The notes below the pieces were generated by a model, which worked only from the letters and a program-made list of their open reading frames with translations, was not told where the DNA came from and ran no database searches. Shown piece by piece: positions 1 through 64,000 of a stretch of DNA of 64,000 nucleotides (the stretch's first letter is position 1; every line of letters begins with the position of its first letter). Origin of the DNA: Arcuatula senhousia (Eukaryota > Mollusca > Bivalvia > Mytilida > Mytilidae); assembly GCA_963971305.1 (NCBI GenBank), contig CAXARO010001692.1:1-64000 (forward strand), in the 5' to 3' direction. The position numbers and the translations under genes are program-made.

Positions 1-480
1 CGGCATGCTTGATCGCTATAATGCCTTAAAATGACAATTAGTATCAAAGCTTATCAGGGGGTCCAATGTAACTGGTAAGTGCGCAGCATAATTTGGTAAG
101 TGACTATAAAGATGGCGGAAAAACCTCGCTTCGTTCGACAACAGTCAGTTTTTTCTTCGTGTTTACAAAAGTTATATACATCTAATGAATAAAACCATGT
201 TACCTTTCGGCAATTATGAGTTATGAGAAATGGTCCATAACAAAAATATGATGCTTGATTTGCTTTTTAAAAAGCTATTGAAGAAAAACTGGCCACTTGA
301 CAGCAATTTTTTTGTCATGCCGAAATACACAGGCTTTGTTTCAGGTACTCTGATCACAAACGTTATGTTTTATGGTGTTTTCTGGCTCGTCAACAAGCAT
401 GGCTATTCCCAAATATTTGTTTCTGTAAAAGAAACATGTATTTGTTGACATATTTACAATTATTTGATTTTTTTTGGTAA
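1..480. other. No gene recognised
   Basis: AT-rich sequence with no supportable coding region. The short ORF at 230-448 has no recognisable domain. AAGATGGCGGAA at 109-120 resembles the ATGG-containing motif seen near many animal transcription starts, but nothing downstream confirms a promoter. Confidence 0.5.
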
Positions 481-1104
481 GTGCAAGTCAGTGTACTAAA
501 AAAATTGGTAATGTATATTATTACAGTGCAAAAACTTATGAAAGCACATCTTTTAACTCTAAATGTAAAAAAGACAAAATCCATGATAATCCAAAATAGA
601 TTAATAGATTCTGATTCATTCGTCACATTTAATGATGAAAAAATTCAAAATACATCTGAGTATAAATTTTTAGGCTGTTTATCAAAGTGCAATGGTAATC
701 TGAAGTCCAGTCTAGATGATTTAGCAAAAAAGGCAAGAAAAGTTTTATTTTTACTTAGACAAAAATCTAAATCAATGGGAAATATCCCCATCAAGGTGAT
801 GAATAACTTATTCGAAAAACTAGTTAGACCTATTCTAACATATAATTCAGAGATATCATTTATGGATAATTATTTGACTTTCTATAGAGATAAAAAGCGA
901 GCTACACAGACAAATAAAGTTGTAGACTATATTTCCTTTGTAGATATAAGACTAGTTCTGAGAAAGTTCATTTAATTTTTTGTAAATCCCTATTGGGAAC
1001 TAAAAAAACTTCTTGAAACATTGGGTTGAGAACAGAATTGGGTAGACTTCCTATTGAAAGTTTCATACATACTCAATTTCTATTATACCTAGCAAGACTT
1101 CATA

Positions 1105-1304
1105 GGTTAATTATCTTAGTAATAATTTGGTTCCCCAGTTTGGTATTTTTGGTTTTATTGTTCTATGCTCTTCATATTCATATAGTGTTTGGCATTTTCA
1201 TTATTTTTGGTAGAGCCGCCTCTGATGAGTCTTGAATAGACGAAACGCGCGTCAGGCGTAGCAACATTTATTGTCTGGAACTTTGTTGACATTTGTATTT
1301 CATA
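1105..1304 (+). mobile_element. About 200-bp hammerhead-carrying insertion (retrozyme-like)
   Basis: The LINE reading frame is interrupted here. Upstream coding ends at the 'LARLH' segment and resumes at 'DDINPLLKES', which are adjacent in the intact LINE at 26-30 kb. TTCATA occurs at 1099-1104 and again at 1299-1304, consistent with a target-site duplication. A hammerhead ribozyme lies in its 3' half. Small hammerhead-bearing non-autonomous retroelements (retrozymes) are known in molluscs, so that is the likely class. Only one ribozyme copy is present, so this would be a monomeric or truncated copy. Confidence 0.65.
1217..1258 (+). ncRNA. Hammerhead ribozyme, type I with minimal stem III
   Basis: All hammerhead parts are present in order. 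Stem I 5' strand is 1217-1221, pairing perfectly with 1254-1258. The core CTGATGA is at 1222-1228. Stem II is 1229-1231 with 1239-1241. GAAA is at 1242-1245. Stem III is a two-pair CGCGCG hairpin at 1246-1251. U16.1 and C17 are at 1252-1253. Cleavage is predicted after 1253. Such a short stem III is typical of animal retroelement hammerheads thought to cut as dimers. The fold is seen in the sequence; activity is inferred. Confidence 0.88.
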
Positions 1305-1945
1305 CAGATGATATAAACCCATTGTTAAAAGAATCTTTTGATCTCACCAAAGAACTTGATAGTCAATGCATTTATAGTTGGTATACTTTTGTCAAAGACA
1401 TTTCAGCAGATTTAGATTTCTCAGAAAATGTTTTCAGTTGTAAGGTGTTAAAAGAAGTAAAAAATTTGAAAAACAATGTTAAAAATAGAGTCACTGAAAA
1501 ATTTAAAAGAGTACTTATTGAAAAAAATGATGGATTCGACGAAACTAGCAAATTATTTCTTTATAAGAAGTTAAATCCATCTCTAGAGGGGGAATTCTAT
1601 CTTTCGGAACCATTATTTTCAATTAGGAATATATTCACTAAAATGCGTATCAGTGACCACAACCTTGAAATAGAAAAAGGCCGTTATTATTCCTCGTCAA
1701 GATAGACTTTGCAAATCGTGTAAGTGTATTGAAGACGAGTATCATTTTATCTTAAATTGTAAAATTAATAGTAATTTGAGAGAAAATCTTTACAACTCTA
1801 TTAAAGCTGATAAAAGAGAATTTTTGAATATGACAGAAGAAGAAAAACTGGTCTATTTGCTTAACCCTAAAACTTTTAAACATATTAGGTTGATAGGATT
1901 CTTTTTAAAACAGTCATTAGAACTGAGGACGGAAGTTTCATAAGT

Positions 1946-3465
1946 CATTTAATATGTTATTTGCCTTTATTACTTATACAATATATAGCATATTATATCA
2001 TGTTCTTGTAGTCATCTTATATTTGCTTTCTTATTTGTATATGTATTTCTTTGTCACAAACTGTACATATGTTTAATGACAAATAAAAGTTGTACAATAA
2101 AAGTTGTATTTCCGTGCATTTATATTTCTATTGTAATCGATTTGAGCCGGATTCCAGTAGTGAAAATCCGGGTTATAAAATGGTGAATGTCGGGCTGGCG
2201 GGCGGGGAAAATACTTTCGTAACAGTTTTCTCGGTAACTACTAATTACAGGTCATTGATATTTGGTATGCAGCATCAGCATGGGCTCCCATAACGTGGGA
2301 TTGAATTCAGGTCTGTGGCTCATATATTTCCTGTTAAACGAAATCCGGCCATTACTGTCTTTGACCAATTTTTGGGGGGTTATTTTAATCTTGATGTGTA
2401 CGATTGCTTTTTTTTAAGAATAAGTATTAAGCTTTTTATATTTTGTAAAATCCCAGGCGTAACACGATATGAGCAGAAATAAAGCACAACTGAATAAACA
2501 ACAATACAGTTTCTCCTCTCATTTCATATTCTACAGACAAAACGGTACTATCGTATTTAGAAACTGATTATCAAAATGAAATCTTAAAGAGTGTCTAGAA
2601 ATATACAAAAAATAATGATATCCATAAACAAACATCAAATGAGTTTTAATATACACCACGGTAACATAGAAAGGTGCGAGGTTTGGTCCCGTACAATTTT
2701 ATTAAATAGCCAAGTCCTTTAGAATTTACCGATGATCCAGTTGTTTAATCAGTATAACAGTTTATATAAAACTTTTTTTGTCATTTTGTTTGGATATTTT
2801 ATGTAGTCTGGTATTTTTGTTGTGAGCAAATTTATAATTATGACACCATGAATTCAATAATCTAGTAGGAATTGCAATACATTGGCGTTCTTTTTTTTCA
2901 CTGCCATCAGCTTTCGAGCGTTAACGATAGCCGTTAAGATCCCGTGGCAATAACAAATAGTCTTTTATTACATTATTTTTTCCTTTTGTTGTATTTTTTA
3001 ACACCCAAGGACACTTGAATGTGCCCACCACAATGCATGCAATGCTCGCAGATGAAATTGGGTGCCCGGTGAATTGGCATGTGCTGTTTCAATTCAGTAT
3101 CAGTTCTTTTTTTTCTTGGTTTCGGTGGTCAAAGCTGAACGATATTGTTAAAGGAGCACCTTCTTGGCTTCAAACATATTTTTCAAACTCCCTTTTAAAT
3201 ACAAAAAGCTCGAAGCATTAGTCACATTTAATTCGTATAGGTTTTCACATTGATCATAAATTTATTTGTACCAATAAAACTAAAGTGTTAACGCATGACC
3301 ATACTCATCATAGCAAAGTAACAGAATTGGCAATGTGAAATTAACATAACTGACTAGAAAATATGTACATCTTTACAATACACGTTTGAATGTCTAGTAT
3401 ATAATCAAACAATGTTACTGTAATTTCCAGCCTGAAAAACATCTGACAAACAGGTTTTGATTTTT
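1946..3465. other. No gene; short repeat fragment
   Basis: No supportable coding region. Around 2245-2290 a stretch (cattgatatttggtatgcag, then a catcagcat-type run) matches the internal repeat unit of the TIR element at 24.8-25.5 kb, so a fragment of that family lies here. The ORF at 2090-2293 overlaps it and is not considered a gene. Confidence 0.5.
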
Positions 3466-3556
3466 TGAGTGCCCTCTGACAGCGAGGATCGAACTCAAAA
3501 CATTTGGGACATCTACGGCGTTCCGTACTACGCGTCTAGCTAACAGAAAAGAGGTT
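3466..3556 (-). repeat. tRNA-derived SINE head or tRNA pseudogene
   Basis: On the minus strand an A-box-like GTTAGCTAGACGCG (3533-3545 region) and a B-box GAGTTCGATCC (3486-3496) are spaced as in a tRNA gene, with a T-arm-like stem around the B-box. The acceptor stem does not close, so it is not a functional tRNA. The two pol III promoter boxes suit a tRNA-derived SINE. A 3' tail cannot be delimited. Confidence 0.55.
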
Positions 3557-4099
3557 GTAACCATGTACTTTGTCGAAAAATATCAAAGTGATTTGAACCA
3601 GCCTGATAAACAGATACATGTAGTAGAGTAGAAATGTATCGGGAATTTAAAAAAGTTATCTACGTAAACGTAAACTCAATATGCATGAATATAAAAGGCA
3701 CACTTTCAAAATGTATACAGTTGTGATAATATACATAAAGAATATATATAAAGTTTATCATATACTTTGGTTTGTAATTGTCCGTCAATAACACCTAAAG
3801 CTAAATCCAAAAATTGACATCTATCACCGGTGACGTTAGATTTCTTCAAGGTTAAAATTAAGAAGAAATATAAAATCATTTTAAACCCAGAACTATACAC
3901 GCTCTCACTTCAATACACATTTGTGATTATTTAGATATGTTCGGTAAAATTGGAATGTATGGACAGAGAGAAATTTTGACTAAACACTCACTGAAAGACT
4001 TAACAAGTCTGAACATTTGTTGGTTAACACATAGTAAGAATGGAACCTTTAAATCTGTTTTAGAATATGCTCAGATGCCTCAGAGAAGTACTTGTGTGA
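3557..4099. other. No gene recognised
   Basis: AT-rich. Two short ORFs (3706-3900 minus, 3937-4209 plus) show no family motif, and the second runs into a dispersed repeat. Nothing further supported. Confidence 0.45.
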
Positions 4100-4304
4100 A
4101 TAAAGGTGATAACAAAATTACTAAACTTCGGGGGTCAATTTCAATCTCGAAGAAAAAAGACAAAATATGGAAGACACATCGGAATAGTTATACATCGCAA
4201 TGGTCCTGACTTGGTACAGGCATTTCAAATGAAATGGTGGGGTAAACCAGGTTTCATTTTGTTTTTTGAAGGTCAAAGAAAAGAAATATTTTTAAACAAG
4301 AGGC
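4100..4304 (+). repeat. Dispersed mussel-type repeat; left edge of duplication copy A
   Basis: The tract containing GACACATCGGAATAG and GGTACAGGCATTTCAAATG is found again at 17,311-17,430 and, more divergent, at 59,950-60,055. Homology between the two large duplicate copies begins here at about 4172 (equivalent to 17,312), so one breakpoint lies in this repeat. Confidence 0.7.
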
Positions 4305-6237
4305 TCCCAGGAGCCTGAATCGCTCACCTGACATATGTGCCTGAAGTAAAGGCTATTAGGGAAAATCTATTTGACATTAAGAGGGTTATAAGTTTAATAA
4401 GGGTACCATCTGACAATATGGTGGATCTTAAGGTGCTGATCACTTTGATCTCAATTAAAATTCAAAAATCTGTCACCCTTTTAGAGTTATTAGCAATAAA
4501 ATGCAGTTTAACCCAATGTTCTATTTTTAGCCACAGCGGCCATGTTTTACAACCAATCAAAAATCCCCACATCAGTTCTATACACCTAATGCTAACAAAG
4601 AATACCAAGTTTGGTTCCAATTTGACTATAAGTGTCAGAGGAGTTAACATTTTCAATGTAATGAGGAAATGCTTTTTAAAAGCTCAATTTTGACGTTCTA
4701 AGGGCAATAACTCCTCAAAGGAAAGGTCCTACAACGTTGACCCTATACATATTTAGTAGATCTTGATGTGCTTAACAATATGCAATTTAAATTTCTCAAA
4801 TATCTTGTATAGTTTTCAAAATATTGAGCTAAACAGGTGCAAAATTTGCCAAAAATCCACAAAAAGGGCAATAACTCCTACATGGGTCGTTGGATTTTCT
4901 TAAAAATTTCAGACCTGGTAGATCTTCAGGTGCTGATTACTTTTGTTTCCATCAAAATTTTAAAATCTGTCACCGTTTTTGAGTTATTTGCAAAAAACTG
5001 CCATTCACCCCTATGTTCTATTTTTAGCCACGGCGGCCATGTTTTACGACGAATCGAAAATCCCCACATTAGTTCTATACACCTGATGCTAATAAACAAC
5101 TATACCAAGTTTGGTTCCAATTGGACTTAAAGTGTCAGAGGAGATAACCTTTTCAATGTAAAGAGGAAATGCTGTTAAAATGCTCAATTTTGACGTTCTA
5201 AGGGAAATAACTCCTAAAAGGAAAGGTTTTACAACGTTGACCCTATTACATATTTTGTAGATCCTGATGTGCTTAACAATATGCAATTTAAATTTCTCAA
5301 ATATCTTGTATAGTTTTCAAGATATTGAGCTAAACAGGTGCACAATTTGCCAAAAATCCACAAAAAGGGCAATAACTCCAACATGGGTTGCTGGATTTTC
5401 TTCAAAATTTCAGACCTGGTAGATCTTGAGGTGCTGATCACTTTTGTTTCCAATCAAAATTTTAAAATATGTCACCGTTTTTGAGTTATTTGCAAAAAAC
5501 TGCCATTTACCCCTATGTTCTATTTTTAGCCACAGCGGCCATGTTTTACGACCAATCAAAAATCCCCACATCAGTTCTATACACCTAATGCTAATAAACA
5601 ACTATACCAAGTTTGGTTCCAATTGGACTTAAAGTGTCAGAGGAGTTAACGTTTTCAATGAAATGAGGAAATGCCGTTAAAATGCTGAATTTTGACGTTC
5701 TAAGGGCAATAACTCCTAAAAGGAAAGGTTCTACAACGTTGACCCTATTTCATATTTTGTAGATCTTGATGTGTTCAACAATATGCAATTTAATTTTCTC
5801 AAATATCTTGTATAGGTTTCAAGATATTGAGCTAAACAGGTGCAAAATTTGCAAAAAATCCACAAAAAGGGCAATAACTCCTACATGGGTCGTTGGATTT
5901 TCTTTAAAATTTCAGGGTAGGTAGATCTTGAGGTGCTGATCACTTTTTCCCTGTCAGAATTTTGATATTTGTAGCCGTTTTTGAGTTATTTGCAAAAAAC
6001 TGCATTTTACCCCTATGTTCTATTTTTAGCCACAGCGGCCATGTTTTACGACGAATCAAAAATCCCTACATCAGTTCTTAGCACCGAATGCTAATGAACA
6101 ACTATACCAAGTATGGTTTCAATTGGACTTATGGTGTCAGAGGAGTTAACGTTTTAAAAAGTTTACAGACGACGGACGGACGACGGACGCCAAGTGATGA
6201 CAATAGCTCACATGACCCTTCGGGACAGGTGAGCTAA
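4305..6237. repeat. 1.9-kb repeat element with four 500-bp internal units
   Basis: Begins with GCTCACCTG near 4323 and ends with CAGGTGAGC near 6227, a short inverted terminal match. Inside are four copies of a unit of about 500 bp, marked by GCGGCCATGTTTTAC at about 4537, 5036, 5536 and 6036, and by 'gggcaataactcc'. Copy B of the duplication lacks it: sequence flanking 4300 and 6238 is contiguous at about 17,440. ORFs inside are repetitive and frame-inconsistent. No transposase is seen, so it is non-autonomous. It shares its ends and inner segments with 8185-9332 and 19,412-20,469. Confidence 0.8.
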
Positions 6238-6598
6238 AAAACCTGCAGCTTTGAAGTGGTTTTGACCCACTAACTCCGATTTCTCGGTGTTTTACATTAA
6301 ACTATCAAAGCTGATAACAGTTTTTTTTAAATATTATGCTTTTACTGTTTTTTTGTTGTTATTTTGTTTTCTAAACTTTTATCATTTTCTTTAGTTTTGT
6401 GTTTATTTTTTTTTTATTTTATCCTAAGTCATTTGTTTTTTTAAGAATCTGTTACTCTTTTTTTTTACTTCATAAATTACTTTTAACATGTATTTCTACC
6501 ATGTTCCAAACCCAGTGTTTTTACAGCCTGCGTCCATACTGTGGCATTTGAAAAAAAAACAATAACGTTCCGGCAAAAAACCATAATGATACTTTACA

Positions 6599-6806
6599 AT
6601 GTTTGCAATAGACCATAGTCTTATTAGAAGATGGAGTGTTTCCAAGAAGTTTGGATTCAGCAAAACAATACATACGTCTCTAGCGTTTGGATTTAAAATG
6701 TTTAAAATGTTTGCAATAGACCAAAGTCCTATTAGAAGATGGAGTGTTTCCAAGAAGTTTAGATTCAGCAAATTAATACATACGTCTCGGGCCATTGGAT
6801 GGAGGA
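6599..6806. repeat. Local tandem duplication of about 110 bp
   Basis: The segment starting aatgtttgcaatagacc and running through the AAGATGGAGTGTTTCC stretch occurs twice here (6599 onward and 6709 onward). Copy B has it once (17,807-17,900). The plus-strand translation has an 'IDHSLIRRW'-like piece, perhaps a decayed helix-turn-helix, but this is weak. Confidence 0.65.
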
Positions 6807-7009
6807 TGAAAGCTGGCAACACTCAACCGAAATACTTTCTGGAGAAGTGGAATTCTGGCTTTCTAAATTCAAAATTGATTTCACCAAGCATTCTCTAAAT
6901 TCAAAATGGCTACAATAATCTTTGAGTTATTCTGGAAACTCTTAAAAAAATTATAATAGAATAATATTAGCTAGACAATGAAAAAATATAACTTTCCACC
7001 TATAAAATT

Positions 7010-7735
7010 TTGTTTTTTTGATATCTTGATAAATTACTGATTGGACTTGTCTACCCAAAACATGCCTTCATTGTAAGCATTGACACAACCTGTTTTACAC
7101 TTTGCTTTTTCCAGATTGTTCTACCTTGTACAGTATTGACCCAAGTAGTTAACTTTGAGCCCTGATGAATGGGAGATATTATTGAAACAACTTTACAGTC
7201 TTTTCATTGCACAACTAAAACAATTTCAAAACTATGCCATTTGAAATCACCACGATTTGATATTTTATCCCATCCATCATTTTTTTTTTGGAAACATCCA
7301 GGCATTACAGATGAATTCTTTTTTATAGCACCTTATAACATATAATGTCTTAACAAAAAGATCTCTAACTAATGGTAAAGTGGTATAAAAACTATCCATA
7401 AACAATCTTTAACCTTGATTCAAAATCATATCTTTTGATAAATGTGTCTCAACTGCTGGGCTAAACCCTAACTGATATCATTAATAACAGTTCTTTTTTC
7501 CTAAATATACAAAAAAAGTTAGATGCATACCCAGTTATAGTGTCAGCTAAAACCCAAAGTTTGATTCCAAATTGCACAGACTTTTCCTTCATAAATTGAT
7601 GTATCCCACTGAACTTGTGGTTGGACTTTACAATTCTTTCATCAACCACAATCTGTTCATATGGCTGAAATGAGTAAGCTGATACAGTTATCACATTGTC
7701 AATCAATCAATCGGGTAAGTTTGTCCTCTATAGTA
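7010..7735 (-). pseudogene. piggyBac-type (PGBD-like) transposase remnant, copy A
   Basis: On the minus strand the segment 7461-7706 reads with PYEQIVVDERIVK, then FSGIHQFMKEKSVQFGIKLW, then VLADTITGY. This matches the piggyBac catalytic-domain pattern around the second catalytic aspartate (VDE.M...KGR...Q.M..KP...G.K.WVLADS..GY). Further pieces downstream (WKDCKVVSIIS, then HQGSKLTTW) also follow the piggyBac order. Stops and frameshifts break it. An equivalent remnant is at 18,110-18,965. No intact ends found. Confidence 0.75.
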
Positions 7736-7957
7736 AAAAATACAAATTTGTTGTTGTATCAAAGAGTTAAAAATTGATGTATAAGATGGTATAAAGAGGT
7801 GTGCTCTAGCAAGAACAGGAATGAGAAAGTAAATAACGTGGTACAAACTATTTCAACTATAATATATACATTTTATATGACATCATTAGACTTCTACTAT
7901 ACAATATTAATAGTTTATTAGCTTAATATTTGAGCAGTTCATATGAAATTGTTGATG

Positions 7958-7993
<36 letters not shown>
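7958..7993. repeat. (GACA)n microsatellite
   Basis: About nine tandem GACA units. The same site in copy B (19,204-19,223) has about five, a length difference between the two copies. Confidence 0.9.
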
Positions 7994-7995
<2 letters not shown>

Positions 7996-8184
7996 GTAAT
8001 AACTACAGGATGTCAGTCATGACAGATCGGGTTGAATAAATAATAATAATTACCCCATGACCTTTTGTATGTATACAGCATCAGGAAAGGATCAAATTAA
8101 GTAGGATTTAATTTCAGGTCTGTTGTGAACATAATTTCTGTTAAACATGTTAAATGATAACTTAGATTTGTTTTCAATATAAGA

Positions 8185-9332
8185 GCCTGAATCGCTCACC
8201 TGAACTACACAGATACATATATTAGTAGATATTATTGTGCTTAACCATATGCTATTTAAATTTCTGAAATATCTTGGTTAGTTTTCAAGATATTGGGCTT
8301 AATAAGTGCAAATTTGGAAAAAAAAATAGGAAAAAGAACAATAACTCCCACATCAGAAGTCAGATCTTTTTCGAAATTTCAGGACAGGTAGATCTTAATA
8401 TGCTGATCACTTTTGATTCTTGCACAATTTTGATATCTGAAACCATTTTTGAGTTATTAGCAAAGAAATGCGATTTACCCCTATGTTCTATTTTTAGCCA
8501 TGGCGGCCATGTTTTTTTTTACGAATAAAAATCTGAACAATAGAGTTGTAGCATATCAGCTATTAAACAAGTGTGCCATGTTAAGATGCAGTTGGTCTTA
8601 CCGTGTCAGACAAGTTAATCTATAAAATTCAGGGGAAAAGTAATGATAAATGGTAAATTTTGTTGTTTTAAGGATAATAACTCCTAAAGGAACTGGTCCT
8701 ACTGTTTCGACCTTAATACATGAAATGTAGATCTTGATGTGCTTAATCATATGCAACTTAATTTTTTGAAATATCTTGTATAGTTTTCAAGATATAGGGC
8801 TAAATAAGTGAAAAATTTTGAAAAAATCCAGAAAAAGGGCATATTTTTTAAATAGCTTTTTGTTCAACTTTTCAAAAATCTTCTTCTCTGAAACCGCTTT
8901 GCCAAATGAAATGAAACTTGGTAGGTTTTTTCTGTAGTATGTGGTCTACACATCGGTTGTTCGATCTTTTTGAAAATTTTTGAGCAGGTAGATCTTGAGG
9001 TGCTGAACACTTTTACCCCAAGCCACAATTTTGATATCTGGTATTGTTTTTGAGTTCTTAGCAAAAAACTGCAATTTACCCCTATGTTCTATTTTTAGCC
9101 ATGGCAGCCATGTTTTTTTACGAATCAAAAATCTGAACAACGGTTTTGTACACATAATGCTACTTAACAACTGTACCAAGTTTGATTGCAATTGGACTTA
9201 TGGTGTCGGACAACTTAACGTTTGAAAAATTGTTAACAGACTACAACGACGACGACGACAGAAGACGACGAGGAGGACGACGGACGCCAAGTGATGGTAT
9301 AAGCTCACATGGACCTATGGTCCAGGTGAGCT
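8185..9332. repeat. Second member of the GCTCACCTG...CAGGTGAGC repeat family (copy A)
   Basis: Starts at GAATCGCTCACCTG and ends GGTCCAGGTGAGCTAAAAA. Internal blocks (GCGGCCATG, aataactcc, a GACGACGACGGACGCC tract before the end) match the element at 4305-6237. The copy-B equivalent is 19,412-20,469, which has lost the left terminal GAATCGCTCACC and an inner segment of about 90 bp. No coding capacity. Confidence 0.75.
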
Positions 9333-9639
9333 AAAAAGGGGGACCCCCATAATCAATACCATCAAACATTTTGTGGAAAGGAACATCATTGTCAAATTTA
9401 AAACCAATTGGATAACTAAAACTAAAGTTATTGTGGAAACACTTAAGTTAACAGACAATACAGACGCAGACGACGATGCAAACGATGACGCAGACGGCGA
9501 CAACAGCAACGACAGCAACATACCATTAAACATCCGCAATTTTTTTGTGGTCGTATAAAAAAAAACTTGTTGAAATACATTTGTACATGAGATTTTTATA
9601 TTGTTAAAATATTCATTGCTATATCATGTATATGAGTTT

Positions 9640-10140
9640 TGTGTCACGTACACTTATTCAGGATCACATTATTATTTAAATATTGTGAACATGTTAATTG
9701 CTGTATGGATGTTGTGTCGCGTACACTTATTCAGCATTTTCTTATTGTATGTATGTTGTGTCACATATACTTGTTCTGCAATACAATATTATTTCTTTTT
9801 CTTAAATGTGTCTTATTAAATGGATGTTGTGTCAACATTACTTGTTCCACATCACATTGTCATTTCTTTTGGTTAAAATTGTTTTTTATTTAAAGATGCT
9901 GTGTTAAATATACTAGTTCCGCATCACAATGTCATGTACACTTATTCTACATCACATAATTAGTTGGTTTCTTTCAAATTGTTTTTTTTTTCATAATGTT
10001 GTGCAGCAAACACTCTTTCCACATCACGCTACTATATTTTATAATAAATTGTCTTTTGTTTCATTGTACAATGTTGTAATTGCCTTATGGAAGTTAACAA
10101 TTATGTCAAATATTACTCAACATCTTACCATCATTTTGTG
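9640..10140 (-). repeat. Degenerate tandem array of about 72-bp units (copy A)
   Basis: Seven or so units each begin near TGTGTCACGTACACTTATTC and continue with an ACATCACATT-like run. The unit core is the reverse complement of a dispersed repeat (GGAATAAGTGTACGCGACAC) seen at 52,155, 55,797 and 59,155. Equivalent array in copy B: 20,770-21,270. Apparent ORFs are by-products of the repetition. Confidence 0.7.
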
Positions 10141-13100
10141 CCATTTGCACTATAGAGTTACGTAGACAGTTATCATGAATACATTTGGATTGTTGTAGAG
10201 TCAGCACACACTGTTGTTAATGGAGCAATTTCTACAAGTATAAAATAAATGATATTCACATCAAATTAATTCTAAAAATTGTAGAATGATCTTAGTTTCA
10301 TTTCTTCTAGATTGTAACAGAATGAAAAAAAAAATAGGTATGGATGAATGTGCTCAATTAAAATTGTCTTAGTAAGACTATAAGTACAATGTACTTGACT
10401 TGTACTTGACCTTTTTCTCAACTTGTGCTCGACATGTGAAAAGGTCTGAAAATTACCCGACCAAGTCTGAAAAGTACTTGACCTGCATGTATGAAAAGTA
10501 CCCGATCTTATTTTACCTAGATAAAAACAAGGTCCAGAAAGCATTGGCTTGCATTTAAAGAAATTAATTAAAAATCAAACATCTCATTTAGGCTTTATTT
10601 TATGAGACAAAGGTAACTATATTTTGAATTAAGTGTGTCTTGATATTGTGAAAAGTTTTCTTTTATTATTCTTTTTGAATCATATATAGAAAGGGAAAAG
10701 AAAATGATATATAGTTTATATCCATGTAAAACTGAAGATACTGCATGTTCCCCAATAGACATGATAAGGAATTAATTTCCTTTTATGAAATCAAAATATT
10801 AAACATGTTAAATATTATCCATTGACATGAATCACTTAGCCATGTTAGCACATGTGTGTTGTCCATACATAATTGTGTATTGAATATATGATTAAATCAC
10901 AGGCGCAGATCCAAGGAAAGGCATACCAGGCGTACTTCAGCCCTTAGTGACAAAACTGTCTGTTAAGCTATTTGCATAAAAAACAGTTAAAAACATGCGC
11001 ACGGATTTCTTGCATGGCAATTAAGGTGGAAAACAATCTTTATTCCCCCATATAAACTATAGTCCTAGATCCGCCCGTGAATCATGACAATAAAGAAGTG
11101 TTAATTATTTTTTCCAATGTAGAATGCATTTTCAAGTCTGAAATTTGGCTCTAAACATATATGTACTGCAGATATAACAAATACATACATTGTACATGTA
11201 ATAATAAACATGCAGGCTAGTTGATACATGCACTTACCTATAGAGCTTGTAAGTATCCTCCTCATAGTGTTGACCAGTGTTCACTTTTGGCTACATATTT
11301 TAATTGCTGGTGTTGGACAATGTTGTAATGTCATTCAGTTTTCTGTGATATCATTAAGTTACAGCTAAATTTATCTGGTGTCTCATGATGAAGAAGGAGG
11401 TAGAAAAAAGAAAGTGAATTTGCATATATCTCAAAGCTTGAGTCATTCTTTATCAACTTTTGCAGTAGACTTCTGAATATGAAATCAAATCTTTGTTCTT
11501 GTTTCTTTAAATTGAGGGTTGTTAAATTACAGGGAAAAGAAACATATTAAAAGTCATTTAAACTAGAGGTACACATGGTTCTGTGGAATTATATTCATTT
11601 TCATATATAAAATTAGTTTTCTAATGTATTTTGTATTAAAACTATCCTTAAATTTTATTTTTTGAGCATTGTTATTGAATAACCTGTGTTTCGTAATTGA
11701 TACATGTACTTATGTTACTCAGATTTTAAGTGATAATACCTGTGAAATTTAGATGTTTATTGCTATTTTGACAATATCCACCTGGGAGGTAAAGGACCTT
11801 TTATAGCTATTAAGGGGATTGGATAGGACACGGTGATGTGTATAGTGAAAGCCACTTATAAACTTACTTATATACTAAATGACCAGGACAGCAACAACAA
11901 CAAATATAAAGTTGGTCGGTACTTTGAATTTATCATTAATTCTAAATTTTGCAGATTAAATGTACATGCGAACAAGAAACTAGAAAGAATAACTGTCACT
12001 CTCCAAATGCAACATTTTACTTCAGTAAAAAGAAAGATTTAAGTAAGGCTAAACTTTTGTTCTAAAATGTCTTTTACTCTCTTGAAACAAATTAATCAAT
12101 GCAATTTAAGTGGAATCTTAAAAGTTCTTGTACAGTAGAGTACAAACATGTGGCATTTCAGACTTTAGTAGCTTGCTGTATTTGAGTTTAGGCCACACCA
12201 AATTAATTCATAGTTCTTCGGACAACTTGAAGAAAAATATTAAAGCGGCGAGCAAAAATTTTTTAACTGTTTTTTTTTCACAATTAGGGATTTTTTGAGG
12301 CGAACAGTTTTGGTCTAGGCGAGCGATTATTTTTTTTAGATTTATAATAAAATTATGAGTTTGAAGATATTTTCTAGCGAGCGATTATTGTTTTTTCAAT
12401 TTGAAAAAATAAAATATCAATTAAATTATATTTCCAAGCAAGCTAACTACATGTATAATATATATTCATCTGTTTATTGGTTTTTCTCATTTTGTCTGGA
12501 AATATAACATCTGCATTAAACAAAAATTGATTCTGTTGTTGCTAAAAAGCTGTTCAAGAGACAAAAAAGTTAACAACACTAACCTTTGATTTTATAATTC
12601 ATTTTCCAGCTTCCTTTGTCATTTTTTCAGGAACACAAACAGACGTACATGTGTATGTTCTTTGACTTTATTTATCATGTTGTCTGACTTCCCATTCAAA
12701 CTTGAAAGAGTTGTTCAGTTTTAATTGTCCACTCCCAAATCAACACATGACCTAAACTGGACCATCTGTTGTAGATCTCTTATCAGGGTACAATGCAACA
12801 GAAGTTCAGTTTACACATGACCAAACCTGTGTCCCCATTTCTTCCACTTCATCATCATTTCATGTTCATCTCCTGGATATAGCCGAAATCGTGCTGCTTG
12901 GGAGTAAAGCAACAACTAACTAACTAACTAACTAACTTATCAGGGTACAATGCAACAGAAGTTCAGTTTACACATGACCAAACCTGTATGTGGGAATTAA
13001 GTCTTCCTTGCTAAATTCACCTTCTGACATTTTTTTACTTCAGTTTCTATCAGGGCAAGAAATAATCTATATTATTCCTTGATCAGGGTATGTTTATAGT

Positions 13101-14093
13101 TTTGGGAATGAAATAAATGGTTTTCTGTGTCATTTTAGAGCGATTTTAAACCTTCTTGTTCCTACTACTTAGATACATTTCTGTCAAACGCACAGATGAC
13201 TAAAATATTTTTAAAAATAAAATAGGAATCTGATGCGGGCGATAAGCATTTGCGTAAATTAATATGTTTACCACGTTACCAGTACCAACTATTAAACTTT
13301 AAGGCTTGGTTGTTTCATAAAACAGTATTCTGGATCTAATTTTTTATGTTTTTTTTTCTGCAAAATAAAAAAATGCTGCACTTAGAAAAAAAAATATTTT
13401 GCTATGACACTTTTAAAAAAGCCATGCATTGAATTTTACCCCTGAACATAAAACCAAAGCCCCTCCCTTCAAGTTACATGATTTGTCCCTTGTCTCTTAT
13501 TTATAATGTTATATACCCAATATAAGTGGCTTATTATCGAACTTATTTGTGGCTGCACTTTCACTTTGAAGTGCCTTATAGATAACTGATTATGACTTGA
13601 TGTTAATTTGATGATTGACTTATAAGTCTTTTATTGCTGCAATCCGTTTTTTATTACAGATATTCTAAATTATTGTTAAAACATATATGTTATCCCATAT
13701 TTCATTATCTTATATATAGAGGCTTTGAGGCAAGCTAATTGTTGAGACCAGTTTGATACCTTGTTTTAAGAGTCGTCTCAGTCGTGCATTTTACCCAATG
13801 TCAACAAACTTTACCTTCAGGTTCGAATTTGTAATCTATTGTATTTTTGTCGAGTTCTTGCTCAGGGGAAAACATTACAATAATAAAACGAAACGAATCA
13901 TTTTTCAAGTGTAGGTCATTCGCCCCTACATTTAAATGGTCCAATAATAAACACACGTTTTTCTTTAAGCTATCATATCAAAAAGTTTATTTCTGAGATC
14001 AGAAAGAGATAATAAAGATGAGTTATTTTGATATTGATTCTATCGTGCAATCTTGGTTTAATGGGCTGTGACATGTTCAGTCATCCAAAATTT
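10141..14093. other. Copy A, no gene recognised
   Basis: AT-rich, no supportable coding region; the ORF at 11,833-12,042 shows no family motif and is broken in copy B. It contains a repeated 50-bp block (TATCAGGGTACAATGCAACA) at about 12,780 and 12,938, and an (ACTA)n run near 12,917. Sequence 12,665-12,940 is absent from copy B. Confidence 0.5.
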
Positions 14094-14164
14094 GACCCAG
14101 AACAGGATTTGAACCTGTATCTCTTGTTTTTATAAACAAACGCTTTTCTTTAAGCTATCTAGGT
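14094..14164 (-). tRNA. tRNA-like cloverleaf, probable pseudogene (copy A)
   Basis: On the minus strand 71 nt give a 7-pair acceptor stem (one G.U), a 4-pair D stem (GCTT/AAGC), a 5-pair T stem with loop TTCAAAT, and canonical spacing with U at position 33. The D loop lacks the usual GG and two pairs of the anticodon stem fail, so it looks like a mitochondrial-type or decayed tRNA. The copy-B version (26,014-26,084) differs by one base in the anticodon arm. The nominal anticodon ATA is unusual, which also argues for a pseudogene. Confidence 0.45.
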
Positions 14165-14711
14165 TACTTAATTTTATCCAAATGTACCTGACTTTTTTAG
14201 TATTTTTTTATATTGCAAAAATTCAGTTTTTTCCAATGTATTTTTAGAAATTGAACGGTGACTCAATGATTTTATACCTTAATTTCAAAGAACTAACCAA
14301 AATTGATGTTTTGACAAAATAATACAAAAAAAGCTATCCTGTTAAATTAAAAATAATAATAATAATAATAAAGATTTTCCCCTATAAAATCTATATAAAA
14401 ATAGCCAAATTTGAACTGTTTTTGACAATTTTCTTCAAAAATTAAGAACGGTGACCCATTCTTTTTATTTCATTCTTCATGCATATGCACTTAGAAACTT
14501 CTTATGACAAAATTTAAGAAAATTCTTTTTACTACTGTACTACCTTAAGAGTACACATGTGTTTGCTTTGTGAGCAAATAGGAAGGGCTTTATTTATCAA
14601 ATAAACTTCAACTCCATTAGTCTGGTATCTCTAAAATTACGGATTATACCCGATTTCAGACATAATGTTTTGCCCTACGTATAATAAAAAAACATTTGCT
14701 AACTCACAATT
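14165..14711. other. Copy A, no gene; LINE empty site
   Basis: No coding region. The undisturbed target of the copy-B LINE insertion lies at about 14,205-14,215 (TTTTTTTATATTGCAAAAA). A short (AAT)n run is near 14,350. Confidence 0.6.
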
Positions 14712-15035
14712 TCTCCTTGTAAATAAACAGGTTTTTCACCATATTGTCTCCTGATAAATAAACAGGTTTCTCATGATATTGTCTCCTTGTAAATAAACCT
14801 GTAAACAGGTTTTTCATCATATTGTCTTCTGATAAATAAACAGGTTTCTCATGATATTGTCTCCTTGTAAATAAACAGGTTTTTCATCATATTGTCTCCT
14901 TGTAAATAAACAGGTTTTTCATGATATTGTCTCCTTGTAAATAAACAGGTTTCTCATGATATTGTCTCCTTGTAAATAAACAGGTTTCTCATGATATTGT
15001 CTCCTGATAAATAAACAGGTTTCTCATGATAGTGC
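14712..15035. repeat. 35-bp minisatellite (copy A)
   Basis: Nine to ten tandem units built from CTCCTTGTAAATAAACAGGT followed by TTCTCATGATATTGT, with a CTGATAAATAAACAGG variant. Copy B (31,096-31,285) has about six. Units are adjacent with no unique spacers, so this is not a CRISPR array. Confidence 0.9.
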
Positions 15036-17059
15036 CATTTAAATGATTGCATGTTGTTGATGTTGGTTCCTTAAAATTACGAATAAAGATCATGAAGATA
15101 TCAAGTCTGAAAATTTTCTCATTTTCAGGGGATAAAAGCCAGGAGAATGAAACAATCTGTTCTACAGTGTTAATCCATTCGCCACACAGTTAAGAATGTC
15201 CCATACAGGAGATAGACGCTTACCAAAACACATTGATCGCATATATGTAAATTTGATGGATCAAATGGCTGAATTAAGAGATCTGGTTACCGAAAATAAT
15301 GGTTTTGAATTTGTTGACGTCTGGTCCCGATTTTGGGAACATATTTTAAACTCTTTTTAAAATAGACATTTGTTGACTTTTTCAAGACTGATTAGTTTCG
15401 CTGATTGTATATATCTTTGAGATCTAAAGTAACACAATGTTTAAGGCTCTACGGTAGTTGTACAAAGTTATTTTGGGGACTATGTTGGAACTATTCTGTT
15501 CTTAACTAGAACTACTTTCTTATATGTGCACACCGGATGCATTAACTAGGTCCCCTACATCAACAGACGCTGGATTTTTTGTTTCATGACGTCACCATGT
15601 TTGCCGGAGGAATCCTGACGTGTTACAAATGTGATTCTTTCAACGTCCGCACATGGCCAATTTCAATTCAAACTAAAAACACGAAAATCTTTTAAGAAAC
15701 TATAAGAGAGACGTAACCTCCAAGCTGTTAAAACGCTACTAAAAGCCTTCCTTACCACGATTCTAATCAAATATTTGTGATTTATTAAAGCACTATATTC
15801 GTAGACCACGAGCAGGGTACCCCAGGTTTGAGTACCTGACACATATTTTAATTACGCACTACATGTTAACGACTTCCAAGTCGGCCTAGCCATTGAAAAT
15901 CTTTTAAAATTAACCAAAAATCGTCAACTGTTGAAACATTTAAAATCTGTGTGTATGTTTAAGATAACTCAAACACACGTTAAAATCTAGGACTTCGATC
16001 CAAACCAGTTAATTTTCATCGAGGAGAGTAAATTACGCCAAAACGGATAACGTCACCTTATGTTGCAAAAATGAAAACAAAAGAATTAAACTCGGAATTC
16101 CGAGAGTCTTTTTAAAAAGGATAAAAATACTAGTACAAGTGACCACAGATCACATTATTCCACATCTCATTATCGTTTAGTATTTTCTTAAGCAGAATTT
16201 TTAGCACATTTTCGTTAACCTAATTTGATGTAATATTGACAAGCGACTGTGTTCAAAGCCGTTTTGAAATTTTTAAAATGTGGCATATGGACTGCTCTAA
16301 CATATTATGCTCAAAGCCGCTATTCAAATGATTTTTTTTTAAATGTGACAAACAGACTGGTCTAACCCACGTGTACTGTGCTCAATGTCGCCATAAAATT
16401 TTAAATTATGATATACGAACTGATCTAACCTTCTGTGCTCCAAGTCGCTCAATTCTTTTAAAATTGTCTTATTCGGGCTACGCTTCTCTGATGTATTCAA
16501 TTAATGATTTTATTTTAAACTTTAACAAAGAAAACTTTGACAAAGTTTTTGATGGAAAGCTTTGATCATGTAAACGGGGCTTAAACAGTTAAAAATGTAT
16601 ACTAAAATAATATTGACCATGTGCAGCATGATGAAAGAAACCTGAATCATGTGAATATTTTAAATCAATTTTACAACATATATATCCTTAACTTATGAAA
16701 TAAATAAAAGGGACTTATAAAAAATTGTAATAAAAAAAATTCAATACTTACATTAAATGCAAACTTCAGCATCATACAGCCTTCTAGGTAAAAACTAATT
16801 AATATACTGCAGGTCACGGATATAATTTTAGGGGTTTGTAGTCCAACCAGTTAGCCGTTTATATAGAAATTCAGGGCAAATTCAGAATAACAGTCTGAAA
16901 AATGAGCATCTGATAAGCTAAACGATTGTTAAAATTCAAAGGACATAGTGTTAATGGCTTCATTATCTAACTTTCAATCTATGGACTTTATATATAGTAT
17001 CGGATCATTGAACACATGATTATAACATCATATTTTAAAGCTCTACTGGAATCCGAATA
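15036..17059. other. End of copy A and unique spacer
   Basis: No gene recognised. 15,182-15,192 (ccacacagtta) is the empty target site of the LTR element present in copy B. Homology to 53,279-53,904 ends at about 15,833. In the spacer, 16,245-16,470 holds four degenerate units of about 75 bp around 'gtgctcaaagccgc' and 'actgntctaac'; the ORF at 16,371-16,565 lies in these and is not called. Confidence 0.55.
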
Positions 17060-17430
17060 ATTGAATAGAAAATAATGAGATGAGGAATAACAAGCGGCAA
17101 TTTAAAAAAACCACAATAAACAACCGCCAGTAGCCTTTAAAGAGGCTAGTAGGCGCTGCTCACGGTTCTGCAATTGGCCCATGGTCTAAATGAAATGCGT
17201 ATAATTCAAATACAGTCCTGGAATTGTGACAGATAGAACCCCTCTTAAACAAGGAACAAACAACATCAATAAGACAAGTACAAATATTTGTCAAAGATTC
17301 CTGGCTTAGGACAGACACATCGGAATAGTTATACATCGCAATGGTCCTGACCTGGTACAGGCATTTCAAATGAAATGGTGGGGTAAGTCAGGTTTCATTT
17401 TGTTTTTTTGAAGGTCAAAGAAAAGAAATA
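17060..17430 (+). repeat. Dispersed repeat; left edge of copy B
   Basis: Contains the family core near 17,068-17,090 (aatgagatgaggaataac), the GGTTCTGCAATTGGCCCATG block at 17,162-17,182 and the GACACATCGGAATAG block. Related copies lie at 52,137-52,310, 55,783-56,045 and 59,145-59,235. Copy-B homology starts at about 17,312. Confidence 0.75.
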
Positions 17431-18109
17431 TTTATAAAAAAAAACCTGCAGCTTTGAAGTGGTTTTGACCCACTAACTCCGATTTCTCGGTGTTTTACAT
17501 TAAACTATCAAAGCTGATAACAGTTTTTTATTTTTTAAAATTATGTTTTTACTGTTTTTTCTGTTATTTTGTTTTCTAAACATTTATCCTTTTCTTTAGT
17601 TTTGTGTTTATTTTTATTTTATTTTATCCTAAGTAATTTGTTTTTTTTAGAATCTGTTACTCTTTTTTTTACTTCATAAATTACTTTTGACATGTATTTC
17701 TACCATGTTCCAAACCCAGTTTTTTACAGCCTGCGTCCATACTGTGCCATTTTGAAAAAAAACCAAACAATAACGTTCCGGCAAAAAAACATAATGATAC
17801 TTTACAATGTTTGCAATAGACCATAGTCTTATTAGAAGATGGAGTGTTTCCAAGAAATTTGGATTCAGCAAAACACTACAAACGTCTCTGGCGTTTGGAT
17901 GGAGGATGAAAACTGGCAACACTCAACCGAAATACTTTCTGGAGAAGTGGAATTCTGGCTTTCTAAATTCAAAATTGATTTCACCAAGCATTCTCTAAAT
18001 TCAAAATGGCTACAATAATCTTTGAGTTATTCTGGAAACTCTTAAAAAAATTATAATAGAATAATATTAGCTAGACAATGAAAAAATATAACTTTCCACC
18101 TATAAAATT

Positions 18110-18965
18110 TTGTTTTTAGATATCTTGATAAATTACTGATTGGACTTGTCTACCCAAAACATGCCTTCATTGTAAGCATTGACACAACCTGTTTTACACT
18201 TTGCTTTTTCCAGATTGTTCTACCTTGTACAGTATTGACCCAAGTAGTTAACTTTGAGTCCTGATGAATGGGAGATATTATTGAAACAACTTTACTCCAG
18301 AGCGTGCGGGACTTACATCGATTTCCTTAGCAGAGCGACACGTCTGACGCAAAAATTGCTCACACAGGGTTATGTTGCTCCTCGGTATTGAGACAAGTAG
18401 TTAACTTTGAGTCCTGATGAATGGGGGATATTATTGAAACAACTTTACAGTCTTTTCATTGCACAACTAAAACAATTTCAAAACTATGCCATTTGAAATC
18501 ACCACGATTTGATATTTTATCCCATCCATCATTTTTTTTTGGAAACATCCAGACATTGCAGATGAATTCTTTTTTATAGCACCTTATAACATATAATGTC
18601 TTAACAAAAAGATCTCTAACTAATGGTAAAGTGGTATAAAAACTATCCATAAACAATCTTTAACCTTGATTCAAAATCATATCTTTTGATAAATGTGTCT
18701 CAACTGCTGGGCTAAACCCTAACTGATATCATTAATAACAGTTCTTTTTTCCTAAATATACCAAAAAAGTTAGTTGCATACCCAGTTATAGTGTCAGCTA
18801 AAACCCAAAGTTTGATTCCAAATTGACTTTTCCTTCATAAATTGACGTATCCCACTGAACTTGTGGTTGGACTTTACAATTCTTTCATCAACCACAATCT
18901 GTTCATATGGCTGAAATGAGTAAGCTGATACAGTTATCACATTGTCAATCAATCAATCGGGTAAG
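18110..18965 (-). pseudogene. piggyBac-type transposase remnant, copy B
   Basis: Minus-strand equivalent of 7010-7735. The longest open piece (18,456-18,656) reads LVRDLFVKTLYV, then FPKKNDGWDKISNRGDFKWH, then FEIVLVVQ, in the order expected after the piggyBac catalytic core. A 153-bp insertion at 18,296-18,448 and several stops disrupt it. Confidence 0.7.
18296..18448. repeat. Copy-B-specific insertion with local template duplication
   Basis: Ninety-eight bases with no match elsewhere in the window (18,296-18,393) are followed by a second copy of the adjacent 55 bp (CAAGTAGTTAACTTTGAG onward, first at 18,241). Copy A reads straight through at 7196/7197. Confidence 0.7.
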
Positions 18966-19411
18966 TTTGTCCTCTATAGTAAAAAATACAAATTTGTTGT
19001 TGTATCAAAGAGTTAAAAATTGATGTATATGATGGTATAAAGAGGTGTGCTCTAGCAAGAACAGGAATGAGAAAGTAAATAACGTGGTACAAACTATTTC
19101 AACTATAATATATACATTTTATATGATATCATTAGACTTCTACTATACAATATTAATAGTTTATTAGCTTAAGATTTGAGCAGTTCATAAGAAATTGTTG
19201 ATGGACAGACAGACAGACAGACAAAGTAATAACTACAGGGTGTCAGTCATGACAGATCGGGTTGAATAAATAATAATAATTACCCCATGACCTTTTGTAT
19301 GTATGCAGCATCAGGAAAGGATCAAATTAAGTAGGATTTAATTTCAGGTCTGTTGTGAACATAATTTCTGTTAAACATGTTAAATGATAACTTAGATTTG
19401 TTTTCAATATA

Positions 19412-20469
19412 AGAGCCTGTGAACTACACAGATACATATATTAGTAGATATTATTGTGCTTAACCATATGCTATTTAAATTTCTGAAATATCTTGGTTCG
19501 TTTTCAAGATATTGGGCTTAATAAGTGCAAATTTGGAAAAAAAAATAGGAAAAAGAACAATAACTCCCACATCAGAAGTCAGATCTTTTCCGAAATTTCA
19601 GGACAGGTAGATCTATGTTCTATTTTTAGCCATGGCGGCCATGTTTTTTTTTTACGAATAAAAATCTGAACAATAGAGTTGTAGCATATCAGCTATTAAA
19701 CAAGTGTGCCATGTTAAGATGCAGTTGGTCTTACCGTGTCAGACAAGTTAATCTATAAAATTCAGGGGAAAAGTAATGATAAATGGTAAATTTTGTTGTT
19801 TTAAGGATAATAACTCCTAAAGGAACTGGTCCTACTGCTTCGACCTTTATACATGAAATGTAGATCTTGATGTGCTTAATCATATGCAACTTAAATTTTT
19901 GAAATATCTTGTATAGTTTTCAAGATATAGGGCTAAATAAGTGAAAAATTTTGAAAAAAAATCCTGAAAAAGGGCATATTTTTTTAATAGCTTTTTGTTC
20001 AACTTTTCAAAAATCTTCTTCTCTGAAACCGCTTTGCCAAATTAAATGAAACTTGGTAGGTTTTTTCTGTAGTATGTGGTCTACATATCGGTTGTTCGAT
20101 CTTCTTGAAAATTTTTGAGCAGGTAGATCTTGAGGTGCTGAACACTTTTACCCCAAGCCACAATTTTGATATCTGGTATTGTTTTTGAGTTCTTAGCAAA
20201 AAACTGCAATTTACCCCTATGTTCTATTTTTAGCCATGGCAGCCATGTTTTTTTAGAAATCAAAAATCTGAACAACAGTTTTGTACACATAATGCTACTT
20301 AACAACTGTACCAAGTTTGATTGCAATTGGACTTATGGTGTCGGACAACTTAACGTTTGAAAAATTGTTAACAGACTACAACGACAACGACGACAGACGA
20401 CGACGAGGAGGACGACGGACGCCAAGTGATGGTATAAGCTCACATGGACCTATGGTCCAGGTGAGCTAA
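19412..20469. repeat. GCTCACCTG...CAGGTGAGC repeat family member (copy B)
   Basis: Copy-B version of 8185-9332. The left inverted end is deleted (sequence jumps from GAGCCTG to TGAACTAC), and about 90 bp are missing at 19,615. Confidence 0.75.
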
Positions 20470-23400
20470 AAAGGGGGACCCCCATAATCAATACCATCAA
20501 ACCTTTTGTGGAAAGAAACATCATTGTCAAATTTAAAACCAATTGGATAACTAAAACTAAAGTTATTGTGGAAACACTTAAGTTAACAGACAATACAGAC
20601 GCAGACGACGATGCAAACGATGACGCAGACGGCGACAACAGCAACGACAGCAACATACCATTAAACATCCGCAATTTTTTTGCGGTCGTATAAAAAAAAA
20701 CTTATGTTGAAATACATTTGTACATGAGATTTTTATATTGTGAAAATATTCATTGCTATATCATGTATATGAGTTTTGTGTCACGTACACTTATTCAGGA
20801 TCACATTATTATTTAAATATTGTGAACATGTTAATTGCTGTATGGATGTTGGTTCGCGTACACTTATTCAGCATTTTCTTATTGTATGTATGTTGTGTCA
20901 CATATACTTGTTCTGCAATACAATATTATTCCTTTTTTTTTAAATGTGTCTTATTAAATGGATGTTGTGTCAACATTACTTGTTCCACATCACATTGTCA
21001 TTTCTTTTGGTTAAAATTGTTTTTTATTTAAAGATGCTGTGTTAAATATACTAGTTCCGCATCACAATGTCATGTACACTTATTCTACATCACATAATTA
21101 GTTGTTTTTTTCAAATTGTTTTTGTTTTTTTTCATAATGTTGTGCAGCAAACACTCTTTCCACATTACGCTACTATATTTTATAATGAATTGTCTTTTGT
21201 TTCATTGTACAATGTTGTAATTGCCTTATGGAAGTTAACAATTATGTCAAATACCCAACATCTTTCCATCATTTTGTGCCATTTGTTTTCTCTTGTCAGT
21301 TCCCGCCTTTGAACACTATAGAGTTACGTAGACAGTTATCATGAATACATTTGGATTGTTGTAGAGTCAGCACACACTGTTGTTAATGGAGCAATTTCTA
21401 CAAGTATAAAATAAATGATATTCACATCTTTATTTGATATCAAATAAAGGTAATAACAAAACTACCGAACTTGAATGATCAATCTCATAGTCCAGAGAAA
21501 ATGACAAAAACGAATCAGTCATACCGGAGAACTGGTGGATCTAATTCTAAAAAATTGTAGAATGATCTTAGTTTCATTTCTTCCAGATTGTAACAGAATG
21601 AAAAAAAAAATAGGTATGGATGAATGTGCTCAATTAAAATTGTCTTAGTAAAACTATAAGTACAATGTACTTGACTTGTACTTGACCTTTTTCTCAACTT
21701 GTGCTCGACATGTGAAAAGGTCTGAAAATTACCCGACCAAGTCTGAAAAGTACTTGACCTGCATGTATGAAAAGTACCCGATCTTATTTTACCTAGATAA
21801 AAACAAGGTCCAGAAAGCATTGGCTTGCATTTAAAGAAATTAATTAAAAATCAAACATCTCATTTAGGCTTTATTTTATGAGACAAAGGTACATGTAACT
21901 ATATTTTGAATTAAGTGTGTCTTGATATTGTGAAAAGTTTTCTTTTATTATTCTTTTTAAATCATATATAGAAAGGGAAAAGAAAATGATATATAATAAT
22001 GAACAGTAGTTTATATCCATGTAAAACTGAAGATACTGCATGTTCCCCAATAGACATGATAAGGAATTAATTTCCTTTTATGAAATCAAAATATTAAACA
22101 TGTTAAATATTACCCATTGACATGAATCACTTAGCCATGTTAGCACATGTGTGTTGTCCATACATAATTGTGTATTGAATATATGATTAAATCACAGGCG
22201 CAGATCCAAGGAAAGGCATACCAGGCGTACTTCAGCCCTTACTGACAAAACTGTCTGTTAAGCTATTTGCATAAAAAACAGTTAAAAAACATGCGCACGG
22301 ATTTCTTGCATGGCAATTAAGGTGGAAAACAATCTTTATTCCCCCATATAAACTATAGTCCTAGATCCGCCCGTGAATCATGACAATAAAGAAGTGTAAA
22401 TTATTTTTTCCAATGTAGAATGCATTTTCAATAATACATGCTATAATAAACATGCAGGCTAGTTGATACATGCACTTACCTATAGAGCTTGTAAGTATCC
22501 ACCTCATAGTGTTGACCAGTGTTCACTTTTGGCTACACATTTTAATTCCTGGTGTTGGAATGTCATTCAGTTTTCTGTGATATCATTAAGTTACAGCTAA
22601 ATTTAGCTGGTGTCTCATAATGAAAAAGGACGTAGAAGTTGACAAAAAAGAAAGTGAATTTGCATATATCTCAAAGCTTGGGTCGTTCTTTATCAACTTT
22701 TGCAGTCTAAATATGAAATCAAATCTTTGTTGTTGTTTCTTGAAATTGAGGGTTGTTAAATTACAGGGAAAAGAAACATATTAAAAGTCATTTAAACTAG
22801 AGGTATACATGGTTCTGTGGAATTATTTCATTTTCATATATAAAATTAGTTTTCTAATGTATTTTTTATTCAAACTATCCTTAAACTTTATTTTTGAGCA
22901 TTGTTATAGTGTAAGCCACTTATAAACTTATTATATACTAAATGACCAGGGCAGCAACAACAACAAATATAACTATATAAAGTTGGTCGGTACTTTGAAT
23001 TCATCATTAATTTTAAATTTTGCAGATTAAATGTACATGCGAACAAGGAACTAAAAAGAATAACTGTAACTCTCCAAATGCAACATTTTACTTCAGTAAA
23101 AAGAAAGATTTAATTAAGACTAAACTTTTATTCTAAAATTTCTTTTACTCTCTTGAAACAAATTAATCAATGCAATTTAAGTGGGATCTTAAAAGTTCTA
23201 GTACAGAAGAGTACAAACATGTGGCATTACAGACTTTAGTAGCTTGTTGTATTTGAGTTTAGGCCACACCAAATTAATTCATAGTTCTTTGGAAAACTTG
23301 AAGAAAAATATTGAAGCAGCGAGCAAAAATTTTTTAATTGTTTTTTTTTCACAATTAGGGATTTTTTGAGGCGAACAGTTTTGGTCTAGGCGAGCGATTA

Positions 23401-24778
23401 TTTTTTTTTTAGATTTATAATAAAATTATGAGTTTGAAGATATTTTCTAGCGAGCGATTATTGTTTTTTCAATTTGAAAAAATAAAATATCAATTAAATG
23501 ATATTTCCAAGCAAGCTAACTACATGTATAAAAATTATTCATCTGTTCATTGGTTTTCTCATTTTGCCTGGAAAGATAACATCTGCATGTTCAAATTCAA
23601 AATGAAAAATCAACTGAACTGTGAGTTTAAAACATGGATTATGATACAACTGTAAGATAATTACAGTACTAACATGTTAAATTATATGTATGCATGGTGT
23701 ACAGAGAATATGTTTGAGGAGATCTCTATAATATAGCTGGTGAACTGAACAGGAAAATAATTTCTTGTTTAATAATGTTCCTGCGTACTGTATTTGATAT
23801 ACATTGTATTATATTCCAACTTTATGGAAATGCAGGTGCCTTATTGTGATCTGTCACGAGAATCTGATAATCACTTAATGTATTTTGTTCTGTCATATTC
23901 TAAAATTGGAATCCTGGCATTAAACAAAAATTGATTCTGTTGTTGCTAAAAAGCTGTTCAAGAGACAAAAAAGTTAACAACACTAACCTTTGATTTTATA
24001 ATTCATTTTCCAGCTTCCTTTGTCATTTTTTCAGGAACACAAACAGACGTACATGTGTATGTTCTTTGAATTTGTATTTTACAATGCAACAGAAGTTCAG
24101 TTTACACATGACCAAACCTTTAGGTGGGAATTAAGTCTTCATTGCTAAAATCACCTTGTGACATTTTTTTTACTTCAGTTTCTATCAGGGCAAGGAATAA
24201 TCTATATTATTCCTTGATCAGGTTATGTTATGAAATAAATGGTTTTCTGTGTCACTTTAGAGCGATTTTAAACCTTCTTGTTCCTACTTAACTTAGATAC
24301 GTTTTTGTCAAACGCACAGATGACTAAAATATTTTTAAAAATAAAATAGGAATCTGATGCGGGCGATAAGCATCTGTGTAAATTAATATGTTTACCATGT
24401 AAACAGTACCAACCATTAAACTTTAAGGCGTGTTTGTGTCATAAAACAGTATTCTGGATATAATTTTTTTTTTCTGCAAGATAAAAAAAATGCTGCAATT
24501 AGAAAAAAATTTATTTTGCTATGACACTTTTAAAAAAGCCATGCATTGAATTTTACCCCTGAACATAAAACCAAAGCCCCTCCCTTCAAGTTACATGATT
24601 TGTCCCTTGTCTCTTATTTATAATGTTATATACCGGTACCCAATATAAGTGGCTTATATCTTATTTGTGGCTGCACTTTCACTTTGAAGTGCCTTATAGA
24701 TAACTGATTATGATTTGATGTTCATGATGTTAATTTGATGATTGACTTATAAGTCTTTTATTGCTGCAATCCGTTTTT
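20470..24778. other. Copy B, no gene recognised
   Basis: Equivalent to about 9333-13,645. It contains the 72-bp array (20,770-21,270). A 332-bp insertion at 23,589-23,920, flanked by GCAT on both sides, is absent from copy A; it has no clear inverted ends and the ORF at 23,428-23,655 straddles its left edge. No protein family is recognisable. Confidence 0.5.
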
Positions 24779-25529
24779 GTCTCGCCTGCGACGAATGTCG
24801 CAAAAAGCGAGACTTAGGTATGGTGATTCCGGCGGCGACGGCGACGGCGACGGCGGCGGCGGCGGCGTCCACAATTGGTTAAAGTTTTTGCTTAAGTCTG
24901 TTTTATGTGAACTAGTTATGTTACACCATTGATATTTGGTATGCAGTTGCATCAGCATCAGTACAGATCAGTTTTAAAAGGATTTCACCTGTATGCTCCT
25001 GCAGTCACGGTCTACTGACTTTGAAATTTTACACTGATTTGGCCGAGGTTAACCTTATTTCTTAAGTCTGTTTAACATGAAGCAGTTATGTTACACCATT
25101 GATATTTGGTATGCAGTTGCATCAGCATTAGTACAGATCAGTTTTCAAAGGATTTCACCTGTATGCTCCTGCAGTCACGGTCTACTGACTTTGAAATTTT
25201 ACACTGATTTGGCCGAGGTTAACCTTTTTTCTTAAGTCTGTTTAACATGAAGCAGTTATGGTACATCATTGATATTGGGTATGCAATTGCATTAGCATCA
25301 GTACAGATCAATTTCAAAAGTATTTTGTCTGTATGATCCTGCAGTCACAGTCTACTGACTTTGAGATTTTACACTTCTTAACTTTTTACTTATGTCACGA
25401 GTGTTTTTTATAAAGCAGTTATGGTTCACCATTTATATTTGGTATGCAGCTGCTTAAGCATTAGTTAAGATCAGTTTAAGGGGGATTATTACTTCATTTT
25501 ATACTGTGTCCAGTTGCGACAGGCGAGAC
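24779..25529. mobile_element. 751-bp TIR element with internal 170-bp repeats
   Basis: Ends are GTCTCGCCTG (24,779-24,788) and CAGGCGAGAC (25,520-25,529), perfect inverted repeats. The left end also folds alone: TGCGAC-GAAT-GTCGCA nested in GTCTCGC...GCGAGAC. A (GGCGAC)n/(GGC)n run lies at 24,829-24,867. Four units of about 170 bp start at 24,891, 25,061, 25,231 and about 25,388. Copy A lacks it (continuous at about 13,648). No ORF, so it is non-autonomous. The target-site duplication is not clear. Confidence 0.8.
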
Positions 25530-26013
25530 ATGTCTCTGTGTTAACAGTTTATTTATTACAGATATTCTAAATTATTGTTAAAACATATATGTTATCCCAT
25601 ATTTCATTATCTTATATATAGAGCAGACAACATTTGCTTTGAGGCAAGCTAATTGTTGAGACCAGTTTGATACCTTGTTTTAAGAGTCGTCTCAGTCGTG
25701 CATTTTATGCAATGTCAACAAACTTTACCTTCAGGTTCGAATTCGTAATCTATTGTATCTTTGTTGAGTTCTTGCTCAGGGGAAAACATTACAATAATAA
25801 AACGAAACGAATCATTTTTCAAGTGTAGATCATTCGCCCCTACATTTAAATGGTCCAATAATAAACACACGTTTTTCTTTAAGCTATCATATCAAAAAGT
25901 TTACATGTATTTCTGAGATCAGAAAGAGATAATAAAGATGAGTTATTTTGATATTGATTCTATCGTGCAATCTTGGTTTAATGGGCTGTGACATGTTCAG
26001 TCATCCAAAATTT

Positions 26014-26084
26014 GACCCAGAACAGGATTTGAACCTGTATCTCTTGCTTTTATAAACAAACGCTTTTCTTTAAGCTATCTAGGT
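26014..26084 (-). tRNA. tRNA-like cloverleaf, probable pseudogene (copy B)
   Basis: Copy-B version of the tRNA-like sequence at 14,094-14,164. The acceptor, D and T stems are unchanged; one substitution falls in the already imperfect anticodon stem. Confidence 0.4.
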
Positions 26085-26134
26085 TACTTAATTTTATCCA
26101 AATGTACCTGACTTTTTTAGTATTTTTTTATATT

Positions 26135-29100
26135 TTTTTTAATAATTTATTAGTGCAAATTAACCTTGTTACGATTGTCAATTTTGATCATTATTATACT
26201 TGTATATATATTTAGTTAATGCTACTTTTGTTATTAACTAGCTATAAGAGCATATTAATGTCTGATCGTTATGGTTGTAAGTGCCATCTATTGTATGACT
26301 AATTGTATTACTTTTTAGAGGTATAAATTTTCACCTACACATATTTTTGTTTGGCCTTCTCTCTGAAACTCTTTTTTTATTTTTTTAAACTTTCTTGTAT
26401 TTCATTTGACACAATCAGAACCTTCATTTATCTTATTTTTATTTTTTGTGTGTGACCAGTGTAAGGTAAACACTTCTGTAACCGTCGGTTCTGTCTGGTT
26501 TTTGTTTTGTTTTTGTCACTGAAATAGTTAGTGAAATTTTTTACTTTTATTTTTATTTTATTATTATTTTTTTTTTTAATCTATTGGCCATTCAGTGATA
26601 ACTTTCAATCCAACTCAAATATATCAAAACAATTATAACTGCTAGACAAGTTCTTTTAACTAAAACCTGGTCCAAATTTTCGATCACAATTAAGATTAAC
26701 AGTAGTCGTGTGAAATATACTTAAAGGCTAAAAACTTTGAATTTTGTTTCTCACACATTATATAATTGACTGGGTATTGATCATTTATTTACTAGTATAT
26801 TATTATCATTGTCTAGTAATTAATATATTGTTATTATCTATAGTGTTCTCTGTAACATGTCTACTAGCAATAGTATTAAGCTATGTTTCTGGAATATCGG
26901 AGGTCTGAAATCAAAATCCAAGCAACTTAACAAGTCCACTGACCCCTTGTTTATGAAAGAAATATCAACTTATGATATTGTTTTTTTTAGCTGAGACCCA
27001 TGTAGGTTATAGTGACTCATTAAGCTTTTCTGACTTTAACTATTTTCCAGTCTGTAGGCAAAAGTCCAAAAACGGTAGATTTTTTGGCGGCTTAGGTATC
27101 CTATACAAACCTCATCTCAAACAGGGTATAAAAATTTTACCAATAAATAACACAAATTTTCAGTGGGTAGTTCTTAAAAAAGATTACTTTAATATGGGCC
27201 GAGATATCTATACCTGCGTTGTTTATAACCCTCCAGCTCAGTCTCCGATTTCCAATGCCATAGAACAAGAAGGGAAAACTTTATTAGATATTCTGTCTGA
27301 AGACATTGTAAATTTCAATAACTTAGGCGATGTTATGATTTGTGGCGATTTTAATGCCAGAACTGCCAGAGAGCATGATTTTATCTTTGGTGATAATGAC
27401 TATTACAATACAAGTTACAAGGACTATGTCTCTGATGTTGATGCTGGTATGAGGAACAATCATGATCATGTCATTGATCAAAGAGGTAAAGACCTGTTAA
27501 ATTTATGTATAGGGAACAAACTTAGAATACTTAATGGGAGATTAATGGGTGACTCTTTTGGCAAGTTCACTTGTTATACACCTAATGGTTGCAGCACAGT
27601 AGACTATGTTCTTGCTTCTGAATCTTTATTAAGCCAGATTCCATTTTTTAAAGTATCTGACTTCATTCCTACCCTTTCTGATGCTCATTGCAAGCTCACC
27701 TGGAACATTTATGCCAATTTTCGCGAACCCCCTCCTAGAGAATCTAACAAATCTATACCCCCTCAATATAAGTGGGATGAATCCTCTAGCACAAAATTGG
27801 AATTTGAATTACAAAATCCACAAATTTCTGAGCGATTAAAAAAGTTTGTAAATGAAGAAATTGATCTCTCAAATGAAGACTCAATTAATATTGCTTGTTC
27901 TAACTTTGAATCAATAATCATAGATACTTGTGATAAATGTTTGAAAAGACCCCCGCCATCAAAAAATAAAAAAGTAACAAAGCATAAACGATTTTTTGAC
28001 TCTGAACTTCATGACATGAAATCTCAACTAAAATATAAGGCTAAATTAATGTCACAAAATCCCTATAATATGGAACTTAGAAATAATTACTACAGACTTT
28101 ATAGGATTTATAATAAAACAAGAAAGCACAAGGCTAAAAATTTTAGCAATAGTATAATAAAACAACTAGATGAGCTAGAATCAAATAATCCAAAAGCATA
28201 TTGGTCTTTAATTAACTCTCTTAAAGAGAAAAATGATGACAAAATTTCTGTAGCACCATCAGATTTCAAAAATCACTTCGAAAGTCTTAATAAAATTCCA
28301 GACAGATATGAAAAAAGAGTCAATGAAATTAAAACATTACTTTTAGATTATGAGAAAGGCTACAATTCATTTACAGACCTTGACTTCTCCATCACAGATA
28401 CTGAAATACTGTCAGGTATCAATAAACTTAAAAATAACAAATCTGGTGGTCTTCAATTGATTACAAATGATATCCTAAAATCTGGGAAAATACATTTACT
28501 ACCAGGCATAAAGAAGCTATTTAACTCAATACTCTTGTCTGGATTTTACCCTAATAACTGGTCTGCGGGTTACCTTAGCCCTATATTTAAATCGGGCGAC
28601 CGCAGCAATCCTGAAAACTATAGAGGTATAGCCATAACTGGTTGTTTAGGGAAGCTGTTTAACTCAATTTTCAACAACAGACTTGATAAATATTTGGAAC
28701 AACATAATTTGATAACACCTTTCCAAATAGGTTTTACTAAAAAATCAAGAGCCTCTGATCATATGTTTGTATTAAAAACTATAATAGATAAATATACAAA
28801 ATCAAATAAAAAACTATATGCATGCTTTGTTGACTTTAGAAAAGCATTTGATACAGTTATTCATGATGCAATATACATGAAAATGTTGCAAAATGGAATA
28901 GGTGGATTGTTTTATAGTTTATTAAAAAACATGTATTCTAAATCATTACTCTCTGTTAGAGTGGGTCATGAATTAACTGACACCTTTGCTTCTAGTATCG
29001 GAGTACGTCAGGGCGATGTCTTGAGCCCTAATCTTTTTAAGATCTTTATTAATGATCTCCCAAAATACCTTGAATCTTGTTCAGATAATATATATCTTAA

Positions 29101-30575
29101 TACCCATAGAGTTAACTGCCTTCTTTATGCTGATGATGTGGTTCTTGTATCAAAATCAGCCTTTGGTCTTCAAGAAAGCTTGAATTTGTTAGAAACATAT
29201 TGTAATGATTGGTGTATTGATGTCAATACTTCAAAAACTAAAGTGCTTATATTCAATAAACCAGGCAGACTCATTAATGATAAATTCACTTTCAGAGGTA
29301 TTCCAATAGAAAATGTTCGTAAATACAAATATCTAGGAATCTTATTCACCATATCTGGCTCCTTTACTGAGGCAAAGCATGATCTATTCAATAAAGCAAC
29401 CAAGGCACTATATAAACTTAAAGCAGATTTGTTGTCCCTCAGACCAAGCATCAAGTCATCATTACATATATTTAACCACACTGTGAAACCTATTTTGAAT
29501 TATAGCTCTGAAATATGGGGGTGCTATTTACCAAAATCTTTTAATAGTACCTCATTATGTGATTTTACAAAACTTCCAGCTGTCTTCCCTTGTGAAAAAA
29601 TGGAAATACATCTTCTAAAATATTTACTTGGTGTCAGTAAAAAAGCTTCAAATTTTGCTGTTTTATCAGAATTTGGTAAATATCCAATAATATTTGATTG
29701 TTTTAAGTCTGTTTTGAATTACTGGCACAGGTTAGATAATTCACCTACTGAACTATTAAAAAATGCATTCACTGAAATGAAGTTAATGCACAACAATGGG
29801 ATAGACACCTGGTATGGTTCTTTAATGTCTCTACTTAAAATTTTAAATATTCCTGTAGAGAGTGGCTCAGCAACCTTAAATAAAAATTATGTAAAATATT
29901 CCATTAGTGAACATTTAAAAGATTTATTCAAAAAACTATGGTACAAACATAGAGAAAAACTTATCTCTGAAGAAAGCAAACTTAGAACTTATCTAAAGAT
30001 CAAATGTAATTTTGGTTATGAAAAATATTTAGACATTATTAATGAATTTGACAAAAGAAAGTGTTTTGCTAAATTTAGAGTGAGTAACCATCAACTCAAA
30101 ATTGAATTGGGTAGATATACTAAACCTTTGACCCCATTAGATCATAGGATTTGTGATAAATGTAACCTAAATAAGGTCGAAGACGAATTGCATTATTTTT
30201 CAGAATGCCCTAAATTTAATACTAATAGAAATTTACTATTTAATACCGTAAATATATATAACACTAACTTTATAAACCTTTCTGCTTTCGACAGACTTTT
30301 TTGGTGTTTCACTTGTGAAAATGATAAAATTATTCATCAGCTGAGCAGCTTTCTGCAGGAAAGCAATATAACTTAATTGGTTGCTACTAAATGTTTTACA
30401 TAAAGTTTTACTCTTGTGTACAAGGAGCCTTATTATATATATATCAATTGAACATGTTATTATCTTTGTTCATTTTGTATTGTTCTCACTTTAAATCATA
30501 TTTGTTGTATTGTATTTGCCCCTTGAGGGCCCATGATTGGCCAATAAATGATTGATTGATTGATTGATTGATTGA
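26135..30575 (+). mobile_element. Full-length LINE (non-LTR retrotransposon)
   Basis: A 4.4-kb insertion absent from copy A. Flanks carry TATATT at 26,129-26,134 and 30,576-30,581, consistent with a short target-site duplication. It has a 5' leader of about 720 bp, one long ORF encoding endonuclease and reverse transcriptase, a 3' UTR of about 165 bp, and a simple-repeat tail (TGATTGATTGAT, 30,548-30,575) instead of poly(A). Such microsatellite tails occur in several non-LTR clades; I do not assign one. The insertion is young: the ORF is almost intact. Confidence 0.92.
26857..30376 (+). CDS. LINE ORF: endonuclease-reverse transcriptase, one apparent frameshift
   Basis: Enables target-primed reverse transcription of the element. 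The continuous frame runs 26,972-30,376 (1,134 codons). The natural start is probably ATG 26,857, whose frame encodes CFWNIGGL, the usual beginning of an APE-type endonuclease. A run of eight T (26,981-26,988) shifts it by one base just before LAETHVG. Counting from 26,972: endonuclease motif CGDFNAR at residues 124-130 and VDYVLAS plus SDAHCKL later; RT motifs NYRGIAITGCLGKLFN, CFVDFRKAFDT (618-628), RQGDVLSP and the catalytic YADD (719-722); a C-terminal CxxC...H....C zinc ribbon near 1060-1080. One T fewer would restore the full frame, so this is either a recent mutation or a homopolymer sequencing error. Confidence 0.93.
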
Positions 30576-30581
30576 TATATT

Positions 30582-31095
30582 GCAAAAATTCAGTTTTTTC
30601 CAATGTATTTTTAGAAATTGAACGGTGACTCAATGATTTTATACCTTAATTTCAAAGAACTAACCAAAATTGATGTTTTGACAAAATAATACAAAAAAAG
30701 CTATCCTGTTAAATTAAAAATAATAATAATAATAAAGATTTTCCCCATAAAATCTATATAAAAATAGCCAAATTTGAACTGTTTTTGACAATTTTCTTCA
30801 AAAATTAAGAACGGTGACCCATTCTTTTTATTTCATTCTTCATGCATATGCACTTAGAAACTTCTTATGACAAAATTTAAGAAAATTCTATCTTACCGAT
30901 ATTTTTACTACTGTACTACCTTAAGAGTACACATGTGTTTGCTTTGTGAGCAAATAGGAAGTGCTTCATTTATCAAATAAACTTCAACTCCATTAGAAAG
31001 TCTGGTATCTCTAAAATTACGGATTATACCCGATTTCAGACATACATGTAATGTTTTGCCCTACGTATAATAAAAAACATTTGCTAACTCACAAT
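30582..31095. other. Copy B, no gene recognised
   Basis: Continuation of duplication copy B after the LINE, matching 14,212-14,711. No coding region. Confidence 0.55.
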
Positions 31096-31285
31096 ATCTC
31101 CTTGTAGATATTTTCATCATATTGTCTCCTTGTAAATAAACAGGTTTCTCATGATATTGTCTCCTTGTAAATAAACAGGTTTTCCATAATATTGTCTCCT
31201 TGTAAATAAACAGGTTTTTTATCATATTGTCTCCTGATAAATAAACAGGTTTCTCATAATATTGTCTCCTGATAAATAATCAGGT
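31096..31285. repeat. 35-bp minisatellite (copy B)
   Basis: About six units of the same 35-bp sequence as 14,712-15,035, fewer than in copy A. Confidence 0.88.
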
Positions 31286-31456
31286 TTCTCATGATATTGC
31301 CATTTAAATGATTGCATGTTGTTGATGTTGGTTCCTTAAAATTACGAATAAAGATCATGAAGATATCAAGTCTGAAAATTTTCTCATTTTCAGGGGATAA
31401 AAGACAGGAGAATGAAACAATCTGTTCTACAGTGTTAATCCATTCGCCACACAGTT

Positions 31457-31689
31457 ATTGCAGTATTGACCGTCGGGGCTAAAGTATGACTCTATAGTTA
31501 ATACCTGACATAATCCCTTGAGTTGCGGGGTATAAATATACGGTTGACAACAAATGTAGGGCTTCAGTCGTATGCACGTCCTTTCAGTTTGGAATCTGGA
31601 TCTGTTGTGTCTTCCTTCGGGCAACCAGTCGAGAGGTCACTTCCGGTTTGTCTAATTTTAGTATCGCCCATTCTGGGAACACTTCCACA
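31457..31689 (-). repeat. 3' LTR (minus-strand orientation)
   Basis: Reads TGTGGAAGTG...ACTGCAAT on the minus strand. No difference from the LTR at 53,046-53,278 is visible (constant offset of 21,589). A TATA-like TATATTTATA lies at 31,531-31,540. The exact outer edge is uncertain by one or two bases because LTR end and target overlap. Confidence 0.92.
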
Positions 31690-31702
31690 TTCCCCTCCAT
31701 TC
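31690..31702 (-). other. Polypurine tract
   Basis: Minus strand GAATGGAGGGGAA abuts the start of the 3' LTR (TGTGGAAG), the position where the plus-strand primer of an LTR retrotransposon is expected. Confidence 0.8.
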
Positions 31703-32045
31703 TATTTGAGAAAGAGTTGATTTTGGGGTTCTTAAGATGCATATCTTGAGATCACTGGCTGAGGGTCAAAAATCGAATAAGTACCAAGAGAATATAAAAC
31801 AGCAAACAAACATCTACAGGTCACCACATGTACGTACAGACAAAAACATGTACAACATCAAAATATTCATTATGGCTGGGTTGCTTAAGGCCAGGGCTGC
31901 CGGCGATGTAAGCTACACAGCTACTCTAAATTCTTAAAACATATTCAAAGGCAACGTATATACACGGTAATTAAACTGGATCTTCCTCTCTAGAAGAATT
32001 AATGAAAACAACTATTTACACGGTCCTAGGCCACCACATAACAAT
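31703..32045 (-). other. 3' untranslated part of the LTR element
   Basis: Non-coding between the polypurine tract and the TatD stop codon. Contains one copy of the recurring motif GCCAGGGCTGCCGGC (31,890-31,904). Confidence 0.5.
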
Positions 32046-33637
32046 TCATCGTCTGTATATCCTGGAGGCATTCTCCGAGGTTTTAACACAGACCTCCTCC
32101 ATGGATACGTTTAAGATACGGCCTAGCTCTTCAGCAACGTAGTGGACCACATATGGAGTAGTGGTGTCTCCTCTGTAGGAAATAAAAGGTGCATCTGATT
32201 CAAGTACCAGATAATCCAATGCTCTGGAGCCGAGTGTCTTTACAAATTTGGAAATTTGGGTTGACTTTTGAGGATGAAAGATAAAGGGAGTTATGCCGAA
32301 TACAATATTGGAAAAATGACCAGAAACAGAATTGAAGACATGCTGTGTGCTGAGGAAACAATGCCAGTGTATCGGATGGTCGGGTTGAAGTTTTCTACTG
32401 AGAGAATCCACCAGTTGTAAATGTAGTTGTTCATCCCCTCGGCAGTGGATCACTACTGCCAACCCTGTTTTGGCTGCTATGTCAAGCTGGACCTCCAAAT
32501 ATCTAATCTGCCTTCTTATGCGAGAAGAGCTGGCCCCGTCGGTGGTGTCTAAGCCACACTCTCCCACTGCCACTGTCCTTGTTGCCTTAACTAGATCCTT
32601 AAGTTGGTCCATGAATCCATCTAGCTGCTGGCTGGAATGTTGGTGAACCAGCCGAGGATGTAGCCCAAAACTGAAAGCATACTCGGGCGACCGCCTCATT
32701 TCTGACCGCTGACTGGCCGTTGGGAATTTATCTGGGAAGCAGAAATTGGCGACTGCTAAACTCATGGTCGTTTTGAATTTCTGTGTTCCCATCAAGTCAA
32801 GTCCAGTCAGGCCAGGGCTACCGGCGTTTGACTGGAACTTGTCCAGATGGAAATGACTGTCTGCAATCGGGAATGGTGGTATCTCCCTCAAAGGATCTGG
32901 AATGATAAACCCCATTGGATCTCTTCCCTCTGTTGAGTCTCTGATCCTCACTTGATAGGTAGGCGTCAGCAATGAAAGGAGAGCTGCGAATACTTTCCAA
33001 TGAAGAAGGGATAAAATCCCAAAGGTGGAGACCGAGCTATAAATAGTAACTCCAGTTAAAGGACACTGATTGTACTTGATAAACTGAGCAGCCAGTAGTT
33101 TCGTTCCCTCACTCAGTTCCAATGGTTGGGTGAGGGTAGGTGGTAGAATTTGATTTATCACGTCGACAAGTTCTGAGGGGACCTGCCTTCCAAGACCTTC
33201 TGCCAACTGATAAAGGCTACCATTTATCAGCTCCACCCACTGGTTTTCACGCTGATCGGGATCGTATCTACAACCACTATTTACTTCAGGGTGTACCTCC
33301 GCTATATGGTTCCTCACCTGCTGTTCCCTCCCAATATGTCTGTGACAGACCCAACAGGCTGTTTCCGGTGCCCAAAACCATGGCAAATGCACATAGGCAT
33401 GCCTTCCTGGGTGTCGCTGTTTTTCCCCACATACTAGGCAGGACCCACCTCTTCTTCTTTCATGTAGTTTCACTATTCTAATGTCCTCACTTGTCAGTTC
33501 TTTCTGTTTGTCAACTTCCTCTGTCTCTAACTCTTGCTGTTGGTTCACTTCCTCTGCCTCTTCCACCACTTCTACTTCCTCCACTACTTCCACTTCTTCC
33601 ACGTAGCCTACCTCTTCCTCCAGTGATATACCTTCTC
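32046..33637 (-). CDS. Zinc-finger plus TatD-family metal-dependent nuclease (terminal exon)
   Basis: TatD proteins are metal-dependent DNases with a TIM-barrel fold. No ATG opens the frame. It continues upstream of 33,602 to a splice acceptor (ctctcttttgcag, exon starting 33,637, phase 1), so the start lies in an unseen upstream exon. Counting from 33,602: an acidic Glu/Val-rich region (1-40); CxxC...H...H at C55, C58, H64, H68; a C2H2-type finger C83, C86, H99, H104; a linker; then the TatD domain from about 243 to 518. Ligand motifs are complete: ADSHFHLD (247-254), GLHPR (313-317), VGECGLD (346-352), VIHCR (384-388), HWHCF (412-416) and LESDAPF (467-473). It occupies the place between pol and the 3' LTR where retroviruses put env. 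The ORF is intact, so it is probably functional or very young. TATDN2-like is the nearest human type I can suggest. Confidence 0.9.
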
Positions 33638-33932
33638 CTGCAAAAGAGAGATTATTAACAAAATTGTTAATTATCCATATATCATTACACAGTTAAAAAA
33701 AAAAAAAAAAAAATATTGTGGTTTTTAGTCTTCTTAAAATATATTGGTACGCAATATCAACTATATTTTATTTACATTTTAAAACAAACAACTTTTTTTT
33801 TTATGCCATATAATCTTTAACATTATTGTTAATTCATTTATTCAACAAACATATATTACACTCATTTTTATTATTATTATTATTTTTTAATTTTTTATTT
33901 TTTTATTATTTTTTTTTTTATATATTTTTTTT
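33638..33932 (-). other. Intron/intergenic AT-rich tract
   Basis: Between the pol tail stop and the TatD exon: homopolymer A and T runs and a polypyrimidine tract leading to the acceptor at 33,638-33,650. No coding. Confidence 0.55.
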
Positions 33933-34388
33933 TTATTCTGGCACATAGTCCTTCAAATAAGCCGGGGGTCTCCTAAACCTAGCCGACTCTTTAGTTGCGC
34001 CACTACTCTGTCCCTCATATATGGAAGGTATTCCCTTATTTGCTTCAGTCCCTTGGTGGCTCTCTTCGTCTGAGATGAAATCTTCCGTATCCGATTCAAA
34101 AGCATACAGGAAAGTCTCGTCATTATCATTACTAATGTCACCTGGAACCTCCATTTCATCTGCCACTATGGTTAAGTCTGCAGTATCTGGTGTCGTTTCA
34201 TCATTATCATTGCTATTGTCACCTGAAGCCTCCATTTCATTTCTCTCTATTGTTACATCTGTCGTCTCCGGTGGCATGTGTTTTTCAGGATCATTCAAAG
34301 TGAGATTAAGACGCTTTCTGACTACCTCGATCCATCGAGCAGGATTTCTATCTTCACACAGTTTAAGTTGGTCATGATGTATAACCAT
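33933..34388 (-). pseudogene. Ty3/Gypsy-like pol C-terminal fragment
   Basis: 151 codons ending in a stop. The start resembles the end of metazoan Gypsy integrases (VIHHDQLKLCEDRN, compare VHHDRLK), followed by a Ser/Asp/Glu-rich linker containing two similar repeats (SNDNDET), and the end RFRRPPAYLKDYVPE matches the typical pol terminus (RRPPAWLKDY). The frame extends only about 50 bases upstream before a stop. The rest of integrase, RNase H, RT and protease is missing. It marks the host LTR element as Gypsy-derived. Confidence 0.7.
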
Positions 34389-35586
34389 CTCTTTCTCCTT
34401 CTTTGTATTTGATAAAGCACAGGGGTAATTACTCGAGTGACGATATATGATTGTATTTCAGGATAATGAGAAGACAACAAAACAAACACCGCTTTTATTG
34501 TTTAGTTAAAAGCCAGGGTAACCGGCAAATAACTGACATATAAATTCTATTTAATAGATCCAGTGTATGCCAGAAAACCCGGCAAACCACTGAACCTAAA
34601 GAAGTTTAAATTTTATTTATTTAATCTCGATGTAACAAAACAAAAACCGTTTATGCTTCAGTTTAGGCCAGGGCAACCGGCCAGTATCTGAAGTTTTTAC
34701 TCTATTACACTAATGCCAGAGTAACCGGCAAGTGGTTAGAGAAATGGTTCTAAATTTTTATTATTATTTTCTGATTATTCTTTAATGGTTAAATTGGTCT
34801 ACAGCAATGACTATTTACTCAAACAGTCACTACTGCAATCGCCACGGTGTTCTCACCATGCCAATTACAACCAATCAATCTCGAATGTTTAGTATTTTCA
34901 GTTAAATTTTAAAGTTTACAATTAAACAATAGGTTTTATCTTTGTCAATTTAACTAGATTTTACTTTACAAAACAATTCTCAAACAACCGAAGGCTACAC
35001 AGTTTCTTTTTATTGTTATTTTGAATTTATGACTGAGATAGACAGGCCAGCACCGCCGTCGCTAATCTATCACAGCCTGTCCTTAACAATGTTTCTAAAG
35101 TTTTAATTTGTATAATAGACCAAAGAAAGAAAATATAATTTTTCTGTGTTGTTATGTATGCGACAGTTTTACAGACTAAGCCAGGGTAACCGGCAAAGAC
35201 TATTCAGGAGCCTAACATTCCCTACTCCTAACTGCCAAGGGTGAAAGTCAAAGATTTAATAGCCAAATGTATGCCAAGCTATTTTCTACTAAGCATAGAA
35301 AATATAGTACTTGAAATGTACAAAAGATTTTAACACCCCAAATATTTAGACTAGAAAAGACTTTCAACCAAGTTCATATAAAATGAACACATGAAATGGG
35401 TTTGGGACTTTTTAATCAACTGTGCGAACTGTGCAGTCTATAATGAAATGTTGTACATGCATGCAAATTGCGTATTTCTTTATTTCTCAAAATGAAAACT
35501 AAATTTATAATGAAAAATATACTCTATGAAATCAATATGAAAATCACTTCACTGACAAAAATATTCAGTGAAATGACAAAATAAAT
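34389..35586 (-). other. Non-coding leader of the LTR element with recurring 15-bp motif
   Basis: No ORF. GCCAGGGTAACCGGC or close variants occur at 34,512-34,526, 34,569-34,583, 34,667-34,681, 34,715-34,729 and 35,180-35,194. The same motif is at 31,890-31,904 and inside the TatD exon at 32,811-32,825. At the right edge, 35,549-35,586 is an inverted repeat (CACTGA...TCAGTG) also found twice at 52,831-52,922. Confidence 0.7.
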
Positions 35587-35626
35587 GGGCTATTCCAGAA
35601 ATAGTCTGTACCCCCCCTGTGGAAGA
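35587..35626 (+). repeat. Left terminal inverted repeat
   Basis: Perfect reverse complement of 52,752-52,791. Divergence begins at 35,627. Confidence 0.95.
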
Positions 35627-37781
35627 GGATGGTAATAAGAAAAAAGATCCATGGATTTTTCTTTACTGACATGAAAAATATTTTCTGGAATTTTCATTTT
35701 CATTAGGTGGAAGATACAAGGACAATGGAAATATTCCATGGAATAAACATATCATTGAAATTAAAACTTGGAGAAATTTATGGCAGTGCAAGAAAAATCC
35801 ATGGAAATTTTAATGCATACTCCCCGATCATGTTCTCTGTCTATAATTAATGACTGTGGAAGATAACCAATCTTGAAAAAAAAATCCATGGAAAATTGGT
35901 GGTCATCATGAAATAATGTCTGGATTTCCAGTATTTATGGGAATAAATGAATTGGTTGCACCTTCATAGTTAAATACATGCATGTGCATGTTTATACCTT
36001 TTTCTTGATATTTTTTCGTAATTAAGGGGCAAAAATTCTGATGTTGAATATATTAATGTTCATCTTCTTTATTTGTATAAACTACCAAGACAAATTTCAG
36101 TTCTGTACTCTTTGGTTTGCTGAATTAGTGTATAAATGTTCTTGAAAACTTAACAATATGATTCAGAGAAATCAATTACACCCCACCAACTGCCAAAATT
36201 ACAATGTGAAATTATACGAGTGTGATGGACTAACAAAAAATGTCTGTCCTTAGAAAAGTTTTGCTGTTTACACAAGGAAGGCATCAATAACAAGTAATTC
36301 AAGTTGGAAATATTCATTTTAAAATTTGTAACAAGTCAGGCATTATTAAATTTGATACTATATGAAAGATACTTGTTGTGTCAAACAATATACTATCAGT
36401 CTCTATAATTCATATTTACATTCAAAATAGATCATAAACACATAATCAAAATCAAAAATGAAAATAAATCAAAAGATTTTTCCTTTACAATCATCAAACA
36501 AAAATGAAATGAAGTTATTACAACAATGTCAGCTTAATAAAAAATCTTTTCTCTTTAATATGCCAATATTATCAACTATATGAATATGATTAAGTAGGTG
36601 TAGGTAGATAAATATTTTTTTTATAAAAACCTACATTTCAAGTAATTTCTAGAAGAAAAAAACTCATGGTTCAAAACCTTAAAATCATAATAAAATTAAT
36701 TTTCTTTTTGGTTTTATATATTTTGAGTAGGGACAATTTTGTTTAACAAACCAGACATATTCCTGACTTAAACACCTGTACATCATGAAAATATCTGATA
36801 TTTTTTTTACAAAACCAGTAAAAAATATGGGACATAATGTTCTTAATTGTATCAATTCAATATAGGGGGGGGGGGGCAAATTGCCACTATGGGTGGGCTT
36901 TAAAAACTTGTATAAGCTTAGTGAAAATGCTGTTAGTTGAAAAATTAAATTCTATTGGTGATTCCCCTTTCAAAGAAGTGCCTCCCATGTCCCATTTATG
37001 TTTTGCTGGAACAGCCCTTTATTGAAAATTTTTAGCTTGGAATTGATCATGAAATATTTTTCATTCTGAAGCTGGGAAATTATTTCATGTTTGCTTACTC
37101 TGACATTTTAACGGCAAGTGTTAAATTTAAATTATAAATTGTCTTTTACTGAGTGTTTACTATCCAAAAAAATTACAAACTTGTTCATATATATATCATA
37201 CATAATGCTGGTATTTCAAATCATGTACAATATTAATAAGTAAGTATAGGTACATGTTTAATATATCACTCACTCTAAGCAAAATAAAACAGTCTTCGAA
37301 ATTGGCCACAGGCCACAAGCCATGGCTAGTGAAAAGGCTTGAGGGCCTGTAGAAATGGCAACAACAAGCCAATGTTGTCTATACAAAATTTTTCAATAAT
37401 AAGTTGTCGGGCCTGTGAACCAAAATTTATAGCGCAAAGACTGTAAAAGTAATAAAACACAATAAAAAGTAAGTAACACCTCAATCTATTCTAGTATTGA
37501 TTCCTAATTATTACATATGTACATGTATATCTTTTTTTTTTCCAAATCTCATCAATATCAAAAGTTTTGAAGTTTGACAGTCTATGAAACTTATTAAGCT
37601 ACCAAAATAAAATAAAAATCTGTTACTTCCCTAAAATCCAATTATGAATTATATTATCAAAACACAGCTGGACATCTTTATGAGTTCATTTATAATCACA
37701 TGCCAGAATTTACATGCTTCAGAGATTTGATGATGAGAATAGAGATAAGAGCATACATGTATATAAAAATTAATCATTAAG
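35627..37781. other. Left non-coding arm with subterminal repeats
   Basis: No gene. The first 350 bp carry repeated short motifs: TGGAAGATA at about 35,708 and 35,850; ATCCATGGA-type palindromes at about 35,649, 35,731, 35,800 and 35,887; and GGATTTCCAGTAT at about 35,924. The same motifs recur inward of the right end. They are candidates for transposase binding. A G10 run is at 36,866. The short ORFs 36,685-36,879 and 36,837-37,025 are not supported. Confidence 0.6.
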
Positions 37782-40700
37782 CTATTTAGAATAATAAGGA
37801 GAAGATACAAATTTAATCTTTCTTGATGCATATGAGTGTGAAAAATCAAGTTCGTATATGCAACCAGGTTCTTTCAAATATTCTAATTCAATGACATCGA
37901 ATGAGGCGTCATATGATACAATTCTAGCATTGTACCATCCTACTTTCCAGTTAGATGTGCCAATATCCTCTCGATTCCAAAACACCTTGACCTTTGCTCC
38001 AGGTTCCTTGCACTGCTGATAATGATCTGCATCAGTTTTGTAGGTCAAATCATCTTCAATATCTCTGTTCATATCAATTTCTGTTTGTGATCTTATTAAA
38101 CTATCAAGCCATTCAAATAATGGATTGAACACTTCATCCAAATTGTCTTGACTTACAAAATCTGGTACTGGCACTACAGTTTTTGTATTGGAAATGTTGG
38201 TATGCTTGCGCTGTCGATATATTTTCTCACTAAAATTGTGATTTCGTTTTTGCCAAATAATTACTAGAACAGCAGCTTCAGCAATTTTGATAAGCTTGCT
38301 TATGATCATATTCAGGAAGATATATGAACGCTTATGTCTTAGAAGGAAAACTTTCATTATCAGCTCATCTTTAGTCCCACTGAAGTTGATATTGTGAAAT
38401 TTTAAAATGCTCTTTAAGTAAAAAACACTGAAGTTTGACAAACCATTAAGATCTGCTGGAATTCCAGAGAGATCGCCTTCATACTGTAAAAATTCAGGTG
38501 GTTGGATTCCTGTTACATTGGATAAACTTGTTATTAAATCAGTTTTAGTGTTGTTGCTGGTTATTGGAATCTTTTTTTCTTTACAGACTTCTTGGAGTTC
38601 AACGACGGTTCTTTTAAATAAAGGATGATGACACCATCTTTCTCTAATTTCATCATTTTCATATGTTTTCATGTTGATCTTTGATATTTTTGACATTTCA
38701 TCCTTTACCTGATCTTTTGTTATCCATATAAATAAAGACAGTGCTGTTAAAACTGACTCAGGAACATCATCTGAAATCTGACTGATGTAATTAAGTAACC
38801 GTTTTGGCATGAACATTTCTGGATTGTCCCATTCTCCATACGGCATCACTCTTCTCTGTTCAAAAGGCATGTAATGAAGTTCCCCTGAGCTTGATATCCA
38901 TCTTATATAGTCTGGTAAAGGTTCTCTGTGAAAGCGCTCTGTATTAGTTAAATTATGGCTTGAATAGATTGTTGCCTGGTATTCTGTCAACCACGATGTT
39001 CGTATGTCATCATTCTTTGAGTTGCACAAATGGTTGTAATCAGAGATGTATGACGAGGAGAAGTTAAGATCCACTTTCCAGGCATTCTGAATTTCATCTG
39101 ATAAATTTCCTGGTGAAACTGAATACTCCTCGTCACACTCATCTTTGCCTTGTTCTGACAGCCTCAGGAAATTTCGAAGTCTCTCCTCATCATTAAACAA
39201 AAAGTCTTCTTTAACCCCACGGAAACAAAAGAAACTGTTGCTTCCAAACTTAGCAGTTTTAATGCAGTTGATGACCTCTTCTGCCATGAGCTCCATATTT
39301 TCAAAATGCTGCTTGCTACCAGGTCTGGCATCTTTATTTTTAAAAATTTCAGATGTTCTAAATGGTCCATGGCGGCTCAGAACCATATTTTCAGCAGCAT
39401 GGGGTCTCTCAGCAGGGTTATCTTTTGAGTTTAGTTTTTCGAAAGAGATTTGGGTCGCAACATCAAGATCTAAAAAGCATACCAATCGTACTAGGAGCAT
39501 TCGCACAAGACAGCTTGCTGGTGCCTCAGATGGACCATTGTCTACGACAAATATCCAATTTTTTTTTAGAGTGCCTGTTGAGTCATTTCGAAAAATGTAG
39601 TCCAGTGCAGGATTTGCCAGAAGAAGAAAAAGTTCATTGAAACATCGGAAAACAGTTTCTGGTTCAAAAAATGACAAATTGATAAGAGTAACCGGTTGAC
39701 CTGTTCTTGTAATATTCATTACTGTTAAATTGTCAGACTTGATGGCATGTTCTGATATTGTTTTTAGAAAGAGGTGTGTCATTGGAGTGCAAGCATTCGT
39801 GCGCGACTGATCAAATTGATGGTCTAGTCTAGATTCATCCTTCCAACTTTTCCCTATATTCTGAACAGGATCAATATCTGCACATACGATTCCCTTAGCA
39901 TCTTTAGCATCGACCATAAAATCATCTCCATTTGCTGCTGCAGTTTCAAGTAAGTAATTAACATTTGAACGACAATAGTGAGCATTTATTTTTTCTTCAA
40001 GCATGCCAACCCTTGGTAATTTTTTAAAAGATATATTTGCATTAACATTTTCTCCAGCATGGTGTCTCATTGCTTGTTTTGTATTCCTTCTAAAGTTCTG
40101 TGTGTATGTATAGCAGGTGGAAAGTGCTATATTTGGTATTTTGGAAGAAGCTGCAGCTAATAATATCTCCCTTGCTTTTGGCATTGTCAATGCTAAATTT
40201 GGGTCTTTATATCTAGTCTCTTCAGTAAGACGAGGATGAATTTTTGATCCTTTTCCAAATGCCAATTCAATCACTTCGGCAAGTTGGGGAAACTTATCGG
40301 CATATTTTTCTCTTCCTGCACCAGCTGCTCTAGTTTTGAATGCCTTTGTTTTATACTTTGATATCAGTCTACAGTGAAGTGAATGCTGCTGTTTATTGGT
40401 CATGTCATTACGAACAGGTAATAAATTATGCTTCAACTCTGAAAATTTCCTTAACTTCACTGGAACTTCATCACGGGATCTTTGAAGAGTTTGCTTACTT
40501 TTAGTGCCTGGTAATCTACTGACAGAATTGATTGAAAAAACTTTCACTAAAATGGATCTTATAATACTTCGGTCAAGTTCTGTGTCAACAAAGTCCATGT
40601 AATCTTTCATGTTGTCCAATGATTCTTCAAGGTTTCTGTTTGCAGCTTGTTGTAAGTTTACTGAATTGGCCATGTTATTAACAAAGGTTTGTATGTCCCC

Positions 40701-41537
40701 TTTACGGTATTCCATTATATAACCTGTACCATTAATGTAAATTTGCATAACTGGTAGATATTTTGATAACGTTTCTAAAAGTTCAATTGATCTTTTTCTT
40801 ATCCCAGATGGGTTGCTTCCTTTATACTGACTTTTTGAATTTAAAAGTATGGTACATAATTCTTGTGTTTTTACTAGTGGACCATTGGCAATAAGGTATT
40901 CCCCACAGGCAACAATTGCAAATAAATGAGCTCTTTTTTCTTTCTTAACTTCAGATAACTGTTTCTTCCTTAGGGATGGTAAGATGCTTGCCAATGTCTT
41001 GAACCTGTTTTCATTGCTTCTTTCTACACTAACATAAATATTGTCTGCATCTGTCTGCACTGGATTCATGGATCGAACAACATCTCTTCTCTCATTGCTA
41101 AGCGCCAAAAGTCCCATTTTCTTGTAAAAGTTTTCAGTTACAATTTCATACTGTTGCTCAAACACATCTGTATAGGCATCTTCATTAGTATTAGGTTGAA
41201 TGTTGGAATCATCAGAATCAAGATGTACATTTGTTTGTGAATCATTGTCAATATCTGTGCCATCATTAGAGCCATGAGGTTCATTTATTTGTGTATCTTT
41301 ATGGCAAAGAGGTTCATTTGTTTGTGTATTCATGACATCTTCTGGGCCATGAGGTTTAAGTGTGTGTGCATTGATGTCAATATCTGTACCATCACTAGAG
41401 TTCGGATGTTCATTTGTTTGTGAATCTTTGCTGATGTCTGTATCCAAGTCAAGATAAATAGTTGGTCTAGTGTTGGCTGTGTATGTGTTGTCATGATGTT
41501 CATTGGCCGTACTTTTGGAATCATTGATTTTTCTCTG
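37782..41537 (-). CDS. Putative D-D-E transposase with SAP-like and Tudor/SH3-like domains (exon 3)
   Basis: Predicted to cut and join the TIR ends. The open frame runs to 41,591, but a splice acceptor (catttttcag) ends at 41,538, so the exon starts at 41,537, phase 0. In the frame counted from 41,591: Thr/Asn/Asp-rich repeats (about 50-130); a central RNase-H-like region with ADIDP (D572), VVDNGPSE (D684) and NPAERPHAAEN (E728), spacing 112 and 44 residues, as expected for D-D-E; two SAP-like helix-turn segments (about 996-1025 and 1053-1085); a C-terminal Tudor/SH3-like segment with KVKVFWNRED and WKVGWYNARIV (about 1196-1262). 1,251 residues from this exon. Joins the OTU exon upstream. I recall similar anonymous proteins from cnidarians and molluscs but cannot name the superfamily. 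Intact. Confidence 0.82.
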   Translation of the reverse strand, partial: QRKINDSKSTANEHHDNTYTANTRPTIYLDLDTDISKDSQTNEHPNSSDGTDIDINAHTLKPHGPEDVMNTQTNEPLCHKDTQINEPHGSNDGTDIDNDSQTNVHLDSDDSNIQPNTNEDAYTDVFEQQYEIVTENFYKKMGLLALSNERRDVVRSMNPVQTDADNIYVSVERSNENRFKTLASILPSLRKKQLSEVKKEKRAHLFAIVACGEYLIANGPLVKTQELCTILLNSKSQYKGSNPSGIRKRSIELLETLSKYLPVMQIYINGTGYIMEYRKGDIQTFVNNMANSVNLQQAANRNLEESLDNMKDYMDFVDTELDRSIIRSILVKVFSINSVSRLPGTKSKQTLQRSRDEVPVKLRKFSELKHNLLPVRNDMTNKQQHSLHCRLISKYKTKAFKTRAAGAGREKYADKFPQLAEVIELAFGKGSKIHPRLTEETRYKDPNLALTMPKAREILLAAASSKIPNIALSTCYTYTQNFRRNTKQAMRHHAGENVNANISFKKLPRVGMLEEKINAHYCRSNVNYLLETAAANGDDFMVDAKDAKGIVCADIDPVQNIGKSWKDESRLDHQFDQSRTNACTPMTHLFLKTISEHAIKSDNLTVMNITRTGQPVTLINLSFFEPETVFRCFNELFLLLANPALDYIFRNDSTGTLKKNWIFVVDNGPSEAPASCLVRMLLVRLVCFLDLDVATQISFEKLNSKDNPAERPHAAENMVLSRHGPFRTSEIFKNKDARPGSKQHFENMELMAEEVINCIKTAKFGSNSFFCFRGVKEDFLFNDEERLRNFLRLSEQGKDECDEEYSVSPGNLSDEIQNAWKVDLNFSSSYISDYNHLCNSKNDDIRTSWLTEYQATIYSSHNLTNTERFHREPLPDYIRWISSSGELHYMPFEQRRVMPYGEWDNPEMFMPKRLLNYISQISDDVPESVLTALSLFIWITKDQVKDEMSKISKINMKTYENDEIRERWCHHPLFKRTVVELQEVCKEKKIPITSNNTKTDLITSLSNVTGIQPPEFLQYEGDLSGIPADLNGLSNFSVFYLKSILKFHNINFSGTKDELIMKVFLLRHKRSYIFLNMIISKLIKIAEAAVLVIIWQKRNHNFSEKIYRQRKHTNISNTKTVVPVPDFVSQDNLDEVFNPLFEWLDSLIRSQTEIDMNRDIEDDLTYKTDADHYQQCKEPGAKVKVFWNREDIGTSNWKVGWYNARIVSYDASFDVIELEYLKEPGCIYELDFSHSYASRKIKFVSSPYYSK

Positions 41538-43556
41538 CTGAAAAATGAAAATAATAGTATTTTTTAATTCTAATGACAAAATTGCTGACACAATTGAAAA
41601 CTAAAATATATTGCATATGAATCACTTCAAGCTGTAAGAAACATTTGAAGCAAACATTTTGCTTAGCATACCATGGTGTGTCATACACATTTAAAGTTTG
41701 TTTTTGTCTGCGAAACGATGTCTCCCCCATTTCCCCCAAAATTTCTTGGTTCAAAAGGTCAACAACTCGCACAAAAATTGGAGGATCATAATTTCCTGGT
41801 AATATGCACAACTACATATGGTGTCCTTCCTAACAAATGTTTCCTTGAAATCAGTTCAGTAGTTTTAGAGGAGTTGCATTGACAAACTTTGTGACGGACA
41901 GACCGACGGATAGGGCATAAACAATTTCCCCATCAAAGTGGGGTAGACATTACAATATAGGTGATAAGAACCATGTCAGAATGGACTTGAAGAAAACACT
42001 ATACCCTAACCACTAGACACCAAAGGCCTGACACTGAGGTAATACTATATAAAAATCTGTCATTTTCTTTCAAAAATAACATGAATTTGCACAAAAATTT
42101 AATATGCATATCATGGCATGCAACTTAACAACTGTACATAATTTCAGAACTGTATTGTTAATAGTTTTTGAGTTTTAGTGTTCACAAAGTCCAATTCTCA
42201 AAATCTGTGATTTATGATAAAATGAATTCTTTTTCCAAAAATATTTCACATAACTGCAAGAAAATTTAAAATGCAAACCAGGACATGCTATTAAGCAACT
42301 GTACAAAATTTCATAACTGTGTTGTTAATAGTTTATGAGTTTTAGTGTTCACAAGAATTGTTGACGAAGGACAGAAGAACGGACGGATAGACAGACGGAC
42401 AAAGTGAAAACTATAGGGCGTCTAATTATAATTACTTTGATAAACATGTAGTATCTTGAGAGAGATATATTGATATTTCCTCATATTACAAAATTATTTT
42501 CAGTTATTTTTTTAATTGCAAGCCATTTTTTAGCCAGATTTGTGGACTTCACAGATTTTTCTTATCAATACTATTATTTTTCCTTGATAAATCTATATTT
42601 CAAACCATAACAACTAGTACTAGGAAGTGACTATATGCAAGGCAGTCAAAGGCCCCATGGGACTGACATTAATTAACTTTCATTATAAAGCAATTGCCCA
42701 TTAATCCATCCAGATTTTTCAGAATTATATCATCTGATGTGGAACTTTAAAGAAAATTCAAATTATGCACAGAAAAAAATACCTATTCACTTATATTGAC
42801 AAGGGCGATAATTAAAAAAAAAACTTAAAAATCAAATTTTAACTGATTTTGGTGATGCTCTTGGCTGTATATTTAAGCTCAAGTCATTATACCGTACAAT
42901 TAGTAAAAATATTACTTGTCATTAAGGCAAAAATAAAGTATATGTGTTTCTGGTTTTGCTTGAAAAATAATAGGGTCAGTAAGTAGGTATTATATTTTAT
43001 TTTTTTCAAATTTTTTACCTCAAGTTAATGGGGAGCAGATTTCAATTTTAATAGCGCTTAAGCAAAAATGGCACTAAAAAAGGTCTGGGTTGGCACCAAA
43101 GACTAGGGACGGTAAGGAAACCAGAAACACACATATTTTTTCATTTGGCCTAAGGTTTTCTAAAAAATTTGTCAAAGATCATTTTAAAACTGAGGAAATA
43201 TTGGAATAAGTTGTCTGTAATCACATAAATTTACATTGTTATACTTCTTCCGATTTCAGAGTTTGACAAAAGGTTTGCTTTGACTTTTTGAAACAAACAA
43301 AAATTTTCAAAAACATAGACTTGTAAAAAGACTTATGGTTCATTAAAATTATAAAACAATTGTTCTTTTATAATCACACATGGGCTTTACACATACATTT
43401 GTACATTTACATGGTCAGATGCAACAAAGTCATATAAAACATTTGTATCCATGAAAATGGATAATAAGGCAAAACATTTCAACAAATTTAGTCTTTGAAG
43501 TCTTTTCAAACACTAATACATGATATATATTCTTAAAAAGATTTGCTATATCTTAC
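41538..43556 (-). other. Intron 2 of the OTU-transposase gene, with repeats
   Basis: Donor GTAAGA at 43,556-43,551 and acceptor CAG at 41,538. It holds a dispersed bivalve-type repeat at 41,690-41,935 ending in GACGGACAGACCGACGG, and two divergent units of about 180 bp (42,075-42,370, sharing TTAATAGTTT and GAGTTTTAGTGTTCACAA) followed by GGACGGATAGACAGACGGAC. No gene. Confidence 0.7.
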
Positions 43557-44354
43557 CTTGGGCTTGCTTGGAATGAAAGAAGTAAAATAATCCCCAAGCG
43601 TTGCTTTCCTTCTATTAGGTTGATCCTGGAACTCAGTTGAAATACAGGCCACAAAGTGATTTGGCATCCACCATTTGTTGTGAAATGAATCCAAGTTTAA
43701 GTTTGTCCACATAATTCTTAGCTTTTGTGTAGACAGTCGGACCCTAGGATCAATTCTCTTGTGAAAAAGATGTCTATCTCGTTGCGTTCCATTAAGGTTT
43801 GGGTATATCGAATAAACAGTACAACCAAGTACACTGCACATTGCCATTAAGTTCCACATTTCACCCCACGATGAATTCTTTGTGAATCTAAGTATACAAC
43901 GGTCAAATACTGCCTCCACTCCTTCGACCAATCTAAGATTATCTGATTGGGCAAGCCTTTCAGTAAACTGAGCATACAGTCTGTTGCTTGAACTCCCCAT
44001 ATACCAGTCTTTATTTAGAACCATTTCAGCAACTACTCGTGCCCGTAGTTCTTTATGACACTCTTCAGTCCCAAACACATACATTGACCCTGTTCTACAC
44101 AAGCAGTTTCCATCTCCATATATAGGTGTTGGTGTAAATCCAGTACAGAGTTCATCATCTTTGGGATATAATTCTAAAGAGTTAAAATCAATTTTCTGAG
44201 TGCTTCGAATTTGAGATGCCAATGGAAGAGGGAAATTCACAAAATTTTTCATTTCTGATTGAATCACCTCCTTTAACTTAACCAGTCCAATATCAGCTGC
44301 CCTCTCCATTTTCAATAGAACATCTTTAAAGTACTGTTTTCTGCATTCAAGATT
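43557..44354 (-). CDS. OTU-like cysteine protease domain, exon 2 of the transposase gene
   Basis: OTU domains cleave ubiquitin-like modifiers. The 266-codon exon begins after a good acceptor (caactttgtttcag) at 44,355 and ends AAG|GTAAGA at 43,557, both phase 0. The catalytic triad is present: YGDGNCLCR supplies Asp and Cys (residues 85 and 88 of the joined protein), and WWMPNHFVACI supplies His (237). The whole resembles vertnin-type OTU proteins. If the intron is not used, the frame stops 24 bases later at 43,533, which fits read-through into an intron. Joined to exon 3 it would give about 1,521 residues. An ATG at 44,378 could serve as an alternative start for a stand-alone OTU protein. 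Confidence 0.8.
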
Positions 44355-46693
44355 CTGAAACAAAGTTGGTTCATACATCAAAAACTGATCATCTACTACT
44401 CAAGTGTATGATTTAAATGATAATTGAACAAAATTATTGAAATGTGAGGCTCCTTCTGAAATTGCTCACATGGCAAAAACAATACAAGTTGTCCTGTAAA
44501 ATGATTTATTATGTAAAGATGGATCTTAGCTGAGCATTTTCTATTTTTACATTTTATATTGCTCCCGCCTTACTGCCCTTCCTTAAAGGTAATTTTTATG
44601 GGCCTTGACCAAGAACTTATTATAACCAAAGTGTTACCGTGTACAGACAGACAAACAAATTGAGGCACAGACCAAAAAATAACAGTAAAATTTTGCACAA
44701 TCATCTTTGTAACAAAAATGAAAATGTTAATTTGCATCTACTATTTAAAATTTGTTTGATTTTTTTTTTAATTCTCAGAGCAAATCCTTGTAGGTCCTCA
44801 ATGGATCTATGTGACGTAATCTAAAAGTACACCCCATACTTTAAGATTTGATATAAAATATTGGGGGAGGGGTTGTACATGTATCATATAGTATTTATCC
44901 ATACCTCTGTTATATTATGTATATTTATTTTTAACGGCTTAACATTGATTAATTTAATGATGTTGTGTCTTAAAATCAGTACTGTAAATATCAATGAGAA
45001 ATGGACAATATTTATTAGCAAAACCACAATTTAAGGAGTGAAAGTGGAAAGATTATAGCAATTTATCATAATACTATAAAAGAAAAAAAAATCATTCTCA
45101 GTAGTGACTGAGTGTCAGTACAAATATGATCATATTAATCATACAATGTTTGCTGTAGAAAAAAATTTAAAAATTTAATAGATTATCCCGTTTTAAGTTT
45201 ATTTGCCTACTTTGCAGGCGTTCTTGTGTAAATTAGTATTGTATGGGATTTGTTGTTTTTAACAATTTAAAGATGATATTATTATTTTTTATTTTTTATA
45301 GGAGTATTCTATTGAGTATAGCGATATAATTGTTTCTAATGATGTTGTAAATATTGCATATAAAAAAATGACTATCATCTTCTATTTCATTTATAGTCTA
45401 TTCTGGTTCTGTTTATGCATGTTAAATTGTGATATCAACCTCTTCCTTAGCGCTTATTCTTAATATTGCAAGAGTTAAATTGACAAAGGTCTAATATGAG
45501 ACAATGGAAAGTTAAATAAGAAAGATAGCTTATTTTCTAAATTTTGAAGGGTCACATCTTCAATTCTTCTTTTAAGAAATTGGATTTCAATAATTGGAAT
45601 GTTTATGTGTACTGTTAACTATCCTATTTTTTCTTTTAAGAATTTGATAAAGAGTTTGGCAAATTGCAGCAGGATCATTTAAAAGGCAAATTGGAATGAC
45701 TAAAGTGTCAAAAAGAATTTCCTGTAATCTACATGGGTTATATAAGCCAAATATCTTTTTTTTATTTTGTAAAGAGCTTTTGGGCCCTTTTTTCATTAAC
45801 ACAGAGTTCCAGGTACTTTTAGATTTTCTGTATATTCAAAGTAATATGCCTAAATAGATATAAGAAGTTACTGTTAAACTACATATGATTGACTTCACTT
45901 CCAATATTCAAAATAATGAAATATCTTTGCTTAATTAACAGTTTGTAAAAGATTCTACATAAACTTTCAATTTGCATACTGCTAGGGAAAAATCATTTAT
46001 TGATCAAGACTGGGTCCTGCTGAGTGGCCACACAGAAGATAGGGTGTTTATTGTGACTGGCATGTACATAAATTTGTCTTAGCAGTATTTTGTTAATTAG
46101 TCACACATGCCACATGCAACTCTGGCCATCTGCAATATTGGTTATTAAGGCACAGTGGGTCACTTTATCTGGAGGTGCCTTCAGCTCTTTATAATTAATA
46201 CCCAAATATTCATTTAATGTTCAAAATTTAAATTTTCATATTTATACATGTTTATTCAATGCAAAATGAATGTATATTTATAAAATTTATTATGAAAACG
46301 TTATAGAATTTTCAAAATTACATGCTCCCTAAAATTGATTTTGACATAAAATTAATTGCACTATTGTTCTCAGGTACATGTGAAATCTGGTATTTAGGTT
46401 TAACAGGCATCCCACCACAAGTTTTCACCATATCCATTATCAAGTGCAGCTGCATGGTCTAATAGTAAATAATTGTGGTTAGATTCTTTATCTGAAATAT
46501 TTATAATTTTAGGACCCAAGCTAATAATTTGATACCCAATTGTAATTATCAAGTCAGACCTATTCCATATTTCCTTTAATAGTCTCATAGAAGCAGAGTC
46601 TTTCTTCGATAAATTAAATATTTTGTTTCTCTTTTTTGTATATAATAGTGACATATGACGAACAACAGAAGAGACATAATGAATAAAGAACAA

Positions 46694-46925
46694 TTATAAT
46701 ATCAAGCAGTTTCTACTATCAAAAGCAAATTTTATAAAATTACACAATTTTATAACTAACTTTTTGGAATTACAAGACAATAAATATCTAAGTTTAGTCA
46801 TATTTGGCCATGAAAAGAAAATATTTAGGTGAAAACTTAAGTCTAATTGCTCTATAAGCAGGACATACAAGTATGAAATGATATTCATTTTCAATATGAC
46901 ATATTACAACAAATCTTAGTGCCAG
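46694..46925 (-). pseudogene. LINE 3'-end remnant
   Basis: On the minus strand one frame reads ICHIENEYHFILVCPAYRAI, the cysteine-histidine zinc-ribbon typical of the end of mollusc LINE ORFs (compare IEDEYHFILNC at about 1.73 kb and VEDELHYFSECP at 30.18 kb). Stops follow within 30 codons. Confidence 0.6.
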
Positions 46926-47439
46926 TTTCTACTTTTACCTTTGATTTAAGTAAGAAAATATGAGTTATAACAACAATCTGCATATTCTTCAAAATTATGT
47001 AACTTACTTGAAAATAAAGTTATCTTAATCTGAATCAAAAGCTAATTGTGGGTTTTCTGTCTTAGTTTAGATCTTTTTTACCTTGGATTAAGATTTATTA
47101 TAGCAATTTTTTTTCTAAAACAACCATCAAAACCTAAATGAATTGATAATAGTTGCAAAAATAAAGAAAACATGTTTTAATGCTAGCACAGCTTTAAACT
47201 TGTATATCTATAGCATTAGTTTCTGTTATTTTATAAAAGTAGAAATTTAAAGACTAGACAGCAACAAATCCAAAGTTGAGGGGATTATAAATAGAATGGT
47301 TTTGGGGGTTATCACTTACCAGTTGGAACCCCTCCTTTCTTTTGATAGTTTGTGATTTTATGTAAAATTTTCGCAAAATCATCAAATTATTACCTGGAAT
47401 CCATTATTTGTAAAATTCTGGATGGGGTCTTTACATTTA

Positions 47440-47712
47440 GGGAGCGACCATTTGATTTTTAGGGGGGTGGCTATGATGAAACTTGAAATAAAAAGGCAGG
47501 ATGGCAAAAATCCAGAAATAAAAAGTCAGAACAGTGCTTTGAATTTAAAGAAAGGCAGGATGGTAGTTTGGCTGAAAAATTATAGTAGTTTTAAAAATAA
47601 ACAAATTGACACATGCTGGAGCGCAAAATACATCCAGGCTTGTTTATTTGAAAAATATAGACAGAATGAAGAAAATATCCATACCCCCCCTAAAAATTAA
47701 TTGGTTGCTCCC
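47440..47712. mobile_element. 273-bp Harbinger-like MITE
   Basis: Ends GGGAGCGACCATTTGATTTT and its near-complement (GGTTGCTCCC at 47,703-47,712) form imperfect TIRs of about 27 bp including G-runs. TTA flanks both sides (47,437-47,439; 47,713-47,715), the TWA-type 3-bp target duplication typical of Harbinger elements. The ORF 47,422-47,700 is incidental. It lies 43 bases inside the predicted first intron of the transposase gene. Confidence 0.75.
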
Positions 47713-47754
47713 TTATCAAGGAGGTTTTTCAAACTAACCATCAGATATACTTAC

Positions 47755-47766
47755 CATTTTTTCCAT
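47755..47766 (-). CDS. Predicted first coding exon of the OTU-transposase gene
   Basis: ATG at 47,766 in a strong context (A at -3, G at +4), four codons (MEKM), then a textbook donor GTAAGT (47,754-47,749). Phase 0 matches the acceptor at 44,355. Chosen because it is the only good ATG-donor pair near the divergent promoter. Transcript evidence would decide. Confidence 0.5.
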
Positions 47767-48041
47767 GATTTCTTCCCTTTATCTTTCTCTTTCTTGGGTC
47801 TTTTTTGGTAATCAAAAATAACACACACAATATATTCTGTGACAAACTGAGATACATGTAAACTCCTACAGATAGATATGAACTAATCAAAAGGCTATCC
47901 AGCATCCTGCTCAGCATGAATATCTGGTTGTAGTCACATGACCTTTTTGTGGACTCATTCTTGGCATTTGCAGTTTAGATCTCCAATACATAATACATTA
48001 CTTGAACTTCACAGTCAGAAATTACATACATTTTTGTAAAT
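47767..48041. promoter_or_regulatory. Shared bidirectional promoter region
   Basis: Only 275 bp separate the start codons of the two divergent genes of the transposon. GTCACATGAC (47,931-47,940) contains an M-box/E-box-like TCACATGA. No clear TATA box. Location is inferred from gene layout. Confidence 0.5.
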
Positions 48042-50994
48042 ATGGATGCCAGAGATTTTGACAAATTTTTTTCCGACTTTGGTTTGGAAAGCATGAAAGA
48101 TCTTTTTGTGGAAAATGGGTTTGAAACTGTATTGGCTCTTCAAGAAGTGTCTGATGAAGATCTGAAGGAAATAGGAGTAAGAGCTATGGGAAAGAGAAGA
48201 CAGTTCCTTGGTGCTGTGAAGAAAATTGCTGTGAAAAACACAAGTACAAAGGGTAAGATATTTTATATTGAAGACTTAAAATGTGTTATCAAATAGTTTA
48301 GAAATAGCAAGTCATTAAACCATACTTTAGAAAACTTGAAATCTTAATTATAAAGTTATCAGGAAGAGTTCTGTCAGCATTAAAACTTAATTAGTCTTTC
48401 CAAAATAAAGGACAGATTGGCAAAAAATAAGAAATATTTGTGAAAGGTCATTACTGTTTAAATTTTAGACCTCTATTCAATACATTTTGAATGAATGTTT
48501 GAAAGAGCATTTGTAGGCATATTCATGTACAGATGGACAAAACAAAGTCAAAACTGTTGGACTTAGCATTTTTGATACAAGCTTTTACATGTTTTAATGT
48601 TTTATGTGTGTTTTTATCAATTACACCCAAAAATAGTTTTTTTCTGATATTTTGTTATTTAAAAGATTTCTTTTTATGCACTTCTAAAACTGTTTTTGAA
48701 ATCTTTAAGCTTTTTAAAATTTCTCAAAAACATACATATGCTTCATAAATGTTTAATTGTTTTTCAGGTGATGTAAATGTTAGTTTGCCTGCAACACCTT
48801 CAGGTGAGCCTGAAATGTTGGCTACAGAGTTTGAGAAAGATGAAGAGCTACCCAAACTTGATACCAGACATGGGGACAAAGAACCTGTTTCAAAACGAAA
48901 ATTAGATTTGGACGGTATGTAAATTAAAAGAAAATAATCTTTTATAAGAAATTAAAAAGTGTCATTTGTTTCATAAATGAATTGTAAACACTTAACATGC
49001 TTAAAGAGTGAAGACACTTTCTTTGATATGTCAATTATTTACAGGAAAAATCATTGGTAAAACTTAATACTATATAAATGAAACTTCAAACTGCATTGCA
49101 TCAACTATTTTTAACAGCAAAATAACAACAATATAATACTTATAAAAACATATTTGTATTGAATGATTTTAATTTTAGGAAATGACAGTGATGGTAGTAC
49201 ACCATCTAAACATGCAAAGAAACAAGAAACTCAGTCTGGGTAAGTAGTTTATATATTTATAAACAGATTATCATGATTATCATTAAAAATATCTACATAT
49301 TGGTACAAGCCTAACTAAATGCCCATAGTTCCTTTCATGTTTTATGGAGCTTTCTATATGAAAAGATTGATTTCATTGATAAGAATTTTTATGTCTAGAA
49401 AACTGACTGTTACATGTATTCCTGCTGAGCACACTAATCAGATTATCATAAAATGAGAAAACCATCTGGATCAAATCAAGTGATTTAAGAATTTGTCAAT
49501 ACAATGCTTTCTTCTTGTGTAAAGAGGTGGTTATCATGGTTATTTATTTATTTCTCAATTATATGCTTTATACTGAATTTTTGGAAATTATAAGGCTGTC
49601 ATTTCACGCACAAAAAGTTCAAATTAAGATAATTTCACTTTAATTAGGATTTTTCTCCCAACTTTAGGATGAAGTTTAGACTGCTAAAGCTTAGTTAAGC
49701 ATTTATTCTGTCAAATCTTATTGTTCAAACTTTTAGTTTTTAACAGAACCAAATTTTTACTTTACATAATCAGGAATTTACAATTCAGAAAATTTAAATT
49801 AAAGTCAAATCAAGACAATATGATATTTATTGTGTTGACATTTTTCAATAGTTTTAAAAAGATGGTGGTATTGTTAAATACATTTTTAATATTGGTGAAC
49901 TAAACATTGCTCTATGGTCTATCTTCCAAACACCATGTGAACTTGACCTACCAACCCTTATGTCTTAAGGAACCCTTCAATAAACTCAGCAGTGAAAGTT
50001 CTATGAAAATCTATCCTAACATTTTTGCCTTGATTTTCAGTTTCATTAATTATATTGTGCACTACAGCATTAGCATATTTAAATTATATTAGAATCATAA
50101 TAATGGGTCTAGAAAATGTACACAACATTACCAATTGATGTTAAATAATTTAAAGATTATAGATATTTCGGACATTCGTATGTCCTTCATCAGTATAATA
50201 AACAATTTTTTTTTAGAATCATAATAATAATATACATGTAATAGATTTCTTTTCATTGATTAAAATCATCATTCAATTAAAGTATATTATGTGCTATTAT
50301 AAACAATAAAAAATTAAAATATTTCTTTTTTTTTAGTCTTCATAAATGGTTTAAATCACCATTCAATCCAGAGAAGATACTGAAGTCGAAGAATATCCAC
50401 TTGTACAGTGACACTGAAATTAAGCGTGCTTATGGATTGAGAAAAAGGAAGATGGAATTCGTTAATGCCAAACTTTTAAGCCTTATTGAAGATGCCGATG
50501 TAAGAGGGAAAAATAAGGCTACAATAATTGGGATGGCCGAGGTAGCCTGGGACCATTACAATGCAACAGAGGCCAAGATAGACATTATTGAAGTTTCAGC
50601 TCTCATTAAATCATTAGAGGCAAGAGGTAAAACTTTTAATGAGAAGCAAACAAAAACAATCAAAGCTGGAGTTGAGAGAGTCAACAGAGCCCAATTTGAT
50701 ATCAAATCACAATTAAGACTGATAAAGGAATATAAAGAAAGTAAAGAAAAAGCCACAGAGATAGAAAAGGCAGAGGATGAATTGGTTTGTCTACATCATG
50801 AATTGCAGAAGGCAACAGATGCTTTAAGGAAGTCATGCTGTGTAAAGATTTCAACCCTACAACAAATGTTGAAAACAGATTCAAAAGAAGCAGAGGAAAA
50901 AGAGCAAGTTGAAATTCAGGAAGAAGAGTACCTGTCAGATGACAGTATAGTCAATGACATTAAATGTGATGATGAGAATGAAACAAATGCATGA
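48042..50994 (+). CDS. SAM-domain/coiled-coil protein, four exons, 358 aa
   Basis: Exons 48,042-48,252, 48,768-48,914, 49,179-49,239 and 50,337-50,994. All junctions are GT-AG (donors GTAAGA, GTATGT, GTAAGT; acceptors after ttttcag, aattttag, ttttttttag), and phases 1, 1, 2 keep one open frame of 1,077 nt ending in TGA. Residues 3-68 form a SAM domain (FDKFFSDFGL..MKDLF, then LQEVSDEDLKEIGVRAMGKR, then FLGAVKKI), a protein-protein or nucleic-acid interaction module. The middle is polar. Residues 253-321 are a strong coiled coil (IKSQLRLIKEYKESKEKATE onward), then an acidic tail. Divergent from the transposase gene inside the same TIR element, so probably an accessory factor for transposition or multimerisation. 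Function unknown. Confidence 0.85.
50105..50212 (-). mobile_element. 108-bp hammerhead-carrying insertion in intron 3
   Basis: TTAGAATCATAATAAT flanks it on both sides (50,089-50,104 and 50,213-50,228), a 16-bp direct repeat that looks like a target-site duplication. The insert contains a hammerhead-like motif and no ORF. Probably a very short copy from a Penelope-like element end or a retrozyme. Confidence 0.6.
50156..50199 (-). ncRNA. Hammerhead-like ribozyme motif (Penelope-type layout)
   Basis: Minus strand: stem I 50,199-50,194 pairs fully with 50,161-50,156; core CTGATGA at 50,093 + 100 (50,193-50,187); one extra A; stem II of six pairs GGACAT/ATGTCC (50,185-50,180 and 50,075 + 100, i.e. 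50,175-50,170); GAAA at 50,169-50,166; a two-base stem III (UA); then UC. The extra A and near-absent stem III match hammerheads described in Penelope-like elements. Lies in an intron, antisense to the SAM gene. Confidence 0.65.
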
Positions 50995-52751
50995 TTAAAA
51001 ACTTTATCATGATGATATTATGTCGTATGGAATATCTTTTATTCAAAGATTTCATATTAGAAGTCACACATGCAAATGGAAGTGAATTAAAGGCAATTTG
51101 ATATATAGACCTACCATATTAGTTTTCAACATATGCATGCATAATAACAAAGAGCTGTATCTCTAATAAAATGAGACAATTTCATACAATTGCAGTGTTA
51201 TCGTTCTATTGTGCTATTTCATTGGGATAAATAAATTATGAAAGAAAGATACAAGTACATGGAACTTGATTTGTTACCGAGCTGTTTAAAAGCATTTTTA
51301 GTATCTACTCATGCAATAAAAATTATAAACAGGAGTCTTAGCTTTTAGTTTATAAAATTACTTTTTATATTGAAAAGAAAATTTCATCCACATTTGACTC
51401 TAGAGCAGAATACACATGATACAATGACTTCTAGGTTGATGGGTTTTTTTGTGCAATATTACATTACATAGGTTACATAAGTACATGAACCTAAAACTCT
51501 GTGGTTACATTGGTAGTCTAAGATTCAAAACTGGCAAAAATAAATGTCAAAATTTATCAAACAAGAAAAAAACATCTAACTCGTGGCATTTGGACAACCC
51601 TGTTTGATCCAACAAAGAAAAAGTTAATAGAAGTACAAATAGATTTGTGTACTTTTAAATTGAGATATGCAAGAAGCAAAGAGGCACCAATGTGGCATTC
51701 CGAAGCCAAATGTCAAAAAGATCGAAGGCAGAAAATAGTTAAACACCAAACGGAATAAAGCATGAACAAACAAGAAACACAAAAACATTGTGAACTCAAG
51801 TTGTAACGAGAGTGAACTCGGGTGCTCCAGATGAGTAAGCAGTTCCTGTCTAGTGCAACTGTTAAAAACACCTGTTAAAAACTACTGCAAAAATAGTCCA
51901 CACAAATATTATTATAACTTGGGATCTACAGGTTCACACATACTGTTCATGACTTGCTGATTTATAAAAGATATACTTTCTTGCCTTCAGGAGTCCCTTA
52001 TGGTCAATAAACAATGCTAAACATCAATTCAAAATCAAAGTCCTTCATACAGAAAATGTACATGTTGGTTAAAGGAGCCTTAATAGTTCATTTGGTTGGT
52101 CCTGATATTAAGTTTTAAGTCTTAAGATTAAATAATGTAATAGAAAACAATGAGATGTGGAATAAGTGTACACGACACAGCCCACAATTAAACCGCAATT
52201 TAGAAAAACCACAATGGACAACTGCCAGCAGCCTTCGACAAGGCTCTTTGGCACTGCTCGGGGTTCTGCAATTGGCCCATGGTTTAAATAAAATGCATAT
52301 TAACTCAAATTAGCCATGCAAATTTTATATAACGGTTTATTTCTTCCCCTATGAAATATCTTCCGAAGTCATGATTAAATGCATTATTTACGGAATAAAG
52401 CTGGATATTATTTAATAATATGTCAAATCATGTAGTTATGAAATATTATCCATAAAATAATTTCCCCTTAAAACCCAGGGACCTGGAAGAAATATCACAG
52501 GTTATTGAATATCACAACCAGAAGAAATTATCTCCTACATTTACACTGGAAATTTTGTGAAAGCAACAAATTTTTTCTGGATACTGTCAGTGGTATTTTT
52601 GAAAATTTAATGGAAATCTCAAGGTGAACACCAAAAATCGCATGGATTTTTTTTTTACTTGCATTAAAATATACTGGATTTTTTATATTAATTGTGATTT
52701 TTTCCTGGAAATATAAAATTTTGGACTGATTTTTTTTCTGGAAATCCAGTA
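50995..52751. other. Right non-coding arm of the transposon
   Basis: No gene. A dispersed repeat copy sits at 52,137-52,310 (GGAATAAGTGTACACGACAC and GTTCTGCAATTGGCCCATGG). The last 300 bp contain repeated CTGGA/TCCAG motifs (TTCTGGAAATCCAGTATC at 52,738-52,754, TACTGGATTTT, CCTGGAAATA) like those next to the left end. Confidence 0.6.
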
Positions 52752-52791
52752 TCTTCCACAGGGGGGGTACAGACTATTTCTGGAATAGCCC
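52752..52791 (-). repeat. Right terminal inverted repeat
   Basis: Perfect 40-bp reverse complement of the left end, including the run of seven G. Confidence 0.95.
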
Positions 52792-53045
52792 AATATGCAT
52801 GTAAACAAGTCAGACAAAATCTCAAAATTCTTATCACTGACTAAAAATAATCAGTGAAATAATATATATATCAAAATTTCACCTCACTGACAACAATATT
52901 CAGTGAAATGACTAAATAAATAAGGTCAGGTCCACGAAAAATATGACAACATAACTCGCGAACAATGTGACAAAAGCCCGCGAAAATTTTCCCGTGCAAC
53001 TCGTGATGTCAAATATTAAAGAAAATTTTAACACCTGACACCAAT
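52792..53045 (-). other. 5' leader of the LTR element with primer-binding site
   Basis: On the minus strand TGGTGTCAG (53,043-53,035) starts two bases after the 5' LTR. It would pair with a tRNA 3' end CTGACACCA, as in tRNA-Leu-primed elements. Two palindromic CACTGA...TCAGTG-type units lie at 52,831-52,862 and 52,883-52,922, with a third across the transposon at 35,549-35,586. Confidence 0.7.
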
Positions 53046-53278
53046 ATTGCAGTATTGACCGTCGGGGCTAAAGTATGACTCTATAGTTAATACCTGACAT
53101 AATCCCTTGAGTTGCGGGGTATAAATATACGGTTGACAACAAATGTAGGGCTTCAGTCGTATGCACGTCCTTTCAGTTTGGAATCTGGATCTGTTGTGTC
53201 TTCCTTCGGGCAACCAGTCGAGAGGTCACTTCCGGTTTGTCTAATTTTAGTATCGCCCATTCTGGGAACACTTCCACA
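53046..53278 (-). repeat. 5' LTR (minus-strand orientation)
   Basis: No difference from 31,457-31,689 is visible over 233 bp. Followed on the minus strand by the primer-binding site and preceded by the target duplication cagtt (53,279-53,283). Confidence 0.92.
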
Positions 53279-53904
53279 CAGTTAAGAATGTCCCATACAG
53301 GAGATAGACGCTTACCAAAACACATTGATCGCATATTTGTAAATTTGATGGATCTAATGGCTGAATTAAGAGAATAATGGTTTTGAATTTGTTGACGTCT
53401 GGTCCAGATTTTGGGAAAATATTTTAAACTCTTTTTAAAAAAGACATTTGTTGACTTTTTCATAACTGATAAGTTTCGCTGATTGCATATATCTTTGAGA
53501 TCTAACGTAACACAAGGTTTAAGGCTCTACGATAGTTGTACAAAGTTATTTTGGGGACTATGTTGGAACTATTCTGTTCTTAACTAGAACTACTTTCTTA
53601 TATGTGCACACCGGATGCCTTAACTAGGTCCCCTACATCAACAGACGCTGGATTTTTTGTTTCATGACGTCACCATGTATGCCGGAGGAATCCTGACGTG
53701 TTACAAATGTGATTCTTTCAACGTCCGCACATGGCCAATTTCAATTCAAACTATAAACACGAAAATCTGTTAAGAAACTATAAGAGAGACGTAACCTCCA
53801 AGCTGTAAAAACGCTACTAAAAGCCTTCCTTACCACGATTCAAATCAAATATTTGTGATTTATTAAAGCACTATATTCGACGAGCAGGGTACCCCAGGTT
53901 TGAG
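53279..53904 (+). repeat. Large duplication, copy B (right part)
   Basis: Continues copy B after the LTR element. Matches 15,188-15,833 with few changes (for example a short deletion near 53,372 and another near 53,879). Homology stops at 53,904. No gene. Confidence 0.88.
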
Positions 53905-54275
53905 TACCCTTCAGCCCATTGTTCTCCTCCTCTATCCGGTTGAGAAGCTACGAGATACATTTGTTCCCCTTTGATTTTTTTCCGAAAATTATAAAACACA
54001 ACCTTTTATAACATGATCTGCTTGTTTATCTTGGAGAAACGCAAAACAATTCCATATCGAAAAGACCAGTTTATAAATAAAACAACTTAAAGCATGCAAG
54101 CTACTTTTTTTCGAAGTGCAAAGTCTTGGTGTTCACCCTTATTTTCATTTACAATAGAGTATCACCCATATATACCAAACGGGATCTTATACAGTTAAGA
54201 GGTGAAATCATCCTCTATCGGATGGAAGGGTTTTATCTAAATGGATACCTTGGGCCTCATCGGGAACCGGAGTAG
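53905..54275. other. No gene recognised
   Basis: Unique sequence after the duplication breakpoint. No supportable coding region. Confidence 0.5.
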
Positions 54276-54752
54276 CTACCCGGTTCCAACATGGCTCGGC
54301 GGGTTTGCCATTAAAAAAACCCGATCCTGGTCTGTTGGTATCAGCCCAGGCGAGGGAAGACCAGATCGCATCCATCGGAACATCAAAACACAAACCGGTT
54401 CACTGGATTTTGTTATCTGGTTGAATGCTATTGATTGCTTTTGGGTAATAGCATTGCTCAATGACGTCATCAATATTGTCAAAATGGCGACGATAACATG
54501 GCTTGGTGAAATTGACCTGTCGTACTTTATACTTGTCGAACCAGTTGAAAAAAGAGCTTGTACGATTCCACATGTAAATAACTGGATGTGCGTCATAAAT
54601 ATGGTAATACACACTGGTGAATCGGTATTAGACCGAAGAAGTGTCTTGTTCCATGCTGCAAACATAGCACTGAATGACCACCATAACACCAAAATGGCGA
54701 TCGCGATTGGGCCCTGGATGATGTGTGTCCCATTAAACTTGTTCTTATCCAT
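54276..54752 (-). pseudogene. Orphan exon similar to SLC35/TPT-type transporter N-terminus
   Basis: Minus-strand ATG at 54,752 opens a hydrophobic reading frame with four likely membrane segments: AIAILVLWWSFSAMFAAWNK, then ITIFMTHIQLFTCGIVQ, then HVIVAILTILMTSLSNA, then a segment with FNQITKSSEPVCVLM. The WNK-TLL start and the K-x-x-EPV motif recall nucleotide-sugar/triose-phosphate translocators of the Golgi or ER. The tail after EPVCVLMFRW (about 54,375) does not look like a transporter and ends at a stop, so it may be intron read-through. No further exons are visible downstream. Either a first exon of a gene whose rest lies elsewhere or a fragment. Confidence 0.5.
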
Positions 54753-54779
54753 TATTAAGATATTGAAATAGCAATTCAC

Positions 54780-55782
54780 ATTTACACAGTTTTCCTTTAT
54801 AAGTTTTATTCCATATGTCGCACAACATCTGTTTTATACAACACAACAAATCGATAGCTTATATTTTTTTGTAAATGTCAGTGAAGAAGACATTGGCTTA
54901 AAGCTCGCAAAGACTCGTAGATAAGAAAATATCCAAGTGTTGCCATGGAACCCAAATACGATATTCAAAGTATATACAAAGAATAAGACGGGATAATTTG
55001 AATCGCAAGAACTAGATGAAATTTGTTCCCGCCGTTTTTTTTCTTTATATGTTCCTTTTGCTGCTCTGCAATATTAACTGACCCAAACAAATATCAAGTT
55101 ATCTGTGAAATTTTTTTTTATATTAGAATAAATACAAAGGTTATGTTTCTCCTATTTTAGTGTTTTTCAACAAGAAATTTCTCATCAAAGTCGTAATAAA
55201 TACGGGATTCTTTCTTTCTAATGAGTGCAGATGCGGGTTTGTCATAAAGTTAATGTTATTTTATTCTTAACTGGATTTGACCTACTATACATTCATTTGA
55301 TTATTTACCATGGGAAGGGTGTGTCCAACACGCAGAAAACATTATCCTTCCGGAACACTGATTTACACCCATTTTGATGCGTGAGTTTGGATCAGATATA
55401 ATATATGGTTTTTATGGTTGTAGAACTAAAAGTCTTTGCCCTTGATAGTTAATTTGAGCGTTGTTTGGGTAAGCAAGAGAAAAAACACACAATTTGGTTT
55501 TCCAATTTTGTGATTTCAAACGTTCTATGGTATTATAACACCTAGTAAGGGGTAAGGTTTTGGATTAAAAAAATCGAGTAAGAAATATTTTCTGCAAAAA
55601 GTATTTATTTTTAAAGATCTCGACAAAATAATAGTCTCTTCCGCCAAATACTTTTTTCATTAAAAAGCCGATTCAAAATATCAAGGAAACTTCCAGGCCT
55701 AAAGGAGTATGTTCGAAAAGGGCCAAAACGGCCCTTAATTTAAAATTTGAGACAGTGTAGACAACTTGCTGCTAGAATTGTT
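54780..55782. other. No gene recognised
   Basis: AT-rich sequence without convincing ORFs or repeats known from elsewhere in the window. Confidence 0.5.
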
Positions 55783-56045
55783 ATAATAGAAAATAATGAG
55801 ATGTGGAATAAGTGTACGCGACACAGCACACAATAAAGCAGCAATTTAGAAAAAAACACAATGGACAACCACCAGAAGCCTTCAACGAGGTCAGAAGGCG
55901 CTACCCGTAGTTCTGCAATTGGCCCATGGTCTAAATAAAATGCAAATAATTCAAATCCAGTCCTGAAATAGTCACAGAAAAACCCCCTATCTTAAACTTG
56001 GAACAGAAAACATCAAAAAGACCAGTACAAACGCTTTATAAAACG
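55783..56045 (+). repeat. Dispersed repeat copy
   Basis: Carries GGAATAAGTGTACGCGACAC (55,804 onward), the GTTCTGCAATTGGCCCATGG block and the 'aatccagtcctg' tail, in the same order as 17,060-17,290 and 52,137-52,310. Confidence 0.75.
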
Positions 56046-56910
56046 TCACAAATTGTGCATGTTTGACCAAAATTTTATCTTGGTAACAATAATCACTCTT
56101 AAATAATAAATTGATAAGCAAAAACCAATCTTGGTCAGAGAGTGCGGCCACATTTGATTTTGGTACTTTAATGGTGACAAATGGTAAATAATCGACAAAA
56201 ATAAGATTTTTCTTCCTAATCCAATCTTTAAGATGTGACCGAAATTTTTTTTATCAAACTGCTCACAGTTCCAGTTCCTGTAGGTAACGATCCGTACACT
56301 TATCACTGCACCAGGCTTTCCGGGCTTCTTTTTAATTACCTCCTTTTGACCCCTACTTTCTGAATAAAAAACAATAAAAAGAACTCGCATACCTATATGC
56401 ATTACGCAACAACAGTGTTCATAGTATAGCCTAAATACTTCTACTCAACTTCACTTTGAAATAGTACGTACTCATTTAAACCGGCGTTAAAACAAATTTA
56501 AGTAATTCATCTAAGAAATAAAAATATTACAGAAAATTTTATATTTTCATGGCTAGCTGTAGCAAAATTTTTAAAATTTATTCAAATAAAAAAATGTCAA
56601 GAATCTTCATGGAATTCACACAAGCCTGTAGCAGTGGGATAATCCTGACCTACTTTTGTCGGGAAGGATAGGCCTCATACGAAGAAGTTGACAATTTTAT
56701 CACAGGAAAACTGTTATACAAGTGAAATAAAGGTAACCTGTGAGTTATAATAACACCATCCATTTAGATTACTGGAGCCAAATTCCTGAAGATACTCAAG
56801 TTGAATGGTCGGTCCCAAATTCTTGTGACAAAATATTACTACATGTAATATCAATTTACATAATGTCGGCTGAAAAAGGGGTGAAAACATGCATCTTTAA
56901 ACTTACATAT
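56046..56910. other. No gene recognised; one anonymous ORF
   Basis: A 118-codon minus ORF (56,046-56,402) has no motif or splice context I recognise and is not called. The rest is AT-rich. Confidence 0.4.
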
Positions 56911-59900
56911 TTAAATGAGCAAATTCCCCAGTAAATCAACGGTAACGCTAGGATCATTATAGTTCAGATTGTACTTCATCGAGTATAAATATAGCTTTAG
57001 CTCTGACGTAAAGAAAATGTAATTGTCGAATGACAACGGATCTTTCAAAACAGCAGCTGTATCCGCCGGAAGTTGGGTCCAAGGATTCAAATTTTGTCCA
57101 TTCTGATTGTATTCTTTGTTGGAAAGCGGAATGTTAGCAAAGTATGGCAGGAAATTACCATAATATAGAACTTCTCCGTTTTCGAAGAAATATCTTTCCT
57201 GCGTGCCATATTTTGACCTCAGCACGGCCCAGGTTGGGTTCGATGGGAAAACGGCCAGGCTTTGGAATGATGTTCTCGCTTTCAAATGGTTTGCAATGGT
57301 CTTGGGATAACCTGATTCTTCGTGTTGGTTCCATCCGGCTATGATAATTGACCAGACTAAGGAATCTAGATATATAAGAAGCAAAAAGTTACTAAATCTT
57401 TCAAAGTTTGTTTAAAAGCCAAAACCAAAAGACAAAAAAAAAGATAATGAACTACCATATATTGACAGGTGGCTATCAAGACGGAGATGCCGACACTAAT
57501 TTCTATAATAACTACTGGAAAATTTATCAATAATCAATTTTCAATGTAATACTTTTAATGAAAAAAATATTTTTTGTTGGTACCTATTTTCGTTGTTTGG
57601 GGAAAATTGATAACTAAGTAGTTCGTGGATTTTTGAATTCGTGGTCCTGAAAATTGCTTCACACAAACCGATGCAAATTTTACTTTTCGTTTGGTATCAA
57701 ATTTTGCGGGTCAAAGCCACCCACGATAACCACGAAAATTGATAGCCAACGAATAATAATGAAACCACAGTAATCTAATTTCTATATGATACTTTAAATA
57801 AAACAGATTTCGTTTTCTATTGGTAGTATTTGGATTGGTATTGAATATAATATAATAAGTTTTTAATCGATCGCAAGAGATTGAAGGTTGATATCTGTCT
57901 TCATTGGGAATTTTTTTAATTGCCGCTTGTTTATGCAGATTGTGTCGCGCACACTTTTTCCATATCTCATTTTTGTTTATTTATCTTACATGTAATTTTT
58001 AATTTGTTACTACAATATGCAGACGCCTGTGTCACAAACCCCGACAGTATACCAGTTTTAGTTCAATGTTAAGTAACATTGACCCAAATAACAAACAATA
58101 ACAATCAATTATTTTATCAATTTTAGAAAATAAATAAATGTTTTTAAGTTTTTCAAACCTTTTCTTCAATTAATAGGTTGACCCACATTTTGACCTTCAC
58201 ATGTTTTTGTTACCTGTGTAAAATTCAACTCGATCACCATTCCACGAGTGGATTGCTCTGATTTCTGATAATTCTGGAAGTGTTCCAGGGAAAGCTTTGA
58301 ATACGTCTGTGAATTTCTGTACCGGAAGACACGGCCCCGTGGTATACATTTTTATGATGTCATCATATACATAAACACCATCTGGTGTTAAGACAACAAT
58401 GTCTGCGGCAGAGTGTTGGTGACAAGTACTCTGTACAGTTTCAACTGTTCCAATTATGTAAGACTAAAAAAAATATATAAACAATAAACCTAAAGTCTCG
58501 ACAGATTTTGATACCTACATATCGAGATTTGATGATCCACCATCGGAAACCTTGTACAAATCTTAAATAATATTTTTTTGAGTTTGGTTCCTTGTTCTTG
58601 TATTGTACTTGAAACATGCCTTTTAGTGTTATTCGCCTTTCGACGATTGGATAAAGTGTTTCTGATTAGTCTTAAACAGATCAAAAATACAACTGTATTG
58701 GACATTTTGTTGTGTATTCGATGTTGGTTTGAATATTTGTTTTCGTGTGGTTTTTTTTTTGGTAAATTTGTTCAAATGCTGCATAGTTAAAAGAACATAA
58801 AGAATAACAACTAACACTGTTAGGTGTAGCTGTAGAAACGTCTTGTTCCGTTGTAACTTCAGGCTCTGTGGTGCCAACTTCTGTTGTTATGGCAACATCG
58901 TTTGAACTGTCTATGAACAAATTACGTGTCATTGAACACATGTTTGGAAAGGAAGCGTACAAGTAGGGCTGTGCTTGAGTACTTCGACCAATCAAATAAC
59001 ATTTCCGGTCTTTCGAAGAACTGAAGTCACTCACGTCTATACTTATTTGTATGCATGCATCATACACCATGCAGAGTAGTACACAATCCTCCTAAAAATA
59101 GAGAAAATGTGCTGCATGCATTCATCTGCACTTTCAATTGTTAATAGAAAATAATGAGATGTGGAATAAGTGTACGCGACACAGCCCACAATTAAACGGC
59201 AATTTAGAAAATTTAAACCACAATGGACAAACGCCAGCAGATTTGGCATTTAACCTTAACCTTAAGTTAAGGTTAGGAACTACCAAATGAGGACCCCTCT
59301 TAAAGCAACCAAATTTGAAACCAACAACATTGGCTAGAATAGAAATAATATACATAAGGTTGCCATTAAGTTAGGATGCAAGGTTACATATCAGTAGCAG
59401 ATATTTGATGTTAATGGCCATATTGCTTACAATAAATGGATCAAATGATAACACTGGATCGATACGAAAATGTTATTAAAAATAAAATAAAAAAGGATTT
59501 TTTTTTATATTCTCTTTCTAAAAGTCTGACTTTTAATTATCAAAATACACAGATGAACATTCATGACGTTTTTTGTACAATGAGATTTGTTATTGATAAT
59601 ATTCAGTGAGATTTAAACTTGTGCCGAGAGCACTTGCACTCTCCAAAACCAGAATTGGAAAAGTTGGTAAGAAAAGATGGCCGTTATCTTATACTTGAAC
59701 AGAGAAATGTGTTCTGTAATAGTTTGTAACTTTTTCTGGAAAAAAAAATTGTCACCAATTGCATTTTTTAAAATCAATTAAAGAAGGAACACCTATTTGG
59801 AGTGAAAAGGTTCCAAGATAAAAAAGGTTTTGCCTTTCATTTAATATGCTATCCATTCAGTTGTTTTTTTTATTTCTGTGTTTTATGTTGACTGTTGTCT

Positions 59901-60453
59901 GTTTTTTTTCGTCCTGTTTTCTTTGGTGAAAACAAAATAACCGAACTTGGAGGATCAATCTCAAAGTCCAAGAGAAAAGACAAAACATGGAAAACACACC
60001 AGCATAGTTATAGATCGTAATGGTCTTGACTTGGTACAGGCATTTCAAATTAAACACCATGCATGCATAGACGGTTGTTATGCATGAGTGGGCCAGCTCG
60101 TCTATTCCTATTGTGTCTTACACTGACAACCCTGCTGTTTTTGTTAATAAAGCGTGGCTAAACCCACAATACACGCCTGTACCAAGATAGGACCATTGTC
60201 AACTTCACTTTTTGCTCAGTTCGATCGTTTTTGATTTTTTCCTTTATAAATTTAGCTTTTTGTTGCATTCTACTTAAACAGAAATACTAAGAGTACTTAC
60301 AATTTTATTAACGGTGTGCTCGCTTAGTCTATAGTTTAAAATCGTCACATCACATTTATCCTTTCGAAATGTTGATTCCAACGCACCATTCGTAAAACTA
60401 ATATAGAATGTCGTGCAAATTAAGGAAAAGATAATGGATTTAACGCTTTTCAT
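56911..60453 (-). CDS. Secreted protein with hemopexin-like segments, four exons, 377 aa
   Basis: Minus-strand exons 60,301-60,453, 58,816-59,091, 58,214-58,463 and 56,911-57,365. All junctions are GT-AG (donors GTAAGT, GTTAGT, GTAACA); phases 0, 0, 1 keep one frame of 1,134 nt ending in a stop. Residues 1-23 are a signal peptide (MKSVKSIIFSLICTTFYISF then TNG). The mature N-terminal part has several cysteines, then a Thr/Glu-rich linker (EVGTTEPEVTTEQDVST). Exons 3-4 show repeats of hemopexin flavour: WNGDRVEFYTGDSLVW followed by ESGYPKTI, and QERYFFENGEVLYYGNF. Probably extracellular, binding a ligand or matrix. The hemopexin assignment is tentative. A nearly identical last exon lies at 63,618-64,000, so this is a tandem gene family. 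Confidence 0.82.
59145..59235 (+). repeat. Truncated dispersed repeat in intron 1
   Basis: GGAATAAGTGTACGCGACAC and the following 'cccacaattaaacggcaattt' match the copies at 52,155 and 55,804. It is followed at about 59,255 by an imperfect palindrome (AACCTTAACCTTAAGTTAAG). Confidence 0.7.
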
Positions 60454-60469
60454 TGTTCTCCACTGTGAT

Positions 60470-60615
60470 TTCTCGGTTTGTAATTAAAAAAAAACAAAAC
60501 AAAAAGAAACATAAAAAATCCAAAGTAAAATAAAACCTTTTTTTGATTTCTCGGTTTGTAATTAAAACAAAAACAAAAAAAGCATAAAAAATCCAAAGTA
60601 AAATAAACCTTTTTT
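60470..60615. repeat. Tandem duplication of about 75 bp
   Basis: GATTTCTCGGTTTGTAATTA...AATCCAAAGTAAAATAAA occurs twice, just upstream of the secreted-protein start codon. Confidence 0.75.
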
Positions 60616-61737
60616 TTAGATATGAAAAAAATAGGACAAATTTAGAAGAATCTTATATTTTCACATCTAAACTATAAATAAAATACTTTAACATGGAACT
60701 AGCCAATCATTGGAATTATGTATATATTGCAAATGTATTTGATTTGTCAATATTCAGATTGATTTCAATTAAAATTGTTTTAAGGTTAATTGTCAAACTC
60801 TTCCGTCCCCCATTGACATCAATCGTCAACTGCCGAAAATCAATGTCGTAATTTATCTCTATTGTCGTAAAATGTTCACTCAATATAATGTTGATGAAGG
60901 TGTTAGAATTATTTATCTTTAGACTTGACAAATGTTTTATCTAAGAACACCGTTATTGTAAATGTAACTTATTATTACAAACAGTTCATTAATTCGAACT
61001 TTTTTTTACTTAAATTGAATTGATTTTTGAACATTTACTTTAAACCTGCCTGAAAACAATTCATTAGCTAATACCATTCTCTTTTCAATACATAGGCATT
61101 GAAGTAATTTCTATATTCCAAACCTTTGTAATCTAATGGTCATTTTTTTCTGCTTGAAAAAATCCGTTAAAGGACAAACCAAAACATCATAACAATTCAA
61201 CATCTGCACTTTGGGAGAATAAAACTCCATATGAGTGCATGGTGTCTTCAATAACATTTCATCAGTCAAAAAAAAAAATTCAACTGATGGGAGTCCTAAC
61301 CCAGTGTTAACATTTTTTTTTGTCAAATCGTTGCTATAAGGCTTTACTTTATATAATTGTAATCAGTACTATTATTACTTCTGAAATAAGATATCATGAA
61401 CTTTTCAATTATCTTGTCTCACATAATTCATATTTCAATACCAATAATGTCCTTGAATTTGTTTTTGTCTTTGGTGACATTGAAACTGACTGGGGAGTTT
61501 AACGTCTTCACTATACCTAGTTATAGGTAATAGGTGTCTTCGAAAACAATATCAATTACTCTGGAATGTCTTTAAAAGGTATTAAACACCTAAGGGATAT
61601 AACTCTAAAATAGCAATTGAAAGTTTTAGTCCGGTACATCTATACAAAGAAATCAAGCTTCTCAGTGACCAGAAAAGAAAATGTTTACACTCTTATATGT
61701 TCAATGAAAATTTTCAAAAGAATTAGATTTTGCAGTT
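60616..61737. other. No gene recognised
   Basis: AT-rich intergenic sequence; short ORFs at 60,716-60,931 and 61,111-61,326 lack family features. Confidence 0.5.
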
Positions 61738-61778
61738 TTACAAATACCAAAACGCGGGTATGAACGGTCAATTTGGAT

Positions 61779-61824
61779 ATGCTATATATCGATATTTCAA
61801 GGAGTAACCTCTCATCAGTAGCAT
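61779..61824 (-). ncRNA. Hammerhead ribozyme, retrozyme unit 1
   Basis: Minus strand: stem I ATGCTA (61,824-61,819) pairs perfectly with 61,784-61,779; core CTGATGA (61,818-61,812); stem II GAGG/CCTT (61,811-61,808 and 61,802-61,799, one G.U); GAAA (61,798-61,795); palindromic stem III TATCGATA (61,794-61,787); U16.1 and A17 (61,786-61,785). Cleavage predicted after 61,785. The palindromic stem III would favour dimeric action. Confidence 0.85.
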
Positions 61825-62161
61825 TGAAATCAAAACATTGGAAGGTCAAATTCCAAAACTGTTGAAAACGAAAAGTACTCAAAACCAAAACGTTCGAACA
61901 AGAAAGCCAAATCCAGCACCGAGGATATCGACCATGTGCATTACAAGGAAAGAAACCTGGTGTTTTAAACAATTTTGAATTAAAAAAACGGAAATTTCAG
62001 CGACAAAAATATTAGAAATTTTATGGTAAATCGTGTCAGACAAGTCTGACTACCAGGCTTGTGATTACCCTCGGGGACCTCTGGTCCACCAGCAGCGGTT
62101 ATCGCCCGGTGGTTTCAAAATTACAAATACCAAAACGCAGGTATGAACGGTCAATTTGGAT

Positions 62162-62207
62162 ATGCTATATATCGATATTTCAAGGAGTAACCTCTCATCA
62201 GTAGCAT
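62162..62207 (-). ncRNA. Hammerhead ribozyme, retrozyme unit 2
   Basis: Identical core, stems and A17 at exactly +383 from unit 1. Cleavage at both sites would release a 383-nt RNA. Confidence 0.85.
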
Positions 62208-62465
62208 TGAAATCAAAACATTGGAAGGTCAAATTCCAAAACTGTTGAAAACGAAAAGTACTCAAAACCAAAACGTTCGAACAAGAAAGCCAAATCCAGC
62301 ACCGAGGATATCGACCATGTGCATTACAAGGAAAGAAACCTGGTGTTTTAAACAATTTTGAATTTAAAAAAACGGAAATTTCAGCGACAAAAATATTAGA
62401 AATTTTATGGTAAATCGTGTCAGACAAGTCTGACTACCAGGCTTGTGATTACCCTCGGGGACCTC

Positions 62466-63116
62466 AGTTGTATTTTTTGAGTTTTGGATTAAAGTACATA
62501 TTTCAGCAAATTTCGAAGAAATTGAAACGACATTTTTAGTCTTGATTTTGTGTACCCCCTTAATAGAATGTTCGTATCCGAGGAACATGAAACCAGAATA
62601 TTGTTGTTTGATTAATGTAGTAAGTCACCGATTATAGGGGTCATTATAGGAAATATTTTACTTGTTACCAGAGTCTTAGAGTCCTTCAAGATGATTCCGA
62701 ATGCCATTTTGACCTAGCTATCGACCAAATGAAAAGTATTCATTTAAATAAAAGAACACACCTTCTTATCAAATAAACTGCTTGGTACGAAATACCACAC
62801 TTTAAAAAATGCATTACATCCATTATTTGTAAGGCAAACTAAGAATTATAAGGTTTTTTTTTATTTTTGGTTGAAACTTTTGAAATTCTAAGTACAATTT
62901 GCTATATGTACATAAAGGTTGCAAATTTGTTGCCTTAATTTTTTTTTTGAAGAATCCAGTATGTTTAGAAAAAAATTAATTTTATTCATTCATTCATTAA
63001 TGATATTTCCTAATATGCATTATATTTGGTAAAAAATGTGTTTTTTTAAATTAAAATTAATATTTTCAATTCGGTCGATATCTAGATCAAACTGGTATTC
63101 GGAATTACCTTAACAG
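62466..63116. other. No gene recognised
   Basis: AT-rich sequence with homopolymer runs; no supportable ORF. Confidence 0.5.
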
Positions 63117-63242
63117 TTCATTCGATATCTTCACGCACTGTAGATTTATAAAGTTAACAATTCATTCGATAGCTTCACGCACTGTAGATTTATAAAGTTA
63201 ACAATTCATTCGATAGCTTCACGCACTGTAGATTTATAAAGT
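63117..63242. repeat. 44-bp tandem repeat, about three units
   Basis: TTCATTCGATAGCTTCACGC onward repeats at 63,117, 63,161 and 63,205 with one or two changes. Confidence 0.9.
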
Positions 63243-63617
63243 TGTTTGGTCACTTGTTGAAAATTTCCACATCGTTGTAAAAAATCATTGGTTTTTCATC
63301 TTCCGGAGCACCTGAGTTGACTCTTGTTTCGACTGGAGTTCGCATTGCTGATTGATATTCACTTATTTTATGTTTCCATGTTTTACATGTTGTCTGTTTT
63401 TGTCCCGTTCCTGTTGGTGTTTGCTGGTTTTGTCTCTGCCCTTTCGGACTTTTGATATACGGATACCCCATTGGTACCTCTGCTTCTTATAGTATAAATA
63501 TTTTTAATATCATTGCAAAAGTGCTCCTATAGCTACAAACTGATATTGCTTTTCGAATTATGTCAAAAATACAGTAATTTTGTGATTCTGGGAGAGAGAC
63601 TGGAGGATTATTCTACC
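63243..63617. other. No gene recognised; one anonymous ORF
   Basis: A 73-codon minus ORF (63,250-63,471) shows no domain and no splice context. It may be repeat-derived and is not called as a gene. Confidence 0.4.
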
Positions 63618-64000
63618 TTAAATGAGCAAATTCCCAAGTAAATCAACGGTAATGCTAGGATCATTATAGTTCAGATTGTAATTCATCGAGTATAAATATA
63701 GCTTTAGCTCTGACGTAATGATGATGTAATTGTCGTATGACAACGGATCTTTCAAAACAGCAGCTGTATCCACCGGAAGTTGAGTCCAAGGATTTAAATT
63801 TTGTCCATTCTGATTGTATTCTTTGTTTGAAAGTGGAATGTCAGCAAAGTATGGCAGGAAATTACCGTAATACAGAACTTTTCCGTTTTCGAAGAAATAT
63901 CGTTCCTGTGTGCCATATTTTGACCTCAGCACGGTCCAGGTTGGGTTCGATGGGAAAACGGTCAGGCTTTGGAATGATGTTCTCACTTTCAAATGGTTTG
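63618..64000 (-). CDS. Last exon of a second hemopexin-like secreted protein gene (partial)
   Basis: Matches the last exon of the gene at 56,911-60,453 almost residue for residue (RSKYGTQERYFFENG, then YGNFLPYFADIPLSNKEYNQ, then VDLLGNLLI and stop). The few changes are mostly conservative, such as A to T and F to Y. The exon runs off the window end; its acceptor would lie about 70 bases beyond. Same strand as its neighbour, so a tandem duplication of the gene. Confidence 0.82.
   Translation of the reverse strand, partial: NHLKVRTSFQSLTVFPSNPTWTVLRSKYGTQERYFFENGKVLYYGNFLPYFADIPLSNKEYNQNGQNLNPWTQLPVDTAAVLKDPLSYDNYIIITSELKLYLYSMNYNLNYNDPSITVDLLGNLLI

Follow-up and report, generated by a model that had tools for sequence, protein, structure and literature searches.

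In the passages on them in two papers, the eukaryotic Zator elements are described as relatives of the bacterial ISAzo13/TP36 group, and both are stated to produce 3-bp duplications (PMC10045372; PMC7386202). Fusion of a transposase to a protease is known from Ginger1, which carries an OTU or, in some families, a Ulp1 domain, and the excerpted account of Ginger1 proposes that these domains may act in transposition, perhaps via repair factors (PMC2836005). The window analysed here, the whole 64,000-nucleotide stretch of Arcuatula senhousia DNA, contains a DDE transposon that is real and, to all appearances, autonomous; its lineage is TP36/Zator-like but heavily modified, and is either a divergent branch of Zator or an undescribed sister superfamily. 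Our main reading, to which we give a probability of roughly 0.8, is that this is an autonomous cut-and-paste transposon with gene A as its transposase, that the transposase core and the ends come from, or share an ancestor with, one subclade of ISAzo13/TP36, and that the OTU, SAP and SAM domains are additions.

The element occupies positions 35587-52791 of the window (17,205 bp). Inverted arms of 41 nt at 35586-35626 and 52752-52792 are 100% complementary and correspond to ends of 40 nt plus one base of the flanking AAT; within 35000-53500, the inverted pair ranked second has 35 nt at 74%, and the top internal pair 29 nt at 90%. The boundaries were placed here because an AAT direct duplication flanks only one boundary reading, that with 40-nt ends beginning GGGCTATTCC. 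Taken alone, a match of 3 bp at a single copy is weak evidence. An earlier note on this DNA had proposed a complete 17.2-kb TIR transposon with perfect 40-bp inverted ends and AAT on both sides, and the arms, the flanks and the open genes described below support it on each point. Identical TIRs and open frames also fit recent activity of the element. Its terminal features are as follows.

35584-35586, no strand: left target duplication AAT, read in the flank
35587-35626, plus strand: left TIR, 40 nt, GGGCTATTCCAGAAATAG..., 100% complementary to the right arm
35627-35986, no strand: left subterminal region, where TCCATGGA occurs four times by word count, at a guess as putative transposase binding sites
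52391-52751, no strand: right subterminal region, where ATTTCCAG occurs three times by word count
52752-52791, minus strand: right TIR, 40 nt, complementary to the left arm
52792-52794, no strand: right target duplication AAT, read in the flank

The subterminal words were chosen by eye and by 8-mer count. TCCATGGA is found four times in the left 400 bp, never in the right 400 bp or the interior, and once outside the element; the corresponding counts for ATTTCCAG are one, three, zero and two. These clusters are possible binding sites. A single subterminal repeat common to both ends was considered and rejected, all in-element TCCATGGA sites lying at the left end. A 16-bp word of the TIR was met at 17 loci in viral contigs, which we attribute to chance because the TIR does not continue in the flanks shown, and the matches listed for TIR words in the literature were off topic by title.

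Gene A lies on the minus strand and is predicted to comprise three exons separated by GT..AG introns, encoding 1521 aa with no internal stop. Nested in intron 1 is a MITE-like piece flanked by TTA on either side. The features of gene A are the following.

47755-47766, minus strand: exon 1 with the start codon (MEKM), predicted from splice-site match and frame
43557-44354, minus strand: exon 2, OTU-like cysteine protease fold (Pfam OTU, 4.9e-5; predicted model)
37782-41537, minus strand: exon 3, a 1251-aa open frame with the DDE transposase region, SAP and C-terminal region
39369-39920, minus strand: RNase H-fold catalytic core, from predicted structure
39900-39902, minus strand: catalytic D816 in spliced numbering (D546 of exon 3), invariant in both alignments (61 and 69 rows)
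39540-39542, minus strand: catalytic D936 (D666 of exon 3), invariant in 61 rows and at least 90% in 69 rows
39408-39410, minus strand: catalytic E980 (E710 of exon 3), invariant in 61 rows and at least 90% in 69 rows
38355-38417, minus strand: SAP domain (Pfam PF02037, 6.6e-6)

Two domains exceed the Pfam cut-offs, OTU in exon 2 (4.9e-5) and SAP in exon 3 (6.6e-6). In the OTU region Cys88 and His237 (spliced numbering) are present, and the model of exon 2 (pLDDT 80.4) matched OTU proteases, or complexes containing one, in all 43 PDB rows at E <= 0.001; these rows include VCPIP1 and DUBA, both OTU enzymes. With E up to 1 allowed, the Pfam scan gave no transposase domain in exon 3; a PDB search by sequence yielded two weak matches to lipases, at E 0.23 and 0.25, and the BFVD structure search gave no match with E below 0.001. 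The D-D-E region, for which the earlier note had suggested structure prediction, is predicted to adopt an RNase H fold, and the OTU and SAP matches bear out the proposed joining of an OTU domain to a SAP-containing D-D-E protein. The spacing from D936 to E980 is 43 residues. A Tudor-like piece seen by eye towards the C-terminus had no match in the Pfam scan and was set aside. In one relative, P0079, a Tudor match was seen below threshold (E 0.078).

Gene B, on the plus strand, is an open frame of 358 aa in four predicted exons.

48042-48252, plus strand: exon 1, SAM domain (Pfam SAM_2, E 1.1e-9 in one scan and 1.8e-9, above cut-off, in another)
48768-48914, plus strand: exon 2, predicted
49179-49239, plus strand: exon 3, predicted
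50337-50994, plus strand: exon 4, conserved among relatives, with no Pfam family and one weak match (E 0.16)

SAM domains often self-associate. Genes A and B are divergent, with start codons 275 bp apart, and a shared divergent promoter is therefore likely. Two intact divergent genes, one of them a SAM partner, had been noticed previously in this DNA, and both the open predicted frames (1521 aa and 358 aa) and the SAM_2 match agree with that description.

Using residues 350-900 of exon 3 as query, we found at least 83 proteins related to gene A; the protein searches for both genes scored the best 7992 candidates by shared words, and all such counts are lower bounds. The eight named relatives come from three Mytilus species and from the corals Paramuricea, Desmophyllum and Porites, and the best matches are two Mytilus proteins at 65 and 69% identity. 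Five of the 83 relative clusters hold 180-229 sequences, as counted by the database. The second D-to-E spacing is 43 in all 62 of the 83 relatives that were measurable, with both motifs found. Alignments joined the window protein to 60 of the 83 relatives (A1, 61 rows) or to 68 of them (A2, 69 rows, with more fragments than A1), and the window exon to 11 (A6). An OTU-type cysteine motif lies N-terminal of the core in 12 of the 83 relatives, many of the others being shorter predictions. Among these 12 is the coral protein P0051, which has the motif yet no Pfam OTU match; in Pfam scans of five long relatives, OTU fell below the cut-off in two and was not found in three. Relative P0076 is annotated with OTU in the database, and a Porites relative has a source name of Ulp1-like that the Pfam scan does not confirm. 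For gene B the relatives number at least three from the initial search and at least five with a profile, two of them from M. edulis. The gene pair is very probably linked in M. edulis too, because the gene A-type protein P0002 and the gene B-type protein P0086 lie on contigs of one and the same length, 3,264,085 bp. Pattern matches to the gene A core numbered 67 in viral contigs and 40 in prokaryote genomes, none of which was confirmed.

The VDNG...SK.NP.ER motifs of the gene A core are, as we take them, reminiscent of ISAzo13/TP36 (PF07592). For comparison, PF07592 proteins came from plasmids and from prokaryote loci, the latter being the best 80 of 512 confirmed; 52 of those 80 were taken up, 42 with a usable frame. 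Among the best 80 loci, those with 43-86% identity to a Calothrix query form a near group and those with 26-31% a far group, and the near-group set comprised 21 pieces from 18 of 19 loci, plus three plasmid proteins. In HHalign, the animal profile (67 of the 69 rows of A2, chosen for length) gave 92.2-95.6% against the near group, with E 6e-7 to 1e-8 and, at the top value of 95.6%, 1.3e-8; mixtures of near and far groups gave 16.4, 36.7 and 69.1%, and the far group alone gave 0.5-0.7%, so that the kinship of the core appears specific to one subclade. An initial profile of six ISAzo13 sequences gave 57.5% (0.1% in an alternative alignment mode), and 90.7% and 91.2-93.1% once one overlong row was trimmed. 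The control families IS630, IS21, IS5, IS66 and IS110 all remained at background (IS630 1.0-2.6%, IS21 0.1-0.2%, one IS5 control 0.1%), as did the reversed query (<=0.2%). With single sequences as targets, nine of 48 PF07592 proteins exceeded the best background (<=1.8% for 19 control transposases, <=1.7% for 101 background ORFs), the best reaching 91.0%, and the seven near-group members all stood within the top eight of the 48. Likewise, hmmsearch with the animal profile found its best near-group protein at E 2.7e-6 (nominal 100,000 targets), and its best 25 rows were all near-group in a set that also held 38 far-group, seven IS630 and seven IS21 proteins. The reverse hmmsearch was weaker, with a best value of 6.5e-4 and the window protein absent among the 25 matches listed. 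The L005 and L009 bacterial proteins match the PF07592 Pfam model at 2.5e-92 and 1.6e-137, and gene A exon 3 has no PF07592 match at E up to 1. Judged by these sequence comparisons, the distant relationship of the gene A core to one ISAzo13/TP36 subclade looks real.

The ends of the bacterial elements were compared in 54 PF07592 loci (53 of the best 80 and one plasmid locus), in search of inverted ends flanked by the same 3 bp on both sides. Twelve qualified, with flanks that are all TAA or TTA and with four starting trinucleotides overall, GGG in seven and GGA in three; examples are TAA/GGGCTTGTAACAAAATAAAG (L116) and TAA/GGGCCGCGGCAAGAAATAAT (L041). Here, the junction reads AAT/GGGCTATTCCAGAAATAGTC (AAT/GGGCTA, with a GGG terminus). 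This end signature, a 3-bp AT-only duplication with GG(G/A), was obtained independently of the protein and agrees with the protein-based link to ISAzo13/TP36. The near (Calothrix-type) group thus shares with the present element its DDE core motifs, its duplication, its ends and nearly its D-E spacing, which, among those measurable, is 42 both in 14 pieces of this group and in 37 of the 38 proteins of the far group, versus 43 here. It differs in being bacterial and, in the two proteins scanned, in the absence of OTU, SAP and SAM, and in size, as ISAzo13/TP36 elements mostly have some 1.3 kb between ends (1.26-1.6 kb, 12 loci) versus 17,205 bp here. The earlier suggestion that no known superfamily matches is therefore half right: the PF07592 Pfam model is not called, and the element does not fit Ginger1, Harbinger, Tc1/mariner or CACTA, but its core aligns with a PF07592 subclade and the end signature is common to both. 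The four exon frames scanned also had no Pfam match typical of Polinton, Helitron or piggyBac, in keeping with what had been seen before.

The nearest named eukaryotic group, compared by description, is Zator. Zator resembles Pfam PF07592, and the core and ends found here are TP36-like, as would be expected if the element were a plain Zator with domain additions and hence no new lineage; the absence of a PF07592 match in the window protein speaks against this. The cited passages on Zator, of a eukaryotic group with ISAzo13/TP36 kinship and 3-bp duplications (AAT here, at one copy), favour the same assignment (PMC10045372; PMC7386202), as does the description of Zator elements in bivalves. Against it, the passages from which the comparison is drawn make no mention of giant size, an OTU/SAP fusion or a SAM partner. 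We regard it as a serious but doubtful alternative.

We consider it unlikely that OTU and the SAM gene are passengers, captured from the host and dispensable for movement. The SAM partner was seen in just five or more relatives, and in the excerpted account transposases of other families, Ginger1 among them, also carry OTU or Ulp1 (PMC2836005), both as this explanation would have it. Against it, the OTU-type cysteine motif occurs in 12 of 83 relatives, including the coral P0051 for which Pfam gives no OTU, both genes are open, and the M. edulis relatives of both lie on 3,264,085-bp contigs. Ginger1 itself is alike in its protease-transposase fusion, with an OTU fold here. As far as its account extends, it is unlike in having a C-terminal rather than an N-terminal protease, TGT ends and a 4-bp CCGG/CCGT duplication rather than GGG ends and AAT, a Gypsy-type integrase core, which was not found here, and a size of 2.6-7 kb (PMC2836005). 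Tc1/mariner (Mos1) differs in its TA duplication versus AAT, with 1.0-2.6% for the IS630 profile, and CACTA in its CACTA-type termini versus GGGCTATTCC.

PIF/Harbinger elements have a TWA 3-bp duplication, G-rich ends and two genes, one for a Myb-like partner in nuclear entry. The general layout here, and the MITE-like piece with TTA flanks nested in intron 1, would suit such an element, but the duplication is AAT rather than TWA, gene B has SAM and not Myb, the gene A exons have no Harbinger-type Pfam match (exon 3 at E up to 1) and one IS5 control stood at 0.1%, making this assignment very improbable. Least credible of all is the idea that the two genes are fixed in the host, as a domesticated transposase would be, and that the inverted repeats arose by chance. 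Both genes are open and intron-bearing, but the perfect 41-nt inverted pair that frames them is no product of chance, several divergent members of the family occur in Mytilus, and the family reaches to corals and includes five clusters of 180-229 sequences.

An autonomous transposon with an ISAzo13/TP36-like core is thus the explanation we prefer, and its directly supported parts are the ends, the duplication, the open genes, the predicted folds, the conserved DDE residues, the distant homology and the end signature; that the gene A protein binds the ends, and that the element moves, we infer. The OTU-DDE-SAP protein of gene A would recognise the inverted ends of 40 bp, with D816/D936/E980 as the site that excises the element, and its insertion of the element would involve a stagger of 3 bp (AAT here). 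The core and ends would derive from, or share an ancestor with, the bacterial ISAzo13/TP36 subclade, the reported kin of Zator, the animal lineage also bearing an N-terminal OTU deubiquitinase-type domain, SAP and, here, a divergent SAM gene. At a guess, by analogy with the Myb-like partner of Harbinger, the gene B SAM protein may oligomerise and aid synapsis or nuclear entry as a transposon helper. The OTU domain may deubiquitinate the transposase or repair factors, by analogy with what is proposed in the excerpted account of Ginger1 (PMC2836005). More tentatively, and short of even odds, we suggest an undescribed giant animal superfamily, sister to Zator within TP36/ISAzo13, that combines a deubiquitinase-DDE fusion with a SAM polymer-forming helper. 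Among the papers listed from the open-licence PMC literature, none describes, as judged by title and start of abstract, an element with OTU-DDE-SAP and SAM; this is weak evidence of novelty.

If this reading as a sister superfamily is true, a small bacterial type of insertion sequence would have grown into a eukaryotic element of 17 kb with two genes, able to manipulate the ubiquitin of its host. The open copy is suited to testing why proteases of ubiquitin-like tags recur on transposases, a question raised in the excerpted account of Ginger1 (PMC2836005), and whether a SAM-domain helper has a role in building the transposition complex. Unknown repeats are put at 20.07% in Mytilus coruscus in the part of the report that gives this figure (PMC10294476), and the ends and protein profile of the present element could give a name to unclassified repeats of bivalves and corals. 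If confirmed, the lineage would join bacterial ISAzo13-type elements with the large multi-domain transposons of bivalves and corals.

Further features of the window that lie outside the 17,205-bp transposon are listed here by coordinates and strand:

1216-1259, + strand: match to the type I hammerhead ribozyme (35.2 bits against a cut-off of 34)
26957-30376, + strand: LINE-type ORF2, open over 1139 aa and encoding both an endonuclease domain and a reverse transcriptase domain (RVT_1 match, 1.1e-31)
32046-33692, - strand: TatD-type DNase frame (match, 3.7e-37)
54276-54833, - strand: frame with a sub-threshold match to triose-phosphate transporter (2.1e-5)

The TatD-type frame, which also carries a sub-threshold zinc-finger match, is separated from the left end of the element by approximately 1.9 kb, and the transporter-like frame lies approximately 1.5 kb past its right end. 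The hammerhead match is adjoined by frames at 481-975 and 1262-1705, which by eye look like a LINE remnant; a Pfam scan of the 1262-1705 frame gave no significant match.

Within intron 1 of the predicted transposase gene (gene A) is a MITE-like insertion of approximately 275 bp (47440-47712), flanked on each side by TTA and with arms of 29 nt that are 90% complementary (GGGAGCGACC...). The likely divergent promoter is close to this insertion.

In contrast to the short linker ahead of the DDE core in gene A, the core in its protein relatives P0017, P0051, P0057 and P0079 is preceded by long linkers that are repeated or of low complexity. Among the bacterial PF07592 loci, a Calothrix-type group (L039-L057, L005, L007 and L008) is present alongside the main group, includes several fragmented copies, and is characterised by the motifs DNGPEN...YHSKYNP(V/I)ER.
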